A DNA stretch of 64,000 bases from Mariniflexile litorale. Its GTDB lineage: Bacteria > Bacteroidota > Bacteroidia > Flavobacteriales > Flavobacteriaceae. Location of the stretch: assembly GCF_031128465.2 (NCBI RefSeq), contig NZ_CP155618.1:4330501-4394500 (forward strand), given 5' to 3'. This document shows, piece by piece, positions 1-64,000 of the stretch. The notes below the pieces were generated by a model that saw only the letters and a program-made list of their open reading frames with translations, was not told where the DNA came from and did no database searches. The first letter of the stretch is position 1. Each line of letters begins with the position of its first letter. The translations under genes and the position numbers were made by a program.

Positions 1-338
1 TTTCCATCAACAACCACTTTTTCCTGCATCATAACCGCATTGGCGGTATCAGGAACAGGAGCCCCTGTAAAAATACGTACCGCTTGACCGGGTTTTAAAA
101 TAAGTTGATGCCCATCACCCGCTTTCACTTCTCCTATAAGGTTATAATTTAGGTTATTGTGTAAGTTCAAAGCATAACCATCCATAGCCGATTGCCTGAA
201 AGGCGGCATATTAATGGGAGAGTCCACATCAGCAAAAAGCTTATAACCTCCAGATTTTTCAACAGGTTTATATGTGCTTTTTAAAAGTGGTAGACTTTGT
301 TTTTCAACAAGTTGAATGGCTTCACTAACAGAAATCAT
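1..338 (-). CDS. moeA: Molybdopterin molybdenumtransferase MoeA (N-terminal part)
   Basis: MoeA inserts molybdate into adenylylated molybdopterin to finish the molybdenum cofactor, which nitrate reductase needs. The reading frame starts at the ATG complementary to 336-338 and runs off the left edge, so only about 112 residues are present. They contain the usual MoeA opening: an early SVSEA-type helix, then PPFRQSAMDGYA around residues 45-56 and IFTGAPVPDTANAVMMQE near the break, both typical of the family. It is divergent from the FNR-like regulator and the nitrate transporter, which fits a shared nitrate-assimilation role. The rest of the gene lies outside the window. Confidence 0.93.
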   Translation of the reverse strand, partial: MISVSEAIQLVEKQSLPLLKSTYKPVEKSGGYKLFADVDSPINMPPFRQSAMDGYALNLHNNLNYNLIGEVKAGDGHQLILKPGQAVRIFTGAPVPDTANAVMMQEKVVVDG

Positions 339-507
339 AATCGAGCATCGTTATATCTTTACAAATATAACGATTTGATTTTTACCCCAATTCTTTTCAA
401 TCTAGAATTATAAATAAATACGTAGTATACAAAATATTGAATATATTATTAAACACTCCACAACATACCCTTACATATTTTATAGATGTTATAAAAATAC
501 GTATTTA

Positions 508-540
508 TTGTTTAAAATTAAGTACTAATACGTATATTTG
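508..540 (+). promoter_or_regulatory. Putative promoter of the FNR-like regulator gene
   Basis: A Bacteroidota-type promoter: TTG at 508-510, 22 bases, then TATATTTG at 533-540 (TAnnTTTG class). The palindrome at 520-533 sits between the two elements and touches the -7 box, so the regulator could control its own gene. The predicted leader before the TTG start at 558 would be only about 10-12 nt. Confidence 0.55.
520..533. promoter_or_regulatory. Candidate FNR/CRP-type operator 1
   Basis: The sequence AAGTACTAATACGT has the 5-4-5 layout of FNR boxes, with G at position 3 of the left half and C at the mirrored position. It lies inside the predicted promoter of the adjacent FNR-like regulator. 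Related sites occur at 1366-1379 and 1541-1554. A perfect 12-base palindrome, AAATACGTATTT, at 495-506 lies just upstream. Confidence 0.5.
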
Positions 541-557
541 ATGCAAATCAACTTAAT

Positions 558-1316
558 TTGCAAACTAGAACAATTCACACTCCTACCAACATCATAAGAA
601 AACGCGTTATAGATAATACTTCCTGTTTTTCTTGTGAAAATAGCAGTTGCCTAATCAAGAAAAATCTATTAGCGTTTGACGGTTCTAAACTAATTACCGA
701 AAAAAACAATCTTAGATGTAAAAAAGGGCAACAATTCATCATGGAAGGCGCACCTGTAAACGGGTTGTTTTTTGTTTTAAAAGGAAAAGTAAAGGTTTTT
801 AGAACAGGTATAAATGGCAGGGAACAAATTGTTAGGTTTGCTAAAGAAGGTGAAATTATCGGGCATCGTGGTTTTGGTACCGAAGAACACTACTCCATTG
901 GCGCCATTGCTTTGGAAGATACCCGATTGTGCTATTTTTCTAAACAAAATTTACAAGAGGCCTTATTGAGCAATCCGAGATTTGCTTACGATTTTATGCT
1001 CTTTTATGCCAACGAACTTAACAGAAGTGAATCAAAAGTAAAAACCATTTCCCAAATGACCGTTCGAGAACGGGTTGTTGACACCTTATTATATATACTC
1101 AGAAAATTTGGCAATGTAAAAGGTTTTTTGAACCTACCATTAAGCCGAAAAGAATACGCCGATTATGCCGGTACTACCGAAGAACAGGTAATACGTGTTT
1201 TTTCAACTTTAAAAAGAGAAAAACTGATTACAGCCAATGGTAGAAGGATTGCCATTGTAGATGTTCAAGCTCTTAAAAACGAAATTAGCGAGCACCATTT
1301 TTACCTAGACAGCTAA
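558..1316 (+). CDS. FNR-like Crp/Fnr-family transcriptional regulator with four cysteines
   Basis: This is a cyclic-nucleotide-binding-fold regulator with a C-terminal winged helix (recognition region about 195-225). Its N-terminus carries C23, C26 and C31 (Cx2Cx4C). A fourth cysteine, C125, lies in an ALEDTRLC segment that lines up with the C122 region of Escherichia coli FNR (ALETSMVC). This is the ligand set of an oxygen-labile [4Fe-4S] sensor. The recognition helix TEEQVIRVF keeps the Glu and Arg of FNR but replaces its Ser with Ile. The start is TTG at 558; no in-frame ATG exists before residue 62, downstream of the cysteine cluster. It probably regulates the nitrate transporter that follows. 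Confidence 0.88.
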   Translation: MQTRTIHTPTNIIRKRVIDNTSCFSCENSSCLIKKNLLAFDGSKLITEKNNLRCKKGQQFIMEGAPVNGLFFVLKGKVKVFRTGINGREQIVRFAKEGEIIGHRGFGTEEHYSIGAIALEDTRLCYFSKQNLQEALLSNPRFAYDFMLFYANELNRSESKVKTISQMTVRERVVDTLLYILRKFGNVKGFLNLPLSRKEYADYAGTTEEQVIRVFSTLKREKLITANGRRIAIVDVQALKNEISEHHFYLDS

Positions 1317-1365
1317 TTTTTATTCATTTTACACCCCTCCTTTACAATTAAATTGTTTCCGTTTT

Positions 1366-1379
1366 ACGTACTAATACGT
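1366..1379. promoter_or_regulatory. Candidate FNR/CRP-type operator 2
   Basis: ACGTACTAATACGT is a near-perfect 5-4-5 palindrome about 210 bases before nrtA. It matches the sites at 520-533 and 1541-1554 and is flanked by further TA steps that extend the symmetry to TACGTA...TACGTA. Confidence 0.5.
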
Positions 1380-1494
1380 ATTACTTACCACTATATTTAA
1401 CAGCATTAAACTACTTATTTTCAGTGAATTATCATAAAAACCTATTATTTAGCAGGTTTTTACATGTTTAAAAAAGAGGTGTTTACGTGTTGTT

Positions 1495-1530
1495 TATCAT
1501 AAAATAGAAAGGTTACTACTTATATATTTG
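1495..1530 (+). promoter_or_regulatory. Putative nrtA promoter
   Basis: TACTTATATATTTG at 1517-1530 contains a TAnnTTTG -7 element (1523-1530). TATCAT at 1495-1500 lies 22 bases (start to start) upstream of the 14-mer. The porin promoter at 6119-6154 repeats both elements with the same spacing. No well-spaced -33 TTG is present, which suggests dependence on an activator. Confidence 0.5.
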
Positions 1531-1540
1531 TCTTATAATT

Positions 1541-1554
1541 AAGTATTAATACTT
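1541..1554. promoter_or_regulatory. Candidate FNR/CRP-type operator 3
   Basis: AAGTATTAATACTT is a perfect 14-base palindrome. It lies just downstream of the -7 element of the nrtA promoter and 20 bases before the nrtA ATG. If bound, this position suits repression or roadblock better than activation. Confidence 0.5.
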
Positions 1555-1574
1555 ATTAAATAAAATCAAGTCAT

Positions 1575-2960
1575 ATGAAATCACTATTAACAAAATCAAC
1601 ATGTATCTTATCACTAGGGCTATTACTAAGTGCCTGTGGTGGAAAAACAAAAAAGGCATCAACTGAAGACCTTACAATCGAAGCTTCAAAAACAAAAACA
1701 TTAGATATTGAAAAGCCACAATTAACTTTTGGGTTTATCAAATTAACCGATATGGCACCTCTAGCCATTGCCAAAGAAAAAGGCTTTTTTGAAGACGAAG
1801 GTTTATTCGTTTCTGTAGAAGCACAATCGAACTGGAAAAATGTTTTAGACCGTGTTATTGATGGCCAATTAGATGGTTCACATATGCTTGCAGGACAACC
1901 AATAGCCGCAAGTGCTGGTTTTGGTAGACAAGCGGAATTAGTAACCGCTTATTCTATGGATTTGAATGGAAATGGTATTACCGTTTCTAACGATGTTTGG
2001 GCTAAAATGAAACCAAATGTACCAAAAGATGCCGATGGCAAACCCGTTCACCCCATAAAAGCAGATGCTTTAAAACCTGTAATTACAGAATACAAAAACA
2101 AAGGTAACGCCTTTAAAATGGGTATGGTATTCCCTGTATCTACACACAATTATGAAATTAGATATTGGTTAGCAGCAGCAGGAATAAACCCAGGGATGTA
2201 CACAGCCGATAATGTACAAGGACAAATTGGTGCCGATGTATTGCTATCTGTAACACCGCCACCACAAATGCCAGCAACTCTTGAAGCAGGCACTATTTAT
2301 GGATACTGCGTGGGCGAACCATGGAACCAACAAGCGGTTTTTAAAGGGATAGGTGTGCCAGTCGTAACAAACTATGATATATGGAAAAACAACCCAGAAA
2401 AAGTGTTTGTTATGACTAAAAAGTTTGTTGAAGAAAACCCAAACACAACCATTGCCGTTACCAAAGCCTTGATTCGTGCGGGTAAATGGTTGGACGAACC
2501 AAGCAACAGAGCCGAAGCTGTTAAAATATTATCAATGCCTCAATATGTAGGTGCCGATGAAGTGGTATTAGCAAATTCCATGACAGGTACTTTTGAATTC
2601 GAAAAAGGTGACAAACGTGAGATGCCAGACTTTAACGTATTCTACAAATACAATGCTACCTATCCTTTTTACTCTGATGGTATTTGGTTCTTAACACAAA
2701 TGCGTAGATGGGGACAAATTCCTGCTCCAAAACCTGAAGGTTGGTATGCTGAAACCATTAAAAAGATTTACAGACCAGACATCTGGAAAAAAGCAGCCGA
2801 TTTATTGGTAGCCGAAGGACACATTCCTGCTAGCGATGTACCAAATACAGATGGGTACAAGCCTGCCACAACCGATTTTATTGATGGTACCAAATACGAC
2901 GCTAAAGACCCCATTGGCTATATCAATAGTTTCTCTATAGGAAATAAGGATAAAAAATAA
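1575..2960 (+). CDS. nrtA: Nitrate/nitrite ABC transporter substrate-binding lipoprotein
   Basis: This is a 461-residue NrtA/CmpA-family solute receptor. The N-terminus is a lipoprotein signal with a LLSAC lipobox, so C21 would be lipidated and the protein anchored in the periplasm. The opening of the mature fold ([20 protein letters not shown], then a [12 protein letters not shown] segment) is characteristic of nitrate and bicarbonate receptors. It is followed 24 bases later by the permease gene and then by two ATPase genes. Nitrate is the most likely ligand given moeA and the FNR-like regulator; nitrite, cyanate or bicarbonate cannot be excluded from sequence. Confidence 0.9.
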
Positions 2961-2984
2961 AAAATACAAAAAAAGTTAGTAATC

Positions 2985-4091
2985 ATGAAGCAAAGCATCA
3001 CATTAGATAAGATAACCAAGTTTATGGGATTCGAATTTTTAGGAACCTTAAAATTGATATTCACTGGGAAGATTGAAAAAGAAGATTTTAGAAACTTCTT
3101 AAGAAAAGTAGTAGTGCCTCTTGCTTCCATGCTTTTATTTATAGGACTATGGCACATGGGTTCTAAAGCACTATACAATACTGAAGCCGCATACAAAATT
3201 GAAAAAGCATTAACCGAACAAGGACAGGAAGCAGCTGATGCCATGGAAGCGTGTATAGCATCGGGTGCCGTAAAATGCCAACCAAACACATTACCATCTC
3301 CTGCTCAAGTTTGGGGGTCTTTTAACACCTTATTAGACGATCATTTTACTATTAGGGCAGACAAACAAGCTTTCGCTGAAAAAACAGCTGCTTTAAATGC
3401 AAAACGAATAGCCGAAGGAAAAGATGCCATTACCTATACAGGAAGACCATCGTTTGTAGACCAAATTTTAACCAGTATTAAAACGGTTTTTGCAGGTTTT
3501 CTTTTAGCATTGCTTATTGCGGTTCCCATAGGAATTGTAATAGGGCTAAGCAAAACCTTAAGAAGCTCGGTTAACTGGTTAATTCAAATTTTCAAACCCG
3601 TATCGCCCGTAGTTTGGTTGTTATTGGTTTTTATGATTGTAAAAACATTAACCAAAGACTCAAATTCAGATAGTGCTTTCATCATCTCGTTTATTAGTGT
3701 TGGCTTATGTTCTATGTGGGCTACGTTGGTAAATACAGCCATGGGGGTATCATCGGTTGATAAAGATTATATAAACGTAGCAAAAGTATTGAAATTAGGC
3801 ACCTTTCAAAAAGTATTTAAAGTGATATTACCATCGGCTTTACCATTAATTTTTACCGGATTAAGAATTACACTTTCAGTGTCTTGGATGGTGCTTATTG
3901 CTATTGAATTATTGGCTCAAAGCCCAGGTTTAGGTTCGTTTGTTTGGGAAGAATTCCAAAATGGTGCTATAGATTCTAACTCAAAAATAATTGTTGCCAT
4001 GTTTATTATTGGTGGTATTGGGTTTTTGTTGGACAGAATCATGCTAACCGTTCAAAACATGATTTCTTTTAATAAGAATGATGGGATTTGA
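2985..4091 (+). CDS. nrtB: Nitrate ABC transporter permease
   Basis: This is a 368-residue inner-membrane permease of the NrtB/TauC type. It has one N-terminal membrane helix (about 37-57), a soluble stretch (about 60-155), then the binding-protein-dependent transport domain with about five helices. The cytoplasmic EAA-type loop that docks on the ATPase is around INVAKVLKLGTFQKVFKVILPSA, before GLRITLS. The soluble insert between helices 1 and 2 makes it longer than the usual 250-290 residues. It follows nrtA closely, but a repeat-filled gap of 327 bases separates it from its ATPase genes. Confidence 0.9.
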   Translation: MKQSITLDKITKFMGFEFLGTLKLIFTGKIEKEDFRNFLRKVVVPLASMLLFIGLWHMGSKALYNTEAAYKIEKALTEQGQEAADAMEACIASGAVKCQPNTLPSPAQVWGSFNTLLDDHFTIRADKQAFAEKTAALNAKRIAEGKDAITYTGRPSFVDQILTSIKTVFAGFLLALLIAVPIGIVIGLSKTLRSSVNWLIQIFKPVSPVVWLLLVFMIVKTLTKDSNSDSAFIISFISVGLCSMWATLVNTAMGVSSVDKDYINVAKVLKLGTFQKVFKVILPSALPLIFTGLRITLSVSWMVLIAIELLAQSPGLGSFVWEEFQNGAIDSNSKIIVAMFIIGGIGFLLDRIMLTVQNMISFNKNDGI

Positions 4092-4101
4092 TTTGAAAGT
4101 T

Positions 4102-4149
4102 TCAAAGTCTCAAAGTCTCAAAGACTCAAAGACTCAAAGTTTCAAAGAA
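4102..4149. repeat. Octamer tandem repeat (TCAAAGWY, six units)
   Basis: Six consecutive 8-base units occur: TCAAAGTC twice, TCAAAGAC twice, TCAAAGTT and TCAAAGAA. The array starts 10 bases after the nrtB stop codon. A related octamer motif occurs at 51571-51666. Confidence 0.85.
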
Positions 4150-4189
4150 TGAATAGGTTTTGAATAAAGCGTAAATGAAATTGAAATGT

Positions 4190-4321
4190 GCGTTAGGGAT
4201 TACTCATAGTGTTAATTTTAAATTAATGAAATCGTGAATACTTTGTATTTGCAGTGGAAAGCCCACAGCGAGGTACGAGCGAGGACTTGTAACGTAAAGC
4301 CCGCCCCTTGTGGTAACGCCC
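4190..4321 (+). repeat. Dispersed palindromic repeat, copy 1 (GCGTTAGGGATT...TAACGCCC)
   Basis: The element begins GCGTTAGGGATT and ends CCCTTGTGGTAACGCCC; GCGTTA and TAACGC at the ends can pair. Between them are AGTGGAAAGCCC, GAGGTACGA and AAAGCCCG. The second copy at 41506-41586 has the same termini and the same GAGGTACGA core but a shorter left part. It lies inside the nrt locus between nrtB and nrtC. Confidence 0.75.
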
Positions 4322-4335
4322 AAAAAAAAGTGGAA

Positions 4336-4388
4336 TTGTTGAATTGTTTAAACGTTTAAACGTTTTGGCGCAACCAACAATTCAACAA
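4336..4388. repeat. 13-bp inverted repeat around a GTTTAAAC palindrome, before nrtC
   Basis: TTGTTGAATTGTT at 4336-4348 is perfectly complementary to AACAATTCAACAA at 4376-4388. The loop contains the palindrome GTTTAAACGTTTAAAC, which overlaps the left arm. TCAACAAATAAAC is then repeated directly at 4382-4394 and 4398-4410, ending nine bases before the nrtC ATG. The structure could occlude or present the nrtC start. Confidence 0.7.
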
Positions 4389-4418
4389 ATAAACGACTCA
4401 ACAAATAAACATAGAAAA

Positions 4419-5264
4419 ATGGCATACTTAGAATTAAATAATATTTATAAAACCTACGGAAAAGGCGAACATGCTACCGAGGTACTTTCAAACATTAATT
4501 TGTCTATTGAAGAAGGTGAGTTTGTAGCTATTGTTGGATTTACTGGTAGCGGAAAAACGACCTTGGTTAACTTAATAAACGGATTGCTACAACCCACCAG
4601 TGGCGAAGTGTTATTTAAAGGCGAACCTGTTGTTGGAACAAGCCATGAGCGTGGGGTTATTTTTCAAAATTACTCTCTGTTGCCTTGGTTAACTGTGGGA
4701 CAGAATGTATATATGGCCGTGAATGAGGCATTTCCTAAAAAAAGTAAGTCTGAAATAAACGACATTGTTGCTGAATATGTGGAAATGGTAAGCTTATCGC
4801 ATGCTATTAACAAACGCCCGAAAGAATTATCGGGTGGTATGCGCCAACGTGTTGCGGTGGCGCGCGCTTTAGCCATGAAACCCGAAATGATTATTATGGA
4901 CGAACCACTTGGCGCTTTAGATGCCCTAACACGTGGTAATTTACAAGATGAAATTTTAAACATTTGGGGAAAAGACAAACGCACTGCCCTATTGATTACC
5001 AACGATGTAGATGAAGGTATTTACATGGCAGATCGTATTATTCCACTGCGTCCAGGACCAAATGCCACTTTAGGACCTGAGTTTAAAATTGATATTGACC
5101 GCCCACGAGATAAAACGGAACTAAACGATAACCCAAATTTCAAAAAAACAAGAAACGCCATTATTGAGTATTTAATGGATATTGGAAATGAACGGAAATC
5201 AGTATCTAAAACAGAGTATGTACTTCCTGAGTTAACCCCAAAAGATTTTGTAAACCGATTTTAA
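4419..5264 (+). CDS. nrtC: Nitrate ABC transporter ATPase 1 (NrtC-like)
   Basis: This is a 281-residue ABC ATPase of the nitrate/taurine class. Walker A is GFTGSGKTT (40-48), the Q-loop glutamine is Q83, the signature LSGGM is 137-141 and Walker B MDEP is 160-163. The switch histidine is replaced by asparagine (N195 in LLITNDVDEG). An upstream in-frame start at 4344 exists, but the 25 extra residues are encoded by the repeat-rich spacer, so ATG 4419 is preferred. It lacks the C-terminal receptor-like domain of cyanobacterial NrtC. The partner ATPase follows after 11 bases. Confidence 0.9.
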   Translation: MAYLELNNIYKTYGKGEHATEVLSNINLSIEEGEFVAIVGFTGSGKTTLVNLINGLLQPTSGEVLFKGEPVVGTSHERGVIFQNYSLLPWLTVGQNVYMAVNEAFPKKSKSEINDIVAEYVEMVSLSHAINKRPKELSGGMRQRVAVARALAMKPEMIIMDEPLGALDALTRGNLQDEILNIWGKDKRTALLITNDVDEGIYMADRIIPLRPGPNATLGPEFKIDIDRPRDKTELNDNPNFKKTRNAIIEYLMDIGNERKSVSKTEYVLPELTPKDFVNRF

Positions 5265-5275
5265 TAAGAAAAACC

Positions 5276-6103
5276 ATGAGTATAATAACAGCAAATAGGA
5301 CAACAACTCTAGATGATAATGGGCTTTTCCCTTCGAATGAGGTGATGTTGGATTTAAAGAACCTTAAGAAAGTATATCCAACACCAAAAGGTGATTATGT
5401 AGTTCTGGAAGATTTGAATCTTCAAATAAGAAAGGAAGAGTTCGTTACCATCATTGGACATTCCGGTTGTGGTAAAACAACCATGCTTTCCATGATTGCG
5501 GGACTTAATGACATTTCTGGAGGTAATATTTCAGTATTGGGTAAACACATAAAAGGCCCAGGCCCTGATAGAGGTGTTATTTTCCAATCACCCAGTTTAA
5601 TGCCTTGGATGACGGCACTTCAAAATGTATTACTAGGCGTTAACCAAGTATTTCCAGATGCCACAAAAGCACAACGCAACGATATTGCCAAATACTATTT
5701 GCAAAAAGTAGGTTTGGAAGATGCATTTAACAAACGTGCATCCGAGCTATCCCAAGGTATGCAACAACGTGTTGGAATTGCCAGAGCTTTTGCCATAAAA
5801 CCCAAAGTATTATTGCTTGACGAACCATTTGGGATGCTGGATTCTTTAACACGAGGTGAGCTTCAAGATATCTTAATTGAAATTTGGAACAAAGAAAAAA
5901 TTACGGCAGTGATGATTACCCATGATGTAGATGAAGCCATCTTTTTAGCAGACCGTGTGGTAATGATGACCAGTGGCCCCAAAGCCAAAATAGGTGATAT
6001 TTTAAGCATTGATTTTGAACGCCCCAGAACCCGAAAATCTGTACTGGAACACGACGATTATTACAAATACAGAAAGCACCTTATAGATTTTTTAGAACAT
6101 TAA
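5276..6103 (+). CDS. nrtD: Nitrate ABC transporter ATPase 2 (NrtD-like)
   Basis: This is a 275-residue ABC ATPase paralogous to its upstream neighbour. Walker A is GHSGCGKTT (61-69), the Q-loop is Q104, Walker B LDEP is 181-184 and the switch histidine H216 is in MITHDVDEA. The signature is degenerate, LSQGM (158-162), where LSGGM is normal. In a heterodimer with the NrtC-like subunit, this protein's intact Walker and H-loop set faces the intact signature of the partner, giving one canonical and one degenerate ATP site. Confidence 0.9.
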   Translation: MSIITANRTTTLDDNGLFPSNEVMLDLKNLKKVYPTPKGDYVVLEDLNLQIRKEEFVTIIGHSGCGKTTMLSMIAGLNDISGGNISVLGKHIKGPGPDRGVIFQSPSLMPWMTALQNVLLGVNQVFPDATKAQRNDIAKYYLQKVGLEDAFNKRASELSQGMQQRVGIARAFAIKPKVLLLDEPFGMLDSLTRGELQDILIEIWNKEKITAVMITHDVDEAIFLADRVVMMTSGPKAKIGDILSIDFERPRTRKSVLEHDDYYKYRKHLIDFLEH

Positions 6104-6118
6104 AAATTACATGAGATA

Positions 6119-6154
6119 TATCATATAACAAAAAAACAGCTACTTATATATTTG
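6119..6154 (+). promoter_or_regulatory. Putative porin promoter, twin of the nrtA promoter
   Basis: TATCAT at 6119-6124 and TACTTATATATTTG at 6141-6154 repeat the two elements upstream of nrtA with the same 22-base offset. The -7 element TATATTTG is 6147-6154. No -33 TTG is seen. The shared architecture predicts co-regulation of the porin with nrtA. Confidence 0.5.
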
Positions 6155-6225
6155 AAAAACAAAACATAAGCAGCAAAAACATAATAAATAAAGGACAACC
6201 ATAACTTAAAAATCAAAAAAAAAAA

Positions 6226-7464
6226 ATGAAAAAACAATATGTAATTCTAGGACTTTTATTAGGCTGCTTACAATTTGCACAGGCACAATTTACATTAGAT
6301 GGTGAGTTTAGACCAAGAACAGAATATCTGCACGGATTTGGGAATTTAATTCCAGAAGCTAGCGAACCAGACTTTTTTACTGTTACAAGAGCTCGATTGA
6401 ATGCAGGATATTCTACCGAATCCTATAAAATCTATATGAGTATTCAGGATATTTTACTTTGGGGTGAAAATCCACAAATCGTCCATAGCGATATAAATAA
6501 TAAATTCGATTTATTTGAAGCTTGGGCAGAATTGCAATTAGGTAAAGGATGGTCTACAAAACTAGGCCGTCAAGTATTATCTTATGATGACCAACGTATC
6601 CTAGGAGGTTTAGATTGGGCGCAACAAGGGCGTAACCACGATGCTGCATTAATTAAATATGCTAAAGATGATTTTGCTTTAGATCTTGCTTTGGCTTTCA
6701 ATCAAGATAATTTGGGAGCTGCTGGTAATTTATATGCTACAACTCCACTTTTTTCATATAAAACTATGCAAATGTTGCATTTAAACAAGAAATTTGGAGA
6801 CTTTACAGGTAGCCTTTTAGCAATGAATACAGGTTACCAAAATGGTACACCTGGGGTTTCTAATTTACAAACTTTCGGTACACATTTAAACTATAAAAAA
6901 GGTGCTTTTGGTGTAACTGCCAATGCCTACATTCAAACAGGAGAAAGACTTGGTGAAATAGATGTAAAAGGTGCATACGATTTAAGTCTTGATTTATCTT
7001 ATAAAGCTTCTGAAAAAGTAAGCATTGGAGCAGGTGTTGAAGTTATTAGCGGAAATGATGCTGGTGCTGGCGAAACTGGTGCTTTCTTCCCACTTTATGG
7101 AACCAACCACAAATTCAATGGTTTAATGGATTATTTCTACGTGGGAAACCATGCCAATACTATTGGTTTAGTTGACATCCATTTGGGTGCAGATTTCAAA
7201 TTAAGCGAAACATCTAATTTATCTGTAAACATATTAAACTTTAGTGGTGAGCAAGAATTAGCTAGCGGTGAAAAATCGTTAGGAACGGAATTAGATTTGG
7301 TTTTCGCTAAGAAATTCAATGGTTACAGTTTAGTATTAGGATATTCTCAAATGTTTGCTGCCGATGGTATGTATGAATTAAAAGGCATAACAAAAGCCGA
7401 TGCTGCCGATGGTCAAAATTGGGCTTGGGCTATGCTGGTAATAAAACCTAAATTTTTAAACTAA
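6226..7464 (+). CDS. Outer-membrane beta-barrel porin, alginate-export family
   Basis: This is a 412-residue protein with a signal peptide (residues 1-20, ending AQAQ). The barrel resembles the alginate export family: FRPRTEYLHGFG near the N-terminus, a VTRARLNAGY strand, LGRQVLSYDDQRILGG, and aromatic-rich C-terminal strands. Members serve as outer-membrane channels for anions. Its place directly after nrtABCD, and a promoter matching that of nrtA, suggest it passes nitrate or nitrite across the outer membrane; this is an inference. An ordinary carbohydrate or phosphate porin remains possible. Confidence 0.82.
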   Translation: MKKQYVILGLLLGCLQFAQAQFTLDGEFRPRTEYLHGFGNLIPEASEPDFFTVTRARLNAGYSTESYKIYMSIQDILLWGENPQIVHSDINNKFDLFEAWAELQLGKGWSTKLGRQVLSYDDQRILGGLDWAQQGRNHDAALIKYAKDDFALDLALAFNQDNLGAAGNLYATTPLFSYKTMQMLHLNKKFGDFTGSLLAMNTGYQNGTPGVSNLQTFGTHLNYKKGAFGVTANAYIQTGERLGEIDVKGAYDLSLDLSYKASEKVSIGAGVEVISGNDAGAGETGAFFPLYGTNHKFNGLMDYFYVGNHANTIGLVDIHLGADFKLSETSNLSVNILNFSGEQELASGEKSLGTELDLVFAKKFNGYSLVLGYSQMFAADGMYELKGITKADAADGQNWAWAMLVIKPKFLN

Positions 7465-7511
7465 AATCTCAATACATATCTGTACTTCTCTATAAAAGAC
7501 ATATTAAATAT

Positions 7512-7550
7512 AAAATGAATCTCATAGTGTTATGGGGTTCATTTTTTTTT
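7512..7550 (+). terminator. Rho-independent terminator after the porin gene
   Basis: A 15-bp stem with G-T wobbles (7512-7526 with 7531-7545) closes a GTGT loop and runs into nine T bases at 7542-7550. It marks the end of the nitrate locus. Confidence 0.85.
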
Positions 7551-7633
7551 AAGCATTTCAAAAATCGAGTTTAAGGGGCAACCATTCGAAATGAAAGTAA
7601 ATAATATTATATTTACTCCTTAATTTATTTCAT

Positions 7634-8722
7634 TTGAATTCAAAACAAATTGCAAACGGCATTCTAAGGGCAGTAACCATTATTTTTGGCATTGTTTTGT
7701 TATTGTGGTTTTTATATAAAATCCAGTCCGTTATTAGCTATATTGCTATTGCGGCAGTTATTTCTTTAATAGGTAGACCATTAGTACTGTTTTTAGAGCG
7801 GCGTTTGAAGTTTAAAAACACAATAGCTGTTATTGTGACCATGGCTATACTTATAGGATTGTTTGTTGGTTTAGCAGCTTTATTTATTCCTTTAATAATG
7901 AAGCAAGGGCATAATTTGTCGTTGTTAAATATCAATGAACTTCAAAGTAATATCAAAGATTTGTATATTGAAATCACCAACTATTTTAATATATATCAAA
8001 TTGATTTAGAGGAGTCCATTAAAGAATCCCACCTCTTATCTAAAATAGACTACGCACTTATACCTAACTTTTTAAACTCTATAATTAGCGGTTTGGGCAG
8101 TTTTAGCATTGGGCTTTTTTCGGTGCTATTTATTTCCTTTTTCTTTTTAAAAGACAGTCGTTTATTTGAAAATGGCGTGCTTACATTTATACCGGATAGT
8201 AAAGAGCTTCATTGGAAAAATTCTTCAACAAAAATTAAAGATTTACTCTCCCGATATTTTGTGGGTCTTATTTTTCAAATACTCATCCTATTCCTTATTT
8301 ATACCATCGGGTTGCTCTTTATAGGTGTAGAAAATGCGATTGTTATTGCATTCTTATGTGCGCTACTTAACCTTGTACCTTATGTAGGGCCACTGGTTGG
8401 TGCTTTTTTAATGTTAGCACTTACCATGACAAGTAACCTAAACGAAAGTTTTAGTGGTGTTATTTTACCTAAAACATTTTGGGTATTTGTTGTTTTTATT
8501 ATTGGACAATTGATTGATAATTTTTTAAGTCAACCTATCATTTTTTCAAAAAGTGTAAAATCACATCCGTTAGAAATATTTTTAGTGATTTTAATTACAG
8601 GCATATTATTTGGCGTTATTGGATTAATACTTGCAGTACCTGTATACACAGCCATAAAAGTTATTTTAAAAGAGTTTCTATCTGAAAACAAAATTGTAAA
8701 AAAACTGACTAAAGATTTATAA
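7634..8722 (+). CDS. AI-2E family transporter (permease of the UPF0118 type)
   Basis: This is a 362-residue polytopic inner-membrane protein. Two N-terminal helices (about 11-50) and a third (about 60-80) are followed by an amphipathic soluble stretch (about 85-150). Four or five more helices follow, including the conserved NLVPYVGPLVGA segment near 245-257 and DNFLSQPIIFSKSV near 295. That pattern is the AI-2E/TqsA-PerM family, whose members include autoinducer-2 exporters and Na+/H+ antiporters; the substrate here is unknown. The start is TTG at 7634. The next gene begins 6 bases after its stop, so the two probably share a transcript. Confidence 0.88.
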   Translation: MNSKQIANGILRAVTIIFGIVLLLWFLYKIQSVISYIAIAAVISLIGRPLVLFLERRLKFKNTIAVIVTMAILIGLFVGLAALFIPLIMKQGHNLSLLNINELQSNIKDLYIEITNYFNIYQIDLEESIKESHLLSKIDYALIPNFLNSIISGLGSFSIGLFSVLFISFFFLKDSRLFENGVLTFIPDSKELHWKNSSTKIKDLLSRYFVGLIFQILILFLIYTIGLLFIGVENAIVIAFLCALLNLVPYVGPLVGAFLMLALTMTSNLNESFSGVILPKTFWVFVVFIIGQLIDNFLSQPIIFSKSVKSHPLEIFLVILITGILFGVIGLILAVPVYTAIKVILKEFLSENKIVKKLTKDL

Positions 8723-8728
8723 CTCCTT

Positions 8729-9919
8729 TTGAATACATATATTTTAAATACTGAAATTCAAGAATTTATTGATAAAAACTTAAATTCTGATATTGCTTCT
8801 TTATTGCTAAAAGGAACCAACTTCCCCTCTATTGAAACTAAAGAAATTATTGAACAAATTGAAGCCAAAAAGCGTTGTGAAAAGAAACTATCAACTTGGT
8901 TTGAATGTAAAAACATATACTACCCTAACAAATTAAACATTGAGCAAACTTCCTCTGAAATAACAGCTCAATATAAATCAAGCCTCATGAATGGCGAATC
9001 CATCATCGACTTAACAGGGGGTTTTGGTGTAGATTGCTATTATTTTTCAAACGTTTTTAAAAAGGTTGTACACTGTGAAATTAACGAAGATCTTTCTAAA
9101 ATAGTAACACACAATTACAAACAATTAGCGATTCAAAATATAAACACAGAAGCTATAGACGGTATTAACTATTTAAAAAACAGCGACAAAATATGTGATT
9201 GGATTTATATAGACCCTTCTCGAAGACATGATAGTAAAGGCAAAGTCTTTTTTCTAAATGATTGTTTACCCAACGTGCCAGAGCATCTCGATTTATTATT
9301 CAAACATTCAAAAAACATTTTAATTAAAACATCGCCCCTCCTCGATTTATCGGTTGGTATTAACGAGCTAAAACATGTTAAAACCATTCATGTAGTAGCA
9401 GTAAATAATGAGGTTAAAGAATTACTTTGGGTTTTAGAAAACGGATTTACAGAAGGTATTTCAATTAAAACCATCAACCTTAAAAAAAACACAAATGAAG
9501 TTTTTAATTTTTCTATAGAAAGCGAAAAAACAACAACTTCTTTATATAGCAAACCACTCACCTATTTATACGAACCCAACAGTGCCATTTTAAAAGCTGG
9601 CGGCTTCGAGTCTATTAGTAACCAATTGCATGTTTTTAAGCTTCACAAACATTCACATTTATACACAAGTAATAGCTTAATAGATTTTCCTGGAAGGTGT
9701 TTTAAAATTGAACAAACACTACTTTATAATAAAAAAACTATAAAAAAGTTAGGCATAAATAAAGCCAATATTACCACGCGAAACTTTCCCGAAACGGTAG
9801 AACAACTCCGAAAAAAATTCAATATTAAAGATGGTGGCGATTGGTATTTGTTTTTTACTACCAACATGGAAGATAACAACCTAATGGTGCTAACAAAAAA
9901 AGCAGATTCATTTAACTAA
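8729..9919 (+). CDS. Class I SAM-dependent methyltransferase with THUMP-like/PG_1098-type domains
   Basis: This is a 396-residue protein. The N-terminal third is a helical, ferredoxin-like region. The SAM-binding motif DLTGGFGVDCYYF lies near 92-104, an acidic residue binding the ribose follows in HCEINE, and WIYIDPSRRH (about 154-163) is a DPPR-like catalytic motif. The C-terminal part (YEPNSAILKAGGF onward) is the THUMP-like domain seen in Bacteroidota proteins of this class. It is probably an RNA methyltransferase, but the target is unknown. It starts with TTG at 8729. Its TAA overlaps the stop codon of the opposing gene. Confidence 0.8.
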   Translation: MNTYILNTEIQEFIDKNLNSDIASLLLKGTNFPSIETKEIIEQIEAKKRCEKKLSTWFECKNIYYPNKLNIEQTSSEITAQYKSSLMNGESIIDLTGGFGVDCYYFSNVFKKVVHCEINEDLSKIVTHNYKQLAIQNINTEAIDGINYLKNSDKICDWIYIDPSRRHDSKGKVFFLNDCLPNVPEHLDLLFKHSKNILIKTSPLLDLSVGINELKHVKTIHVVAVNNEVKELLWVLENGFTEGISIKTINLKKNTNEVFNFSIESEKTTTSLYSKPLTYLYEPNSAILKAGGFESISNQLHVFKLHKHSHLYTSNSLIDFPGRCFKIEQTLLYNKKTIKKLGINKANITTRNFPETVEQLRKKFNIKDGGDWYLFFTTNMEDNNLMVLTKKADSFN

Positions 9920-10884
9920 ATATCAAGACAATCTAACCGCTCTATAAAAAATGTTTTATACGTTATATCAGTAATATGACGTGTTTCCTTAGTCCCTTTA
10001 AGATATATTGATTGTATCGACGCCCTTTTTAAACTTCGTATTTGCGAATTAGACAAATTACCTCTAAAACTAAACTCACCACAATCCATATCCCAAGAAT
10101 GATAAAACGTTATGGTTTGATTATTTTCAAGAATTACTTTTACCGAAGATCTGTTACTAGGTAAATAACTTGCACACCCTAAATCTTCAGACAAATTAAA
10201 AAACACGTTGGTGCTTCTGCCTCTTTTAAACAATTCAATAGTTAAATCTTTATTAAGTATATAAGGAATCGTTCTAACAATTTTTATTCTATCAATAGTA
10301 TCATATTCATTCATAGAATAATCGCAAGTACTTAACACATCCTTTTTTTCTAATAATTCTTCCTTATTTAATTTTTCTTCAACTTTATTCGGAACTGCTT
10401 TAATTTCTACTTGCTTATTTTCTTCTATTTTAATATTTACAATAGAATCTAATCGCCTCTTTTCAACAAGCTCGAGGGCTTTTATTCTTTCAAATTCTTT
10501 TAGCTCTAAGCGCTTCTGTTCCTCTTCTCCTTCCTTTATAATAATCTGTACATCTGCCTTTCTCTTTTTTTCTTCAGTCATTATTCTCAATCTTTCACTA
10601 TCCTGAAAATCATAATACAAATCCATGACGGCTTCATTTACAACTAAATATTGAGAATCTACAAACCCTACCAAATCGTTATATTTAACTTTATAAATTT
10701 CTTTTCCAAAGTAACCTACTACTACACAAGCATCACCACTTTTAAAGTCTGTTAAAACATCAGAAGAATTATTTAAACTTCTATACAAACTACCCTCTTG
10801 TGAGAACTCACTAACTATGTTTGCTTCTTGGGAAGACGCATTTATCGCTAAGCTTAAAAAAATTAAGGCTATATATTTAGTCAT
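9916..10884 (-). CDS. Uncharacterised secreted protein with SH3-like domain and coiled coil
   Basis: The function is not recognised. The chosen start (M at 10884) gives a 322-residue protein with a clean signal peptide (about 1-19, ending INASSQ). An SH3-like segment (about 20-85) contains a VGYFGKEIYKVKYNDLVGFVDSQYL stretch typical of bacterial SH3_3 folds. A charged coiled coil rich in Glu and Lys (about 95-185) follows, then a beta-rich C-terminal domain with scattered Cys (CDYS, GCASY, DCGEF, DCLDI). An upstream in-frame ATG at 10932 would add 16 residues before the signal. The stop codon overlaps that of the convergent methyltransferase gene by two bases. Confidence 0.75.
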   Translation of the reverse strand: MTKYIALIFLSLAINASSQEANIVSEFSQEGSLYRSLNNSSDVLTDFKSGDACVVVGYFGKEIYKVKYNDLVGFVDSQYLVVNEAVMDLYYDFQDSERLRIMTEEKKRKADVQIIIKEGEEEQKRLELKEFERIKALELVEKRRLDSIVNIKIEENKQVEIKAVPNKVEEKLNKEELLEKKDVLSTCDYSMNEYDTIDRIKIVRTIPYILNKDLTIELFKRGRSTNVFFNLSEDLGCASYLPSNRSSVKVILENNQTITFYHSWDMDCGEFSFRGNLSNSQIRSLKRASIQSIYLKGTKETRHITDITYKTFFIERLDCLDI

Positions 10885-10950
10885 AATTATTCTATTAAAA
10901 GAATGTCTAATTGAGGAAAGCAATATTTTCAATTCGAAGGTATGAAAAAC

Positions 10951-10986
10951 AAAAAAGCTTCACTAATTATTAAGGAAGCTTTTTTT
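10951..10986. terminator. Bidirectional hairpin terminator
   Basis: AAAAAAGCTTC (10951-10961) pairs perfectly with GAAGCTTTTTT (10976-10986 within a longer T run), with a 14-base loop. It lies upstream of the leftward secreted-protein gene and downstream of the IS982 relic, so on the minus strand it would stop transcription entering from the right. Confidence 0.7.
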
Positions 10987-11031
10987 GAGCTAAATAAACC
11001 TTAGTTTAAATTAAATAGTAATCTTTTTCTA

Positions 11032-11259
11032 CTATCCAAATCTTACTGGATTTAAATGTATATCACCTAATTTAACGTGAGTTGGATGTAACTTTAATTC
11101 AATTCTTTGTAGTCTATCTATATTGATGTTTGGTTTAGTAAGATTAATGAAATAATTCCAGATATTAAGATTAGTTATAAAATTATAAAAACACCAGTGT
11201 CTTGTATGCTCAATCTGATATTCGTTTTTAATATATTATTCACACTTTCGATTTGTTTT
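11032..11259 (-). pseudogene. Decayed IS982-family transposase fragment (C-terminal part)
   Basis: The minus strand encodes QIEHTRH followed by an NF..NL pattern and then KPNINID. This resembles the C-terminal signature of IS982-family transposases (QIEHTRHRS, NF-NL, KKPS). The frame ends in TAG at 11032-11034. It is interrupted by TAA at 11236-11238, beyond which K-x-x-E residues still fit the family's catalytic region. No start codon, terminal inverted repeats or other transposase domains are seen, so this is a relic. The last 25-30 residues do not resemble the family and may be drifted sequence. Confidence 0.5.
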
Positions 11260-11335
11260 AGAATTCTACAAAACTATTATATATACTTCAACCAAACCAA
11301 TAGAAACAATAACGAAATAACCACTTGACATTAAA

Positions 11336-11369
11336 TATTGAATCCCCGAGGTTGCCCGAGGATTCAATA
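11336..11369. terminator. Hairpin in the intergenic region, terminator-like
   Basis: TATTGAATCC (11336-11345) pairs perfectly with GGATTCAATA (11360-11369) across a G+C-rich 14-base loop; AAAAAATTCTTTTTTT follows. It could be a terminator or part of a structured RNA. The sequence between 11260 and 11486 otherwise shows no gene. Confidence 0.45.
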
Positions 11370-11486
11370 AAAAATTCTTTTTTTAACTTGATAAAAACCT
11401 TAAGGTTTCTAATTTTTCTATAAAACACGAATGTAAAATCAATAAATAAACCAATTAAAAAGGCTTATTTTATAAAAAACTATCCT

Positions 11487-11591
11487 TTATGTTCGTTTTG
11501 CTTTTTTTGCAAGTTTAGCTGCTTTCTTTTCTTTTGGAGTTAAAAGAGGTTCCTTCTTAACAGTTTTCTTTGCGTCTTGAGATTTTGCCAT
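11487..11591 (-). CDS. Small lysine-rich protein (34 residues)
   Basis: The frame starts ATG at 11589-11591 and ends TAA at 11487-11489. The 34-residue product begins MAKSQDAKKTVKKE and ends KLAKKAKRT: 13 lysines, one arginine, no membrane segment. A similar MAK-starting basic peptide is encoded at 47570-47728. Such short basic proteins are common beside cold-shock or ribosome-linked genes in Flavobacteria, and a nucleic-acid-binding role is a guess. No other gene explains the 370 bases around it. Confidence 0.6.
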   Translation of the reverse strand: MAKSQDAKKTVKKEPLLTPKEKKAAKLAKKAKRT

Positions 11592-11745
11592 AGTAAGTAA
11601 ATTTAATTAAACAATGTGTTAAATTATTTCCTATGCAAGATACAAAAACCGTCCAAATGAATCCAATAAAGAAGTAAAAATTAGTTTAATTTAAAAGCCT
11701 TATTTTATTAAATTTACATTCTAAATTATAACTAAATTAAACATT

Positions 11746-12360
11746 ATGAAAATTCTGGCTATCGGAAAAAACTACGTAAATAATAAAGAAGAAATCATTG
11801 ACAATAAAACAGGAAATCAAATTATATTTTCTAAGCCAGAATCGAGTCTTGTAAGAGACAATAAAGATGTGGTTTATCCTAGCTTTACCAATCAATTAAA
11901 TTATGAAATTGAGTTGGTAATTAAAATTGGAAAAAAAGGTAAAGACATTCGTTTAGAAGATGCTGCTTCTTACATTTCAGAAATTGGTGTTGGTATCGAT
12001 TATACCGCTAAAGATGTTTTTAATGCTTGTAGAGAAACCAAGGGGCCTTGGGATTTAGGTAAAGGTTTTGATGGTGCTGCGCCTATTTCTAAATTCAAAC
12101 CCGTATCTAATTTTCCTAAATTGAACGATATTAATTTCAATTTAGTAATAAATGGAGATGAAAAACAAGTTGGAAACACCGCGTTAATGATTTACACATT
12201 CAGCGATATTATAGCCTTTATTTCCAAATACATGACTTTAGAACCTGATGATTTAATATTTACAGGAACGCCTGCCGTAGGTGCAGGTGAAATTTTTAAA
12301 GGAGACCATCTGCAATGTTTTATTGAAGGAGAATTGCTTTTAGATTTTAAAATGATATAA
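11746..12360 (+). CDS. Fumarylacetoacetate hydrolase family protein
   Basis: This 204-residue single-domain FAH-fold protein is the size of acylpyruvase/FAHD1-type enzymes. The family's metal ligands are visible: the two Glu of YEIELVIKIG (about 64-73) and the Asp of GVGIDYTAKDV (about 83-93). The substrate-binding DLGKGFDGAAPIS follows (about 104-116), and FTGTPAVGAGEIFKGD sits near the end. These enzymes cleave or decarboxylate acylpyruvates or oxaloacetate in the cytoplasm; the actual substrate cannot be read from sequence. It precedes the acetate-linked CBS/DUF294 gene by 39 bases and may be cotranscribed with it. Confidence 0.88.
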   Translation: MKILAIGKNYVNNKEEIIDNKTGNQIIFSKPESSLVRDNKDVVYPSFTNQLNYEIELVIKIGKKGKDIRLEDAASYISEIGVGIDYTAKDVFNACRETKGPWDLGKGFDGAAPISKFKPVSNFPKLNDINFNLVINGDEKQVGNTALMIYTFSDIIAFISKYMTLEPDDLIFTGTPAVGAGEIFKGDHLQCFIEGELLLDFKMI

Positions 12361-12399
12361 TTCTTGTTTTAAAATAAATAAGAATTATAAATTTACTGA

Positions 12400-14319
12400 A
12401 TGAAAAATTCTATTGCAGAACGTGTTTACGACTTCTTAAAAAATTATCCACCTTTTAATATTTTAAAAGATCGTGATTTGTTGGAAATATCTAAACAAGT
12501 GTCCATTATTTATTTAGAAAAAGGCGATACACTGTTTAAAAAAGGCGACACTTTTAACGAGCACTTCTATATGGTTCGAAACGGTGCTATCACTTCTTTT
12601 CACACGAATACGAATAATGTACAAGAAATTGTAAACATAAGCGATGCGGGCGATATCTTTGGCGTACGTCCACTCATTGCCAAAGAAGATTACAAACTTA
12701 CCGCAACGGCTAATGAAGAATCCATTGTGTATGCTATTCCTATAGACACCTTTCAAGTCGTTACAAATAACAATGCTAAGGTTTATAAATTTTTAATTAC
12801 AGCCTTCGCAACAAATGCTTACGATCCCTATACTGCCGAAGAAACGGGTAAAATATTTGCTGATTATTTACCGAGTACTTCACAGGATGTTGTAAGTTTT
12901 CAAACAGCTAATTACACTAAAAACCCCATTACATGCGATTTTAATGCGTCGTTAAAAGAGGCTGCCATTAAAATGAGTAGACACAAAATTGGCTGTATCA
13001 TTGTTGTGGATAGTAATACAAATCCTGTTGGCATTATTACAAACAGCGACATTAAAAACAAAGTTGCCACGGGTTTATTTCCTATTGAAACGCCTGTTAC
13101 CAATATAATGAGTTCGCCTGTTATCACAAATAAAAAAGATTTAACAGTAGCCGATGGTCAATTACAAATGATAAAACATAGCATTGGACATTTATGTATT
13201 ACCAAAGATGGTACGGTAAATTCTAAGCTTATTGGTGTGTTAACCCACCACGATGTTTTAGTTACTTTAGGTAACAATCCATCGGTGATATTAAAAGAAA
13301 TAAAACGTGCCCGACGTACCAAAAAATTAAGAACTGCTAGACTAAAAGCCAATACACTATTAAAAAGTTATTTAGAACAAAATATTCCCGTATCGCATAT
13401 CATTAAAATCATTTCCCAAATTAATGATGCTGTTACTGTTCGTGCTATAGAATTGGCTTTAAAGAAAATGCCAGCACCACCTCCAGTCGCATTCTCTTGG
13501 TTGTCACTAGGCAGTCAAGGCAGAAAGGAACAATTGCTATTTACTGATCAAGATAATGCTATTGTTTTTCAGGATGTTGAAAAAGATAAATATGAAGAAA
13601 CGCAATCTTATTTTTTAGAATTAGCCAAACTGGTTACCAAGTCATTAAACAAAATTGGATTTGAATATTGTGAAGCCGATATGATGGCACGTAATGCTGA
13701 GTGGTGCAAATCTATTACCGATTGGAAATTACAATTTGAAAATTGGATTTTAAATCCAGACGAAAAAGCCATTTTATTATCGTCTATCTTTTTTGATTAT
13801 AGTTCTGTATATGGTGAAAAAAATCTGGTTGATGAATTATCCGATTCTATTTATGAGTCACTAAGCAAAACATCCTTATTTTTTAAGTTTTTAGGTAGAA
13901 ATGCACTTAAAAACCCACCGCCACTTGGTTTTTTTAAACAATTTCTAGTAGAAGAAAATGGCGAACAAAAAGACCTTTTCAATATAAAAAGCAGAGCCTT
14001 AATGCCATTAATTGATGCCGCCAGATTGCTTACTCTAAGTAACAACATAAAAGGGATTAACAACACTTCGGAACGTTTTGAAAAGTTGGCAGAAATTGAA
14101 CCCAATAACAAAGAGCTCTACCAATCATGTTCGTATGCCTTTAAAGCACTTTCAAAATTTAAAAGCAAACAGGGTTTATTACATAATAATTCCGGTCGAT
14201 TTATTGAATTAGAAACACTTACTAAAGAAGAAAAATTAAAATTAAGACGTTGCTTTAAGCCTATTCAAGAAATTCAAGAAGCTTTAAAAATGAGATTCGA
14301 TTTAAAAAACTTTATATAA
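12400..14319 (+). CDS. cNMP-binding/CBS/DUF294 nucleotidyltransferase-like signalling protein
   Basis: This is a 639-residue cytoplasmic protein. A cyclic-nucleotide-binding fold (about 18-115), a CBS pair (about 170-290) and a DUF294 nucleotidyltransferase domain (about 310-450) are followed by DUF294_C (about 480-625). The nucleotidyltransferase motif GSQGRKEQ...TDQDNA (about 371-388) is intact, resembling GlnD-type enzymes. The CBS pair probably senses adenine nucleotides. It is followed by a DEDDh exonuclease and then, on the opposite strand, acs, actP and DUF4212. This grouping is widespread and suggests a regulator of acetate uptake and activation. Confidence 0.88.
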   Translation: MKNSIAERVYDFLKNYPPFNILKDRDLLEISKQVSIIYLEKGDTLFKKGDTFNEHFYMVRNGAITSFHTNTNNVQEIVNISDAGDIFGVRPLIAKEDYKLTATANEESIVYAIPIDTFQVVTNNNAKVYKFLITAFATNAYDPYTAEETGKIFADYLPSTSQDVVSFQTANYTKNPITCDFNASLKEAAIKMSRHKIGCIIVVDSNTNPVGIITNSDIKNKVATGLFPIETPVTNIMSSPVITNKKDLTVADGQLQMIKHSIGHLCITKDGTVNSKLIGVLTHHDVLVTLGNNPSVILKEIKRARRTKKLRTARLKANTLLKSYLEQNIPVSHIIKIISQINDAVTVRAIELALKKMPAPPPVAFSWLSLGSQGRKEQLLFTDQDNAIVFQDVEKDKYEETQSYFLELAKLVTKSLNKIGFEYCEADMMARNAEWCKSITDWKLQFENWILNPDEKAILLSSIFFDYSSVYGEKNLVDELSDSIYESLSKTSLFFKFLGRNALKNPPPLGFFKQFLVEENGEQKDLFNIKSRALMPLIDAARLLTLSNNIKGINNTSERFEKLAEIEPNNKELYQSCSYAFKALSKFKSKQGLLHNNSGRFIELETLTKEEKLKLRRCFKPIQEIQEALKMRFDLKNFI

Positions 14320-14354
14320 TTATATTAACCATTTAAAAATAATAGATATAACAA

Positions 14355-15023
14355 ATGAATTTTGATTGGTTATTTAAGAAAAACCAAAAAAATCCTGATT
14401 TTTGGCAGGCATATCTCGATACGTTCAATAAAAAGAAAAGGAAAGATACTTCTATTGCAAACACCCGTTTTATAGCTTTTGATACTGAAACCACAGGATT
14501 TGATAAAAAAGAAGACCGTATTTTATCTATTGGAGCTGTTTCATTTGTTGGGAAAACCATTCAGGTAAAGAATAGTTTGGAGTTATATTTAGATCAGGAT
14601 GTTTTTAGACCAGAAACTGTTAAAATTCATGGGTTAATGAAATCGGGCTCTCCAGATAAAGTATCGGAATTAGAAGCTATAAAAATCTTTTTAGCTTATA
14701 TTAAAAATGCGGTTTTAATAGCACACCATGCCAATTTTGATAAAAATATGGTAAACGAAATGCTTGCAAGACATGATTTAGGAAAACTAAAAAACAAGTT
14801 TATTGATACTGGTGTTTTGTACAAAAAATCACTTCACATAATTTACAGACAAAAAGAAAAAATATACACTCTAGATGAATTAGGAAAAGAATTAAACGTC
14901 CCAATGGTAGATAGACATACAGCTACTGGAGATGCTTTAATAACTGCTCTAGTATTTTTAAAAATTACAGGACGTTTAGACAAACGTAAAAACCTAGATT
15001 GGGGTTATTTATTAGATGGATAA
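14355..15023 (+). CDS. DEDDh 3'-5' exonuclease (DNA polymerase III epsilon-like)
   Basis: This 222-residue exonuclease has the ExoI motif FDTETTG (about 39-45), the ExoII region AHHANFDKNMV (about 124-134) and the ExoIII HTATGDALITA (about 195-205), giving the D-E-D-D-H set. It is shorter than a replicative DnaQ with tau- and alpha-binding tails, so it is more likely a stand-alone exonuclease. It lies 35 bases after the CBS/DUF294 gene and is convergent with acs. The pairing of this exonuclease with CBS/DUF294 proteins near acetate genes is known in many bacteria, but the reason is unclear. Confidence 0.85.
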   Translation: MNFDWLFKKNQKNPDFWQAYLDTFNKKKRKDTSIANTRFIAFDTETTGFDKKEDRILSIGAVSFVGKTIQVKNSLELYLDQDVFRPETVKIHGLMKSGSPDKVSELEAIKIFLAYIKNAVLIAHHANFDKNMVNEMLARHDLGKLKNKFIDTGVLYKKSLHIIYRQKEKIYTLDELGKELNVPMVDRHTATGDALITALVFLKITGRLDKRKNLDWGYLLDG

Positions 15024-15033
15024 TCTCAAAAAA

Positions 15034-15073
15034 ACCACAAATACACTTATATCAAGTTTAGTGTATTTGCGGT
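15034..15073. terminator. Bidirectional terminator between exonuclease and acs
   Basis: ACCACAAATACACT (15034-15047) pairs with AGTGTATTTGCGGT (15060-15073) with one mismatch. It is flanked by A runs on the left and T runs on the right, so it can end both the rightward exonuclease transcript and the leftward acs transcript. Confidence 0.75.
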
Positions 15074-15090
15074 GAATTTTTTAATTTACA

Positions 15091-16998
15091 TTAAAGAGCA
15101 TTATCCATAATATCCTGCACCACTTCTGGGTTTAACAAGGTGCTTGTATCACCTAAATTTGAGGTGTCTTTACTTGCTATTTTACGTAAAATACGACGCA
15201 TGATTTTTCCTGAACGTGTTTTAGGTAAACCTTGTGTAAATTGAATTTTATCAAGTTTTGCTATAGGTCCAATTTTATCGGAAATAAGTTGATTTATTTC
15301 TTTTCGTAAATTATTTTGGTCTCTCGACTCGCCCGTATCTTTAAGCGTTACATAACCATATAAAGCACTTCCTTTAATATCATGTGGAAAACCTACAATA
15401 GCTGATTCAGCTACTGCTGGGTGTTCATTAATGGCATCTTCAATAGGTGCTGTTCCTAAATTATGCCCAGACACAATAATAACATCGTCTACCCTACCCG
15501 TGATACGGTAATACCCCACTTCATCTCGCAAGGCACCATCACCTGTAAAATATTTATTTTCATAAGCAGAAAAATAGGTTTCTCTATAACGTTCATGATT
15601 TCCCCAAATCGTACGAGCTATAGAGGGCCAAGGAAATTTGATACACAAACGTCCTTCTACTTGATTGCCTTTAAGTTCACTACCATGTTCATCCATTAGT
15701 ACAGGTTGTATACCTATAAAAGGCAAAGTCGCATAAGTTGGTTTTGTTGGAGTAACATAGGGTATGGGTGTTATCATGATACCTCCAGTTTCAGTTTGCC
15801 ACCAAGAGTCTACAATAGGGCTTTTGTTTTTCCCCACCACATCGTTATACCAATGCCATGCTTCTTCGTTGATAGGTTCACCAACACTTCCTAATACTTT
15901 TAAAGATGATAAATTATATTTTTCAACCAACTCGACACCTTGTTTTGCCAAAGCACGAATAGCGGTTGGTGCCGTATAAAACTGTGTCACTTTATGTTTT
16001 TCCACTATTTCCCAAAAACGTCCAAAATCTGGATAACTAGGTACACCTTCGAACATAACCGTAGTCGCTCCATTCGCTAGCGGTCCGTAAACAATGTAGC
16101 TGTGTCCAGTAATCCAACCAATATCAGCCGTACACCAATACACATCATTTTCACGATACTGAAACACATTCTTAAAAGTATAAGCAGTATAAACCATATA
16201 ACCTGCCGTGGTATGCACCATGCCTTTTGGCAACCCTGTTGATCCTGAGGTATATAATATAAATAAAGGATCTTCTGCATCCATTATTTCGGCTTTACAG
16301 TCTGTTGAAGCTGCATCTAAAAGTGGTTGTAACCATAAATCGCGCCCCTCTTTCATTGTTACTTCAGAATTAGTGCGTTTTGTAACTAACACCCTTTTTA
16401 CACCTGGACATTGATCTAAAGCTTCATCTACAATCCCTTTTAAATCGATTGATTTAGCGCCTCGATAAGATCCATCGGCTGTAATAACCATTTTACAATC
16501 ACTATCATTAATTCGTGTTGCTAATGCTGTTGAAGAAAATCCAGCAAATACCACTGAATGAATGGCTCCTATGCGTGCACAGGCTAAGAGTGAAATAGCA
16601 AGTTCTGGAATCATGGGTACATAAATACACACTCGATCACCTTTTTGTATACCTTGCGCTTTCAATACGTTAGCAAACTGATTAACCCGTTTGTACAACT
16701 CACTGTAAGTAATATGCTCTGATGGCTCATCTGGATTATTGGGTTCGAACAAAATTGCGGTTTTATCACCACGGGTTGCTAAATGCCTATCAATACAGTT
16801 TTCGGTAATATTAAGCTTCGCCCCTTCAAACCATTTTACTTCAGGTTTAGTGAAATCCCAACTTAATACATGGTCCCATTTTTTGCGCCATACAAAATGT
16901 TCTTCAGCTACTTCTTCCCAAAAATTTTCGGGCTCTCTAATGGATTTTCTATAAACTTGATAATATTCTTCTAAATGTTTTATGTGGTAATTACTCAT
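15091..16998 (-). CDS. acs: Acetyl-CoA synthetase
   Basis: This is the AMP-forming acetate:CoA ligase, 635 residues, full length for the family. The adenylate-binding loop YTSGSTGLPKG is near 250-260. VDSWWQTETGG (about 394-404) holds the acyl-AMP pocket with the acetate-selecting Trp. The acetylation-regulated catalytic lysine is in KTRSGKIMRR near the C-terminus. The start ATG at 16998 is consistent with the conserved NYHIKHLEEYYQVYRKS opening. It converts acetate delivered by the adjacent ActP-like symporter to acetyl-CoA. The upstream gap to actP contains tandem repeats. Confidence 0.96.
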   Translation of the reverse strand: MSNYHIKHLEEYYQVYRKSIREPENFWEEVAEEHFVWRKKWDHVLSWDFTKPEVKWFEGAKLNITENCIDRHLATRGDKTAILFEPNNPDEPSEHITYSELYKRVNQFANVLKAQGIQKGDRVCIYVPMIPELAISLLACARIGAIHSVVFAGFSSTALATRINDSDCKMVITADGSYRGAKSIDLKGIVDEALDQCPGVKRVLVTKRTNSEVTMKEGRDLWLQPLLDAASTDCKAEIMDAEDPLFILYTSGSTGLPKGMVHTTAGYMVYTAYTFKNVFQYRENDVYWCTADIGWITGHSYIVYGPLANGATTVMFEGVPSYPDFGRFWEIVEKHKVTQFYTAPTAIRALAKQGVELVEKYNLSSLKVLGSVGEPINEEAWHWYNDVVGKNKSPIVDSWWQTETGGIMITPIPYVTPTKPTYATLPFIGIQPVLMDEHGSELKGNQVEGRLCIKFPWPSIARTIWGNHERYRETYFSAYENKYFTGDGALRDEVGYYRITGRVDDVIIVSGHNLGTAPIEDAINEHPAVAESAIVGFPHDIKGSALYGYVTLKDTGESRDQNNLRKEINQLISDKIGPIAKLDKIQFTQGLPKTRSGKIMRRILRKIASKDTSNLGDTSTLLNPEVVQDIMDNAL

Positions 16999-17019
16999 TT
17001 TTTTTATGTTGTTGTTTTG

Positions 17020-17131
17020 TTTGTCGTTAAATTATTTGTCGTTAAGTTGTAAATCAACTAAACAACTCCACAACATCCGACTTAACTTTATAATTCTAAA
17101 TTGTTAATTGTTAATTGTTAATTGTTAATTG
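17020..17131. repeat. Tandem repeats between acs and actP
   Basis: TTTGTCGTTAA occurs at 17020-17030 and 17035-17045. After 17100 the heptamer TTGTTAA repeats four times plus TTG (17101-17131), ending four bases before the actP stop codon. Each repeat family is exact. Confidence 0.8.
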
Positions 17132-17134
17132 AAA

Positions 17135-18865
17135 TTAATGTCCTGTTGCTTCCCCTGCACCGTTTGGTATACGTATGTTTTCAACAATATCTTGTACATC
17201 TTGTGGAGGTTCTGGTGTGAACTTCATAATAACAATAGATACTATAAAGTTAATAATCATAGCGATAGTACCAAAGCCTTCAGGCGAAATTCCGAACCAC
17301 CAATCTGCTTTTCCGCCGCCACCAAACCAGTCGAACTTAAATTTAAGCATATAAAAAAGCATAGACAAGATACCTACAACCATACCGGCAATAGCACCTT
17401 CTTTATTCATCTTCTTATAAAAAATCCCTAAAATAATAGCTGGAAAAAAGGAAGCTGCGGCTAAACCAAATGCTAAAGCAACTGTTGCTGCCACAAATCC
17501 TGGAGGATTAATTCCAAAATAACCTGCTACACAAACTGCTACTACTGCCGCTAAACGCGCTGCAATTAATTCCCCTTTTTCTGAAATATTTGGATTGATC
17601 ATTTTCTTTATTAAATCATGAGAAACGGATGATGAAATAACCAATAATAAACCTGCTGCCGTTGATAATGCAGCTGCTAATGCACCAGCCGCGACTAAAG
17701 CAATAACCCAGTCTGGTAATTGTGCAATCTCAGGATTGGCTAGTACCATAATATCATTATCTACTATCAATTCGTTTTTAATAGGATCTGCTAGATATTG
17801 GATATGACCATCGTTATTCTTATCATCAAACACAATTAAACCTGTAGTTTCCCACTTTTTGAACCACTCTGGCATTGTAGCGTACGATTGGTTAGATACC
17901 GTTTCGATCAAATTCGTTCTTGCAAAAACAGAAACTGCTGGAGCTACCGTATATAAAAGAGCAATTAATAACAAAGCTAATCCTGCCGATTTACGAGCAT
18001 CTTTAACACGCTTTACTGTAAAGAAGCGAACAATAACATGTGGCAAACCTGCGGTACCAACCATTAATGCTAAAGTGATAGCAAATACATCAATCATTGA
18101 TTTGGAGCCTTCAGTATATTCTGCAAAACCAAGATCTGTACTTAATCCATCTAATTTATCTAGTAAATAGGTTCCAGAACCATCTGCCAACTTACTACCA
18201 AAACCTAATTGCGGAATGGGGTTCCCCGTCATTTGAATCGATATAAAAATAGCAGGCACCATAAATGCAAAAATAAGCACACAATATTGAGCTACCTGCG
18301 TATAGGTTATTCCTTTCATACCTCCTAATACAGCATAAAACAAGACGATTATCATACCAATAATAACCCCTGTATTAATATCCACTTCTAAAAACCGAGA
18401 AAATACTAAACCTACACCACGCATTTGACCCGCTACATACGTAAATGATACTATAAGCGCACAAAAAACGCCTACTAAACGAGCCGTATTAGAGTAATAC
18501 CTATCACCAATAAAATCTGGCACTGTAAATTTTCCGAATTTACGCAAATAAGGTGCTAATAATAAAGCTAATAGCACATATCCACCAGTCCATCCCATTA
18601 AATACACAGCACCATCATAACCTGCAAACGAAATAATACCTGCCATAGATATAAAGGAAGCGGCACTCATCCAATCGGCTGCAGTTGCCATACCATTGGC
18701 TAAAGGTGACACCCCTCCACCTGCAACATAAAACTCTTTGGTGGAACCTGCTCTAGACCAAATGGCAATACCAATATAAAGTGTGAATGTAATACCTACT
18801 ATAATGTAGGTCCAATTTTGGACGCCCAAGCCTGCAGTTAAAAATAAACTATTCATCATAACCAT
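17135..18865 (-). CDS. actP: Acetate/cation symporter, SSS family
   Basis: This sodium:solute symporter of the ActP type has about 576 residues and 13-14 membrane helices. The typical opening SRAGSTKEFYVAGGGVSPLANGMATAADWMSAASF binds Na+ and substrate. ATG at 18865 is chosen; a TTG four codons upstream would extend it slightly. The start overlaps the end of the DUF4212 gene, the standard arrangement for this pair. It would import acetate or pyruvate with Na+ for the neighbouring Acs. A hydrophilic loop at about 318-375, carrying a DDKNNDGH segment, resembles a calcium-binding loop, which is unusual for a symporter. Confidence 0.92.
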   Translation of the reverse strand: MVMMNSLFLTAGLGVQNWTYIIVGITFTLYIGIAIWSRAGSTKEFYVAGGGVSPLANGMATAADWMSAASFISMAGIISFAGYDGAVYLMGWTGGYVLLALLLAPYLRKFGKFTVPDFIGDRYYSNTARLVGVFCALIVSFTYVAGQMRGVGLVFSRFLEVDINTGVIIGMIIVLFYAVLGGMKGITYTQVAQYCVLIFAFMVPAIFISIQMTGNPIPQLGFGSKLADGSGTYLLDKLDGLSTDLGFAEYTEGSKSMIDVFAITLALMVGTAGLPHVIVRFFTVKRVKDARKSAGLALLLIALLYTVAPAVSVFARTNLIETVSNQSYATMPEWFKKWETTGLIVFDDKNNDGHIQYLADPIKNELIVDNDIMVLANPEIAQLPDWVIALVAAGALAAALSTAAGLLLVISSSVSHDLIKKMINPNISEKGELIAARLAAVVAVCVAGYFGINPPGFVAATVALAFGLAAASFFPAIILGIFYKKMNKEGAIAGMVVGILSMLFYMLKFKFDWFGGGGKADWWFGISPEGFGTIAMIINFIVSIVIMKFTPEPPQDVQDIVENIRIPNGAGEATGH

Positions 18866-19103
18866 ATTTTTTATCAAGTTTATTCATAAGACGAACATAC
18901 ACAAATATGAGTACAACAAACACGTAAATAGACCCTTGTTGAGCAAACCAAAAACCTAATTTAAAACCTCCTATTCGTATGTTATTTAGTGTGTCTTTAA
19001 GTAAGATACCAGCACCAAAAGACACCACAAACCAAACGGCTAATAGTATAAAGAGGTACCTAATATTTTCTTTCCAATAGGCCTTTGCATTGTTTTTTGA
19101 CAT
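18849..19103 (-). CDS. DUF4212 small membrane subunit of the acetate symporter
   Basis: This 84-residue protein has two membrane helices (about 14-35 and 48-70) and conserved Trp/Phe around KLGFWFAQQGSIYVFVVLIFVY. DUF4212 proteins are encoded directly before ActP-type symporters and are thought to be their small subunit. The reading frame overlaps the start of the symporter gene by 17 bases, which suggests coupled translation. Confidence 0.88.
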   Translation of the reverse strand: MSKNNAKAYWKENIRYLFILLAVWFVVSFGAGILLKDTLNNIRIGGFKLGFWFAQQGSIYVFVVLIFVYVRLMNKLDKKYGYDE

Positions 19104-19537
19104 GTTTTATTTTATTTAGTTGGTTAATATTTAAGTTTAATTTATTCTAATGAATTGTTTGGATAAAATCTTCAATATTAAAAAAATTTCTCTCAAATAA
19201 ATGATCTTTTATAAGTTATTCCATCCTGTACTTTACTGTTATCCTAACATTTAAAAAATAAGCTTTCATTATTCCTTAATTTAAAATAAAGGCTACGTCA
19301 AGACATGACTGCTAATATAAGACTTACTTATAAATCTATATATAATTATCCTTTTTATCTGAATGGAGTAAAAATACAAACGCATCGATAATATAAATAA
19401 GAGTTCATTACATCAGATTTTCAAAGCATTACATACCCCATTTAAAATATCTTTATATAATTACATAAATATTAACTGAGCTTTACTTGGTTTTAATTTT
19501 TAGAAGTATATTTACCCTAATCAAATTAAATTTAGGA
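19104..19537. other. Intergenic region without a recognisable gene
   Basis: This A+T-rich, roughly 430-base divergent region lies between the DUF4212-actP operon and the membrane acyltransferase-like gene. It must hold promoters for both directions, but no convincing TAnnTTTG box with a spaced TTG is visible. No tRNA, repeat or small open frame stands out. Confidence 0.6.
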
Positions 19538-20641
19538 TTGCAAACTAATCGCTTATATTTTATTGATGCTGTTCGAGCATTTGCCATTTTAATGATGCTT
19601 CAAGGGCATTTTATTGATACCCTCTTAGATCCACTTTACAGAAATTCCATTTACCCCGCTTATAATGTATGGTCGTATTTTAGAGGTATAACGGCTCCTA
19701 CTTTTTTTACTATTTCTGGATTGGTTTTTACTTATTTATTATTGCGCGCCAATGCCAAAGGCGACGATAAAAAACGAATGAAAAAAGGCATATTTAGGGG
19801 GCTTTTATTATTAGGAATTGGTTATAGTTTGCGTGTTAATTTAGTAAGCTGGTTTACTGGTTATTTTAGTCCGTACTTCCTAGTCATAGACGTGCTACAA
19901 TGTATCGGTTTATCACTTATACTTTTAGTAATACTTTATTATATATTTAAAAACCATAGCTATATTTTTTCCATTGTACTTTTTTGCATAGCTTGTGCCA
20001 TCTTTGTTTCGGAGCCTTTATATAGAAATTTAGTAATAGATGATGTTCCGCTAGTTTTTGCAAATTACATGACTAAAGTTAATGGTTCTGTATTTACTAT
20101 ATTACCTTGGTTTGGATATTCAGCAAGTGGAGCTTTTTTATCTACCGTATTTTTTAGACATTCACACCGCAGTCGTTTTAAACAATTTACCATTGCTACG
20201 TTTTTTATTGTAGGCTTATTTTTAATTTATTATTCAACCGAATTTCTTTTTTATCTTCATAAAGTAACAGGCTATGAACTGTTATATAGAAGTGCCGATT
20301 ACAATTACTTGTTTATAAGAATGGGTAATGTTTTAATCCTTTTTGGATTGTTTTATACTTTTGAACGCTATTTAAAACAATCCATTATTTCTCGAATAGG
20401 AGAAAAAACATTGTCTATGTATGTTATTCATTTTATTCTTCTTTACGGAAGTTTTACTGGTTATGGATTAAAAAAGTTCTACAACCAATCTTTAAGCCCA
20501 TGGGAAGCTATTTTTGGCGCCGCTATGTTTGTGATAGTAGTTTGCCTAATATCATTTTACTACGCCAAAACCAATCACTTTGTTTATAATTTAGCCAGAA
20601 AATTCACTAGTTTATTTAAAAGGAAACAACATGGCATTTGA
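19538..20641 (+). CDS. Membrane protein of the DUF1624/heparan-alpha-glucosaminide acetyltransferase type
   Basis: This polytopic protein has about ten membrane helices. The opening TNRLYFIDAVRAFAILMMLQGHF, with the FIDAVRA and GH motifs, matches the DUF1624/HGSNAT and acyltransferase-3-like family. The histidine in LQGHFID is the likely acyl acceptor. The start is uncertain: TTG at 19538 gives a start close to the conserved motif (367 residues), while TTG at 19487 adds 17 residues. The family moves acyl groups across the membrane onto sugars; the acceptor here is unknown. It overlaps the next gene by 11 bases. Confidence 0.8.
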   Translation: MQTNRLYFIDAVRAFAILMMLQGHFIDTLLDPLYRNSIYPAYNVWSYFRGITAPTFFTISGLVFTYLLLRANAKGDDKKRMKKGIFRGLLLLGIGYSLRVNLVSWFTGYFSPYFLVIDVLQCIGLSLILLVILYYIFKNHSYIFSIVLFCIACAIFVSEPLYRNLVIDDVPLVFANYMTKVNGSVFTILPWFGYSASGAFLSTVFFRHSHRSRFKQFTIATFFIVGLFLIYYSTEFLFYLHKVTGYELLYRSADYNYLFIRMGNVLILFGLFYTFERYLKQSIISRIGEKTLSMYVIHFILLYGSFTGYGLKKFYNQSLSPWEAIFGAAMFVIVVCLISFYYAKTNHFVYNLARKFTSLFKRKQHGI

Positions 20642-21002
20642 TGCTTTTTTAGCCGATAGAATACGTCAACAATTAAAAGAAAAACACATCTATTTTAGTG
20701 AATTAGGCATAATGGGTGGTTTATGTTTTAAAGTAGATAACAAGATGCTTTGTGGCATCCACTTCGATAAAAAATTTGGCAACAACTTACTCATGGCACG
20801 TGTGGGTGAAGCGGTTTATGAATCGGAACTAGAAAAACCAAATTGCTTACCTATGGATTTTACGGGTCGCCCCATGAAAGGTTATATTTTTGTAACTCCT
20901 GATGGTTTTGATGCTGATGACGACTTATCTTATTGGCTCGATTTATGCTTAGCTTTTAACCCATTAGCGAAGGCTAGCAAACCAAAAAAGAAAATAAAAT
21001 AA
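20631..21002 (+). CDS. TfoX N-terminal domain protein
   Basis: This 123-residue protein consists of the TfoX/Sxy N-terminal domain alone: FSELGIMGGLCFKVDNKMLCGI (about 21-42), a LLMARVG strand and the terminal PMKGYIFV motif (about 83-90). It lacks the C-terminal helical domain of competence regulator Sxy. The start overlaps the preceding gene by 11 bases. The tail is lysine-rich (PKKKIK). Stand-alone TfoX-N proteins are common and of unknown function; a competence role should not be assumed. Confidence 0.85.
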   Translation: MAFDAFLADRIRQQLKEKHIYFSELGIMGGLCFKVDNKMLCGIHFDKKFGNNLLMARVGEAVYESELEKPNCLPMDFTGRPMKGYIFVTPDGFDADDDLSYWLDLCLAFNPLAKASKPKKKIK

Positions 21003-21095
21003 ATTCCTTTTTTGGTTTATAAAACTTAACTTCGCTTTTCTGTGAGTTTTTAAAACACTTTTTGCGACTCACAGTTACACACAATATTAAAATAC

Positions 21096-21857
21096 ATGGA
21101 CACAAATATAAATTTAGCAGTACTTATTGATGGTGATAACATCCCGTCGGCACACGTAAAAGAAATGATGGAAGAAATTGCTAAATACGGCAACCCAACC
21201 ATCAAGCGTATTTATGGTGATTGGACCAAACCACACCTTTCAAAATGGAAAAACCTTTTGCTTGAAAATGCCATCACACCTATACAACAATACGGTTACA
21301 CTACAGGGAAAAATGCTACCGATTCTGCCATGATTATTGATGCTATGGACGTGTTGTATTCAGGAAAAGTGAATGGTTTTTGTTTGGTATCGAGCGATAG
21401 TGATTTTACACGATTGGCCGTTAGACTTCGAGAAGCAGGTATGCAAGTTATCGGTATTGGCGAAAAGAAAACACCAAACCCGTTTATTGTGGCTTGCGAT
21501 AAATTTATTTATATAGAAATACTAAAAAACAAAGCGGATAGAGAAGATAAAGATGTTGATGCTGTTAAAGATAGCGTAGATAAAATCACCCAAAAAGATA
21601 TTGAACTTATTAAAACTACTATTGCCGATGTATCCGACGATGATGGGTGGGCATTTCTAGGTGATGTTGGTAGTTTACTACAAAAAAAACAGCCAAATTT
21701 CGATTCCAGAAATTTCGGTTTTGATAAACTTACCCCTTTAATAAAATCAATTGATATTTTTGAATTAGAACAACGCGAAAACCCCAAAAGCCGCCATAAG
21801 CTTATTTTTGTACGTATTAAAGCGAAATCCGTTCCAGTTAAAAAGAAGCGACGTTAA
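21096..21857 (+). CDS. NYN-domain nuclease with C-terminal LOTUS/OST-HTH domain
   Basis: This is a 253-residue protein. The PIN-like NYN domain covers about 1-150, with acidic residues D12 and D14 in IDGDN, a second acidic set in DSAMIIDAMD and a third in SSDSDF, consistent with a metal-dependent RNase. Residues about 170-240 (ELIKTTIADVSDDDGWAFLGDVGSLL and so on) look like an OST-HTH/LOTUS winged helix that binds RNA. The tail is basic (KKKRR). This pairing matches the LabA/MARF1-like class, whose bacterial targets are unknown. Confidence 0.87.
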   Translation: MDTNINLAVLIDGDNIPSAHVKEMMEEIAKYGNPTIKRIYGDWTKPHLSKWKNLLLENAITPIQQYGYTTGKNATDSAMIIDAMDVLYSGKVNGFCLVSSDSDFTRLAVRLREAGMQVIGIGEKKTPNPFIVACDKFIYIEILKNKADREDKDVDAVKDSVDKITQKDIELIKTTIADVSDDDGWAFLGDVGSLLQKKQPNFDSRNFGFDKLTPLIKSIDIFELEQRENPKSRHKLIFVRIKAKSVPVKKKRR

Positions 21858-21993
21858 AACTGATTTTCATTAATCTGGACTTGTTTCAGATTCTCATATA
21901 AAACTTCCTAAATTATTGAAGATGCTATTCTGAAATAATTCTAGAATGATAGCTTATGTTTATAACTTTTTGTTGTAAACCTAATATTACATA

Positions 21994-22024
21994 TTGGTTT
22001 TCTTATTTTAAAAAACTAACTTCG
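21994..22024 (+). promoter_or_regulatory. Putative promoter of the HEPN gene
   Basis: TTG at 21994-21996, 20 bases, then TAACTTCG at 22017-22024, a one-base variant of TAnnTTTG. It starts 53 bases before the chosen ATG. The same TAACTTCG box occurs at 21027-21034 before the NYN gene, there without a well-spaced -33 element. Confidence 0.4.
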
Positions 22025-22046
22025 CTTATAGGTGTAATTGAATGAA

Positions 22047-22976
22047 ATGAGAATAGACAAAATTAAATTTAACATAAAAAAAGCTGAAGCTGCTAGGGAC
22101 AATATATCAAATATAGACTTAAAACCCTTTATGGATAATTACTGCTTATCCTTGGATCAAATTATAACCACACTAGCCATTCCATATTTGTTTATGACAG
22201 TTGGATACCAACAAGGTATGCTTAAGTGCTTGCCTTATTCGACAGGTTTAAATGAAATTGAAAAGTTAGATGGATACAAGGAAAAAGACCCGAAAAAACA
22301 TGCTGAAGCAATTATAAAGCACTTTGAAAACAAAGTAAAGGAAAGTAGTTCTCAGTCCTCTGCATTAGCAGAAGAAGAAATAAACAAATTGTTGGAAAAT
22401 ACTCCACCTTTAGTTGATGCTTACAGAACATTAGGGTTAAATACTCTTGTAAATTCATGGACAATTTTTGAAGCATTTTCAAAAGACCTTTGGAAATACG
22501 TATTAAACAAGCAACCACAAAAATTTATAAATAATTTATTAAAGTCTAATAACAGATTTTTAAATGAAATTGAAGGAATTAACGGAAAGCAGATTTCAAT
22601 AAGTCTTTTATCAAAATTCAATTTTGATTTATCGAATAATTTAGGAGATATTCTTGCCCCTAAATATGATTTCACAAGTGCCAGTGGAATAAAAACTGCT
22701 TATATAGATTTACTTAACTTAGAGAAAATAGAATTAGCTTTTCTAAATGATAAACAAATAAGCCAACTTGAAATTACTCGACATTTGATTGTACACAATG
22801 CTGGAATAATTGATGAGGATTATTTGAGACGTACAACATATAAAAATGAAAAACTCAATGGTGAGATTACAATTAGTCATAAAGATGCTAGTACCATGAT
22901 AAATGCAAGTGTAGAATCAGTAATAGAATTAATATCTTTAATAGACAAAAAAACAAAAGCCGTTAACAAAACCTAA
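22047..22976 (+). CDS. HEPN-domain protein, possible RNase
   Basis: This 309-residue protein has a mixed helical N-terminus (about 1-120). A HEPN-like helical bundle follows, containing LNTLVNSWTIFEAFSKDLWK (131-150) and RHLIVHN (245-251), where R245 and H250 form the Rx4H active-site motif of HEPN ribonucleases. This resembles RiboL-PSP/MAE-type HEPN proteins. ATG at 22047 is preferred to an in-frame TTG three codons earlier. It stands alone, 12 bases from a decayed copy of the purC end, which suggests recent arrival. No antitoxin-like partner gene is adjacent; the NYN gene upstream is a possible but unproven functional neighbour. Confidence 0.7.
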   Translation: MRIDKIKFNIKKAEAARDNISNIDLKPFMDNYCLSLDQIITTLAIPYLFMTVGYQQGMLKCLPYSTGLNEIEKLDGYKEKDPKKHAEAIIKHFENKVKESSSQSSALAEEEINKLLENTPPLVDAYRTLGLNTLVNSWTIFEAFSKDLWKYVLNKQPQKFINNLLKSNNRFLNEIEGINGKQISISLLSKFNFDLSNNLGDILAPKYDFTSASGIKTAYIDLLNLEKIELAFLNDKQISQLEITRHLIVHNAGIIDEDYLRRTTYKNEKLNGEITISHKDASTMINASVESVIELISLIDKKTKAVNKT

Positions 22977-22987
22977 ACTCTTTTAAA

Positions 22988-23047
22988 ACGTTTTTGTATA
23001 TCACTCACATCAACATTTATAAAAGTCTAAACTATAATGTTTTCTTA
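22988..23047 (-). pseudogene. Decayed duplicate of the 3' end of purC
   Basis: These 60 bases match 23189-23248, inside purC, at 48 of 60 positions without gaps. On the minus strand the copy still encodes VDSDIQKR-like sequence (DVSDIQKRF) corresponding to the purC C-terminus, but contains an in-frame stop. Homology ends at the HEPN side near 22988 and at the repeat border at 23047. Confidence 0.7.
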
Positions 23048-23134
23048 GTCATGTCGAAATGAGACACGATTGAGACATCACATAATACTTGGTAGAACAT
23101 AAATTATGCGATTTCTCGTAGCGTCGAAATGACT
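23047..23134. repeat. Palindromic intergenic repeat (GTCGAAATGA type)
   Basis: The left arm is 23047-23086 and the right arm 23103-23134. AGTCAT/ATGACT and CATAAT/ATTATG pair at outer and inner ends, and GTCGAAATGA occurs in both arms. This type of imperfect palindrome is frequent between genes in Flavobacteria. It directly abuts the purC relic. Confidence 0.6.
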
Positions 23135-23152
23135 GAGAAGTTCATAAAAGTC

Positions 23153-24100
23153 CTATTTTTTCAAATAAGCCAAAACATTCGTTTCAATACGTTTTTGTAT
23201 ATCGCTTACATCACCTTTAACAAAAGTTTCGCCTGTAATGTTTTCGTAAAGTTCTATATAGCGTTCGCTCACGGTTTCAATATAGTCGTCACTCATAACA
23301 GGTACGGTTTGCCCCTCTAAACCTTGAAAGTTATTAGCAATAAGCCATTGGCGTACAAACTCTTTACTTAGTTGTTTTTGTGCTTCGCCTTTAGCTTGTC
23401 TGTCCTCATAACCATCCGCATAAAAATACCGTGAAGAGTCTGGGGTGTGTATTTCATCAATCAACACAATTTGTCCCTCTTTGGTTTTTCCAAATTCGTA
23501 TTTAGTATCAACCAAAATCAAACCACGGCTTGCCGCTATTTCAGTACCTCTATTGAATAATTTACGGGTGTAATCTTCCAATACCAAATAATCGGCTTCA
23601 CTAACAATACCGCGTTTTAAAATATCTTCTCTAGAAATATCTTCATCGTGGTCGCCCATTTCAGCTTTAGTAGCTGGTGTTAAAATAGGCTCTGGAAACT
23701 TATCGTTTTCTTTCATCCCTTCCGGCATAGCCACACCACAAAGCATGCGTTTTCCCGCTTTATACTCGCGTGCTGCATGTCCACTCATATATCCACGAAT
23801 AACCATTTCCACCTTAAAAGGTTCGCATAAATGCCCAACAGCCACATTCGGGTCTGGTGTTGCTGTTAACCAATTGGGTACAATATCTTGAGTAGCCGCC
23901 ATCATTTTGGTAGCTATTTGGTTTAATATTTGCCCTTTGTACGGAATACCTTTTGGCATCACCACGTCGAAAGCCGACAAGCGGTCCGTAGCAATCATAA
24001 CCAATTGCTCGTCGTTAATATTATAAACTTCTCTAACTTTTCCATGGTAAACAGATTTTTGCTCTGGAAAATTGAAATTGGTACTTGTAATTGTATTCAT
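23153..24100 (-). CDS. purC: Phosphoribosylaminoimidazole-succinocarboxamide synthase
   Basis: This is SAICAR synthase, which joins aspartate to CAIR in purine synthesis. At 315 residues it is of the longer Bacteroidota/eukaryote-like type. Visible landmarks are [12 protein letters not shown] (about 17-28, ATP-binding glycine loop region), [19 protein letters not shown] (about 39-57), [14 protein letters not shown] (about 100-113) and DTKYEFG...[12 protein letters not shown] (about 198-226). It is transcribed away from the beta-barrel gene, with a strong terminator between them. Confidence 0.96.
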
Positions 24101-24162
24101 TAAAGGCTGTGTGTTGTTTGTCTTGCAAATGTAATTTGTTTAGTAATGCCAAACAATAAGTA

Positions 24163-24200
24163 AATAAAAAAAGGAGCATAAACATGTTCCTTTTTTTATT
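24163..24200 (-). terminator. Rho-independent terminator of the beta-barrel gene
   Basis: A perfect 13-bp stem (24163-24175 with 24188-24200) has a 12-base loop. On the minus strand it ends in GGA then loop then TCC followed by a seven-T run. It lies 20 bases after the beta-barrel gene and before purC. Confidence 0.88.
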
Positions 24201-24220
24201 CTTATAAATTTAATATTGAT

Positions 24221-24739
24221 CTATTTAAATCGAATATTGTAAGTAACACCTACACCAACGTTTTGTAAATCGACATCGTTTTCAGCAAATGTGTTTTGAT
24301 AAAAACCGTAAATATTCCAATCGCGGTTATGGTAACCAATTTGTGGGTTTACGTATAACCCACCGTCGTTATTATCAATATTAGTTAAAAAACCATACCC
24401 AACATCAGTCCCTATAAACAATCCATTAGGTGTAAAGTAATAACGCGCAAACCCTGCTACAGGAACGACTCCAAAATCTTCAAAATCATCTTTTGCAAAA
24501 TAATGACTATAACCAGAAGCGACACCAATGGCGAAATTTGGGTTAAATAAATACTGGCCTCTCAAATCTACACCTAAATTAAATGATGATAGATCGCTGG
24601 CATCGCCTACTGGAATTCCAGCAGTTAATCCTGCTTTTAACCATGAGTTGTTTGGCGTAATATCAATTTCTGTTTGTTGTGCAAAAATTGAGCTTGATCC
24701 TATTAGTCCTATTCCAATAATTAAAAATAATTTTTTCAT
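24221..24739 (-). CDS. Outer-membrane beta-barrel protein
   Basis: This small outer-membrane protein of 172 residues has a signal peptide (about 1-20, ending SIFAQQ) and about eight predicted beta strands. Alternating aromatic and glycine residues (LGVDLRGQYLF, IGVASGYSHYF, GFARYYF, IGTDVGYGF) end with a terminal F/K strand NIRFK. It belongs to the OmpA-type or porin-like eight-stranded barrels. Its function is unknown. It has its own terminator and an isolated upstream region, so it is probably monocistronic. Confidence 0.82.
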   Translation of the reverse strand: MKKLFLIIGIGLIGSSSIFAQQTEIDITPNNSWLKAGLTAGIPVGDASDLSSFNLGVDLRGQYLFNPNFAIGVASGYSHYFAKDDFEDFGVVPVAGFARYYFTPNGLFIGTDVGYGFLTNIDNNDGGLYVNPQIGYHNRDWNIYGFYQNTFAENDVDLQNVGVGVTYNIRFK

Positions 24740-24895
24740 AATGTTCTTTTTTTTTTAATATTTATACTGCAAATCTCGACAACATATCCCTAGAAAATTT
24801 ACACGATTATGAATAAAGTTTATAGAATTAAAAGAACCCTTTTCCAATAAAACACCTAATGTATTGATTGCCTGATACAAGAGGATTATGCAAAA

Positions 24896-24925
24896 AAAAG
24901 CCAATTACATTTATAATTGGCTTTT
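24896..24925 (-). terminator. Rho-independent terminator of phoH
   Basis: AAAAGCCAATTA (24896-24907) pairs with TAATTGGCTTTT (24914-24925) over a six-base loop. Read on the minus strand it continues into a run of eight T bases. It lies 24 bases past the phoH stop. Confidence 0.85.
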
Positions 24926-24948
24926 GAATAAATTTTATGCTTTTTTAA

Positions 24949-25902
24949 TTAATCTACGTGCTCGATGCTTTTATAAGCTTCAATAACCTTTTTAACTAAA
25001 CGATGACGGATAACATCTTTATCATCTAAAAAGATCATACCAACACCTTCCACATTCTTTAATATTAACAAGGCTTCCTTCAAACCAGAAATAGTACGTC
25101 TAGGCAAATCTATTTGTCCAGGATCTCCTGTTAATAAAAATTTGGCGTTTTTACCCATACGGGTTAAAAACATTTTCATTTGATTGTGTGTGGTATTTTG
25201 GCCTTCATCTAAAATGACAAAGGCATTATCAAGTGTACGTCCTCTCATAAATGCCAAAGGCGCAATTTGTATGGTACCATTTTCTATATACAAAGCTAGT
25301 TTTTCAGCAGGTATCATATCTCGCAATGCATCATATAAAGGCTGCATGTATGGATCTAACTTTTCTTTTAAATCGCCTGGTAAAAAACCGAGGTTCTCCC
25401 CTGCTTCAACTGCTGGACGTGTTAAAATAATACGCTTTACCTCTTTATTTTTAAGAGCCTGTACCGCCAAAGCGACGCCCGTATAGGTTTTTCCCGTTCC
25501 AGCGGGTCCGATAGCAAAAACCATATCGTTGTTACGCATGCTTTCTACCAATTTACGTTGGTTTGCTGTTTGTGCTTTAATAAGTTTACCACCAACACCG
25601 TGTACCAAAACTTCACCGCTAAATTCGGACGTAGAATAGTCGTCGCTACTTTGACTTGTTAACACACGCTCTATAACGTTTTCATCAAGCTTATTGTATT
25701 TGGCAAAGTGAGTTAAAAGCATTTTCATACGACGATCAAATTCTTCTAACAATTCATCGTCTCCTAAGGCTTTAATTTTATTGCCTCTTGCTACAATTTT
25801 AAGTTTTGGGAAGTACTTTTTTAAAAGTTCAATATTTGCATTTTGGGCTCCAAAAAATTCTTTTGGAGTAATTTCTTCAAGTTCGATAATAATTTCGTTC
25901 AA
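24949..25902 (-). CDS. phoH: PhoH-family ATPase
   Basis: This is a 317-residue cytoplasmic PhoH-like ATPase. A short KH-like N-terminal region is followed by the P-loop domain: Walker A GPAGTGKTY (about 131-139), the conserved RPAVEAGENLGFLPGDLKEKLDPY stretch (about 162-185), Walker B VILDEGQN (about 229-236) and sensor LTGDPGQIDLPR (about 255-266). PhoH proteins couple ATP hydrolysis to RNA handling, often with YbeY. In Bacteroidota the gene commonly sits next to the SAM hydrolase gene, as it does here, divergently transcribed. Confidence 0.93.
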   Translation of the reverse strand: MNEIIIELEEITPKEFFGAQNANIELLKKYFPKLKIVARGNKIKALGDDELLEEFDRRMKMLLTHFAKYNKLDENVIERVLTSQSSDDYSTSEFSGEVLVHGVGGKLIKAQTANQRKLVESMRNNDMVFAIGPAGTGKTYTGVALAVQALKNKEVKRIILTRPAVEAGENLGFLPGDLKEKLDPYMQPLYDALRDMIPAEKLALYIENGTIQIAPLAFMRGRTLDNAFVILDEGQNTTHNQMKMFLTRMGKNAKFLLTGDPGQIDLPRRTISGLKEALLILKNVEGVGMIFLDDKDVIRHRLVKKVIEAYKSIEHVD

Positions 25903-26146
25903 AGGCTTATGATTTGTTTAAAAATTCCTTCTAAGATTACGGATGATATGGTTAACTCAGACGAAATGATTTATTAGTTTTATTCCGTTATTTTTATTTT
26001 AAGAAATATGACTTTAACCTGTATTTTTAGTGTTAAACATAAAAATGAAAACAAAAAAATTATGTAGGTTTGTTACATCTCTGTTAAAACTCAAAAATAC
26101 ATAAATTTGGGTGTATTAACGTTAAAAACATATCAACAATTTGCCA

Positions 26147-27007
26147 ATGGCGATAATAACATTAACTACCGATTTTGGAGAAAAAGATCACTTTGCAGGA
26201 GCGACAAAAGGTGCCATATATAGTGAATTGCCCGACATTAAAATTGTTGATATCTCACATTCAGTGTCTCCTTTTAATATTTTAGAAGCAGGTTATATTA
26301 TTCAAAATGCTTACAATAGTTTCCCAAAAGGCACCATACATATTATTGGTATCGATTCCGAAATGAATGAAGAAAATAAACACATCGCTTTAAAACTAGA
26401 TGATCACTTTTTTATTTGTGCGAATAATGGTATTATGAGTATGATTTGTACTGAAATTGCTCCTGAAAAAATTGTTGAAATTAATATACATGATAAAGTC
26501 CAAACCAATTTCCCTGTATTGGATGTTTTTGTAAAAGTGGCATGCCATATAGCTCGTGGAGGTACGCTGGAAGTTATTGGTAAAAATATTCCGGAAATTA
26601 AGCCTACTAAAAACATCACCCCTTTTGTAAATGACGATAAAACCCAAATTATTGGTAGTGTTATTTATGTTGATAATTATGGGAATGTAATTACAAACAT
26701 TAAACGTGGCTTTTTTGAAACCATCCAAAAAGGAAGGACTTTTGAAGTTTCGGCAAGAAATAATAAGTTTAAAAAGATCCACAACAGATATAGCGATATT
26801 GTAAATTTTGAAATTCCTGAAGAAAAACGGCATGATGAAGGTCGCGGTTTGGTAATTTTTAATTCGGGAGGCTTTTTAGAAATTGCCGTTTATAAAAGTA
26901 ATAGTGCCACAGTGGGTAGCGCCTCTACTTTAATGGGGCTTAGTTTAATGGACACTGTTAGTGTTAATTTTAACACTGAATCTATGCTTCCAAAAAGTCT
27001 AGACTAA
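26147..27007 (+). CDS. SAM hydrolase / SAM hydroxide adenosyltransferase (DUF62)
   Basis: This is a 286-residue enzyme of the fluorinase/chlorinase fold that uses hydroxide instead of halide to split S-adenosylmethionine into adenosine and methionine. The N-terminal TLTTDFG (4-10) with Asp and the C-terminal barrel with YVDNYGNVITN (about 171-181) are diagnostic. The ATG at 26147 is chosen; an in-frame TTG two codons earlier is less likely. The physiological reason for SAM hydrolysis is unknown. It is followed by gldF after a heptamer repeat array. Confidence 0.9.
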   Translation: MAIITLTTDFGEKDHFAGATKGAIYSELPDIKIVDISHSVSPFNILEAGYIIQNAYNSFPKGTIHIIGIDSEMNEENKHIALKLDDHFFICANNGIMSMICTEIAPEKIVEINIHDKVQTNFPVLDVFVKVACHIARGGTLEVIGKNIPEIKPTKNITPFVNDDKTQIIGSVIYVDNYGNVITNIKRGFFETIQKGRTFEVSARNNKFKKIHNRYSDIVNFEIPEEKRHDEGRGLVIFNSGGFLEIAVYKSNSATVGSASTLMGLSLMDTVSVNFNTESMLPKSLD

Positions 27008-27090
27008 TTATTGAATAATAAATATTGATAAGAATTGTTAAACTGGAATTTCTTAGTAATTTTGAAACAAATTTTTAATGACGCTAGACC

Positions 27091-27134
27091 ACTTTTAACT
27101 TTTAACTTTTAACTTTTAACTTTTAACTTTTAAC
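27091..27134. repeat. Heptamer tandem repeat just upstream of gldF
   Basis: ACTTTTA is repeated six times without error, followed by AC, and the array stops eight bases before the gldF ATG. Such slippage-prone arrays can change length during replication. Confidence 0.9.
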
Positions 27135-27142
27135 AAAAATAA

Positions 27143-27862
27143 ATGCTCACCATACTTAAAAAAGAAATAAATACATTTTTTGCCTCGCCTATCGGGTATT
27201 TAGTAGTTGGTATTTTTTTATTACTTAATGGATTATTTTTGTGGCTCTTTAAAGGTGAAAATAATATATTAGATTATGGTTTTTCCGATTTATCCTCGTT
27301 CTTCTTATTAGCGCCTTGGATATTAATTTTTCTGATTCCTGCGGTAACCATGCGCAGTTTTTCAGATGAAAAAAAACAAGGCACTTTAGAGTTGCTACTT
27401 ACAAAACCTATTACGCATTTAAACATTGTTTTAGGAAAATATTTTGGTGCGTTTGTTTTAATTTTAATAGCTCTTTTACCAACCTTATTATATGTTTACA
27501 CCGTTTACCGATTAGGTAATCCCGTTGGTAATATAGATTTTGGCAGTACAATGGGGTCTTATTTTGGTCTGTTATTCTTAATTGCTGCTTATACGGCTAT
27601 TGGCATATTTGCTTCTACGCTATCAGATAATCAAATTGTAGCCTTTATAACATCAGTCGCTATTTGTTTTATGTTTTATATTGGTTTTGAAAGTCTTGCC
27701 GACTTTGCTTCAAGCAATTTTATAGAACAATTAGGCATGAACGTTCATTACAAAAGTATCAGTCGAGGTGTTTTAGATACACGAGATATTATATACTTTT
27801 TAAGCATCACAGCATTCTTTATAATACTAACAAAACTAAATATTAACAAGGAACAAAAATGA
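27143..27862 (+). CDS. gldF: Gliding-motility ABC transporter permease GldF
   Basis: This 239-residue ABC-2-type permease has about six membrane helices. The conserved PAVTMRSFSDEKKQGTLELLLTKPIT segment (about 71-96) links the second and third helices. GldF works with GldG and the ATPase GldA (not in this window) and is required for gliding in Flavobacterium johnsoniae, although related non-gliding species also carry it. The stop codon overlaps the start of the next gene by four bases. The heptamer array just upstream could affect its expression. Confidence 0.93.
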   Translation: MLTILKKEINTFFASPIGYLVVGIFLLLNGLFLWLFKGENNILDYGFSDLSSFFLLAPWILIFLIPAVTMRSFSDEKKQGTLELLLTKPITHLNIVLGKYFGAFVLILIALLPTLLYVYTVYRLGNPVGNIDFGSTMGSYFGLLFLIAAYTAIGIFASTLSDNQIVAFITSVAICFMFYIGFESLADFASSNFIEQLGMNVHYKSISRGVLDTRDIIYFLSITAFFIILTKLNINKEQK

Positions 27863-28353
27863 TTTTAACACCACTGTTCGTTATTTTTTTAATAGTCGTT
27901 TTTTTATTAGTTTGGGCATTTACCAACACGATAGATAAACGCAAATGGCTAAGTTTTTTAATAAGCATCGTATTAACACCCATCGTTTATTTTTTTGTGT
28001 TTTATCCGCTTATAAATATTTTTAGTAGCTACCACCACGAAAAGCATTTTGATGGAGAAGCTTGGACTGCCAAACCTGCTTTACGCTACGAAATGAGCAA
28101 TGAAATAACCAAACTACAAATGTTTAAAGGTAAAACCAAAAACGAAGTAAAAGCTATTTTGGGAACCAGCGAATGGTATGGTTGGGATGATAGTATTAAA
28201 GCCAATTCGCCTAATAAATGGAATTACAATTTAGGTTATAAACCTGGTGCCTTTAACCTAACTCAAGAGTGTTTGGAGTTAGAATTTAAAAACAATAAAG
28301 TTGAAAGTATTAAACAATATCAATTAGAAACAAAATTTGAAGAAGCACCTTAA
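27859..28353 (+). CDS. Small membrane protein with BamE/SmpA-like domain, inserted between gldF and gldG
   Basis: The 164-residue product is not a known Gld protein. Two N-terminal membrane helices (about 2-21 and 31-52) are followed by a soluble domain (about 85-160). The GKTKNEVKAILGTSEWYGW segment (about 94-112) resembles the SmpA/OmlA (BamE) fold signature, in which a short helix-turn precedes a GxP/Gxx strand. Its ATG overlaps the gldF stop by four bases and gldG starts inside it (17-base overlap), so all three are probably translated together. In the usual arrangement gldF and gldG are directly adjacent. Confidence 0.75.
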   Translation: MILTPLFVIFLIVVFLLVWAFTNTIDKRKWLSFLISIVLTPIVYFFVFYPLINIFSSYHHEKHFDGEAWTAKPALRYEMSNEITKLQMFKGKTKNEVKAILGTSEWYGWDDSIKANSPNKWNYNLGYKPGAFNLTQECLELEFKNNKVESIKQYQLETKFEEAP

Positions 28354-30004
28354 ACATATAGCAATACTTTTACTGATATTAGTTGCCATTAATTACATTA
28401 GTAGTTTTGCCTTTAAACGTTTCGATTTAACCGAAGACAAACGCTATACCTTAAGCGATGCAACTATTAATATTATTAAAAAAGTAGATTCACCTATTGA
28501 AATAGACGTATTTTTAAGCGGTGATGATTTTCCTTCGGAATTTAGGCGTCTTCAAAATGAAACCAAACAATTGCTTGAAGAGTTTTCATCTGAAAATAAA
28601 AATATTATTTTCAATTTTATTAATCCGTTAGAACATGATGCTACCCGAGAACGTAACATTCAGCAATTAACAGACAGAGGCTTAACTCCCATGCAGTTAA
28701 GTGTTCAAGAAAGTGGAAAAGCATCTCAAGCCATTATTTTTCCCTGGGCATTAGCAAGTTACAATAATGAAACAGTTCTAATATCACTTGTAAAAAACAA
28801 AATAGGCACATCACAACAAGACTTAGTTACCAATTCTGTACAACATTTAGAATATGCCTTTGCCGATGGGTTTAGTAAATTAACAAACCCAAAACACCAT
28901 AAAATTGCTGTTTTAAGAGGCAATAAACAATTAGCAGATAAATACATTGCCAATTTTATAAAAAAACTAGGCGAATATTATTTTATTGCGCCATTTACTC
29001 TAGATAGTGTTGCTAGTAATCCTCAAAAAACACTTGAAACGTTAGAAAATTTCGATTTAATAATTTCAGCAAAACCTACCGAAGCGTTTACTGAAGAAGA
29101 GAAGTTAGTGCTTGACCAATATACCATGAATGGGGGAAAAAGCTTGTGGCTTATTGATGCTGTTGCTATGGAAAAGGATAGTTTGTATAACGATACTGGA
29201 AAAAACTTTGCGACCACCAGAGACTTAAATTTAACCGATTTCTTTTTTAAATACGGAGTTCGTGTTAACCCTGTTCTGGTAAGTACATTATACTCCGCTC
29301 CTATTACTTTGGCTATGGGCGAAGGTAGCGAATCGCAATTTCAGCACTTACGTTGGCCATATTCACCTTTAGCATCAACAAACGACACACATCCGATTGT
29401 TAATAATTTAAATTTTGTGAAATTTGATTTTGCGAATCAAATAGATACGCTTAAAAACAACATTAAGAAAACGATTCTACTTGAAAGTGCCCCCTTAACA
29501 AAACTTGAAGGTACGCCTAGAGAAATTAGTTTAGATATTGTTACGCAAGATCCAGACCCTGCTACATTCAACAAAGGAAATCAAACCTTAGCCGTTTTAT
29601 TAGAAGGTGAGTTTACTTCGGTTTATGACAATAGAATAAAACCATTCAAACTTAAAAAAGAACGAAATAAAAGCATTCCAACAAAAATGATTGTAATTGC
29701 CGATGGCGATGTTATAAAAAACGAAGTTTTTAGAAACGCACCTCAAGAATTAGGTTTTGATAGATGGACGGGACAAACCTTCGGTAATAAAGAATTTTTA
29801 CTGAATGCTGTTAATTATTTACTAGACGATAATGGACTTATAAACATTCGTTCGAAAGAAATAACCGTTGAATTTTTAAATCAGGAAAAAATTGCTGATG
29901 AAAAAATCAAATGGCAAATTATAAACATTTTACTTCCGCTACTGCTATTAGGGGCTTTCGGAGTACTTTTTAATTATTTCAGAAGAAAAAAATACGCTCA
30001 TTAG
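28337..30004 (+). CDS. gldG: Gliding-motility protein GldG (substrate-binding/extracellular component)
   Basis: This 555-residue protein has an N-terminal membrane anchor (about 7-27), the LTEDKRYTLSDATINIIKKV motif (about 31-50) of GldG, a large extracytoplasmic part and a C-terminal membrane helix (about 525-548) ending FNYFRRKKYAH. The start is TTG at 28337, inside the preceding gene; it places the hydrophobic helix directly after MKKHLK. It forms a complex with GldF and the ATPase GldA. Confidence 0.93.
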   Translation: MKKHLKHIAILLLILVAINYISSFAFKRFDLTEDKRYTLSDATINIIKKVDSPIEIDVFLSGDDFPSEFRRLQNETKQLLEEFSSENKNIIFNFINPLEHDATRERNIQQLTDRGLTPMQLSVQESGKASQAIIFPWALASYNNETVLISLVKNKIGTSQQDLVTNSVQHLEYAFADGFSKLTNPKHHKIAVLRGNKQLADKYIANFIKKLGEYYFIAPFTLDSVASNPQKTLETLENFDLIISAKPTEAFTEEEKLVLDQYTMNGGKSLWLIDAVAMEKDSLYNDTGKNFATTRDLNLTDFFFKYGVRVNPVLVSTLYSAPITLAMGEGSESQFQHLRWPYSPLASTNDTHPIVNNLNFVKFDFANQIDTLKNNIKKTILLESAPLTKLEGTPREISLDIVTQDPDPATFNKGNQTLAVLLEGEFTSVYDNRIKPFKLKKERNKSIPTKMIVIADGDVIKNEVFRNAPQELGFDRWTGQTFGNKEFLLNAVNYLLDDNGLINIRSKEITVEFLNQEKIADEKIKWQIINILLPLLLLGAFGVLFNYFRRKKYAH

Positions 30005-30058
30005 CATATGTTTTCTAGAGTAAAAATCTCCTGCCTTGTGGGAATAAATGTTAATAAG

Positions 30059-30094
30059 TTTGTTTCCAATATTAGTATGTATAGAATATATTTG
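30059..30094 (+). promoter_or_regulatory. Putative dnaN promoter
   Basis: TTTG at 30059-30062 and TATATTTG at 30087-30094, 24 bases apart, lie about 130 bases before dnaN. The spacing is slightly long for the Bacteroidota consensus. Confidence 0.4.
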
Positions 30095-30222
30095 TAAGTA
30101 GTATAATTAAAACTTAAACGAAGTTCTTTTTAGATGATACACTACTGTTTTACAACTTACTTTAAAAGCTTTAAAACAGAACCAATAAAGCATCAAACCT
30201 TAAAAAAAATCAAGATTAGCAC

Positions 30223-31341
30223 ATGAAATTTATAGTATCAAGTACCTATTTATTAAAACAATTGCAGGTTTTAGGCGGTGTTATTAACAGTTCGAACACC
30301 TTACCTATTTTAGATAATTTCTTATTTGAATTAGATAATTCCACATTAACAGTTTCGGCAAGCGATTTGGAAACTACTATGGCTTCTTCACTAGAAGTAG
30401 AAAGTGATAGTAAAGGTAATGTTGCTATTCCTGCCCGATTGTTATTAGATACTTTAAAAACATTTCCTGAGCAACCCTTAACTTTTGTTGTTGAAGAAAA
30501 CAATACAGTTGAAATTAGCTCTAATCATGGTAAATACGCCTTAGCTTATGCTGATGGAAACGAATTTCCTAAAGCTGTTTCTCTTGAAGACCCAAGTAAA
30601 ACAGTAGTAATTGGCGATGTATTGGCTACAGCTATAAGTAAAACTATTTTTGCCGCTGGAAATGATGATTTACGCCCAGTAATGAGTGGTGTGTTTTTTC
30701 AATTTTCTACAGAAGGTTTAACATTTGTTGCAACCGATGCTCACAAACTAGTTAAATACACACGTGAAGATATTAAAGCAAGCCAAGTCGCAGAATTTAT
30801 CATGCCTAAAAAACCTTTAAATTTATTGAAAGGGATTTTAGCTGGAAGTGAAAATGAAGTTACTATTGAATACAACGATTCGAATGCTAAATTCACTTTT
30901 GAAAACTCTGAGTTAATCTGTCGTCTAATTGATGGTAAATACCCTAACTACGAAGCGGTAATTCCTAAAGAAAATCCAAATAAACTAGTTATAGACAGAA
31001 ACCAATTTTTAAACTCTGTGCGTCGTGTTAGTATTTTCTCTAACAAAACAACACATCAAATTAGATTAAAAATTGCAGGTGCAGAACTTAATATTTCAGC
31101 TGAAGATATTGATTACAGCAACAAAGCTGAAGAACGGTTAACTTGTGATTACCAAGGTGATGATATGCAAATTGGTTTTAACTCACGCTTTTTAACAGAG
31201 ATGTTAAATAATCTAAGTTCTACCGATGTACAGTTAGAAATGAGCATGCCAAATAGAGCAGGCATTTTAACACCTATTGATGGTTTAGATGATGGCGAGC
31301 AAGTAACGATGCTAGTAATGCCTGTGATGCTGAATAGCTAA
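30223..31341 (+). CDS. dnaN: DNA polymerase III beta subunit (sliding clamp)
   Basis: This 372-residue clamp has three homologous domains. Domain 1 starts MKFIVSSTYLLKQLQVLGGVINSSNTLPILDNFLFE, domain 2 includes VMSGVFFQFSTEGLTFVATDAHKLVKY (about 162-188) and domain 3 ends in VTMLVMPVML, the family's terminal strand. It forms a ring around DNA and tethers the polymerase. In this window it follows gldG with its own promoter and is not next to dnaA or recF. Confidence 0.97.
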   Translation: MKFIVSSTYLLKQLQVLGGVINSSNTLPILDNFLFELDNSTLTVSASDLETTMASSLEVESDSKGNVAIPARLLLDTLKTFPEQPLTFVVEENNTVEISSNHGKYALAYADGNEFPKAVSLEDPSKTVVIGDVLATAISKTIFAAGNDDLRPVMSGVFFQFSTEGLTFVATDAHKLVKYTREDIKASQVAEFIMPKKPLNLLKGILAGSENEVTIEYNDSNAKFTFENSELICRLIDGKYPNYEAVIPKENPNKLVIDRNQFLNSVRRVSIFSNKTTHQIRLKIAGAELNISAEDIDYSNKAEERLTCDYQGDDMQIGFNSRFLTEMLNNLSSTDVQLEMSMPNRAGILTPIDGLDDGEQVTMLVMPVMLNS

Positions 31342-31376
31342 CAAAATACTGCTTATAAGCAGCAATCTAATAAATA

Positions 31377-31417
31377 AAAAAGCGACGCTCTTGATTTACT
31401 CAAAACTGTCGCTTTTT
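31377..31417 (+). terminator. Rho-independent terminator after dnaN
   Basis: AAAAAGCGAC (31377-31386) pairs with GTCGCTTTTT (31408-31417), followed by TCTTTTTC. The loop is 21 bases. It ends the dnaN transcript and lies between it and the convergent DUF4870 gene. Confidence 0.82.
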
Positions 31418-31458
31418 CTTTTTCATAAAATAGCTCCTACTTTCGCAAGAACTCTTCA

Positions 31459-31797
31459 TTAACTAATAAAATTAAAAGATAAAGGGTACTTTGGATTTTC
31501 CCCATTACTGGCTTTTATAGCATTTATTATTGGAAAAATAATGGATATAATTCCTAATACTATAAAACCTAATATTCCCAATCCTAACAATAAAATTAAT
31601 GGGATACATATTATAAAATACACAATTAGGCTTAATTGAAAATTTATAATATTTTTACCGTGTGTATCCATTTGATACACTTTATCTTTTTGGGTTACCC
31701 AAATTATTAATGGTATTAACAAACTACCAAAGCCTGTTACCAAAGTAACTAATTGACTTAAATGGGTAATTACTAAAAGTTGATTGTCTTCTCTCAT
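31459..31797 (-). CDS. DUF4870-type membrane protein
   Basis: This 112-residue protein starts at ATG 31797 (MREDNQLLVITHLSQLVT). It has three membrane helices and the central QKDKVYQMDTHGKNIINFQLS motif, which is the DUF4870 signature (a D-x-HGKNxINFQ pattern). The C-terminal ANxG-like end AIKASNGENPKYPLSFNFI is also typical. The role is unknown. An upstream ATG at 31842 would add 15 residues without conserved features. Confidence 0.85.
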   Translation of the reverse strand: MREDNQLLVITHLSQLVTLVTGFGSLLIPLIIWVTQKDKVYQMDTHGKNIINFQLSLIVYFIICIPLILLLGLGILGFIVLGIISIIFPIINAIKASNGENPKYPLSFNFIS

Positions 31798-31887
31798 GAT
31801 GGTTATTTTTTTTGATTGATACTTATAAGACGAATAAATCAAAAAAATGTTACATTATTTATGATTAGATTTTTAATGTGACATACT

Positions 31888-32352
31888 TTACCGCATGCCT
31901 TTACCCATATTCTGATTGTAATGTTCTTCAAACCATTCTGGTTGTTCAATATCATTATTAAAAATAAAATCTGCTATTTGTTCTATATCTTTTTCCGGAT
32001 ATAGTATTTTTGGCATTATCCCAAAACGTTTAACAGCACCAAACATTTTGGCATTTATTTCATTTGGATTTTTAATCCAATTTTGCATATCGTTTGTAAA
32101 TGCTTCCTGTGTAGTGTTTTTAAAAATATAACGCCTTTTAATTGCAATCATTGGTGGTGCAAGACGTGTTTCTTCACTTGTGGTGGCATCATGGCAAGCA
32201 TAACAATATGTTTCCATAAGTTTTTTACCAGGATGTGATTCTACTGTTTTATTATAAAAATCTGTTGAACTCTTATAGTCTGCATCACTCTGTTTATTTT
32301 TACACCCCATAGTACTGAAAAACAGCACCCATATAAACACCGATAATTTCAT
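31888..32352 (-). CDS. c-type cytochrome, putative lipoprotein
   Basis: This 154-residue protein has one haem-attachment site, CYACH (about 49-53), and a candidate axial methionine in GIMPKI (about 113-118). The N-terminus is a signal with GC at 16-17, a weak lipobox, so it may be membrane-anchored in the periplasm. Only one haem is expected. It lies 16 bases after the universal stress protein gene on the same strand, suggesting an operon, and could be an electron carrier for respiration under low oxygen or nitrate conditions. Confidence 0.8.
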   Translation of the reverse strand: MKLSVFIWVLFFSTMGCKNKQSDADYKSSTDFYNKTVESHPGKKLMETYCYACHDATTSEETRLAPPMIAIKRRYIFKNTTQEAFTNDMQNWIKNPNEINAKMFGAVKRFGIMPKILYPEKDIEQIADFIFNNDIEQPEWFEEHYNQNMGKGMR

Positions 32353-32368
32353 GTTTTATTCTTTATAA

Positions 32369-33214
32369 TTAATCCTTACTATTTTTCATTACCAAAAAAG
32401 GTATGTCTATCTTAAATGCCATATTTTCAAAAGTGTTCTTACTAAATAAACGTTCTAAAAAGGAATACTTACCTGTAGACATTGCAATCATTTTAATAGC
32501 ATTTGTTGTTGAAAATTCATGTATTGCTTTATAAATATTATTATCTTTTACATGCAAATATTTAAAAATGGGATATCTGAAATTCGATTTAAAAAAATCA
32601 ATACCACTATTCAATTCTTCCGAGAGATCATAATCACAAATAACATGTAAAACAAATAATTTGCTATAGTTTAATGACAATATATCTACTAACGGATCAA
32701 AATCAGCCCTCTTATAGAGTCTTTGATAACTAGTTGTGAATGCTATTTTTTCTAAACTAGAAAATTTACAATTATCTGGGATTGCTAAAACAGGTACATT
32801 ACTGCGTTTAATAACATGCACGGTATTACTTCCAAAAAGCACCTTGCTTAAGCCCGATGCACCTTTAGTACCCATAATTATTAAATCAATTTTATATTTT
32901 TCTGAAACTTGATTGATGGAATCTATAAAGTTATCATAGTCTACAACAGTTTTAAACTGATGTTTTTCGTTATTATACTGAGCTTTAATCTTTGTTATGA
33001 TATTGGTAATAGATTTTTTAGAAGCATCTACAATAGTATTATAGATAGTTGTTGAAGCATTAGCAACCATTATATCATCAGAAATAAATGATGATGTTTT
33101 TTGTACATTAAGAATATAAAAAACACATGGTACATTTTTATAAAGTTCCATCGCATAATTTATAGCATTAATTGAATTTTTAGAAAAGTCGGTTGGTAAT
33201 AATATCGCTTTCAT
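32369..33214 (-). CDS. Universal stress protein, tandem-domain
   Basis: This is a 281-residue protein with two USP domains. The first (about 1-146) begins AILLPTDFSKNSINAINYAMEL and ends with the ATP-binding motif GTKGASGLSKVLFGSNT...VLAIP, as in the ATP-binding UspFG-type subgroup. The second (about 150-281) keeps the fold pattern (AFTTS start) but has lost the glycine loop, retaining only an IAMSTGKYSFLERLFSKNT stretch. It is cotranscribed with the cytochrome c gene. Regulation of such genes by FNR is common elsewhere, but no operator of the type seen at 520-533 is visible upstream. Confidence 0.87.
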   Translation of the reverse strand: MKAILLPTDFSKNSINAINYAMELYKNVPCVFYILNVQKTSSFISDDIMVANASTTIYNTIVDASKKSITNIITKIKAQYNNEKHQFKTVVDYDNFIDSINQVSEKYKIDLIIMGTKGASGLSKVLFGSNTVHVIKRSNVPVLAIPDNCKFSSLEKIAFTTSYQRLYKRADFDPLVDILSLNYSKLFVLHVICDYDLSEELNSGIDFFKSNFRYPIFKYLHVKDNNIYKAIHEFSTTNAIKMIAMSTGKYSFLERLFSKNTFENMAFKIDIPFLVMKNSKD

Positions 33215-33841
33215 GTGTATATTTTATTATTATTTAAGGTTACATACTCACCATTATCTTCCTTAATAAGTTAAAATGTCTTTCAATTCAATTTTATAAA
33301 AGTTAATATTCAAGAAAATTTTAACAATAAAATTGATTAATAGTAAAAATAAACAGGGTTTATTAAGAAAACTATGATAAATGTCAGTTCTTAAAAACTC
33401 ATGTTTTATACAAAAAAATTAATTTCAAGGCATCGTGTTTCAATACATAAAATAGGACCTATACGCTATAAACTAATTTCATTAAATGAATCGAATCCCT
33501 CCTACTTGGGTTAATAATAATTATAACTACTCGTATGTATGCCAAAATAAAGCCTTCGTTTCTGGTAAAAAACTTACTTATAGGGCTTCATACAACATGG
33601 TATTTATATATATATTCCTTAAGTTAATATGAAAACTAATAAGACAAAGTTTAACATAAACTACTAAAATTCAACATATTGAAATAAATAACAATTATTT
33701 AAATACACTATAGTAAGTAATTTCTTCAATTTATTATTATATTTGTCCCAATAACAAAAAAACTAACATTCAAAGCGTTTTCCTACCCCAGAGAATGATT
33801 GTACTGTAAGTTATAAGATAACTAAACAGCTTGATTTACAA
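33215..33841. other. A+T-rich divergent intergenic region with a TATATTTG promoter box
   Basis: This 627-base region lies between the stress-protein gene and the first M28 peptidase gene. TATATTTG at 33738-33745 is a plausible -7 element for the peptidases, about 97 bases before the ATG. The rest is A+T-rich; one short open frame at 33486-33632 (48 codons) has no recognisable features. No RNA gene was identified. Confidence 0.5.
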
Positions 33842-34894
33842 ATGAAAACCTTTTGCACACTCTCTGCGTTTGCGTTAATTGGTACATGTGCCACACCAAA
33901 ATACTCTGCAAGAATACAAAGTATAAAAGACAGTATTAAATTAGAAGATAGTACTTTGATTGTTAACTATGCCAATACAATAACAAGTGAAGAACTAAGC
34001 ATTCATCTATACAATTTTTCTTCAAAAGATTTTGAAGGAAGACGTGTGGGGGAAATTGGAGCGAAAAAAGCAGCAGAATTTCTTAAAAATTACTATGAAA
34101 ACGAGGGAATTGGATCGCCCTTTATGACTAATAATTACTATCAAAATATACCCGAAGACTTTTTAACAAACGGTATAAAGGCTTCCGAAAATGTGCTAGC
34201 ATATATAAAAGGTTCTGAAAAACCAGAGGAAGTTATTATAATTTCTGCGCATTTAGATCATCTAGGGGTCACTGATAAAGGACAAATAAACTTTGGTGCA
34301 GATGATGACGGGTCGGGTACTGTAGCAATTATGGAGATTGCACAAGCCTTTAACATAGCAAAAAAAGAAGGCTATAATCCAAAGCGAAGTATTCTATTTC
34401 TACATTTTACTGCAGAAGAAATTGGAAGAAAAGGTTCTGAATATTATGTGCTTAATCCAGTATTTCCATTAAAAAATACCGTTGCCGATCTTAATATCGA
34501 TATGATTGGTAGAGTTGACGCTATTCACAAAAATAATAAAAACTATATCTATCTTATAGGTTCTGACAGGTTAAGTAAGGAACTTCACTACATTTCAGAT
34601 AAAGTTAATAACGCATTTTATAATATTGATTTAGATTATAGATATAATGTTGAAGGAGAAAAAAATCAATATTATACCCGATCAGACCATTATAATTTTG
34701 CTTTAAAAGATATCCCTGTTATATTTTATTTTAATGGCGAACACAACGATTATCACAAGCCCACCGATACGCCTGATAAAATTGAATACCAATTATTAGA
34801 AAAACGTACAAAACTTATTTTTGCTACCGCATGGCAAATTGCCAATCAGACTAAACGACTTGAAATAGATTCCAATAACAAGTTACTTAATTAG
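33842..34894 (+). CDS. M28-family zinc aminopeptidase, copy 1
   Basis: This 350-residue exported peptidase is of the bacterial aminopeptidase/carboxypeptidase Q type. Zinc ligands and catalytic residues are present: SAHLDH (His, about 135-140), GADDDGSGT (Asp), TAEEIG (the catalytic Glu pair, about 196-201), NIDMIGR (Asp) and YHKPTDTP (His, about 304-311). The N-terminus is a short signal with a Cys at 16 (LIGTC), which may be a non-canonical lipobox. The next gene encodes a close paralogue 61 bases downstream. Both probably degrade peptides in the periplasm or at the cell surface. Confidence 0.88.
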   Translation: MKTFCTLSAFALIGTCATPKYSARIQSIKDSIKLEDSTLIVNYANTITSEELSIHLYNFSSKDFEGRRVGEIGAKKAAEFLKNYYENEGIGSPFMTNNYYQNIPEDFLTNGIKASENVLAYIKGSEKPEEVIIISAHLDHLGVTDKGQINFGADDDGSGTVAIMEIAQAFNIAKKEGYNPKRSILFLHFTAEEIGRKGSEYYVLNPVFPLKNTVADLNIDMIGRVDAIHKNNKNYIYLIGSDRLSKELHYISDKVNNAFYNIDLDYRYNVEGEKNQYYTRSDHYNFALKDIPVIFYFNGEHNDYHKPTDTPDKIEYQLLEKRTKLIFATAWQIANQTKRLEIDSNNKLLN

Positions 34895-34955
34895 CTTCAA
34901 AATTGTTTTACTTAATTGATTTTTGTATTATAGTGCAAAATTAATGCTTCAACAA

Positions 34956-35969
34956 ATGAAAAGAACCACCTTACTTTTATGCATCACTATTTTAATAGTA
35001 AGCTGCAGTACCTGTCAAAATAAAAATACCTCAAAAAATACTGCAAAAGCGACCGATTATGATAAAATTATTACTGCAGACAATTTAAAAGAAGCACTTT
35101 ACACCTATGCTTCCGATGAGTTTGAAGGTCGAAAAACAGGAGAACCAGGCCAGAAAAAAGCTGCTGAATTTATTAAAAATCATTATATCGCTTTAGGAAT
35201 ACCTTCCCCAATTGCAGAAGGTGATTATTTTCAAGATATCCCAACTTCTTTTTTTAACAGTGATGTTAATAATCCCTCTGAAAATGTATTAGCTTATATA
35301 AAAGGTTCAGAAAAACCAGATGAGGTTGTTATAATTTCTGCACATTTAGACCATATTGGTATTTCAAAAAACGGAGACATCAATAACGGTGCCGATGATG
35401 ATGGCTCTGGCACAGTTGCCATTCTAGAAATTGCTAAAGCTTTTAAAGCAGCTGTCGATAAAGGCTATGGTCCAAAGCGTACCATTCTTTTTTTACATGT
35501 TACAGCTGAAGAAATAGGACTTTATGGCTCACGTTATTATACCGATGTAGATCCTATTTTTCCTTTAAAAAATACTGTAGCCGATTTAAATATTGATATG
35601 ATTGGGCGTGTAGACCCTAAACACGAAAACCAACGTAACTATGTATACTTAATAGGTTCTGATAAATTAAGTAAAGAATTACACAATATTTCTGAAACTG
35701 TAAATAAAAAATATTTTAATATGGAGTTGGATTATTCTTATAATGATGATAATGATCCCAACCGTTTTTATTACCGCTCAGATCATTACAACTTTGCCAA
35801 AAACAACATTCCAGTTATCTTTTATTTTAATGGTACTCATGCCGATTACCATAAACCTACTGATACCCCTGATAAAATTCAATATGATCTTTTAGAAACC
35901 CGAGCCCGCCTCATTTTTCATACGGCTTGGGAGTTAGCGAATAGAGACGAAAGAATAAAAGTAGACTAG
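34956..35969 (+). CDS. M28-family zinc aminopeptidase, copy 2 (lipoprotein)
   Basis: This 337-residue paralogue of the preceding gene has the same motif order: SAHLDHIG, NGADDDGSGT, TAEEIGLYGS, NIDMIGR and YHKPTDTPDK. The signal peptide ends in ILIVSC, a good lipobox, so it is probably anchored in the periplasm or outer membrane. ATG at 34956 is preferred because it places the signal directly at the N-terminus; an upstream ATG at 34923 would add 11 residues. The N-terminal 50-60 residues differ from copy 1 more than the catalytic core does. Confidence 0.88.
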   Translation: MKRTTLLLCITILIVSCSTCQNKNTSKNTAKATDYDKIITADNLKEALYTYASDEFEGRKTGEPGQKKAAEFIKNHYIALGIPSPIAEGDYFQDIPTSFFNSDVNNPSENVLAYIKGSEKPDEVVIISAHLDHIGISKNGDINNGADDDGSGTVAILEIAKAFKAAVDKGYGPKRTILFLHVTAEEIGLYGSRYYTDVDPIFPLKNTVADLNIDMIGRVDPKHENQRNYVYLIGSDKLSKELHNISETVNKKYFNMELDYSYNDDNDPNRFYYRSDHYNFAKNNIPVIFYFNGTHADYHKPTDTPDKIQYDLLETRARLIFHTAWELANRDERIKVD

Positions 35970-35980
35970 TTTATAACTAT

Positions 35981-36373
35981 TTATTCAAAATCTATAATGT
36001 AATCTGCTTTAACAAATTCAATAGGTTCTACAGGAAATAAAAGAGGGTTATCATCTACAACAGCATAAGATAAAATACAAGAGCTATTGGCTGGTATAAT
36101 GCGACATTGACTATTAGGAGCACCTGTAACGGTTGTACCACCCCCAATTGTTGTAGTTATTTGAGGAAGCCCTTTTACTTCAAAATTATTTGAATTAATA
36201 AATTCAATCTCATACGATAAGGATTCTTCTTGAGTCTCAGTTTGAGGTGTAAAGATAAAACTTATAAGTTTATACGTAACAGGTTGTGTGATTATATCAT
36301 CGACTGAATCGTCACTAGAACAACTAAAAAACAATAATGTTACAATAACGAATAATACTTTTAATGATTTCAT
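35981..36373 (-). CDS. Putative lipoprotein of unknown function
   Basis: This 130-residue protein has a lipoprotein signal (LLFFSC lipobox, about 14-19) followed by SSDDSVDD, a common spacer after lipid-anchored cysteines in Bacteroidota. The remainder is beta-rich with a QCRIIPANSSCILSY segment holding two cysteines that may form a disulfide. No family was recognised. It is convergent with the M28 genes; its start is ATG at 36373, with an in-frame TTG two codons earlier. Confidence 0.7.
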   Translation of the reverse strand: MKSLKVLFVIVTLLFFSCSSDDSVDDIITQPVTYKLISFIFTPQTETQEESLSYEIEFINSNNFEVKGLPQITTTIGGGTTVTGAPNSQCRIIPANSSCILSYAVVDDNPLLFPVEPIEFVKADYIIDFE

Positions 36374-36403
36374 AAGCAAATAAGTTTTAGTTTATCTTAC
36401 AAA

Positions 36404-36433
36404 AAAAGCCTTTCAATTTCTTGAAAGGCTTTT
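36404..36433 (-). terminator. Rho-independent terminator of the tRNA-His gene
   Basis: A 13-bp perfect stem (36404-36416 with 36421-36433) with a TTTC loop reads into seven T bases on the minus strand. It lies eight bases past the tRNA 3' end and before the lipoprotein gene on the same strand. Confidence 0.87.
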
Positions 36434-36441
36434 GCTTTTTG

Positions 36442-36516
36442 GGTGGAAGACCGGGCTCGAACCGGCGACCCTTGGTACCACAAACCAATGCTCTAACCAA
36501 CTGAGCTACAACCACC
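36442..36516 (-). tRNA. tRNA-His (anticodon GTG)
   Basis: The minus strand folds as a tRNA: D-arm AGCTCAGTTGGTTAGAGC, anticodon loop TTGTGGT closed by a five-base stem, and T-arm with loop TTCGAGC. G-1 and discriminator C73, the identity elements of bacterial tRNA-His, are both present. CCA is not fully encoded. The acceptor stem, as read, has U-U at 5:68 and 6:67, which is unusual. Confidence 0.92.
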
Positions 36517-36630
36517 ATGTAGCACGCATTATTAATGCGAGTGCAAATGTAATTGATTTCAATCTTTTCTACAAAGACTTTTTTGAAAATTTTAAAGTAA
36601 TTTTACAAATAAAATACTGTTTATAGATAA

Positions 36631-37350
36631 CTATTTCAAATTGAACAAACTATCAACAGCAATAAAACGTTCTACATTAAAACCTTCTGCGTATTCTACT
36701 CCTACCAAGCGCCCTAGGTCTCTAGCTCTATATATAATACTATCAGTGAAATTTTTACTAGAAATAGGTGTTTCAGGCTCTTTACTACTTGAATCATAAA
36801 ACTGTGTTTTATATGCTAAAACAGATTCTATCTTGGTTTCCATAAATTCAGAAATATCTACAACAAAATCGGGTTTTAAATTTTTCCATTGTATGTAATG
36901 ATATATTTGTTTAGGTCTCCATGCTTTTTGTAGCACCCCAGCTTCTGTTTTTGTCTCAACTTTTATTAGTCCGCTTAAAAAGCAAGCATCACTTACCAAC
37001 TGACTCCCTTTTCCATGATCTATGTGCCTATCATCAATAGCATTACAAATAATTATTTCGGGTTGGTATTCACGTATTTTATTTATAATTTTTAATTGGT
37101 GGGTCTTATCATTTAAAAAAAAACCATCATCAAACTTCATATTGATACGAAAAGATACGCCTAGTATTTTTGAAGCATTTTCAGATTCTTCAGATCTCGT
37201 TTCTGCAGTACCTCGGGTTCCTAATTCTCCTTGGGTTAAGTCTATTATCCCCACCTTTTTGCCATTTGCAATTTCTTTTGCTAAAGTTCCACCACAACCT
37301 AACTCGACATCGTCTGGGTGTGCACCAATTGCAAGTATGTCTAATTTCAT
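36631..37350 (-). CDS. bshB1: Bacillithiol biosynthesis deacetylase BshB1
   Basis: This 239-residue LmbE-fold zinc deacetylase removes the acetyl group from GlcNAc-malate during bacillithiol synthesis. Metal ligands are in AIGAHPDDVELGCGG (7-21: His10, Asp13) and DDRHIDHGKG (about 105-114). The LTQGELGTRGT segment and QIYHYIQW strand match BshB1. It is not in an operon with bshA or bshC here. It starts at ATG 37350. Confidence 0.93.
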   Translation of the reverse strand: MKLDILAIGAHPDDVELGCGGTLAKEIANGKKVGIIDLTQGELGTRGTAETRSEESENASKILGVSFRINMKFDDGFFLNDKTHQLKIINKIREYQPEIIICNAIDDRHIDHGKGSQLVSDACFLSGLIKVETKTEAGVLQKAWRPKQIYHYIQWKNLKPDFVVDISEFMETKIESVLAYKTQFYDSSSKEPETPISSKNFTDSIIYRARDLGRLVGVEYAEGFNVERFIAVDSLFNLK

Positions 37351-37865
37351 AATTTAATATTAATTTATGGCTATTTAATCAAACTTATTAGAGTTAATAT
37401 ATGCTTACGGTTAGCCATATTTATGTAAACAATAAACTAAATTTTATCTAAAATCAAATAAATCCTTAAAATCTTGATTACGAATACGTTTTCGTTTATA
37501 TAATTAACAACACATTACTTCAAAACATCATAATTATATAAAAATGAGATACATTTTAAAAGCATGACATTCCTCATAATTTAAAAAAACATTCCACAGT
37601 AAATTTACTACATAATCATTTAACAACTTATAATGCTCTATGCATATCACGTTGTTTCATGTAAAATTAATAAACAATTCTTAGATATGATCTCTTTAAT
37701 GCTCCTCATTTTAATAATAACAATAGGACTTTTTATTTGGAGAAAATTTATGGATTACAAAGTGAAACACCATTACTGCTTATACTTTAATTATAACATT
37801 AATACTCGGGCCAATCATACGGCCATTTTAAAATAATTTATTAGAAACTTTAAAAATTGAATAAG
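37351..37865. other. Intergenic region before pckA
   Basis: This is an A+T-rich, roughly 515-base region. An open frame at 37633-37836 encodes a 67-residue peptide with one hydrophobic stretch (MISLMLLILIITIGLFIW), but it has no recognisable family and could be chance. The region should carry promoters for bshB1 (leftward) and pckA (rightward); no confident box was identified. Confidence 0.4.
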
Positions 37866-39497
37866 ATGAACGATTTAAAAACAAAAAAAGCCCCTTCAAG
37901 TTTAGAAGGGTATGGATTAAAAAACGTCCTTGTACATTGGAATTTATCACCTGAAAAACTTCAACAAATTACAGTTGAAAAAAACATGGGTAAAGAAACC
38001 GCAAATGGTACTTTGGCTATTAATACTGGTAAATTTACAGGACGCTCACCTCAAGATCGTTTTATTGTAAAAGACGATTATACTAACGAAAAAGTATGGT
38101 GGGGTAAAACCAATAAACCTGTATCGCCAGAAAATTTTAAAAAACTTAAAACCGAGGTAACCAAATACCTTTCTGGAAAAGAAATTTATGCCAGAGATGG
38201 CTATGTTTGTGCGGAACCAGAATTTAAAACAAAAATAAGAAGCGTTACAGAGCTTCCTTGGTCAAACCTATTTGTTTATAATATGTTTTTAAGACCTAGT
38301 GAAAGAGAGTTAGAAAACTTTAAAGAAGACTGGTTAATACTTTGTGCCCCAGGCTATGTATGCCCTAATCCAGCTGATTTTGGTATTCGTCAAGGCAACT
38401 TTTCAATTATAAACTTTACCGATAAAATTGCTTTAATTGGAGGTTCTGCCTATACAGGTGAAATGAAAAAAGGTATTTTCTCTGCACTAAATTTAATTTT
38501 ACCTGTTGAAAAAAAGGTATTACCCATGCACTGCTCTGCCAATGTGGGTAAAAAAGGGGATACCGCTATTTTCTTTGGTTTATCTGGTACAGGTAAAACA
38601 ACGCTTTCTGCCGATCCAGATAGAAAGTTAATTGGAGATGACGAGCATGGATGGACTGCCGAAAATACCATTTTTAACTTCGAAGGTGGTTGCTATGCTA
38701 AAGTAATAGATTTAACCGAAGAAAAAGAACCAGACATTTTTAGAGCTATTAGGCCCGGAGCTTTACTTGAAAACGTTGCCTTTAAAGCTAACGGCGATGT
38801 TGATTATATGGATAGTAGTATAACTCAAAATACACGTGTTAGCTACCCTATTTACCATATAGATAACATTCAAGAAACCCTATACGCCAACAATCCGAAA
38901 AATATATTTTTCTTAACATGTGATGCGTTTGGTGTTTTACCTCCTGTATCTAAATTAACGCCAGGTCAAGCTGCATACCATTTCATATCTGGTTATACCG
39001 CTAAAGTAGCTGGTACCGAAGCAGGAATTACAGAACCTGTTCCATCATTCTCGGCTTGTTTTGGTGAACCTTTTATGCCTTTACACCCAACTGTTTATGG
39101 CGAAATGTTAAGTAAAAAAATGCAAGAGGCAGGGGTTAACGTATGGTTAATCAATACGGGTTGGAGCGCAGGTCCATACGGCGTGGGTTCTCGTATAAAA
39201 TTAAAATATACCAGAGCCATGATTACCGCTATTTTAAATGGTGAATTGGATGAAGTTGACTACGAACAAAACCCGATTTTTGGTTTATTCATGCCTAAAT
39301 ATTGCCCAGGTGTACCCACTGAAATTTTAGACCCTATGAATACGTGGTTACAAAAAGGTGCATATATTGGTAAAGCTATTCAATTAGCACATTCGTTTCA
39401 CTTAAACTTTGAGAAATTTGCTCATCAAGCATCTCAACAAATTATAGAAGGTGGACCACTAATTGATGAACACCACCATTTAGGAGAACATATTTAA
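37866..39497 (+). CDS. pckA: Phosphoenolpyruvate carboxykinase (ATP)
   Basis: This 543-residue enzyme converts oxaloacetate and ATP to phosphoenolpyruvate and CO2 in gluconeogenesis. The substrate loop TGRSPQDRFIV is at about 56-66. The phosphate-binding P-loop FFGLSGTGKTTLS (about 236-248) and the metal-binding DDEHGW (about 258-263) are intact. ATG at 37866 is preferred; an in-frame TTG three codons earlier exists. Together with acs it suggests growth on acetate or amino acids. Confidence 0.96.
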   Translation: MNDLKTKKAPSSLEGYGLKNVLVHWNLSPEKLQQITVEKNMGKETANGTLAINTGKFTGRSPQDRFIVKDDYTNEKVWWGKTNKPVSPENFKKLKTEVTKYLSGKEIYARDGYVCAEPEFKTKIRSVTELPWSNLFVYNMFLRPSERELENFKEDWLILCAPGYVCPNPADFGIRQGNFSIINFTDKIALIGGSAYTGEMKKGIFSALNLILPVEKKVLPMHCSANVGKKGDTAIFFGLSGTGKTTLSADPDRKLIGDDEHGWTAENTIFNFEGGCYAKVIDLTEEKEPDIFRAIRPGALLENVAFKANGDVDYMDSSITQNTRVSYPIYHIDNIQETLYANNPKNIFFLTCDAFGVLPPVSKLTPGQAAYHFISGYTAKVAGTEAGITEPVPSFSACFGEPFMPLHPTVYGEMLSKKMQEAGVNVWLINTGWSAGPYGVGSRIKLKYTRAMITAILNGELDEVDYEQNPIFGLFMPKYCPGVPTEILDPMNTWLQKGAYIGKAIQLAHSFHLNFEKFAHQASQQIIEGGPLIDEHHHLGEHI

Positions 39498-39515
39498 TAA
39501 GTTCTTAATATCTAT

Positions 39516-39650
39516 AAAAAGACTGTTTGAAAAGTGTAGTGCTAAGTTATTTAGAGCCTGTCGAAATATATTTAAACTAATGATCCACATCGGTTTCGAC
39601 ATACTCAACCTAACAAATAAAATTTAGTACATTTTTCAGACGGTTTTTTT
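39516..39650. repeat. Large imperfect hairpin with a TGTCGAAA palindrome inside, after pckA
   Basis: AAAAAGACTGTTTGAAAAG (from 39516) pairs with the segment up to 39650 with G-T wobbles, and the right side ends in an eight-T run, as in a terminator. Nested inside, GAGCCTGTCGAAA (39554-39566) faces TTTCGACATACTC (39594-39606). The nested part resembles a common Flavobacteria intergenic palindrome that appears to have landed in a terminator loop. Confidence 0.6.
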
Positions 39651-39740
39651 TATTCTATAATTTAGTGCATTTATTAAAAATGTACCCTTTTAATTATTTT
39701 AGTTTTAATATAAGCTACAACCTTAAAAGGATGCATTATG

Positions 39741-39809
39741 TATATTTTGCACATTTTGGTATATTTTGCACATTTTGGCATATTCTGCATGTTTTGGTAT
39801 ATTTAACAC
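39741..39809. repeat. 19-bp tandem repeat array
   Basis: TATATTTTGCACATTTTGG occurs twice exactly (39741-39759, 39760-39778), then once with four changes (39779-39797) and as a 12-base partial unit. It lies between pckA and rlmF. Confidence 0.9.
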
Positions 39810-39820
39810 AGAGTCACATT

Positions 39821-39875
39821 ATCTACGGAGTATCTACTAAGCATCTACGAAGCATCCTCGGAGTATCTATGAGAA
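39821..39875. repeat. 11-bp tandem repeat array (ATCTACGAAGC type)
   Basis: Five 11-base units occur with small differences: ATCTACGGAGT, ATCTACTAAGC, ATCTACGAAGC, ATCCTCGGAGT and ATCTATGAGAA. It begins only 12 bases after the 19-bp array and ends 64 bases before the rlmF stop. Confidence 0.88.
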
Positions 39876-39939
39876 TGGGGCGTTCTAAAATAACTATACA
39901 ACAGGATAGGTGGTATCTATTTAATATAAAAATCAACCT

Positions 39940-40794
39940 TTATGAGTTCCATTCTTTTTGCTCCTCTGGGCTTAAAAATGTCCAAGCCACCATTCTTGAT
40001 ATTTTATTGCCATGACCCATAGGGATGGTTTTTATTTCTTTTGCTCCTAATTTCTTTAAAGAGTCGTACATGCCTTTTACCAATTCCTTTTTAGAAACCA
40101 AGGTTGTAAACCAAAAACACTGCTGTTTAAATAAAGAACTTTCATATAAATAAGTATGGAGAAATGCTTTTTCACCTCCTTTATAACACAATTCATTGTG
40201 AGTTCCTGAAAAATTCCGAACTACTTGATTTTCTAAACCATCCAAACCTTTTAGTTTTTTGGTAGTAGCCTGCAAAGCGTCTTCCTCCGATTTAAAAAAA
40301 GGTGGATTACACATAGAGGCTGAAAACCTATCGGTGGTGTTTAAAACATTTTTAAAAATTTGAGAGGCCTCATTTTGAAGTAGGAATGAAATAGAAGCAC
40401 TGAGTTTATTTTTATTTATAATACGTTCAGCAGATTTTAATGATTTTTCATCCACATCCACTCCTGTAAATTTCCATTTGTATTCCGCATGTCCTAAAAT
40501 AGGGTAAATACAACTCGCACCTGTACCTATATCTAAAATAGAAATATCTTGGGTTATTTTTGAAGCTAATAATAAATCGGAAAGATGATGTATATAATCT
40601 ACCCGACCAGGAATGGGTGGACATAAATTAGCATCTGGAAATTCCCAAAAGTTAATACCATAATACGTTATTAATAATGCTGTGTTCAAGGCTTTAACGG
40701 CCTTCGGATTTGCAAAATCTATGGTTTTTGTTTGAAACGTGTTTTCAAATACAAATGGAGATAAATTAGGGAATGCATTACATAATGCATCCAT
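39940..40794 (-). CDS. rlmF: 23S rRNA (adenine-1618-N6)-methyltransferase
   Basis: This 284-residue enzyme of the RlmF family has FANPKAVKALNTALL (about 27-41), NLCPPIPGRVDYIHHLSDLL (about 56-75), the SAM motif ILDIGTGASCIYP (about 86-98) and the catalytic NPPF (about 163-166). The conserved family opening, LHPRNRHHSRYDL in Escherichia coli, continues upstream in frame here as FHSKNKHKSGYD (40795-40851) but has no ATG, GTG or TTG before a stop at 40852-40854. The first usable start is the ATG at 40794, which would omit that segment. Confidence 0.9.
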   Translation of the reverse strand: MDALCNAFPNLSPFVFENTFQTKTIDFANPKAVKALNTALLITYYGINFWEFPDANLCPPIPGRVDYIHHLSDLLLASKITQDISILDIGTGASCIYPILGHAEYKWKFTGVDVDEKSLKSAERIINKNKLSASISFLLQNEASQIFKNVLNTTDRFSASMCNPPFFKSEEDALQATTKKLKGLDGLENQVVRNFSGTHNELCYKGGEKAFLHTYLYESSLFKQQCFWFTTLVSKKELVKGMYDSLKKLGAKEIKTIPMGHGNKISRMVAWTFLSPEEQKEWNS

Positions 40795-40858
40795 ATCGTA
40801 ACCCGATTTATGTTTATTTTTAGAATGAAAATTAGGATTATTTTTGATAACTTATTTT

Positions 40859-41446
40859 TTAGAGATTAGATTCTTTATTAAGTGTTTTTTCAATACGATT
40901 ATCAGGAATTAACCACATGACAGCTACAAAAACAAACATAAAACCACTCAACCAAACATTAAAAAATGCTGAAACAATTCCAATAATGTATAGAATTGGA
41001 GAGACTTTTCCTTTTATATCTTTACCTAATGCTCTTGATAAAATAAAACCTTCACCATGATTTTTGATGATTAAATATTGTAATATAAAATAAGCAATAG
41101 CCGCACCCAATAGAACAATCCCATACAAAAACACACTAGCGGTGGTGAAATGATTTTCACCCATCCAACCCGATACAAATGGAATTAATGAGAGCCAAAA
41201 CAATAAATGCATATTGGCCCATAAGATGGTTCCTGTAACATGTTTTACTGTTTGCATCATGTGGTGGTGATTGTTCCAATAAATAGCTACATAAATAAAG
41301 CTAAGAATATAACTTCCGAAGATGGGTAACAAAGGTTTTAAATCTTCAAAAGCACCGCCATGTGGTACTTTTAATTCTAATACCATGATGGTGATAATGA
41401 TAGCTAAAACACCATCGGTAAATGCTTCTAATCGTCCTTTTGTCAT
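40859..41446 (-). CDS. TMEM175-family potassium channel (DUF1211)
   Basis: This 195-residue membrane protein has six predicted helices. The helix-1 motif RLEAFTDGVLAIIITIMVLEL carries the FSDGVxAIxxT selectivity signature of TMEM175 channels (here FTDGVLAIIIT, about 6-16). Bacterial members form tetrameric K+-permeable channels in the inner membrane. It lies between rlmF and the dispersed repeat copy 2 and is probably monocistronic. Confidence 0.9.
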   Translation of the reverse strand: MTKGRLEAFTDGVLAIIITIMVLELKVPHGGAFEDLKPLLPIFGSYILSFIYVAIYWNNHHHMMQTVKHVTGTILWANMHLLFWLSLIPFVSGWMGENHFTTASVFLYGIVLLGAAIAYFILQYLIIKNHGEGFILSRALGKDIKGKVSPILYIIGIVSAFFNVWLSGFMFVFVAVMWLIPDNRIEKTLNKESNL

Positions 41447-41505
41447 CTTTGAAAATCAGTTTTAATGTATCAAATTTAAACAATATTTGAATAGGATTCT
41501 AAATT

Positions 41506-41586
41506 GCGTTAGGGATTGAAACGGCATCCTTTTTTGAGGTACGAAAAAAAGATATAGTGAAAAGCCCGACCCTTGTGGTAACGCCC
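41506..41586 (+). repeat. Dispersed palindromic repeat, copy 2
   Basis: This 81-base element has the same termini as copy 1 (GCGTTAGGGATT at the left; CCCTTGTGGTAACGCCC at the right) and the core GAGGTACGA. Here the core is flanked by TTTTTT and AAAAAAA, forming a stem; in copy 1 the flanks are different. It ends eight bases from the last codon of the symporter gene, so it forms the 3' border of the acid-sugar operon. Confidence 0.75.
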
Positions 41587-41594
41587 AAGAAACC

Positions 41595-42878
41595 TTATGC
41601 TTCTTTAGAAACTTTTTCTTTTTTCTTCCTCCAATAATTTGCCAATAAAGAGCCTGAAATATTCATCCAAGGGCTAAAAACAGCCGCAGCTAAACCAACC
41701 GTAGCCAGTTTTCCCATCGAGCCTGCCAAACCAGATGCCATCCCGCCATTTTGTAAACCGACCTCTAAAGCCACAGTTCTGCATGAATTTTTATCTAAAC
41801 CTAGGGCTCTACTTATCCAATAACCAAATGTATAACCTAATGCATTATGTATGATAGACGCTAATAGTATAAAAACACCAATAGTAAGGATATGATCTCT
41901 ACTTGCAGCAGTAGTTACTGTTGTGAAATATACAATACCAAACATGGAAAGTATGGGCATGAAATTATGGATTGTAGGCTTGAACGCAACCAAATGATAA
42001 TATAATTTTCCCACTATAACAGCTCCAAAAATAAAGTTGATTAATTCTACCAATTGCATAGTGCTTTCTGATGAAGAGGATTCAATAAAATCCCAAAGTC
42101 CAGAAATCATAGCAACTAACCATCCCAATGCTACAAAAAAGACTGTATTTATACGTTTCCTAGCTCCTTTTAAATCTTGTGAATAAACATCATAAAGTAA
42201 AGCTGCTCCAATAGGTACAATCACTATTTTAATAATTTGAACACACATCCCTAAAAAGTCAATTTCCACATAAGTACCAGCCAAAAGTTTCATCATTAAT
42301 GGCGTCATAATAGGTGCTAATAAAGTTGCTACCGCTGTTAATGTTACTGAAAGGGTTAAGTTCGCTTTTGCTATAAAAACCATAACATTTGAAGCCAAAC
42401 CGCTCGAACATGAACCTATAAGAATGATACCCGCTGCAATTTCAGGTTCAAAATTAAATATACGTGTTAGCATGTACCCCACTATAGGCATGATGGTAAA
42501 TTGACACAACACACCTACAAGCACTCCTTTCCCCATGGTTTTAATCCCATAAAAATCTTTGATACTCATTTGGGTTCCCATACCAAACATAACCACCTGA
42601 ACCACAATAAGAATAAGCCATTTGTTACGAAGATCGAAACTTCCCCATTGTAAAAAAGCAGATGGATAAAACATACCACAGACTATGGCTACTAAAATCC
42701 ATGCGGTGTATTGATAGCTTTTTAAGGAGGCTACAGACCGCATACCTACAGCTAAAGTAACAGCTGAAATTACCGATAAAGGTGCTACTAAATTATCCCA
42801 ATTAATTAATACAGCTAACAAAAGAGTAACCGCCGAAATAAGTCCAATCCACAATATATATTTTTCAACCTGCTTCAT
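41595..42878 (-). CDS. Bile acid:sodium symporter (BASS) family transporter
   Basis: This 427-residue inner-membrane protein has about ten helices in two inverted repeats, as in ASBT-like Na+-coupled symporters. Landmarks are the crossover GIILIGSCSSGLASNVMVFIAKANL (about 148-172) and the second-half crossover VALEVGLQNGGMASGLAG (about 369-386), where Na+ ligands Glu and Gln lie. It is longer than the usual 300-330 residues because of extra N-terminal helices. It ends the RuBisCO-like operon (gap of 3 bases from the gene before it) and probably imports the acid-sugar substrate. Confidence 0.85.
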   Translation of the reverse strand: MKQVEKYILWIGLISAVTLLLAVLINWDNLVAPLSVISAVTLAVGMRSVASLKSYQYTAWILVAIVCGMFYPSAFLQWGSFDLRNKWLILIVVQVVMFGMGTQMSIKDFYGIKTMGKGVLVGVLCQFTIMPIVGYMLTRIFNFEPEIAAGIILIGSCSSGLASNVMVFIAKANLTLSVTLTAVATLLAPIMTPLMMKLLAGTYVEIDFLGMCVQIIKIVIVPIGAALLYDVYSQDLKGARKRINTVFFVALGWLVAMISGLWDFIESSSSESTMQLVELINFIFGAVIVGKLYYHLVAFKPTIHNFMPILSMFGIVYFTTVTTAASRDHILTIGVFILLASIIHNALGYTFGYWISRALGLDKNSCRTVALEVGLQNGGMASGLAGSMGKLATVGLAAAVFSPWMNISGSLLANYWRKKKEKVSKEA

Positions 42879-42881
42879 CGA

Positions 42882-43544
42882 TTACAGAATTTTAGCTAAA
42901 TATTCCATAGCAATTTCTGGACTCGCTAAAATGGGTACTTTTTTATCGGCTTCTGAAAGTTGGCCTACAACTCTTGCCATAGACGCTTGTGCTAATAAAA
43001 TAACATCTACTTTTTCGGCTAATTCTTTTAATGCTGAAGCCACCATTTGGTCGTGTACTTCTGGTTTTCCGCCCATTAAAGCTTCAAAAGCACCTTCACA
43101 AAGTTTAGAGGTTATTTCTACATCCTGATTTAAAATAACAGCGCGTCTTCTCACTAAATCGCTTGTAGGCTCTAAGGTTGTTGGCAACGTAGCAATCACT
43201 CCTACGCGTTTTCCTAATTGCACTGCTTTATCTACCATCGGTTGATCGACCCGTAAAACAGGTACTTTTGTTAATGGCACCGAACTTTCAACCGCTGCAC
43301 CTATAGAGGAACAGGTTACCATGATATAATCGGCCCCAGCTTCTTCGGCAGACCCGATATAATTTACAACTCTACGTGAGGTATCAGGTGTTACTTTACC
43401 GCGTTCAATGGTGTTTTTTATTAAACTATCATCAACAATATTAAATATTTTAATGTCTTTTCCTTTTAAGTGTTTATCAATCAACTCTTGAAATAAAGGC
43501 ACTAAAGTTGCCGAGGTATGTATTAATGCTAATGTTTTTGCCAT
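42882..43544 (-). CDS. Aspartate/glutamate racemase-family enzyme with one conserved active-site cysteine
   Basis: This is a 220-residue protein. The first catalytic cysteine of the family is present (C78 in MVTCSSIGAA). The usual second cysteine position reads Q186 in VILLAQASMARV. Two-base racemases need both, so this enzyme is more likely an isomerase, decarboxylase or lyase of the arylmalonate decarboxylase/maleate isomerase superfamily. It is encoded between the kinase and the symporter with short gaps (19 and 3 bases), so it should act on the same substrate. Confidence 0.8.
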   Translation of the reverse strand: MAKTLALIHTSATLVPLFQELIDKHLKGKDIKIFNIVDDSLIKNTIERGKVTPDTSRRVVNYIGSAEEAGADYIMVTCSSIGAAVESSVPLTKVPVLRVDQPMVDKAVQLGKRVGVIATLPTTLEPTSDLVRRRAVILNQDVEITSKLCEGAFEALMGGKPEVHDQMVASALKELAEKVDVILLAQASMARVVGQLSEADKKVPILASPEIAMEYLAKIL

Positions 43545-43563
43545 GATATATTTAATTTATGTT

Positions 43564-44964
43564 TTAAATTGATTTTTTTCCTTTTTGTAATGCTCCGAAA
43601 TAGGTTTCATCACCTACTTGCCCGCCTTTTAAATTAACTTCTATATTGTTTACTGGTGAATTTGGTGCCAATGCACGACACATAGGAGCTCCAATAAAAA
43701 CCGGTGCAATCATTTCTACTGCTTTTATACCCAATTCTCTGGCTACATAACTAGACGTATCGCCTCCTGCAATAATTAAACGCTTCACTGGAACTTGCTC
43801 TAAGGCACGTCTTGCTGATTGACCTAAAATTTTACCGAAACGTTTTGCCGTTTGCGAACGAATCATTTGTTCATCCCAACCTTTCTTATTGAAAAATGCT
43901 TTCGTTTCTTGAAATCGAGTATCTTCAGGTCCTTTGGAGGTATGAAGAATGACGCTTTTCCCTGCTTTTAAGTAACTGGTTATTTTTTCTTGATAATCAT
44001 TAATTAAACGTGCTTCTGAATCCTCATTTTCTAAAGCTTCAACTGAAACTGATATTTCTTCAAATCCGTTAGCTACTGCCCAATTAATTTGAGATGCCGT
44101 AACAGGAGATACACTTCCAGAAAGTACCAACATAGGTTGGCATTCTTCTAACACTTCCCAATCTGTTCGCTGTTTTAATTTTCCTGTTTTTGCCCAATAG
44201 TCACCCAAAGCCTTTTCTACACCTGATGAACCGACTGAAAAAAGCGGTGTGTTTTCATCAACTTTAGCATCTATAACTTCTCCTAGAATTTGCATTTGGT
44301 TTTCGTACATCGCATCAAAAAACACGATATGGTTTCCTGCTTCTATTTCTTCTGAAAGTTTTTCTTTTATTTCTAAAATATTTTTACCCAAATCAACCAA
44401 ATCAATTAATCCCATAGGCTGATTGATTTGTTTAGACAGATGCATTCTTAAATCGCTTTCATGTGAAGGTGTAATAGGATGTTTACTCATAGACGGATGT
44501 CTGTCTAATCTATAAATAGCACCTTGACTACCAATGCCCATACGTGCGTATAAATGTCCGAATGCGGCATAACGACCCAAATTTGGTGCAGCTACTAAAA
44601 TAGGCGTAAATTCATTATTAAAAGTACGTACTCCACATTGAATGGCTGTTCCTATATTACCTATTTCGGGTGAAGAATCAAAGGTTGAACAGACTTTATA
44701 ATGGACATGTCGTGGTTTTAATTGTATTAAAGATTGAAAGGCTTTATCTAAAACGCTAGCCATTTCATCAGGAACCATAGCACGCGTCATTCCTGCAACA
44801 CCAATGGCATCCAAATCTTTAAATTGCGTAAGAAGTTCTATAGTTGGATTTTCTAGAAAAAGTACGGTTTTTGCTCCTGCTCTACTTAAAAATTCGAGAG
44901 CATCAGTAGAACCTGTAAAATCATCACCATAAAAAGCTAATAAAATATCTTTAGTCTTTTCCAT
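43564..44964 (-). CDS. DUF1537 four-carbon acid-sugar kinase
   Basis: This 466-residue cytoplasmic kinase has the N-terminal substrate-binding motif YGDDFTGSTDALEF (about 13-26) and the C-terminal nucleotide-binding half, which includes IIAGGDTSS (about 396-404) and VNLKGGQVGDETYFGAL near the end. The family comprises kinases for D-threonate, D-erythronate and 3-oxo-isoapionate, all acid sugars. Paired with a RuBisCO-like protein here, the OiaK-type activity (3-oxo-isoapionate kinase) is the closest known precedent. The specific substrate cannot be decided from sequence. Confidence 0.88.
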   Translation of the reverse strand: MEKTKDILLAFYGDDFTGSTDALEFLSRAGAKTVLFLENPTIELLTQFKDLDAIGVAGMTRAMVPDEMASVLDKAFQSLIQLKPRHVHYKVCSTFDSSPEIGNIGTAIQCGVRTFNNEFTPILVAAPNLGRYAAFGHLYARMGIGSQGAIYRLDRHPSMSKHPITPSHESDLRMHLSKQINQPMGLIDLVDLGKNILEIKEKLSEEIEAGNHIVFFDAMYENQMQILGEVIDAKVDENTPLFSVGSSGVEKALGDYWAKTGKLKQRTDWEVLEECQPMLVLSGSVSPVTASQINWAVANGFEEISVSVEALENEDSEARLINDYQEKITSYLKAGKSVILHTSKGPEDTRFQETKAFFNKKGWDEQMIRSQTAKRFGKILGQSARRALEQVPVKRLIIAGGDTSSYVARELGIKAVEMIAPVFIGAPMCRALAPNSPVNNIEVNLKGGQVGDETYFGALQKGKKSI

Positions 44965-44969
44965 GAAGC

Positions 44970-46211
44970 TTAACCAAATTTAACAACAGATTCTCCAAAC
45001 TCTTTATACTGTTTTGCTGTTTCTTCCAAAGTCATCCCTTTTACAGCCGAATCCCAAGCTTGGTGTAATGCGCGAACACCACCAGCAGGACCAGAAGGAT
45101 GTGCCATAATTCCACCTCCTGCCATATAAAGCAAATTGGTGGTTTGGGTTCTTTTATAGGTTTCAAAAGCTTGACCGCCCCATTGACCAGAAGACACTAC
45201 TGGAATAACCGATTCATTATTTAAAAAGGGGGTGTGGCATGATTTTATGGAACGAACCACAGCGTCATCAGACTCCCAAAACTTATTTTTTATACCATTT
45301 ACATGCATTTGATCGACACCTGCCAATCTCCAAATTTTATTGTATGCTGGAAAATTTATACCTAAAAGCGGATGTCTATTTAACATACCCCAGCCATTTC
45401 TATGCCCGTGAATAGAGAGCTCCCCAAAATCACAAACCTGCTTTACGCCTGCCCAACCTATACTATTAATACTCATCATGGCACAAGTTCCTCCTGCTTT
45501 TACAACCGTATCATAATTGGTTTTCATGGTATCTAAATCGCCGGTAATATTAAAGGCATACATGATTTTTTTACCTGTTTTATCTGCAAAATCATTAATC
45601 ACTTTCATAATTTGTTCAACCCTTACTGCAAAAGGTGAATTTCCTGAAGACGCTAAGAGTTCATCATCTTTAACAAAATCAATACCTGCTTCTGCCAAAG
45701 TTTTAACCAAATTGGCTGTGTATTCTGGGGTTAAACCCACACTTGGTTTTATTATAGTTCCAATCATGGGGCGTTCTAAGCCAACCGAAGCGAGCTCTTT
45801 AGTGCCTTTCATTCCAAAATTAGGTCCTTTAAAATGATTCTTATAAGACTCTGGCAATTCGAAATCGTCTAACTTAAGACCTGTAAACTGACGTAATTCG
45901 TATAAATTGCCTTGAAGTGTTGAAATGAGTGTTGGTATGTTATATCCAAAATTTTCAACAGACCAAGACACAGTCACTTTAGCCTGTGTATAGGTTTTAT
46001 TATCAATTATTTCACCAGGCATACTCGGTGCAGAAACCTCTCCTAATACTTCAATGGCTTCAACCCGAGCAGCAAAACGTGTTTTAAGTTCATCGGTTTC
46101 TCCAGGCACCGATACAAAAGTTCCACTAGATTGCTCGCCTGCAAGTACAGCAGCGGCTTGTTCTACCTTATAAGGTGTTTCAATAAGATATGTTGCTTGT
46201 ATTCTTTCCAT
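44970..46211 (-). CDS. RuBisCO-like protein (form IV-type), likely decarboxylase or isomerase
   Basis: This 413-residue protein keeps the RuBisCO fold and key catalytic positions: the Lys of TIIKPSVGL (K155), the carbamylation motif VKDDE (K181, D183, E184), HGHRNG (268-273), the loop-6 lysine region HVNGIKNKF (303-311), SSGQWGG (340-346) and GGGIMAHPSG (365-374). The second lysine of the TIKPK motif is Ser. It is therefore not a CO2-fixing form I-III enzyme but could still bind Mg2+ through a carbamylated lysine. Neighbouring kinase, racemase-like enzyme and symporter genes suggest it acts on a phosphorylated 3-oxo acid sugar, as OiaX or OiaT do in D-apionate pathways. Confidence 0.85.
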   Translation of the reverse strand: MERIQATYLIETPYKVEQAAAVLAGEQSSGTFVSVPGETDELKTRFAARVEAIEVLGEVSAPSMPGEIIDNKTYTQAKVTVSWSVENFGYNIPTLISTLQGNLYELRQFTGLKLDDFELPESYKNHFKGPNFGMKGTKELASVGLERPMIGTIIKPSVGLTPEYTANLVKTLAEAGIDFVKDDELLASSGNSPFAVRVEQIMKVINDFADKTGKKIMYAFNITGDLDTMKTNYDTVVKAGGTCAMMSINSIGWAGVKQVCDFGELSIHGHRNGWGMLNRHPLLGINFPAYNKIWRLAGVDQMHVNGIKNKFWESDDAVVRSIKSCHTPFLNNESVIPVVSSGQWGGQAFETYKRTQTTNLLYMAGGGIMAHPSGPAGGVRALHQAWDSAVKGMTLEETAKQYKEFGESVVKFG

Positions 46212-46436
46212 TTAAAATATGCGTAAAAAAGTATATACTGTAAAATTGAACATAATTTTTGTTAACACTATCCTGCTCTACCCTGTAAAAATGCATAAAG
46301 TTTTTTAGACGAAAGTAAGTTGAAATAGTAAAAATTTAAATCATTTGATTAAGAGGTGACTTAGGAAAAACAACCTCATTGTTTTTATTGGGCTTATTTA
46401 GACTATTCTTATATCTTCGCAAAAAATAAAATTGAA

Positions 46437-47093
46437 ATGCTAAAAGCTGTGATTTTTGATATGGATGGGGTTATTATTGAAAGTGAACCTCTTCATCATT
46501 ATGCTTACCATAAAATGTTTAATGATGTAAATGTAGAAGTGAGCGATACACTATATGAAACGTTTACGGGAAAATCAACTATAAATGTTTGTAAACAAGT
46601 TTGTGAACTTTTTAGTTTAAAAGAAACCCCAGAATATTTGGTATCTTTAAAAAGAAAGCATTTTGATGCTGTTTTTAATAACAATGTTGATTTCGATTTG
46701 ATTGAAGGTGTTTTGAATTTAATCAAAGACCTTCACAGTAATGGGGTTACATTGGTTTTAGGATCCTCTGCCACCATGCCAAGTATTGAACGTATTTTTA
46801 ATCGTTTTGATTTAAACCCTTATTTTATTGGCAAACTAAGTGGTGCCGATTTAAAACAATCCAAACCGCATCCTGAAATTTTTATTAATGCCGTTAAATT
46901 ATCTGGATTTAAACCTGAAGAATGTATGGTCATTGAAGATTCTACCAATGGTATTTTAGCAGCTAAAGGTGCAGGTGTATTTTGCATTGGCTTTGATAGT
47001 TTTCACTCTAAAAACCAAGATTACAGTAAAGCAGATTTAGTGATTAAAAAGTTTGAAGAAATTAGTTTTGATAAAATTAAAACACTACTTTAA
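46437..47093 (+). CDS. HAD-superfamily phosphatase (subfamily IA, beta-phosphoglucomutase-like)
   Basis: This 218-residue cytoplasmic hydrolase has HAD motif I FDMDGVIIESE (about 7-17), motif II LGSSA (about 109-113), motif III lysine near KQSKPHPEIF (about 137-146) and motif IV VIEDSTNGILAAK (about 157-169). The helical cap is inserted after motif I. It is transcribed divergently from the RuBisCO-like operon with 225 bases between them, so it could dephosphorylate a pathway product, but generic sugar-phosphate phosphatases of this type are common. It overlaps the next gene's 3' end by nine bases. Confidence 0.82.
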   Translation: MLKAVIFDMDGVIIESEPLHHYAYHKMFNDVNVEVSDTLYETFTGKSTINVCKQVCELFSLKETPEYLVSLKRKHFDAVFNNNVDFDLIEGVLNLIKDLHSNGVTLVLGSSATMPSIERIFNRFDLNPYFIGKLSGADLKQSKPHPEIFINAVKLSGFKPEECMVIEDSTNGILAAKGAGVFCIGFDSFHSKNQDYSKADLVIKKFEEISFDKIKTLL

Positions 47094-47501
47094 AACTGAA
47101 TATCCGAAGTTTACCGAAAAAGTAACACACCAAACAATAACATGATTGTATACGGCATAATCTATATTAGTAGGTAGCGCATATTCATAATTACCATTGA
47201 CACCTTGTAAAGCTCCTAAAGTTATGTAGGTTGAAGCTGAAGTATCTGTTGCTAAATACACTTCCAATAAAGGACCATCATCTGTTTTAAAATTGGTAAA
47301 AGATAAAATAGTTTTAGCTTCATTTATTGTAGCTTTTCCAGAAGTTGGATGAGCACTCGACATAAAATCACCTTCAAATGTTGAAGTATTCATCATTTCA
47401 TCTTCTTCCATTTGCATTTCCGCCTCCATCATTGGGGTGTCTGAACTAGAACATGATTGAAAAGATATTAAAACGATAAATAACAAATAATAGATTTTCA
47501 T
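47085..47501 (-). CDS. DM13-domain lipoprotein
   Basis: This 138-residue protein has a lipoprotein signal (SFQSC, about 13-17) and a Met/Glu-rich linker (about 22-37). A DM13 domain follows: FEGDFMSSAHPTSGKATI (about 42-59), FTNFKTDDGPLLEVYLATD (about 68-86), then YALPTNIDYAVYNHVIVWCVTFSVNFG near the end. DM13 domains are thought to be redox-related, with the conserved Cys in VIVWCV, but the function in bacteria is unclear. It is convergent with the HAD gene with a nine-base overlap. Confidence 0.85.
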   Translation of the reverse strand: MKIYYLLFIVLISFQSCSSSDTPMMEAEMQMEEDEMMNTSTFEGDFMSSAHPTSGKATINEAKTILSFTNFKTDDGPLLEVYLATDTSASTYITLGALQGVNGNYEYALPTNIDYAVYNHVIVWCVTFSVNFGYSVLK

Positions 47502-47569
47502 AATAAATGGTTTTAAAGAACTGGTTTTGTTAGTCGAGTTACAATTGAAACCATTACAAAGAACACTAA

Positions 47570-47728
47570 TTAACTATTCTCTTTATTCTCTTTTGCTTTT
47601 TGAATAATAGCTTTTAGTTTTTCTTTTCGCAACTGCTCTTGTTCCTTTTTCTTGTTCTTTTTTTGAACCATTAATTTGGAATGCTTCGCTTTATTTTTTG
47701 TGTTCTTATCACGTTCTGTTTTAGCCAT
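47570..47728 (-). CDS. Small lysine-rich protein (52 residues)
   Basis: The chosen ATG at 47728 gives a 52-residue peptide beginning MAKTERDKNTKNKAK and rich in Lys, Glu and Gln, with no hydrophobic segment; it is probably a single charged helix. A longer frame would start at 47758 inside the end of the CcsA-like gene. It follows that gene after eight bases. It resembles the 34-residue peptide at 11487-11591 in composition and MAK start. Confidence 0.55.
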   Translation of the reverse strand: MAKTERDKNTKNKAKHSKLMVQKKNKKKEQEQLRKEKLKAIIQKAKENKENS

Positions 47729-47735
47729 AATTAAA

Positions 47736-50700
47736 TTACTTTTTATAATGTTTTGCATAGCCTCGGTAGGCTAAAACACCTAATAAAGCGATGATACTAA
47801 TAGCAATAGCGATAGCATTAAAACTGGCAATTTGCTGACCCGATTGGTAGGAATGCAATCCAGACAGATAAAAATTAACACCAAAATATGTAAAAATAAT
47901 ACTTGAAAAAGCCACAATAGACATTAAGTTAAAAAACCATCTACCACGAAGTCCTGGAATTAATCGCATGTGAATAACAAAGGCATAAACCATAATACTT
48001 ATAAGCGCCCAAGTTTCTTTAGGATCCCAACCCCAATAACGTCCCCAGCTCTCATTTGCCCACATACCACCTAAAAAGTTTCCTATGGTTAACATTACCA
48101 AACCTACCGTTAACGCCATTTCGTTAATGATGGTAAGTTCTTTAATGTTTAAATCCATTTTTATTTTATTCTTTTCCGTCGTGAAGATCATTAAAAACAA
48201 TACCACTACACCTAGAATCATTCCCAAGGTAAACGGACCATAACTGGCCACAATTACCGCCACATGTATCATGAGCCAATAACTGTTTAAAACAGGTTGT
48301 AGATTGGCAATGGCTGGATCCATCCAATTCCAATGAGCAATCATTAACAACATAGCAGTTACAAAAGCTCCTGCAGCTATGGTTAAATTAGACGTATTTC
48401 TTTTTCCTAAAACAGCCAATACTATTCCTGAAATATCACCTTTATTAATCTTCACCTTTTTCTTACTCATACCTACAATAAAACCAAATAACATGGTGGA
48501 CCAAGCCACATAAATCATAGATTCGTAAGCATCACTCCATGGTGCATGTCCAGAAATGTACCAACGTGTAATCAGGCCTAAAGTGTGTAAAATAAATAAA
48601 ACAAAAATGATAGCTTTAAAAACGGTAATTGTAATATCTAACGCTTTACTTTTCTCTTTAAAAATTTGAACAATTAACAATACAAAAAGTAAACTACCCG
48701 TATATAAATACCAACTAAATAGTTTTTTAAAAATATCGTACTTATTATATAGAATTTCAGTACTTATTTTTTTATCGGTTAGCATCACTTCTGCACCATA
48801 TTGATGCTGCGTTTTTTTGAAAGCGTCTAATAATTTGGTAGCTTCTGAAAAATCGCCCGATTGTTTTGCTGTATTTAATGTGTATAAATACATTTTGAAA
48901 CCATTTTTTATAAAGTTTCCATAAAGAGAGTCTTGGATTTTATGAGTATCATTTTTATAATCGAAAGCAGAGATCCATTTATTGTTTTCATCATTAGGAA
49001 TCGGGAATATTTTTAACGACATTCCTTCCACTGTATTATATAATAAATTCACACGTTGGTCGGCTTCTTTAAATTCCTTTTGAAAGCCATTAGGTGTTGT
49101 TGTTTTATAAGCTTCATCTAAATAAGGTGCTAATTTATAATCGCCTCTCTCAGTAAAAAAATCGGCTAATGCCACATATTTTTCACTTTCATCTACACCT
49201 ATAATATGCCTGATAGAATCGGCTTTTTTCTTAGCTAAGTATATAATTGGTACATTATACCAAAGCATCGGACTTTCTTGAATTGATAAGAATACTTGAT
49301 TCGCATCAAAATCTCCATAACTATCATTTTTACTTAACTTACGAAGCATTTCTGATGCATAGGTATTCACTGGCATCATGCGCCCACTTAAATCTTGAAT
49401 AACCAAATGCCCAAAAGCATCGGCATGTTCCTTTGGCGTAATATTTGCTGCTAAAACAGAATCTATTTGTGCTTGTGTTGGTTTCGAATTGTGGTTATGT
49501 CCATCATCTTCAGAATGCGTTTGTGCAAATGAATTCAACCCAAAACACAATATAAAAACACCTAATAATTTGGCTTTTTTGGCTTTAACTTTTTCTAATT
49601 GCTTTTTTAAATCACCAAAGCGAGATCCCTTTGCAAATAAAATAGCCATCAACCCATAATACAATAAAAAATAACCTATATAAGTAATTAAAGAACCCCA
49701 ATAATCATGATTTACTGACAAAATAGTCCCTTTTTCATCTGGATCAAAACTCGATTGAAAAAAGCGATAACCGCCATGATCTAAAATGTTATTCATAAAA
49801 ATTTTATAATCATAACTACTTTCTTTCTCATCTATAACCGTTACTTGACTAGAATATGCCGAATAACCATTTTCGGTGCCTGGGTAGCGTTCAGCTTCAA
49901 AATCGTTTAATTTAATAGCAAAAGGTAACTCAACCACTTTAGAACCATACTTAAAAGCGAAATCTAAACCGCCAACTGAAACTTGTTTGAATGCGTTATT
50001 CATACCTTTACCTCCTAATAAACCAATACGTTGTGTTTCGCCTTTTGTAGTTACTTTTAAGACAACACCATCTTCATCATTCTTTAAAATTTTTGATTTT
50101 TGAACAATGTCAAAAACTCCTTTAACAACTGGCTTTGGAAATACCATTTGCATATCGCCAATTACATAACGTGAACGTAGAATTAAAGGCTGTAAACTAT
50201 CTTTTACTAAAGCGCCTTGAGCCATGGTTGCCATAACCATGTACTCACCTTCAAACGGTGATTGAATAGTAAGCGCGTCGTTATTATAGGTAATGTTTAT
50301 AGCTCCATCCGTTGGTTTATTAAGCGCAAATAATATATTATGGATGCTTTGTACTTCTCCTACTTTTAAAAAGTGATTGTGTGGTGCACCTCCACCTGCT
50401 TCAACCATTTTTAAGTATTTCTCGCCTTTTTCGTCTGGAATAATATCTTCTTCTGCACCTTTAATAAATTTCTCCAACTCTATAGTTACTGGTTGTTGGT
50501 CGTATTTAGTTTCAATTTTAAAATCGTTTTCTAAACGTGCAGAAAAATCAACTTCCTTTTCCAAAGGCAAACGTTGTGCTACACCATCAATTTGATAATC
50601 ACCATCTATATAAGTTGTGATGTATGTTTTTTGTGATAGAAATGAGTTTTCGGTAGCCCCTTCTCGAATGGCCATCATCCCTTCAAAACTTATATATCGG

Positions 50701-50996
50701 GTAATAAAAGCTCCTAGTAAAATAAAAATAAAGGATAAATGCAATACTAAGGTTGACCATTTTCCTTTTTTATGAAGTTTAAATCTAAAAATATTACCTA
50801 CAAAATTGATAACAAAAAACACCATAATAGCCTCGAACCACCAAGCATTGTAAATTAAATTTCTAGTATAAGGCGTTGGTGATGTTTCTTGTCCAGCATC
50901 TAAAAACGTACCTGTAGCCATAGCTGCTGCAAATACTATAAATAAAATACCGGTAAGTCGTGTTGAAAAAAGAATTTTGGCGAGTTTATTTTGCAT
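47736..50996 (-). CDS. ccsBA: Cytochrome c biogenesis protein, ResB-CcsA fusion
   Basis: This 1086-residue polytopic membrane protein is a fused system II haem-delivery machine. The N-terminal half is ResB/CcsB-like (four helices with a large periplasmic domain). The C-terminal half is CcsA, carrying the tryptophan-rich haem-binding motif WGRYWGWDPKETWAL (about 1003-1017) plus conserved histidines in HAPWSDAYESM (about 820) and AFVIHMRLIPGLRGRW (about 1024-1040). It exports and reduces haem for attachment to apocytochromes such as the one encoded at 31888-32352. It starts at ATG 50996. Confidence 0.93.
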   Translation of the reverse strand: MQNKLAKILFSTRLTGILFIVFAAAMATGTFLDAGQETSPTPYTRNLIYNAWWFEAIMVFFVINFVGNIFRFKLHKKGKWSTLVLHLSFIFILLGAFITRYISFEGMMAIREGATENSFLSQKTYITTYIDGDYQIDGVAQRLPLEKEVDFSARLENDFKIETKYDQQPVTIELEKFIKGAEEDIIPDEKGEKYLKMVEAGGGAPHNHFLKVGEVQSIHNILFALNKPTDGAINITYNNDALTIQSPFEGEYMVMATMAQGALVKDSLQPLILRSRYVIGDMQMVFPKPVVKGVFDIVQKSKILKNDEDGVVLKVTTKGETQRIGLLGGKGMNNAFKQVSVGGLDFAFKYGSKVVELPFAIKLNDFEAERYPGTENGYSAYSSQVTVIDEKESSYDYKIFMNNILDHGGYRFFQSSFDPDEKGTILSVNHDYWGSLITYIGYFLLYYGLMAILFAKGSRFGDLKKQLEKVKAKKAKLLGVFILCFGLNSFAQTHSEDDGHNHNSKPTQAQIDSVLAANITPKEHADAFGHLVIQDLSGRMMPVNTYASEMLRKLSKNDSYGDFDANQVFLSIQESPMLWYNVPIIYLAKKKADSIRHIIGVDESEKYVALADFFTERGDYKLAPYLDEAYKTTTPNGFQKEFKEADQRVNLLYNTVEGMSLKIFPIPNDENNKWISAFDYKNDTHKIQDSLYGNFIKNGFKMYLYTLNTAKQSGDFSEATKLLDAFKKTQHQYGAEVMLTDKKISTEILYNKYDIFKKLFSWYLYTGSLLFVLLIVQIFKEKSKALDITITVFKAIIFVLFILHTLGLITRWYISGHAPWSDAYESMIYVAWSTMLFGFIVGMSKKKVKINKGDISGIVLAVLGKRNTSNLTIAAGAFVTAMLLMIAHWNWMDPAIANLQPVLNSYWLMIHVAVIVASYGPFTLGMILGVVVLFLMIFTTEKNKIKMDLNIKELTIINEMALTVGLVMLTIGNFLGGMWANESWGRYWGWDPKETWALISIMVYAFVIHMRLIPGLRGRWFFNLMSIVAFSSIIFTYFGVNFYLSGLHSYQSGQQIASFNAIAIAISIIALLGVLAYRGYAKHYKK

Positions 50997-51144
50997 AATA
51001 CGAACCCATTTTAAGGTCGGGCAAATTTAAGTATTTAAGTTTATTTTGAAGTGTTAAAGTTTGTAAAAAAGACCATATTACAGAAGACAAAACACAAGTT
51101 TGATTCAACTTTTTTAAATAGAAGTAAAATGTTTTCAAAACTTC

Positions 51145-51534
51145 CTATTGATTATGCCTTGCTTCAAAAATTTTTAAATATAAAAATGTTCCCATTTTAC
51201 GAGCACGCTGTTTAGCATTATTAGCATAGTCTCCTTCAAAAAGTTCGTCAATGGTTTCAAACCAAAGATTTAACCACAAACCAAAATGCAATTCAGTAAT
51301 ACTGTTATTATTTTCACTATCTACTTTTACATGTGTTTCTAACGGATTACCTAAGTATTTGGTTTTCAAAAACAAACTCGCTTCCCAAAAAGAAGTCAAG
51401 TTTTCTAAATGTACATCCCAATCTTTTATAACATCATTAAAAAACGGACCTAAAATAACGTGCTTTCTAACTTTTACATAAAATGACGATACTAATAAAT
51501 AAACATCATCTCTGGTTTTAATATCCTTTTTCAT
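51145..51534 (-). CDS. Group III truncated haemoglobin
   Basis: This 129-residue protein has the compact two-over-two globin fold. The proximal histidine is in TELHFGLWLNLWFETID (about 83-99), preceded by the family's PFFNDV (about 30-35) and FWEASLFLKTKYLGNP (about 49-64) segments. Group III truncated globins bind O2 or NO with high affinity. It is isolated, with no partner gene, and upstream of it on the minus strand lies an octamer repeat region. A role in nitrosative-stress defence during nitrate use is plausible but inferred. Confidence 0.88.
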   Translation of the reverse strand: MKKDIKTRDDVYLLVSSFYVKVRKHVILGPFFNDVIKDWDVHLENLTSFWEASLFLKTKYLGNPLETHVKVDSENNNSITELHFGLWLNLWFETIDELFEGDYANNAKQRARKMGTFLYLKIFEARHNQ

Positions 51535-51570
51535 AAAAACAAAATTAAACTATTATTCTCACTAAAATGT

Positions 51571-51666
51571 AAAGTCTCAAAGTCATATTATTTAAATAGA
51601 TTGATAAAATATCATTAAAATTTTTCAATTCATATTAAGTGACTTTGCCGCTTTGAAACTTTGCCG
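51571..51666. repeat. Octamer repeats around a potential hairpin
   Basis: CAAAGTCA at 51578-51585 pairs with TGACTTTG at 51640-51647. CTTTGCCG, CTTTGAAA and CTTTGCCG then follow as three 8-base units (51643-51666). The motif is the reverse complement of the TCAAAGTC array after nrtB at 4102-4149. Confidence 0.65.
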
Positions 51667-51710
51667 ATTTTAACATTTAACTTTCAATATAACTTATGTA
51701 TTTTTGCGAT

Positions 51711-52478
51711 ATGATTTCAGTAGTGATTCTCGGCGCAGGCAATGTTGCCACACATTTATTTAAAGCTTTTAATAAAACAGAAAAAGTATCTGTTGTCCAA
51801 TGGTATAATAGAAGTATTGACATTATCAAACCTTATAAAAATGAGATAGATACCATTGACGACTTAACTCAACTTAAAGACGCCGATTTATATATTTTAG
51901 CCGTTAGTGATGATGCTATTAAATCACTTTCATCACAACTCCCTTTTGAAAATAGATTGGTTGTACACACCTCTGGCGCAGCTGGAATTTACGACATTGA
52001 CAAAAAACATAAACGTGGTGTTTTCTATCCGTTACAAACCTTTAGCAAAACAGCCCCTATCGATTTTTCAAACGTGCCTATTTGTATTGAAGCACTAGAA
52101 AATCAAGATTATCAAGTTTTAAAAAAATTAGCCAAAACTGTTGGAAGCCCTACTAAAAAAGTAAATACCGACCAACGTAAAGTATTGCATCTTGCAGCTG
52201 TTTTTGTAAATAACTTTACAAATCAACTTTACAGAGTAGCGCACGAAATAACAGAAAGTGAAGGTGCTGAATTCGACCTTTTAAAACCACTCATTCTAGA
52301 AACCGCCAAAAAAGCACAAGACGTATCGCCATATATGGCGCAAACAGGTCCTGCAAAACGCAACGATAAAAAAACCTTAAAAAAGCATTTAAAACTTTTA
52401 CAGGATCAACATCATAAAGATATTTACAACCTATTAACAACCTCAATACAACGCACTCATGGAAGAAAAAAGTTATAA
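51711..52478 (+). CDS. Rossmann-fold DUF2520-domain protein
   Basis: This 255-residue protein has an N-terminal NAD(P)-binding fold (ISVVILGAGNVATHLFKAF, about 2-20) and a C-terminal helical DUF2520 domain (PLQTFSKTAPIDF onward). The family resembles pyrroline-5-carboxylate or F420-dependent reductases but its substrate is unknown. ATG at 51711 puts the glycine-rich loop right after the start; a longer frame from 51696 is unlikely. TATTTTTG at 51699-51706 fits a TAnnTTTG promoter immediately upstream, suggesting a nearly leaderless mRNA. It overlaps the next gene by 20 bases. Confidence 0.83.
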   Translation: MISVVILGAGNVATHLFKAFNKTEKVSVVQWYNRSIDIIKPYKNEIDTIDDLTQLKDADLYILAVSDDAIKSLSSQLPFENRLVVHTSGAAGIYDIDKKHKRGVFYPLQTFSKTAPIDFSNVPICIEALENQDYQVLKKLAKTVGSPTKKVNTDQRKVLHLAAVFVNNFTNQLYRVAHEITESEGAEFDLLKPLILETAKKAQDVSPYMAQTGPAKRNDKKTLKKHLKLLQDQHHKDIYNLLTTSIQRTHGRKKL

Positions 52479-52968
52479 AGAATATTTAAATCATATTACC
52501 ACGTTTATTTTTGATGTAGATGGTGTGTTAACCGATGGTACCGTTTTAGTAACAACATCGGGCGAATTATTAAGAAGCATGGGGGTTAAAGATGGCTATG
52601 CCTTAAAATGTGCTGTAAATGCAGGATATAATGTGGCTATAATTTCTGCAGGAACCAACGAGGGTGTTAAACTACGTTTAGAAGGTTTGGGCATTAAAGA
52701 TGTATTTCTTGGTGCACACGATAAGATAAAACAATTCGAAACTTACATAAAAACGAATAACATAAAGTCAGAAAACATACTTTATATGGGTGATGATATT
52801 GCTGATTATCCTGTAATGAAAATAGTTGGATTACCTAGTTGTCCGCAAGATGCCATTCCTGAAATTAAAGGAATTTCTAAATATATATCACATAAAAAAG
52901 GAGGCGAAGGTGCTGCCAGAGATGTTATTGAGCAGGTTTTAAAAGTACAAGGGAAATGGTTCATTTAA
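52459..52968 (+). CDS. KdsC-like 3-deoxy-D-manno-octulosonate-8-phosphate phosphatase family protein
   Basis: This 169-residue HAD protein of the cap-less C0 type is the size of KdsC. Motif I FIFDVDGVLTDGTV (about 15-28), GYNVAIISAGTNEG (motif II region, about 58-71) and motif IV GDDIADYPVMKIVG (about 111-124) are intact. KdsC forms a tetramer and supplies Kdo for lipopolysaccharide. Without kdsA or kdsB nearby, a general YrbI-type phosphatase cannot be excluded. It starts within the preceding gene, indicating coupled translation. Confidence 0.85.
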   Translation: MEEKSYKEYLNHITTFIFDVDGVLTDGTVLVTTSGELLRSMGVKDGYALKCAVNAGYNVAIISAGTNEGVKLRLEGLGIKDVFLGAHDKIKQFETYIKTNNIKSENILYMGDDIADYPVMKIVGLPSCPQDAIPEIKGISKYISHKKGGEGAARDVIEQVLKVQGKWFI

Positions 52969-53006
52969 GTAAATAATTCCTTTTTGGAATTCCTAAACAT
53001 ATTGAA

Positions 53007-53324
53007 TTGAGCAGAAATAGAAGAAGACATAGTACCGGTTTTGGTTATATTGGTTTTGGAAACAATCAAGGTCTTTTTAATCAACATTCAAAAAAAGCAT
53101 TCTCTTCTCTTAAAGAAACTCTTGAACAAAACTCTCAAACTCATTTTCAACTCAATTTCACTCATAAAGACTTAACAAAAGCTGAAAAAGAAATTATAAA
53201 GAATAAAATTAGGAAAGCTGAAAAACTTCAAATAAGAAAAACAATTGTCCTTTTAATTTTGATTTTAATTTTAGTTATTTTTTCTATTAAATTATTAATA
53301 GATAACTTTATGTCTAATATTTAA
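53007..53324 (+). CDS. Uncharacterised single-pass membrane protein
   Basis: This 105-residue protein has no known family. It is basic at the N-terminus (SRNRRRHSTGFGYIGFGNNQ), has a charged central helix (about 52-75) and a C-terminal membrane helix (about 79-97) followed by a short tail. The start is TTG at 53007; no ATG is available near the N-terminus. It sits inside the tight DUF2520-KdsC-UbiA-Maf cluster with gaps of 38 and 10 bases, so it is probably expressed with it. Confidence 0.6.
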   Translation: MSRNRRRHSTGFGYIGFGNNQGLFNQHSKKAFSSLKETLEQNSQTHFQLNFTHKDLTKAEKEIIKNKIRKAEKLQIRKTIVLLILILILVIFSIKLLIDNFMSNI

Positions 53325-53334
53325 TTCCTTTTCA

Positions 53335-54246
53335 TTGAACATCATAAACCTCATCCGCTGGAAAAATTTATTAATGATTGCTATTGTGCAATTACTTATT
53401 AAATATGCCCTTTTAGAACCTTTCGGCGTTCCAACAAGTTTGAACACTTTAGGAATAGTTTTATTAATATTAGCAACCATTTGCATCGCTGCTGCGGGTA
53501 ATATTATTAATGACATTTATGATATTGAAACCGATTTTATTAATAAACCAGATAAAATTATTGTTGGAAAATCTATTTCAGAAAAAACAGCATATAACTT
53601 ATTTATTATTTTTAATGTAGTTGGAGTTAGCATCGGGTTTTATTTATCGCATATGGTAGATAGAAATGCTTTTTTCTCGTTATTCGTTATCATTTCAGCA
53701 TTACTTTATGTGTATGCTACTTATTTAAAGCAAACACTTTTAATTGGCAATATTGTTATTTCGGTTTTAGTCGCTTTATCACTCATCATCGTGGGCATTT
53801 TTGAGTTACTACCCGCAACAATAAGCTTCAACCAGCAAACACAATTAACTTTTTTTAAAATTATTTTCGATTATGCTGTATTTGCATTCATTATTAATTT
53901 ACTTCGAGAAATAACCAAAGATCTTGAAGATATAAATGGCGATTATAAAGCTGGTATGAACACCTTGCCTATTGCTATTGGTACCAAACGGGCAACTAAA
54001 GTATTATTTACATTATCTTTCGTCCCTTTATTTATTGTGGGTTCTTATGTTGTTAACTCGCTTTATAAAAACCAAATAGCAGTTTTATACTTTTTAATCT
54101 TTATAATAGCTCCGTTAATTTATATTACCATCAAGCTTTTTAATGCCTCCACAAAAAAAGATTTTCATCATATTAGCAACATGCTAAAATTAGTGATGCT
54201 TTTTGGAATGCTTTCGTTACTTTTATACAAGTATATTTTATTATAA
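53335..54246 (+). CDS. UbiA-family prenyltransferase, GGGP-transferase type
   Basis: This is a 303-residue membrane prenyltransferase with about eight helices. The first Asp-rich motif is NIINDIYDIETDFINKPDK (about 58-76) and the second is REITKDLEDINGDYKAGMNTLP (about 196-217). The pattern matches geranylgeranylglycerol-phosphate geranylgeranyltransferase-like proteins found in Bacteroidota, which attach isoprenoid chains to glycerol phosphate or a quinone precursor; the exact acceptor is unknown. TTG at 53335 is the start. Its stop overlaps the Maf start by one base. Confidence 0.85.
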   Translation: MNIINLIRWKNLLMIAIVQLLIKYALLEPFGVPTSLNTLGIVLLILATICIAAAGNIINDIYDIETDFINKPDKIIVGKSISEKTAYNLFIIFNVVGVSIGFYLSHMVDRNAFFSLFVIISALLYVYATYLKQTLLIGNIVISVLVALSLIIVGIFELLPATISFNQQTQLTFFKIIFDYAVFAFIINLLREITKDLEDINGDYKAGMNTLPIAIGTKRATKVLFTLSFVPLFIVGSYVVNSLYKNQIAVLYFLIFIIAPLIYITIKLFNASTKKDFHHISNMLKLVMLFGMLSLLLYKYILL

Positions 54247-54839
54247 TGTTAAACGAAAAAATAAAAGATTACCATATTATCTTAGCTTCCGGCTCTCCAA
54301 GAAGACAGGAATTCTTTAAAACATTAGGGTTAGATTTTGAAATTCGATTAAAACCGATAGCTGAAGAATATCCAACTCGTTTAAGGCATTTTGAAATAAG
54401 CGATTACTTAGCTCAACTCAAAGCTTTACCCTTTAAAAATGAATTAAAAGAAAAAGATATCTTAATTACTAGCGACACCATTGTATGGCACAACAACAAA
54501 GCTTTAGGGAAACCTAGAAATGAAACGGAGGCTTTTCAAATGATTAAATCGTTAAGCAACACAACACACGAAGTCATAACATCCGTTTGCTTTACAACAA
54601 AAACTTTTGAAAAAACATTAAATGCAGTTACAAAAGTTACTTTTAAAGATTTATCTGATGATGAAGTTTTATACTATATAACTATTTTCAAACCATTCGA
54701 TAAAGCGGGTGCTTACGGCATCCAAGAATGGATTGGACTTATTGGCGTTACGAAAATTGAAGGCTCTTATTTTAATGTTATGGGCTTGCCCACTCATATA
54801 GTTTACCAAACATTAAATAACATCGTTAATGTTAACTAA
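54246..54839 (+). CDS. maf: Maf-like nucleotide pyrophosphatase
   Basis: This 197-residue housecleaning pyrophosphatase has the Maf signature ILASGSPRRQEFFKTLG (about 11-27), SDTIVW (about 77-82) and LGKPRNETEAFQMI (about 87-100). The catalytic Asp is in TSDT, and GAYGIQEW (about 155-162) is the terminal motif. It hydrolyses dTTP/UTP-type or modified nucleotides; YceF- and YhdE-type specificity cannot be separated by eye. ATG at 54246 overlaps the UbiA stop. Confidence 0.92.
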   Translation: MLNEKIKDYHIILASGSPRRQEFFKTLGLDFEIRLKPIAEEYPTRLRHFEISDYLAQLKALPFKNELKEKDILITSDTIVWHNNKALGKPRNETEAFQMIKSLSNTTHEVITSVCFTTKTFEKTLNAVTKVTFKDLSDDEVLYYITIFKPFDKAGAYGIQEWIGLIGVTKIEGSYFNVMGLPTHIVYQTLNNIVNVN

Positions 54840-54901
54840 ATAAGACCCTAGATATTTAAGAGTATTGGTATCTTTATTAAATAATTAAATTAGATTTTTT
54901 T

Positions 54902-55429
54902 ATGTTTTTAGATTATCAAAATAAACTTATAATTACAGGATTTGTTCTTTTATCATTATTATTAATTAGATACATTACAAATTTTACTATTACCAAAATA
55001 GCCAGAAAGAATGAGATAAATGAGGCTAGAATAAGACTCATTCGTCGATACGTAACTATTACTTTGTTTTTAATTGCATTACTTATAGAAGCTTTTGTTT
55101 TTGGCACTAGACTTGAAGATTTAGCCGTTATTTTTTCTTCAGTGTTTGCTGTTATAGGTATCGGATTGTTTGCTATTTGGTCTATTTTAAGCAATGTAAC
55201 TTCTGGAATTATTATGTTTTTCTCATTTCCGTATAAAGTTGGAGATAAGATACAAATTCACGATAGTGATTTTCCTATAGAAGCGATTATTGAAGATATT
55301 GGAGCCTTTCAATTACACCTGCGCTTAAACAATGGCAACCTTGTTACCTATCCAAATAATCTGATGCTACAAAAAGCAGTGACACTTATTAAAAAAGATG
55401 CTATAGATGATGGTGTAGATTTTATCTAA
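54902..55429 (+). CDS. Small mechanosensitive-channel-like (MscS) protein
   Basis: This is a 175-residue membrane protein. Three helices (about 9-25, 46-66 and 75-100) lead into the MscS pore-lining and beta domain (SNVTSGIIMFFSFPYKVGDKIQI, about 98-120). The protein ends shortly after the beta domain, without the cytosolic C-terminal cage of full MscS, so it is shorter than the 280-residue E. coli channel. It may still gate ions or act as a small variant. CorA follows after 20 bases. Confidence 0.8.
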   Translation: MFLDYQNKLIITGFVLLSLLLIRYITNFTITKIARKNEINEARIRLIRRYVTITLFLIALLIEAFVFGTRLEDLAVIFSSVFAVIGIGLFAIWSILSNVTSGIIMFFSFPYKVGDKIQIHDSDFPIEAIIEDIGAFQLHLRLNNGNLVTYPNNLMLQKAVTLIKKDAIDDGVDFI

Positions 55430-55449
55430 ATATTATATATATTTATAAA

Positions 55450-56517
55450 ATGTCTAAAAACAGAATTAAAAAGCAATACAAAAAATTAGGAAAGTCGCCC
55501 GGTAGTATGATTTATACTGGTGAAAAATCAACTAAAAAATTATTTATTGAAGTTTTTGATTATAACGTTGAAAAATGTATCGAAAAAGAACTGGCTACCA
55601 TTGAAGATGCTTTCAACTTTAAACTTTCAGATTCTGTAACATGGATTAATATTAATGGCTTAAACCATGTTGAAGACATTGAAAAATTAGGCACGCACTA
55701 TAATTTACATCCACTTGTTTTAGAAGATATTGTTAGTATTTCTCAGCGTCCAAAAATAGACGAATATGATGACTACCTATTTGTTGTTCTAAAAATGCTT
55801 TATATAGATAAAAATGACACTATTACTTCGGAACAAGTTAGTTTTGTATTAGGAAAGGGTTATGTATTATCGTTTCAAGAATCTGAGGGCGATGTATTTG
55901 ATGCTGTTAGAGAGCGCATCAGACAAGGAAAAGGCAGAGCACGAACCTTACAAGCCGATTATTTACTTTACATCTTGATGGATGCCATTGTAGACCATTA
56001 TTTTACCATTATTGAAGCGTTAGGAGATAAAATTGAAGATTTTGAAGATTGTATTTTTTCAGGACAAGTAAGTAAAACCATCAATAAAGATATTCAAGAT
56101 TTAAAAAGAGAAATACTTCGAGTACGACGCGCCATTTTTCCGCTTCGTGAAGTTATTAATCGTATTGAAAAACACGAAAGCCCACTTATTCTTAAAAAAA
56201 CAAAAACCTTTTACCGCGATATTTACGACCACATAATACAAGTATCTGAAAACATAGATATTTACCGCGAAATGATTTGGGGTTTAATGGATATGTACAT
56301 GACCACCATTAGCAATAAAATGAATGAAGTGATGAAAGTGCTTACCATTATGGCATCTATTTTTATTCCATTAACCTTTATTGCAGGCGTATATGGAATG
56401 AATTTCGACAATATCCCAGAATTACATTATGAATATGCATACCCTGTTTTTTGGGGCAGTATGGTTATTATATTTTTAGGTATGCTTTATTATTTTAAAC
56501 GGAAGAAGTGGCTTTGA
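55450..56517 (+). CDS. corA: Magnesium/cobalt transporter CorA
   Basis: This 355-residue protein has a large cytoplasmic alpha/beta and helical-stalk domain (about 1-290), then two C-terminal membrane helices. The selectivity motif YGMNF (GMN at about 318-320) sits at the end of the first helix. The downstream loop DNIPELHYEYAYP precedes the second helix. It imports Mg2+ as a pentamer. It may be cotranscribed with the small MscS-like gene. Confidence 0.95.
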   Translation: MSKNRIKKQYKKLGKSPGSMIYTGEKSTKKLFIEVFDYNVEKCIEKELATIEDAFNFKLSDSVTWININGLNHVEDIEKLGTHYNLHPLVLEDIVSISQRPKIDEYDDYLFVVLKMLYIDKNDTITSEQVSFVLGKGYVLSFQESEGDVFDAVRERIRQGKGRARTLQADYLLYILMDAIVDHYFTIIEALGDKIEDFEDCIFSGQVSKTINKDIQDLKREILRVRRAIFPLREVINRIEKHESPLILKKTKTFYRDIYDHIIQVSENIDIYREMIWGLMDMYMTTISNKMNEVMKVLTIMASIFIPLTFIAGVYGMNFDNIPELHYEYAYPVFWGSMVIIFLGMLYYFKRKKWL

Positions 56518-56678
56518 TTAGACGGTAAATTTGCAGGGTTTAGATCTTAATTTACAACAGGACGAACTACAGACTAAAGACTAGAATCTAAAAGACTTTC
56601 TAACGTTAAATAATCATTAAAACCACCACCTAGCCTATATTACTTTGTTATATTTGATTTTTAGCTAACTAAACAAAT

Positions 56679-59204
56679 ATGCAAAGAGTTCTACTTACTT
56701 TTATATTATCATTTTTAACTTTTACATTTTCACACGCCCAAAGCCCCACAACACCTTCATCTTCAGAGATTTTTGAATCTATTCAAAAGCTTAACTTTTT
56801 AGGGTCTGTGTTATACATTGCGGCGCACCCAGACGATGAAAACACCCGTTTAATTTCATACATGTCAAACCATGTAAAAGCCAAAACAACTTACTTATCA
56901 CTAACGCGAGGTGATGGCGGACAAAACCTTATTGGTCCTGAAATAAGAGAACTTTTAGGCGTTATTAGAACCCAAGAATTATTAGCCGCAAGACGTGTAG
57001 ATGGAGGCGAACAACGATTCACCCGAGCAAACGATTTTGGTTATTCTAAAGAACCCGAAGAAACTTTAGCTATTTGGAATAAAGAAGCTGTTTTAAGTGA
57101 TGTGGTTTTAGCCATTCGTACACTTAAACCAGATATTATTATTAACCGATTTGACCATAGAACACCAGGAACCACACACGGACATCATACGAGTTCTGCC
57201 ATGTTAAGTTTTGATGCTTTTGATTTGGCTGCAAATAAATCGGCATTTCCAGATTTACTAAAACAAGCTGGTGTTTGGCAACCAAAACGGTTGTTTTTTA
57301 ATACAAACTCTTGGTTTTATAGAAGTCAGGAAGACTTTGACAAAGCGGACAAAAGCAACATGCTAAGTTTTGATATTGGTACCTATTATCCATTAAAAGG
57401 AATGTCAAATAACGAAATAGCTTCTTTGGCCAGCAGTCAACATTTATGTCAAGGTTTCGGACGTTTAGCTCAACGTGGCACTCAAAAAGAATACATCGAG
57501 TTTTTAAAAGGAGATCCATTAGTGAATAAGGAAAATATATTTGATGGTATTGATACATCATGGAATCGCGTTAAAGGCGGCAAAGCTATTGGTGATATTC
57601 TATATGCCATTGAAACTGATTTCAACTTTAAAGACCCATCTGTTCATATAGCACAATTAATAGAAGCCTATAAATTACTCCAAAACATCGAAGACAAACA
57701 TTGGAAAACTCAAAAAACCAATGAGTTAAAATCGATTATTGAAATGTGTGCTGGTTTATATTTAGAAGCCTCAGCAGAAATACCAACAAGCAGCTTAAAT
57801 CAAACTATAAAAGTTAATATAGAGGCTTTAAATAGAAGCAATCAAGATATTGTTTTAGAAAGTATTATGAAATGGGATGGAAAAACAATTACAAAAAATT
57901 TAGAATTAAAAAATAACGATTCTGAAAAATTTGAAACCGAATACTATATTTCAACTGAAGAAAAATATACATCACCATATTGGCTAGATAAAAAAGGCAC
58001 ATTAGGTATGTACGAAGTTGAGAACACGGCATTAATTGGGTTACCCGAAACACCCAGAACCATCGTAATAAATTTCAATTTAAAAATAAATAACACTGCT
58101 ATTACTTTCAGTAAACCTGTTGTATATCGCTATGCAAAACCAGATAAAGGTGAATTGTACCGTCCTTTTGAAATCATTCCAGAAGCTTCAGCTAAAATTT
58201 CAGAAAAAGTCATCATTTTCAACAATGATAATCAACGTGATATTAGTGTGATTGTAAAAGCAGGTCGTGATCATTTAGAAGGTTTTATTGAAATTAACCA
58301 TCCAAAAGATTGGAACGTATTTCCTGAAAAACAAAAAGTAAGCATAACACATAAAGGTGAAGAACAAACACTCACATTTACAGTTATACCTCCTAAAAAT
58401 CAAAGTGAAGGTTATATAAATCCAATTGTTCATATAAACGATAAAAGTTACACTAAAGAACTTATAGAGATCAATTACGAACACATTCCGTTCCAAACGG
58501 TATTGTTACCAAGCGAAAGCAAAATGGTACGTTTAGATATTAAAAAGAAAGGTGAAAAGATAGCCTATATAGCTGGAGCAGGTGATGTTGTTCCAGAAAG
58601 TCTACAACAAATTGGTTATAACGTTATAACTATAAAACCCGATGATATAAACCCGGAAACTTTAAGTAAGTTTGATGCGGTAGTTGTGGGTATAAGAGCT
58701 TACAATACGGTTGAAAATCTAGAGTTCAAACAACCCTTTTTGTTTGACTTTGTTGCCAATGGCGGAAACATGATTGTACAATACAATACCAGTAGAGGTT
58801 TAAAAATAGATAATATAGCTCCATACGATTTAAAATTATCGAGAGACAGAGTTACCGATGAGAATGCAGAAGTTCGTTTTTTAAGTCCGAATCACGCCAT
58901 TTTAAACTATCCAAATAAGATAACCCAAAAAGATTTTGAAGGTTGGACGCAAGAGCGCGGTTTGTATTTTCCTGATTCTTGGTCTAAAGACTTCACTCCT
59001 ATTTTATCTATGAATGATAAAAATGAAACACCTAAAGATGGTAGCTTATTGGTTGCAAAACATGGAAAAGGCTATTATATTTATACGGGTTTAAGCTTTT
59101 TTAGAGAATTTCCTGAAGGTGTTTCAGGTGCGTATAGATTATTCGCCAACATGCTTTCTATTGGTAAAGAAGATTTAAAGTTAGAATCCAAATTAAACAA
59201 TTAG
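56679..59204 (+). CDS. PIG-L-family deacetylase, large secreted form
   Basis: This is an 841-residue exported protein with a signal peptide (about 1-20). The N-terminal LmbE-like domain (about 40-300) carries the zinc motif YIAAHPDDENTRLISY (His-Pro-Asp-Asp) and GTTHGHHTSSAM with the second histidine pair. After it come beta-sandwich and Ig-like segments, then a C-terminal glutamine-amidotransferase-like or ThuA-like fold (AYIAGAGDVVPESLQQIGYNV, with GVYRL-type final strands). Such proteins probably deacetylate or process a glycan outside the cytoplasm. A TATATTTG box at 56649-56656 lies 22 bases upstream of the ATG. Confidence 0.85.
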   Translation: MQRVLLTFILSFLTFTFSHAQSPTTPSSSEIFESIQKLNFLGSVLYIAAHPDDENTRLISYMSNHVKAKTTYLSLTRGDGGQNLIGPEIRELLGVIRTQELLAARRVDGGEQRFTRANDFGYSKEPEETLAIWNKEAVLSDVVLAIRTLKPDIIINRFDHRTPGTTHGHHTSSAMLSFDAFDLAANKSAFPDLLKQAGVWQPKRLFFNTNSWFYRSQEDFDKADKSNMLSFDIGTYYPLKGMSNNEIASLASSQHLCQGFGRLAQRGTQKEYIEFLKGDPLVNKENIFDGIDTSWNRVKGGKAIGDILYAIETDFNFKDPSVHIAQLIEAYKLLQNIEDKHWKTQKTNELKSIIEMCAGLYLEASAEIPTSSLNQTIKVNIEALNRSNQDIVLESIMKWDGKTITKNLELKNNDSEKFETEYYISTEEKYTSPYWLDKKGTLGMYEVENTALIGLPETPRTIVINFNLKINNTAITFSKPVVYRYAKPDKGELYRPFEIIPEASAKISEKVIIFNNDNQRDISVIVKAGRDHLEGFIEINHPKDWNVFPEKQKVSITHKGEEQTLTFTVIPPKNQSEGYINPIVHINDKSYTKELIEINYEHIPFQTVLLPSESKMVRLDIKKKGEKIAYIAGAGDVVPESLQQIGYNVITIKPDDINPETLSKFDAVVVGIRAYNTVENLEFKQPFLFDFVANGGNMIVQYNTSRGLKIDNIAPYDLKLSRDRVTDENAEVRFLSPNHAILNYPNKITQKDFEGWTQERGLYFPDSWSKDFTPILSMNDKNETPKDGSLLVAKHGKGYYIYTGLSFFREFPEGVSGAYRLFANMLSIGKEDLKLESKLNN

Positions 59205-59206
59205 TT

Positions 59207-59317
59207 ATGAAGGAAGACAAACCAATAAAACAACCTTGGCTAAAACTCTACTCTTTAGTTTTAATAGCGAATGTCGTCTATTTTATAGCCTTTTACCTAA
59301 TTATGCAAGCCTTTTAA
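59207..59317 (+). CDS. 36-residue membrane peptide between PIG-L and symporter genes
   Basis: The frame runs from ATG at 59207 to TAA at 59315-59317. The product begins MKEDKPIKQPWLKLYSL and has one hydrophobic helix (about residues 17-35). It starts two bases after the PIG-L stop and ends one base before the symporter ATG, so the three are translated in series. It may be a small accessory subunit of the symporter, comparable to DUF4212 for ActP; this is an inference from position and shape. Confidence 0.65.
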   Translation: MKEDKPIKQPWLKLYSLVLIANVVYFIAFYLIMQAF

Positions 59318-59318
59318 T

Positions 59319-61031
59319 ATGCAAATACTAAGCTTAATAGATTGGGTTGTTTTAAGTGCCACCTTACTTGCTATTGTTATTTATGGTACTTGGCAAACCA
59401 GAGGCAGTCAAAATGTTCAAGATTACTTAAAAGGTGGTAATACGTCTAAATGGTGGACCATTGGTTTATCGGTTATGGCAACACAAGCAAGTGCTATTAC
59501 CTTTCTTTCAACACCAGGACAAGCTTTTAACGATGGTATGGGTTTTGTCCAATTTTATTTTGGGTTACCTATTGCCATGGTGGTTATATGTATGGTTTTT
59601 ATCCCGTTGTACCACCGACTGAATGTTTATACTGCTTATGAATTTTTAGAAAACCGTTTCGATTTAAAAACCAGAACCCTAACTGCTATCCTGTTTTTAA
59701 TACAACGAGGATTGGCTGCTGGTATTACTATTTTTGCGCCCGCCATTATTTTATCGGTTGTATTGGGTTGGGATTTACTAACCCTAAATATTATAATAGG
59801 CGTTTTAGTAATTATTTATACCGTTTCAGGGGGTACACGTGCCGTGAACGTAACTCAAAAACACCAAATGGTGGTTATTTTTATTGGCATGCTCATTGCC
59901 TTCTTTTTAATAGTTGATAAGCTTCCACAGGATATTACCTTTAGTAAAGCGTTAAGTATAGCTGGAGCTAGTGGTAAGATGGAGATTTTAGATTTTTCAT
60001 TCAATTTAAATAATCGTTACACCTTTTGGAGTGGTGTTATTGGTGGTACATTTTTAATGCTATCTTATTTTGGGACTGACCAAAGTCAGGTTCAACGTTA
60101 TTTATCTGGAAAGTCTGTTAAAGAAATGCAATTGGGTTTAATTTTTAACGGATTATTGAAAGTGCCCATGCAATTTTTCATTTTACTTGTGGGTGTTATG
60201 GTGTTTGTGTTTTATCAATTTAATGAAGCACCAATCAATTTTAATCCTACAGCAACGGAGCTTGTTTTAAATTCTGAATTTTCAGAAGAATTTATAAAGC
60301 TTCAAAAAGAACAAAAAACCGTTTTTAATGATAAACAAAAACATATTCAATCGTTTATTACTTCTCAAAGCATAAAAGATTCAAAAAGCATATCGATAGC
60401 GAATGCTGCACACGATTCTATTAGAAACAAAGCTCGTTTATTGATTGATAAAGCTTCAGAAAATAAAAACATTAAAGTTGAAAGCAATGATAAAGATTAT
60501 GTATTTATTCATTTTATATTGAATAATTTACCGCGTGGCCTAATAGGCTTGCTTCTAGCTGTTATTTTAAGTGCTGCCATGTCTAGTACTTCCAGCGAAT
60601 TAAATGCTTTGGGCTCTACTACCACCATCGATTTATACAAACGAAACACGAGTGAAAAAACAGAAGAACACATGGTAAAAGCTTCTAAGTGGTTTACTTT
60701 TGCTTGGGGAATCATGGCTATTGGCGTAGCTTGCGTTGCAAATCTTGCCGAAAACTTAATACAGTTAGTAAACATTATAGGTTCCATTTTTTACGGCAAT
60801 GTATTAGGTATCTTTCTTTTAGCTTTTTTCTTTAAATTTGTAAAAGGACAGGCTGTTTTTATAGCTGCTTTAATAACTCAAATTATTGTAATTGGATTAT
60901 TCCTACTTAATGAATATGAGGTTATAAATCTGCCATTTTTATGGCTAAATTTTGTGGGATGTGCTATTGTTATAGCCATTGCATGCTTGCTTCAACTAAT
61001 TAATAAAAATGACAGAACAATCACCGCTTAA
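59319..61031 (+). CDS. Sodium:solute symporter (SSS family)
   Basis: This 570-residue protein has about 13-14 helices. The opening WVVLSATLLAIVIYGTW and the substrate motif YLKGGNTSKWWTIGLSVMATQASAITFLSTPGQ (about 37-69) match SSS transporters. A long hydrophilic loop (about 305-388) separates helices 8 and 9. Context (secreted PIG-L enzyme before, Gfo/Idh/MocA oxidoreductase after) suggests import of a sugar or inositol-like product. Its end overlaps the next gene by 23 bases. Confidence 0.9.
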   Translation: MQILSLIDWVVLSATLLAIVIYGTWQTRGSQNVQDYLKGGNTSKWWTIGLSVMATQASAITFLSTPGQAFNDGMGFVQFYFGLPIAMVVICMVFIPLYHRLNVYTAYEFLENRFDLKTRTLTAILFLIQRGLAAGITIFAPAIILSVVLGWDLLTLNIIIGVLVIIYTVSGGTRAVNVTQKHQMVVIFIGMLIAFFLIVDKLPQDITFSKALSIAGASGKMEILDFSFNLNNRYTFWSGVIGGTFLMLSYFGTDQSQVQRYLSGKSVKEMQLGLIFNGLLKVPMQFFILLVGVMVFVFYQFNEAPINFNPTATELVLNSEFSEEFIKLQKEQKTVFNDKQKHIQSFITSQSIKDSKSISIANAAHDSIRNKARLLIDKASENKNIKVESNDKDYVFIHFILNNLPRGLIGLLLAVILSAAMSSTSSELNALGSTTTIDLYKRNTSEKTEEHMVKASKWFTFAWGIMAIGVACVANLAENLIQLVNIIGSIFYGNVLGIFLLAFFFKFVKGQAVFIAALITQIIVIGLFLLNEYEVINLPFLWLNFVGCAIVIAIACLLQLINKNDRTITA

Positions 61032-61995
61032 AAAAATCAAATGGGGCATTATTGGTTTGGGAAGAATAGCCAACAGTTTTGCTACCGATCTTTTAACTAT
61101 AAACGATGCAGAACTTTACGCAGTAGCTTCTCGTAATCAAGAAAAAGCCAATGATTTTGCCGAAAAATATGGTGCAAAAAAAGCATATGATAATTACGAA
61201 TCCTTAGCTAAAGACCCAAATATTGATGCGGTTTATATTGCAACACCACATGCGCTACACAAAGAAAATGCGATCATGTGTTTAGAAAATGGTATTGCAG
61301 TTCTAGGAGAAAAACCTTTTGCTATGAATGCCAATGAAGTGGATGCCATGATTGCAAAGGCTAAAGAAAAAAATGTGCTACTTATGGAGGCACTTTGGAC
61401 TTATTTTTTACCACATTATCAATTTGTTTTAAAGGAGTTGAAAAACAAAACTTATGGCGAAATCATTAAAATTGAAAGTGACTTTGGGTTTCAACGTCCA
61501 TACAATACTGAAACCAGACTTTTTAATAAATCTATGGGTGGCGGAAGCTTGTTAGATATTGGCATCTACCCTATTTTTGCATCACTTTCCACTTTAGGTT
61601 TACCTAAAAATATAGAAGCATCTGCTACCTTTTTTGAAAATGGCACCGACTCATCATGCCACATGCTTTTTAATTATAATAACAACGTAAAAGCACATTT
61701 AAAAAGTTCGCTTTTAGAAGTTTTACCAACACAAGCCATTTTTTATTGTGAAAAAGGGATTATAAAAATTAACACTCAATTTCATTGCCCAACTACTGTA
61801 ACATTAATTATCGATGGTCATGAAAAAACTTTAGATTTTGATTATAATACTATTGGTTATAATTTTGAAACCATTCACTTTAACAACTTACTTAGAGAAG
61901 GCAAAACAGAAAGTGACATTATGACTTTTGAATTTAGTAAGCAACTTATAAAAACACTTGATCATGTTAGAAACCTTATTGGACTAAAATATTAA
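61009..61995 (+). CDS. Gfo/Idh/MocA-family NAD(P)-dependent oxidoreductase
   Basis: This 328-residue enzyme has an N-terminal Rossmann fold (IKWGIIGLGRIANSFATDL, with the GxGxxA motif) and the EKPFAMN motif (about 104-110), whose Lys is catalytic. The C-terminal alpha/beta domain contains the usual LLDIGIYPIFA segment (about 180-190), with the His position replaced by Tyr or Pro context typical of dihydrodiol dehydrogenase-like members. It oxidises sugars or inositols. It starts inside the symporter gene, so it is probably part of the same operon. Confidence 0.88.
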   Translation: MTEQSPLKKIKWGIIGLGRIANSFATDLLTINDAELYAVASRNQEKANDFAEKYGAKKAYDNYESLAKDPNIDAVYIATPHALHKENAIMCLENGIAVLGEKPFAMNANEVDAMIAKAKEKNVLLMEALWTYFLPHYQFVLKELKNKTYGEIIKIESDFGFQRPYNTETRLFNKSMGGGSLLDIGIYPIFASLSTLGLPKNIEASATFFENGTDSSCHMLFNYNNNVKAHLKSSLLEVLPTQAIFYCEKGIIKINTQFHCPTTVTLIIDGHEKTLDFDYNTIGYNFETIHFNNLLREGKTESDIMTFEFSKQLIKTLDHVRNLIGLKY

Positions 61996-62112
61996 ATTAT
62001 TATAGCTTATTAAGAATAAAACAGCCTCTTTCTTCTTGAACCAAGTAAGTCACTGAACCTCCTGTTTTCTGGAAAAATAGATTATATTTGGGCTTCAACT
62101 AATAAACTATTA

Positions 62113-64000
62113 TGGAAGGTTTTCTATTTTTAATTATCTTAGTATTACTTGTAATAATTCTTTCAAAGAACAGTTCACATAACAAAGACATTAAAAGTTC
62201 CATTGAGGATATAAATGAAAAGCTAAATCAATTAAAAAAGAGCTTATCTTCCCCTGAAAACATAACAGCAAGACCTACGGTAGATGTGAAGCCAACTCCA
62301 AAAGTTGAGCCCGTAATAATAAAACCGGTTGAACAAAAACCAATTATTATTGAACCTAAGCCTATTGTTGCAGATGCTATTTCTAAGCCTATTGCTGTAC
62401 CAAAACCGGTTCATATTACTGAACCAATAAAACCAAAAACTCCTGTAATTCCTCAAAAATCATGGTTTGAAACTTTTAAAGAAAAGAATCCCGATTTAGA
62501 AAAATTTATTGGTGAGAATCTTATTAATAAAATTGGGATTCTAATTTTAGTTTTAGGGATCAGTTTTTTTGTGAAATACGCTATTGATAAAAACTGGATT
62601 AACGAATACGCTCGTGTTGGAATCGGTATTTTATGTGGATCGCTGGTAATGGGAATTGCCCACAAACTCAAAAAAAACTATGCTGCATTTAGTTCGGTCA
62701 TGGTTGCTGGCGCTATCAGTATCTTTTATTTCACCATTGCCATTGCGTTTCATGAATACCAGTTGTTCAACCAAACCGTGGCGTTTATTATCATGGTTGT
62801 TATTACCGCATTTAGTGTTTTAATTTCGGTCGCTTATAATAGACAAGAGCTCGCTGTTCTATCCCTAATTGGTGGTTTTGCTGTGCCTTTTATGGTAAGT
62901 ACAGGAAGTGGTAATTACATGGTGCTATTCACATATATTGCCATTTTAAATATAGGAATTTTAGCTATTTCGTATTTCAAAAAATGGAAAGTTGTTACTA
63001 TATTGTCTTTCATTTTTACCACCTTACTTTTCTTTTCATGGGTTGTAAAAGAATTATTTAGCAACACCTTACCACATGCTGGTGCGCTTGCCTTTGCAAC
63101 ATTGTTTTATTTTATATTTAATATCACCATTGTATTAAATAATCTTAGAAACAAAGGTACTTTCTCCATTATTGAATATGGAATTCTAATAGCAAACACC
63201 TTCTTTTTCTTCGGAATTGGATTAACTATTATTCACGATTGGGAACTTCAAATTAAAGGTGTTTTCACACTTTCACTTGCGCTATACAACCTTGTTTATG
63301 CTATTATTCTTTATAAAAAATTCGGATTAGATAAAAACTCCATTTATCTATTAATAGGCTTAACATTAACCTTCGTAACCTTGACGATTCCCATCCAATT
63401 TAAAGGAAATTACATCACAGTGTTTTGGGCTGCCGAAGCGGTTTTATTGTTCTGGTTATCACAAAAATCAAAGATCAATGGTTTTAAATATGGTGCTATT
63501 GCAGTACAAGGTTTAAGTATAATTAGCTTGATGATTGATTGGGTACAGGCCTACGATATGTATAATGAACCCTCATTACAGCTTATTTTAAATCCTATAT
63601 TTATTACAGGTATTGTTGTATTGACGGCATTAATAGCCACCTATTTTATTATTAAAAAGGAAACTGTCAATTTTAAAGTTTTAGGTTTTGATTTAGACCT
63701 TTCACTTTACAAAAATTTGCTTTTAATTGCAGCAGTTGGTATTGGTTATTTAGTTGGTATTCTAGAAATTATTTATCAATCAAATCAATATATTTCCAAC
63801 CAAGCTTCTGCCCTTTCATTTGCAATCACTTATCATTTTATATTTAGTGCTGCGTTAGTATTCTTTGGTTTAAAAAACAAAAGCAATCGCTTCAAAAAGT
63901 TTGTTTTGTTATTGGCTCTAGTAAATATTGCACTCTATTGTGTTATATTTTACCGACTTTCTTCAAACGAAATGGCTGTAAATTATAATTTACAATTAAC
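62113..64000 (+). CDS. DUF2339 multi-pass membrane protein (truncated by window edge)
   Basis: The frame begins at ATG 62113 and is open to the last base, giving 629 residues so far. An N-terminal helix (about 2-17) precedes a coiled-coil and a proline-rich linker with repeated KP and EP pairs (about 55-120). FIGENLINKIGILILVLGISFFVKYAIDKNWI (about 135-166) is the DUF2339 signature, and at least 14 further helices follow. The family is uncharacterised; very many membrane helices and the linker are usual. The gene continues past 64000. Confidence 0.85.

Follow-up and report, generated by a model that had tools for sequence, protein, structure and literature searches.

In the OiaX/OiaK system of the D-apionate pathway, which acts on 3-oxo-isoapionate (OiaK is a 3-oxo-isoapionate kinase, OiaX a 3-oxo-isoapionate-4-phosphate decarboxylase), a gene for a RuBisCO-like protein (RLP) is followed by a gene for a DUF1537 kinase. 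The Rhizobium OiaX locus also carries a 6PGDH-like gene together with ABC and TRAP transporter genes, and within 9 kb it holds neither a racemase-fold gene nor a BASS gene. A further RLP, OiaT of Xanthobacter, is a 3-oxo-isoapionate-4-phosphate transcarboxylase/hydrolase according to an excerpt of PMC6302742. We analysed a stretch of 64,000 nucleotides from Mariniflexile litorale (the window) in which an RLP gene and a DUF1537 kinase gene lie in the same order as in the OiaX/OiaK system, at the head of a leftward operon with a different complement of partners.

A four-gene operon with a RuBisCO-like protein

The features of the locus are as follows:

46211..44970, minus strand: gene 1, RuBisCO-like protein (RLP), 413 aa; Pfam RuBisCO_large, 200.5 bits
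44964..43564, minus strand: DUF1537 acid-sugar kinase, 466 aa; Pfam SBD_N/NBD_C; OiaK model, 415 of 700 bits
43544..42882, minus strand: Asp/Glu-racemase-fold protein, 220 aa; Pfam Asp_Glu_race
42878..41595, minus strand: BASS-family (SBF) transporter, 427 aa; Pfam SBF, 101 bits
46437..47093, plus strand: HAD hydrolase, Pfam HAD_2; judged a chromosomal neighbour and not a member
46212..46436, no strand: intergenic region between the RLP gene and the divergent HAD gene; predicted operon promoter site from a reading of the sequence

The open reading frames and the gaps between them (5, 19 and 3 bases in gene order, from the ORF list) are as claimed in the preliminary description of this DNA, and Pfam confirmed the four families. 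That description had also proposed that the operon covers acid-sugar transport, isomerisation, phosphorylation and C-C cleavage, a prediction that the results below support.

In line with the enzymes named earlier, the best NCBIfam matches are OiaX (NF042437) for the RLP and OiaK (NF042436) for the kinase, although the scores of 494.1 and 415 bits lie below the cut-off of 700 bits in each case. The RLP is 47.9% identical to Rhizobium OiaX. In an alignment it keeps K155, K181-D-D-E184, H270-R271, H303, K310 and S341, and the metal-ligand and loop Lys residues are common to it and OiaX; the predicted substrates are also alike in type, each being a phosphorylated alpha-hydroxy-alpha-branched beta-keto acid. 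Both named OiaX sequences, however, differ from the RLP at eight of 44 tabulated residues (29, 91, 102, 221, 247, 303, 304 and 311), and in the active-site region N102, N221, S247 and H303 of the window RLP are G102, G221, N247 and Q303 in both. In a quick tree built from 57 of the 100 aligned RLP rows, a check named in the preliminary description, the RLP falls outside the two named OiaX sequences, and the proposal survives it. We rejected assignment to MtnW (TIGR03332, 136.2 bits against a cut-off of 513.6) and to carboxylating form III RuBisCO (TIGR03326, 239.1 bits against 497.45). The closest solved structure, 3nwr (E 5.5e-112), is itself an RLP that keeps the His at position 303 but has His in place of N305 and further changes in that loop.

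The third protein reaches the gathering threshold of PF01177 (Asp/Glu racemase superfamily), 31 bits, and has the fold. Structure searches returned racemases as best matches, with arylmalonate decarboxylase (2vlb) also among the matches, and gave the fold, not the function. When aligned to aspartate racemase (1jfl), the protein keeps the first catalytic Cys (C78), whereas the second, present in 1jfl and in hydantoin racemase, is Ala187. C78 and A187 are invariant in 84 of 84 aligned sequences, the window's included. Alignment A3 took 49 of 76 racemase-like rows (75 listed plus the window's). The protein thus lacks the cysteine pair of a two-base Asp/Glu racemase, and the loss of the second base would better suit a one-base isomerase. 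The label "single-cysteine" given to this protein earlier holds for the catalytic positions but not for the protein itself, which has both C78 and C149. No aldose-ketose isomerase is known to us from this superfamily, a point against the role proposed below. The transporter scores below the cut-offs of the PanS and BASS curated models, and we predict that it is a Na+-coupled sugar-acid importer.

The four genes stay linked across phyla. Among 80 named loci, a kept subset of 521 confirmed RLP loci, the contig extends 4.5 kb or more downstream of the RLP gene in 69, and 64 of these carry all four genes; as a second check proposed at the outset, this survey left the claimed linkage standing. The set spans Bacteroidota, Verrucomicrobiota and Planctomycetota, and 66 of the 71 four-gene loci (71 of the 80 hold all four) have one strand and the window's order. 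By ORF calling the kinase gene adjoins the RLP gene in 72 loci; the racemase-fold gene is found at 75 and the BASS gene at 72 of the 80, and two loci (L074 and L078) have hydrolase (see below) and RLP genes but no kinase. Our family sample holds eight other genomes whose RLP is full-length or split; in seven of them the four genes follow the window's order, and in the eighth (G115) there is a lone, degenerate RLP. The split RLP of G061 was counted as present and left out of alignment A1 and the tree. The HAD phosphatase, whose start lies 225 bases from that of the RLP on the opposite strand, had been taken as part of the system. We dropped it, as it is near the RLP in only one of the 80 named loci and occupies the same site in a genome (G071) that has only an RLP remnant (E 2.4e-4), for which reason G071 is excluded from the nine RLP genomes below. 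Together, the operon probably represents a new variant form of RLP/DUF1537 acid-sugar catabolism.

An aceric acid hydrolase family near related operons

Aceric acid (3-C-carboxy-5-deoxy-L-xylose) is an uncommon branched acid sugar that occurs in pectin and is a constituent of rhamnogalacturonan II (RG-II). We clustered ORFs of at least 120 aa around 86 RLP loci, with the four operon genes omitted and families reported from four loci upward. The commonest neighbour family is aceric acid hydrolase (GH127), which occurs at 36 of the 86 loci and adjoins an operon gene in 22, followed by GH106 (16), DUF5703 (16), SASA esterase (15) and GH137-like (13) families. In 23 of the 80 named loci the hydrolase match lies upstream of the RLP gene on the same strand, with 17-215 bases between its end and the RLP gene; three of these are partial matches.

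Of ten hydrolase copies tested, seven, including that of the window's genome, reach the NF049879 cut-off of 950 bits and three fall just below it; the copy at locus L018 is above the cut-off and directly upstream of its RLP gene. In M. litorale itself the hydrolase (1112.8 bits; L153:8806-10824; G000:C1:2310865-2312817) is encoded approximately 2 Mb away from the operon. GH127 also includes carrageenan 3,6-anhydrogalactosidases (excerpt of PMC5698469), an identity that is countered here by the NF049879 scores and by the GH106- and GH137-like company.

The two functions also co-occur at the level of genomes. Of the nine family genomes whose RLP is full-length or split, eight have a hydrolase above the cut-off, compared to 13 of 298 overall (Fisher p 8e-12); in the Bacteroidota sample all eight RLP genomes have one, compared to 21 of 392 overall (Fisher p 1.6e-11). 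Both tests assume independence among genomes (298 and 392) that are in fact not independent, and the two samples overlap by at least G000 (the window's genome) and G127. By comparison, 53 family genomes have only sub-cut-off GH127 matches, and one of these (G115) has an RLP. Of the genomes with the hydrolase, 13 of 21 in the Bacteroidota sample and five of 13 in the family sample have no RLP and must dispose of aceric acid in some other way. Co-occurrence of this kind would be expected with every RG-II sugar, and that includes apiose; it is adjacency and chemistry alone that tell the substrates apart.

A proposed route for aceric acid

Gene order, protein families, co-occurrence and active-site residues were read directly from the genomes; from gene neighbourhoods and chemistry we infer the substrate and all four reactions, and consider the aceric acid reading likely. 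The operon is probably a cytoplasmic catabolic module for L-aceric acid, freed from plant RG-II by the GH127 hydrolase encoded elsewhere in the genome. Aceric acid fits chemically: isomerisation without redox would turn it into a ketose homologous to the beta-keto acid of OiaX-type chemistry. Oxidoreductase genes do occur near some of the 86 loci (two Gfo/Idh/MocA families at 12 and 6, SDR at 4 and zinc dehydrogenase at 4), directly adjoining an operon gene at 1, 0, 1 and 0 loci, respectively, and the no-redox argument therefore covers the operon itself only.

In the proposed route, the BASS protein would bring in the aceric acid anion with Na+. The racemase-fold protein, as a predicted aldose-ketose isomerase, would convert the aldose to the 2-ketose with a single acid/base acting from one face and without redox; the new ketone would sit beta to the tertiary carboxylate. 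The predicted task of the kinase is to add a phosphate at C1 of this ketose, yielding a methyl homologue of 3-oxo-isoapionate 4-phosphate, the OiaX substrate. The RLP is then predicted to decarboxylate, and perhaps cleave, the phosphorylated keto-aceric acid by way of an enediolate. In an OiaX-like ending the enediolate would be protonated to a 5-deoxypentulose 1-phosphate, which a housekeeping aldolase would cut. In an ending like that of OiaT or RuBisCO, it would be carboxylated anew at the adjacent carbon, then hydrolysed to 3-phosphoglycerate and L-lactate; the likeness to OiaT meant here is one of reaction type. We slightly prefer the second ending. The complete proposal, a dedicated four-protein L-aceric acid pathway in which a racemase-fold enzyme has turned aldose-ketose isomerase and an RLP with RuBisCO-like catalytic residues performs decarboxylation, recarboxylation and hydrolysis to 3-phosphoglycerate and L-lactate, is put forward tentatively.

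Within the literature searches made here, we found no description of the bacterial fate of aceric acid after hydrolysis. If correct, the proposal gives bacteria that degrade plant walls a route for aceric acid downstream of that step, encoded by four linked genes that would mark fuller RG-II use in genomes. It would also add a new activity to the Asp/Glu racemase superfamily and a new substrate, perhaps a new overall reaction, to the RuBisCO superfamily, bearing on the relatedness of carboxylation and decarboxylation.

Alternative readings of the locus

It is possible, if rather unlikely, that aceric acid is the substrate but that the racemase-fold protein does not isomerise it, serving instead perhaps as an epimerase or decarboxylase helper while an unlinked enzyme carries out the isomerisation. 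The racemases among its best structural matches and the presence of arylmalonate decarboxylase in its superfamily favour this, as does a FucI/SftI-like isomerase in six of eight whole-operon genomes. That isomerase is, however, missing from G245 and G100, both with operon and hydrolase; the racemase-fold gene is nearly constant at the loci and encodes the operon's only enzyme besides the kinase and RLP; and its lost second base would suit one-base isomerisation.

The FucI/SftI-like isomerase belongs to a separate apiose-type module in the M. litorale genome, with a split transketolase, an ABC transporter and an FGGY kinase. We rejected this module as the RLP's partner: it is missing in two of eight whole-operon genomes, found in three of five hydrolase genomes without an RLP, and near apiosidases in three genomes (isomerase within approximately 10 kb in G000, G129 and G011). 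The separation of the two modules is weakened by G129, which lacks an RLP and in which the hydrolase adjoins the apiose-type module, and by loci L094, L099 and L100, where it adjoins the module's kinase.

Apionate catabolism requires an oxidation. A variant D-apiose/D-apionate pathway, in which RLP and kinase act on 3-oxo-isoapionate like OiaX and OiaK and the racemase-fold protein replaces ApnO, appears improbable, and we regard apionate as an unlikely substrate. It would account for OiaX and OiaK as best-matching models, apiose is an RG-II sugar too (excerpts of PMC7939467 and PMC6353982), and apiosidase-family genes occur in 13 of the 15 genomes examined. Against it stand the unreached OiaX and OiaK cut-offs, the eight residues unlike both named OiaX, an operon with no oxidoreductase, and the separate apiose-type module. 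In addition, an ApnO-like gene was found in none of nine RLP genomes, searched with the 6PGDH-like gene from the Rhizobium locus as probe (a putative ApnO, not so annotated) and with both control records positive, and apiosidase-like genes occur at three of the 80 named loci, compared to 38 for the hydrolase. The earlier statements that an ApnO-type gene is absent and that the substrate may not be D-apionate are supported, but apiose or algal sugars, then suggested as the source, find no support, given the RG-II-type enzymes as neighbours elsewhere and the separate apiose-type module.

Least probable is another RG-II or pectin acid (e.g. Dha, Kdo, a uronic acid or a derivative) on which the RLP performs an unforeseen reaction: many other pectin enzymes lie nearby (GH106, GH2, GH78, GH95, pectate-lyase-like) and chain-B-type enzymes are missing within 10 kb at 20 of 60 full-flank loci, but the commonest neighbour is the aceric acid hydrolase, and among the RG-II sugars in an excerpt of PMC7939467 aceric acid alone appears to have a tertiary carbinol that bears the carboxylate, as OiaX-type chemistry uses, which would favour aceric acid.

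The operon and its conservation

The M. litorale genome (G000), a single contig (C1) of 4.52 Mb that contains the window, carries four consecutive genes:

46211..44970, minus strand: RuBisCO-like protein (RLP), first operon gene
44964..43564, minus strand: DUF1537 kinase, 5 bases after the RLP gene
43544..42882, minus strand: Asp/Glu-racemase-family protein, 19 bases after the kinase gene
42878..41595, minus strand: BASS symporter, 3 bases after the racemase-like gene

All four families are backed by Pfam, and these assignments and the ORF coordinates agree with the tight minus-strand operon of the preliminary description. The top NCBIfam models for the RLP and the kinase are OiaX (494.1 bits) and OiaK (415 bits), both below their cut-off of 700.

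RLP matches are rare and patchy in the family sample (10/299 genomes); seven other family genomes carry all four genes in the window order, and in G115 the RLP stands alone. From a scan of named genomes we retained 80 of 521 confirmed RLP loci, which come from Bacteroidota, Verrucomicrobiota, Planctomycetota and a few others. By tblastn, the kinase and the racemase-like gene are each present in 75 of the 80 and the BASS gene in 72, and where the contig continues for 4.5 kb or more past the RLP (69 loci), the set is complete in 64. Strand and order are preserved in 66 of the 71 named loci bearing all four genes, the rearranged loci being L034, L042, L052, L086 and L088. The proposed conserved linkage thus holds, and the four genes form a real unit. 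The divergent HAD phosphatase gene (46437..47093, plus strand), previously counted as a system member, falls outside this unit, since it lies near the RLP in only 1/80 named loci and occupies the same site in genome G071, where the RLP is not intact. Downstream of the PEPCK gene, short tandem repeats occupy 39740-39869 of the window (19-bp unit, 3.4 copies; 11-bp unit, 4.5 copies).

Association with aceric acid hydrolase

Several family loci have GH106, GH2, GH88, SASA-esterase and GH127 genes around the operon. In locus L018 the gene immediately preceding the RLP reaches 1097.7 bits with the NCBIfam GH127 aceric acid hydrolase model (NF049879, cut-off 950). So that neighbours were not picked by eye, we clustered every other ORF in 86 loci, pooling the 80 named loci with six of the family sample. 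The top family was the hydrolase, which is present in 36/86 loci and adjoins an operon gene in 22; next came GH106 (16), DUF5703 (16), SASA (15) and a roughly 370-residue family (13). The G000 member of the last aligns to positions 2-364 of a 1400-position beta-D-glucuronidase/beta-L-arabinofuranosidase model and is presumably the GH137 part of a rhamnogalacturonan II (RG-II) enzyme. Of the 60 loci whose flanks are complete, 40 carry one or more of five families assigned to RG-II side chain B, 29 carry the hydrolase and 20 carry none of the five. In 23/80 named loci a hydrolase match lies upstream on the RLP strand and stops 17-215 bases short of the RLP (three of the matches partial). Seven of ten hydrolase copies tested passed the cut-off; the other three come from Verrucomicrobiota and Planctomycetota and fell short, at 917, 875.5 and 942.9 bits.

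The G000 hydrolase (C1:2310865-2312817), also over the cut-off, lies about 2 Mb from the operon among GH106-like, SASA, DUF5703, GH2, GH31, GH78, GH95 and apiosidase-family genes. Across the family the hydrolase passes the cut-off in 13/298 genomes, including eight of the nine with a full-length or split RLP (Fisher p 8e-12, indicative only). The sole exception is G115, whose lone RLP has altered catalytic residues and which is the only RLP genome among 53 with weaker GH127 matches only. In a Bacteroidota sample (392 genomes, 90% completeness, RLP called at E 1e-100), all eight RLP genomes are among the 21 hydrolase-positive ones (p 1.6e-11, indicative only), and 13 of the 21 have no RLP. Both p-values are to be read this way because the samples overlap and related genomes are not independent.

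Apiose and aceric acid as source sugars

Apiose and aceric acid are both RG-II sugars, so co-occurrence does not discriminate them; adjacency, a separate apiose-type module and redox do. Apiosidase-like genes occur in 3/80 named RLP loci versus 38/80 for the hydrolase, and G000 has a module elsewhere, its families assigned by similarity to scanned genes of the G061 locus L021:

C1:4456614-4466493 (1615-11494 of L155, C1:4455000-4474999): DeoR-type regulator, FucI/SftI-like isomerase, split transketolase, ABC transporter with ribose-type parts, FGGY kinase

This is likely a D-apiose module. It resembles the non-oxidative apiose route, which reportedly comprises an isomerase, an apulose kinase and an apulose-4-phosphate transketolase. 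Apiosidase-family genes lie nearby (C1:4449324 and C1:4453778), and in G129 and G011 an apiosidase is within about 7 kb of the isomerase. The isomerase is distributed independently of the RLP, being present without it in G134, G129 and G075 and not found in G245 or G100. These results argue against the earlier suggestion of apiose as the source sugar. Speaking against a neat split of the two modules, the hydrolase adjoins the apiose-type module in G129 and its kinase in L094, L099 and L100.

The D-apionate route through OiaX, OiaK and ApnO also differs in redox, as conversion of apionate to 3-oxo-isoapionate requires oxidation. In Rhizobium a 6PGDH-like gene, which we take as ApnO, lies beside OiaX; such a gene was found in none of nine RLP genomes by a search positive in both control records, in line with the earlier reading that an ApnO-type oxidoisomerase is missing. 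The operon itself has no oxidoreductase gene, which suits aceric acid, an aldose needing no redox step. Oxidoreductase genes lie near the operon in some of the 86 loci, from Gfo/Idh/MocA families (12 and 6 loci), SDR (4) and zinc dehydrogenase (4), and they seldom adjoin it.

Proposed route and variant loci

For aceric acid, an isomerisation that shifts the C1 carbonyl to C2 would place a ketone beside the carboxylate-bearing carbon, and the ketose phosphorylated at C1 would be the OiaX substrate with hydroxyethyl replacing hydroxymethyl. One study describes Agrobacterium and Xanthobacter RLPs that act on 3-oxo-isoapionate 4-phosphate, either by decarboxylation or by transcarboxylation and hydrolysis (PMC6302742). 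By analogy, an OiaX-type ending would give a 5-deoxypentulose 1-phosphate and CO2, and a transcarboxylase/hydrolase ending 3-phosphoglycerate and lactate, the latter predicted to be the L form from the C4 configuration. The open-access literature, mostly titles and abstract openings, yielded no published bacterial route for aceric acid.

Some loci depart from the four-gene set. Between the HAD and methyltransferase genes of G071 (L012, 1501-1650), an RLP-like stretch of 50 residues with four stops is likely the remnant of an RLP lost at that site. In G061 (L021, 8940-10180) the RLP is split over two overlapping frames before intact kinase, racemase and BASS genes, reflecting either decay or sequencing error. 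Two lone RLP genes occupy the PEPCK-HAD chromosomal site, with kinase, racemase and BASS all absent from the locus:

L019 (G115), 9690-10928: lone RLP
L028 (Aestuariibaculum marinum), 10001-11239: lone RLP

Both carry Tyr at H303, Thr or Ala at K310 and Asp-Ala at GG366-367, and with a dN/dS of 0.06 between them (dS 1.8, near saturation) they look like RuBisCO-fold pseudoenzymes under selection. L074 (a Cytophagales MAG) and L078 (Flectobacillus longus) have an intact RLP with the hydrolase immediately upstream, no kinase found within the locus, and two secreted-looking genes (about 612-616 and 302-303 aa) after the RLP. An enolase-superfamily (MR_MLE) gene occurs in five loci, adjoining an operon gene in four, and in the Verrucomicrobiota loci L094, L095 and L099 it is a possible extra or alternative step.

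G000 has a second DUF1537 gene in L023 (C1:2215000-2234500), where the stretch 4670-16785 includes, by eye, PdxA-like and iron-dependent dehydrogenase-like genes and, further along, three others (407, 356 and 147 aa) resembling the solute-binding, Gfo/Idh/MocA and MaoC genes that precede the operon at some Pedobacter-type loci.
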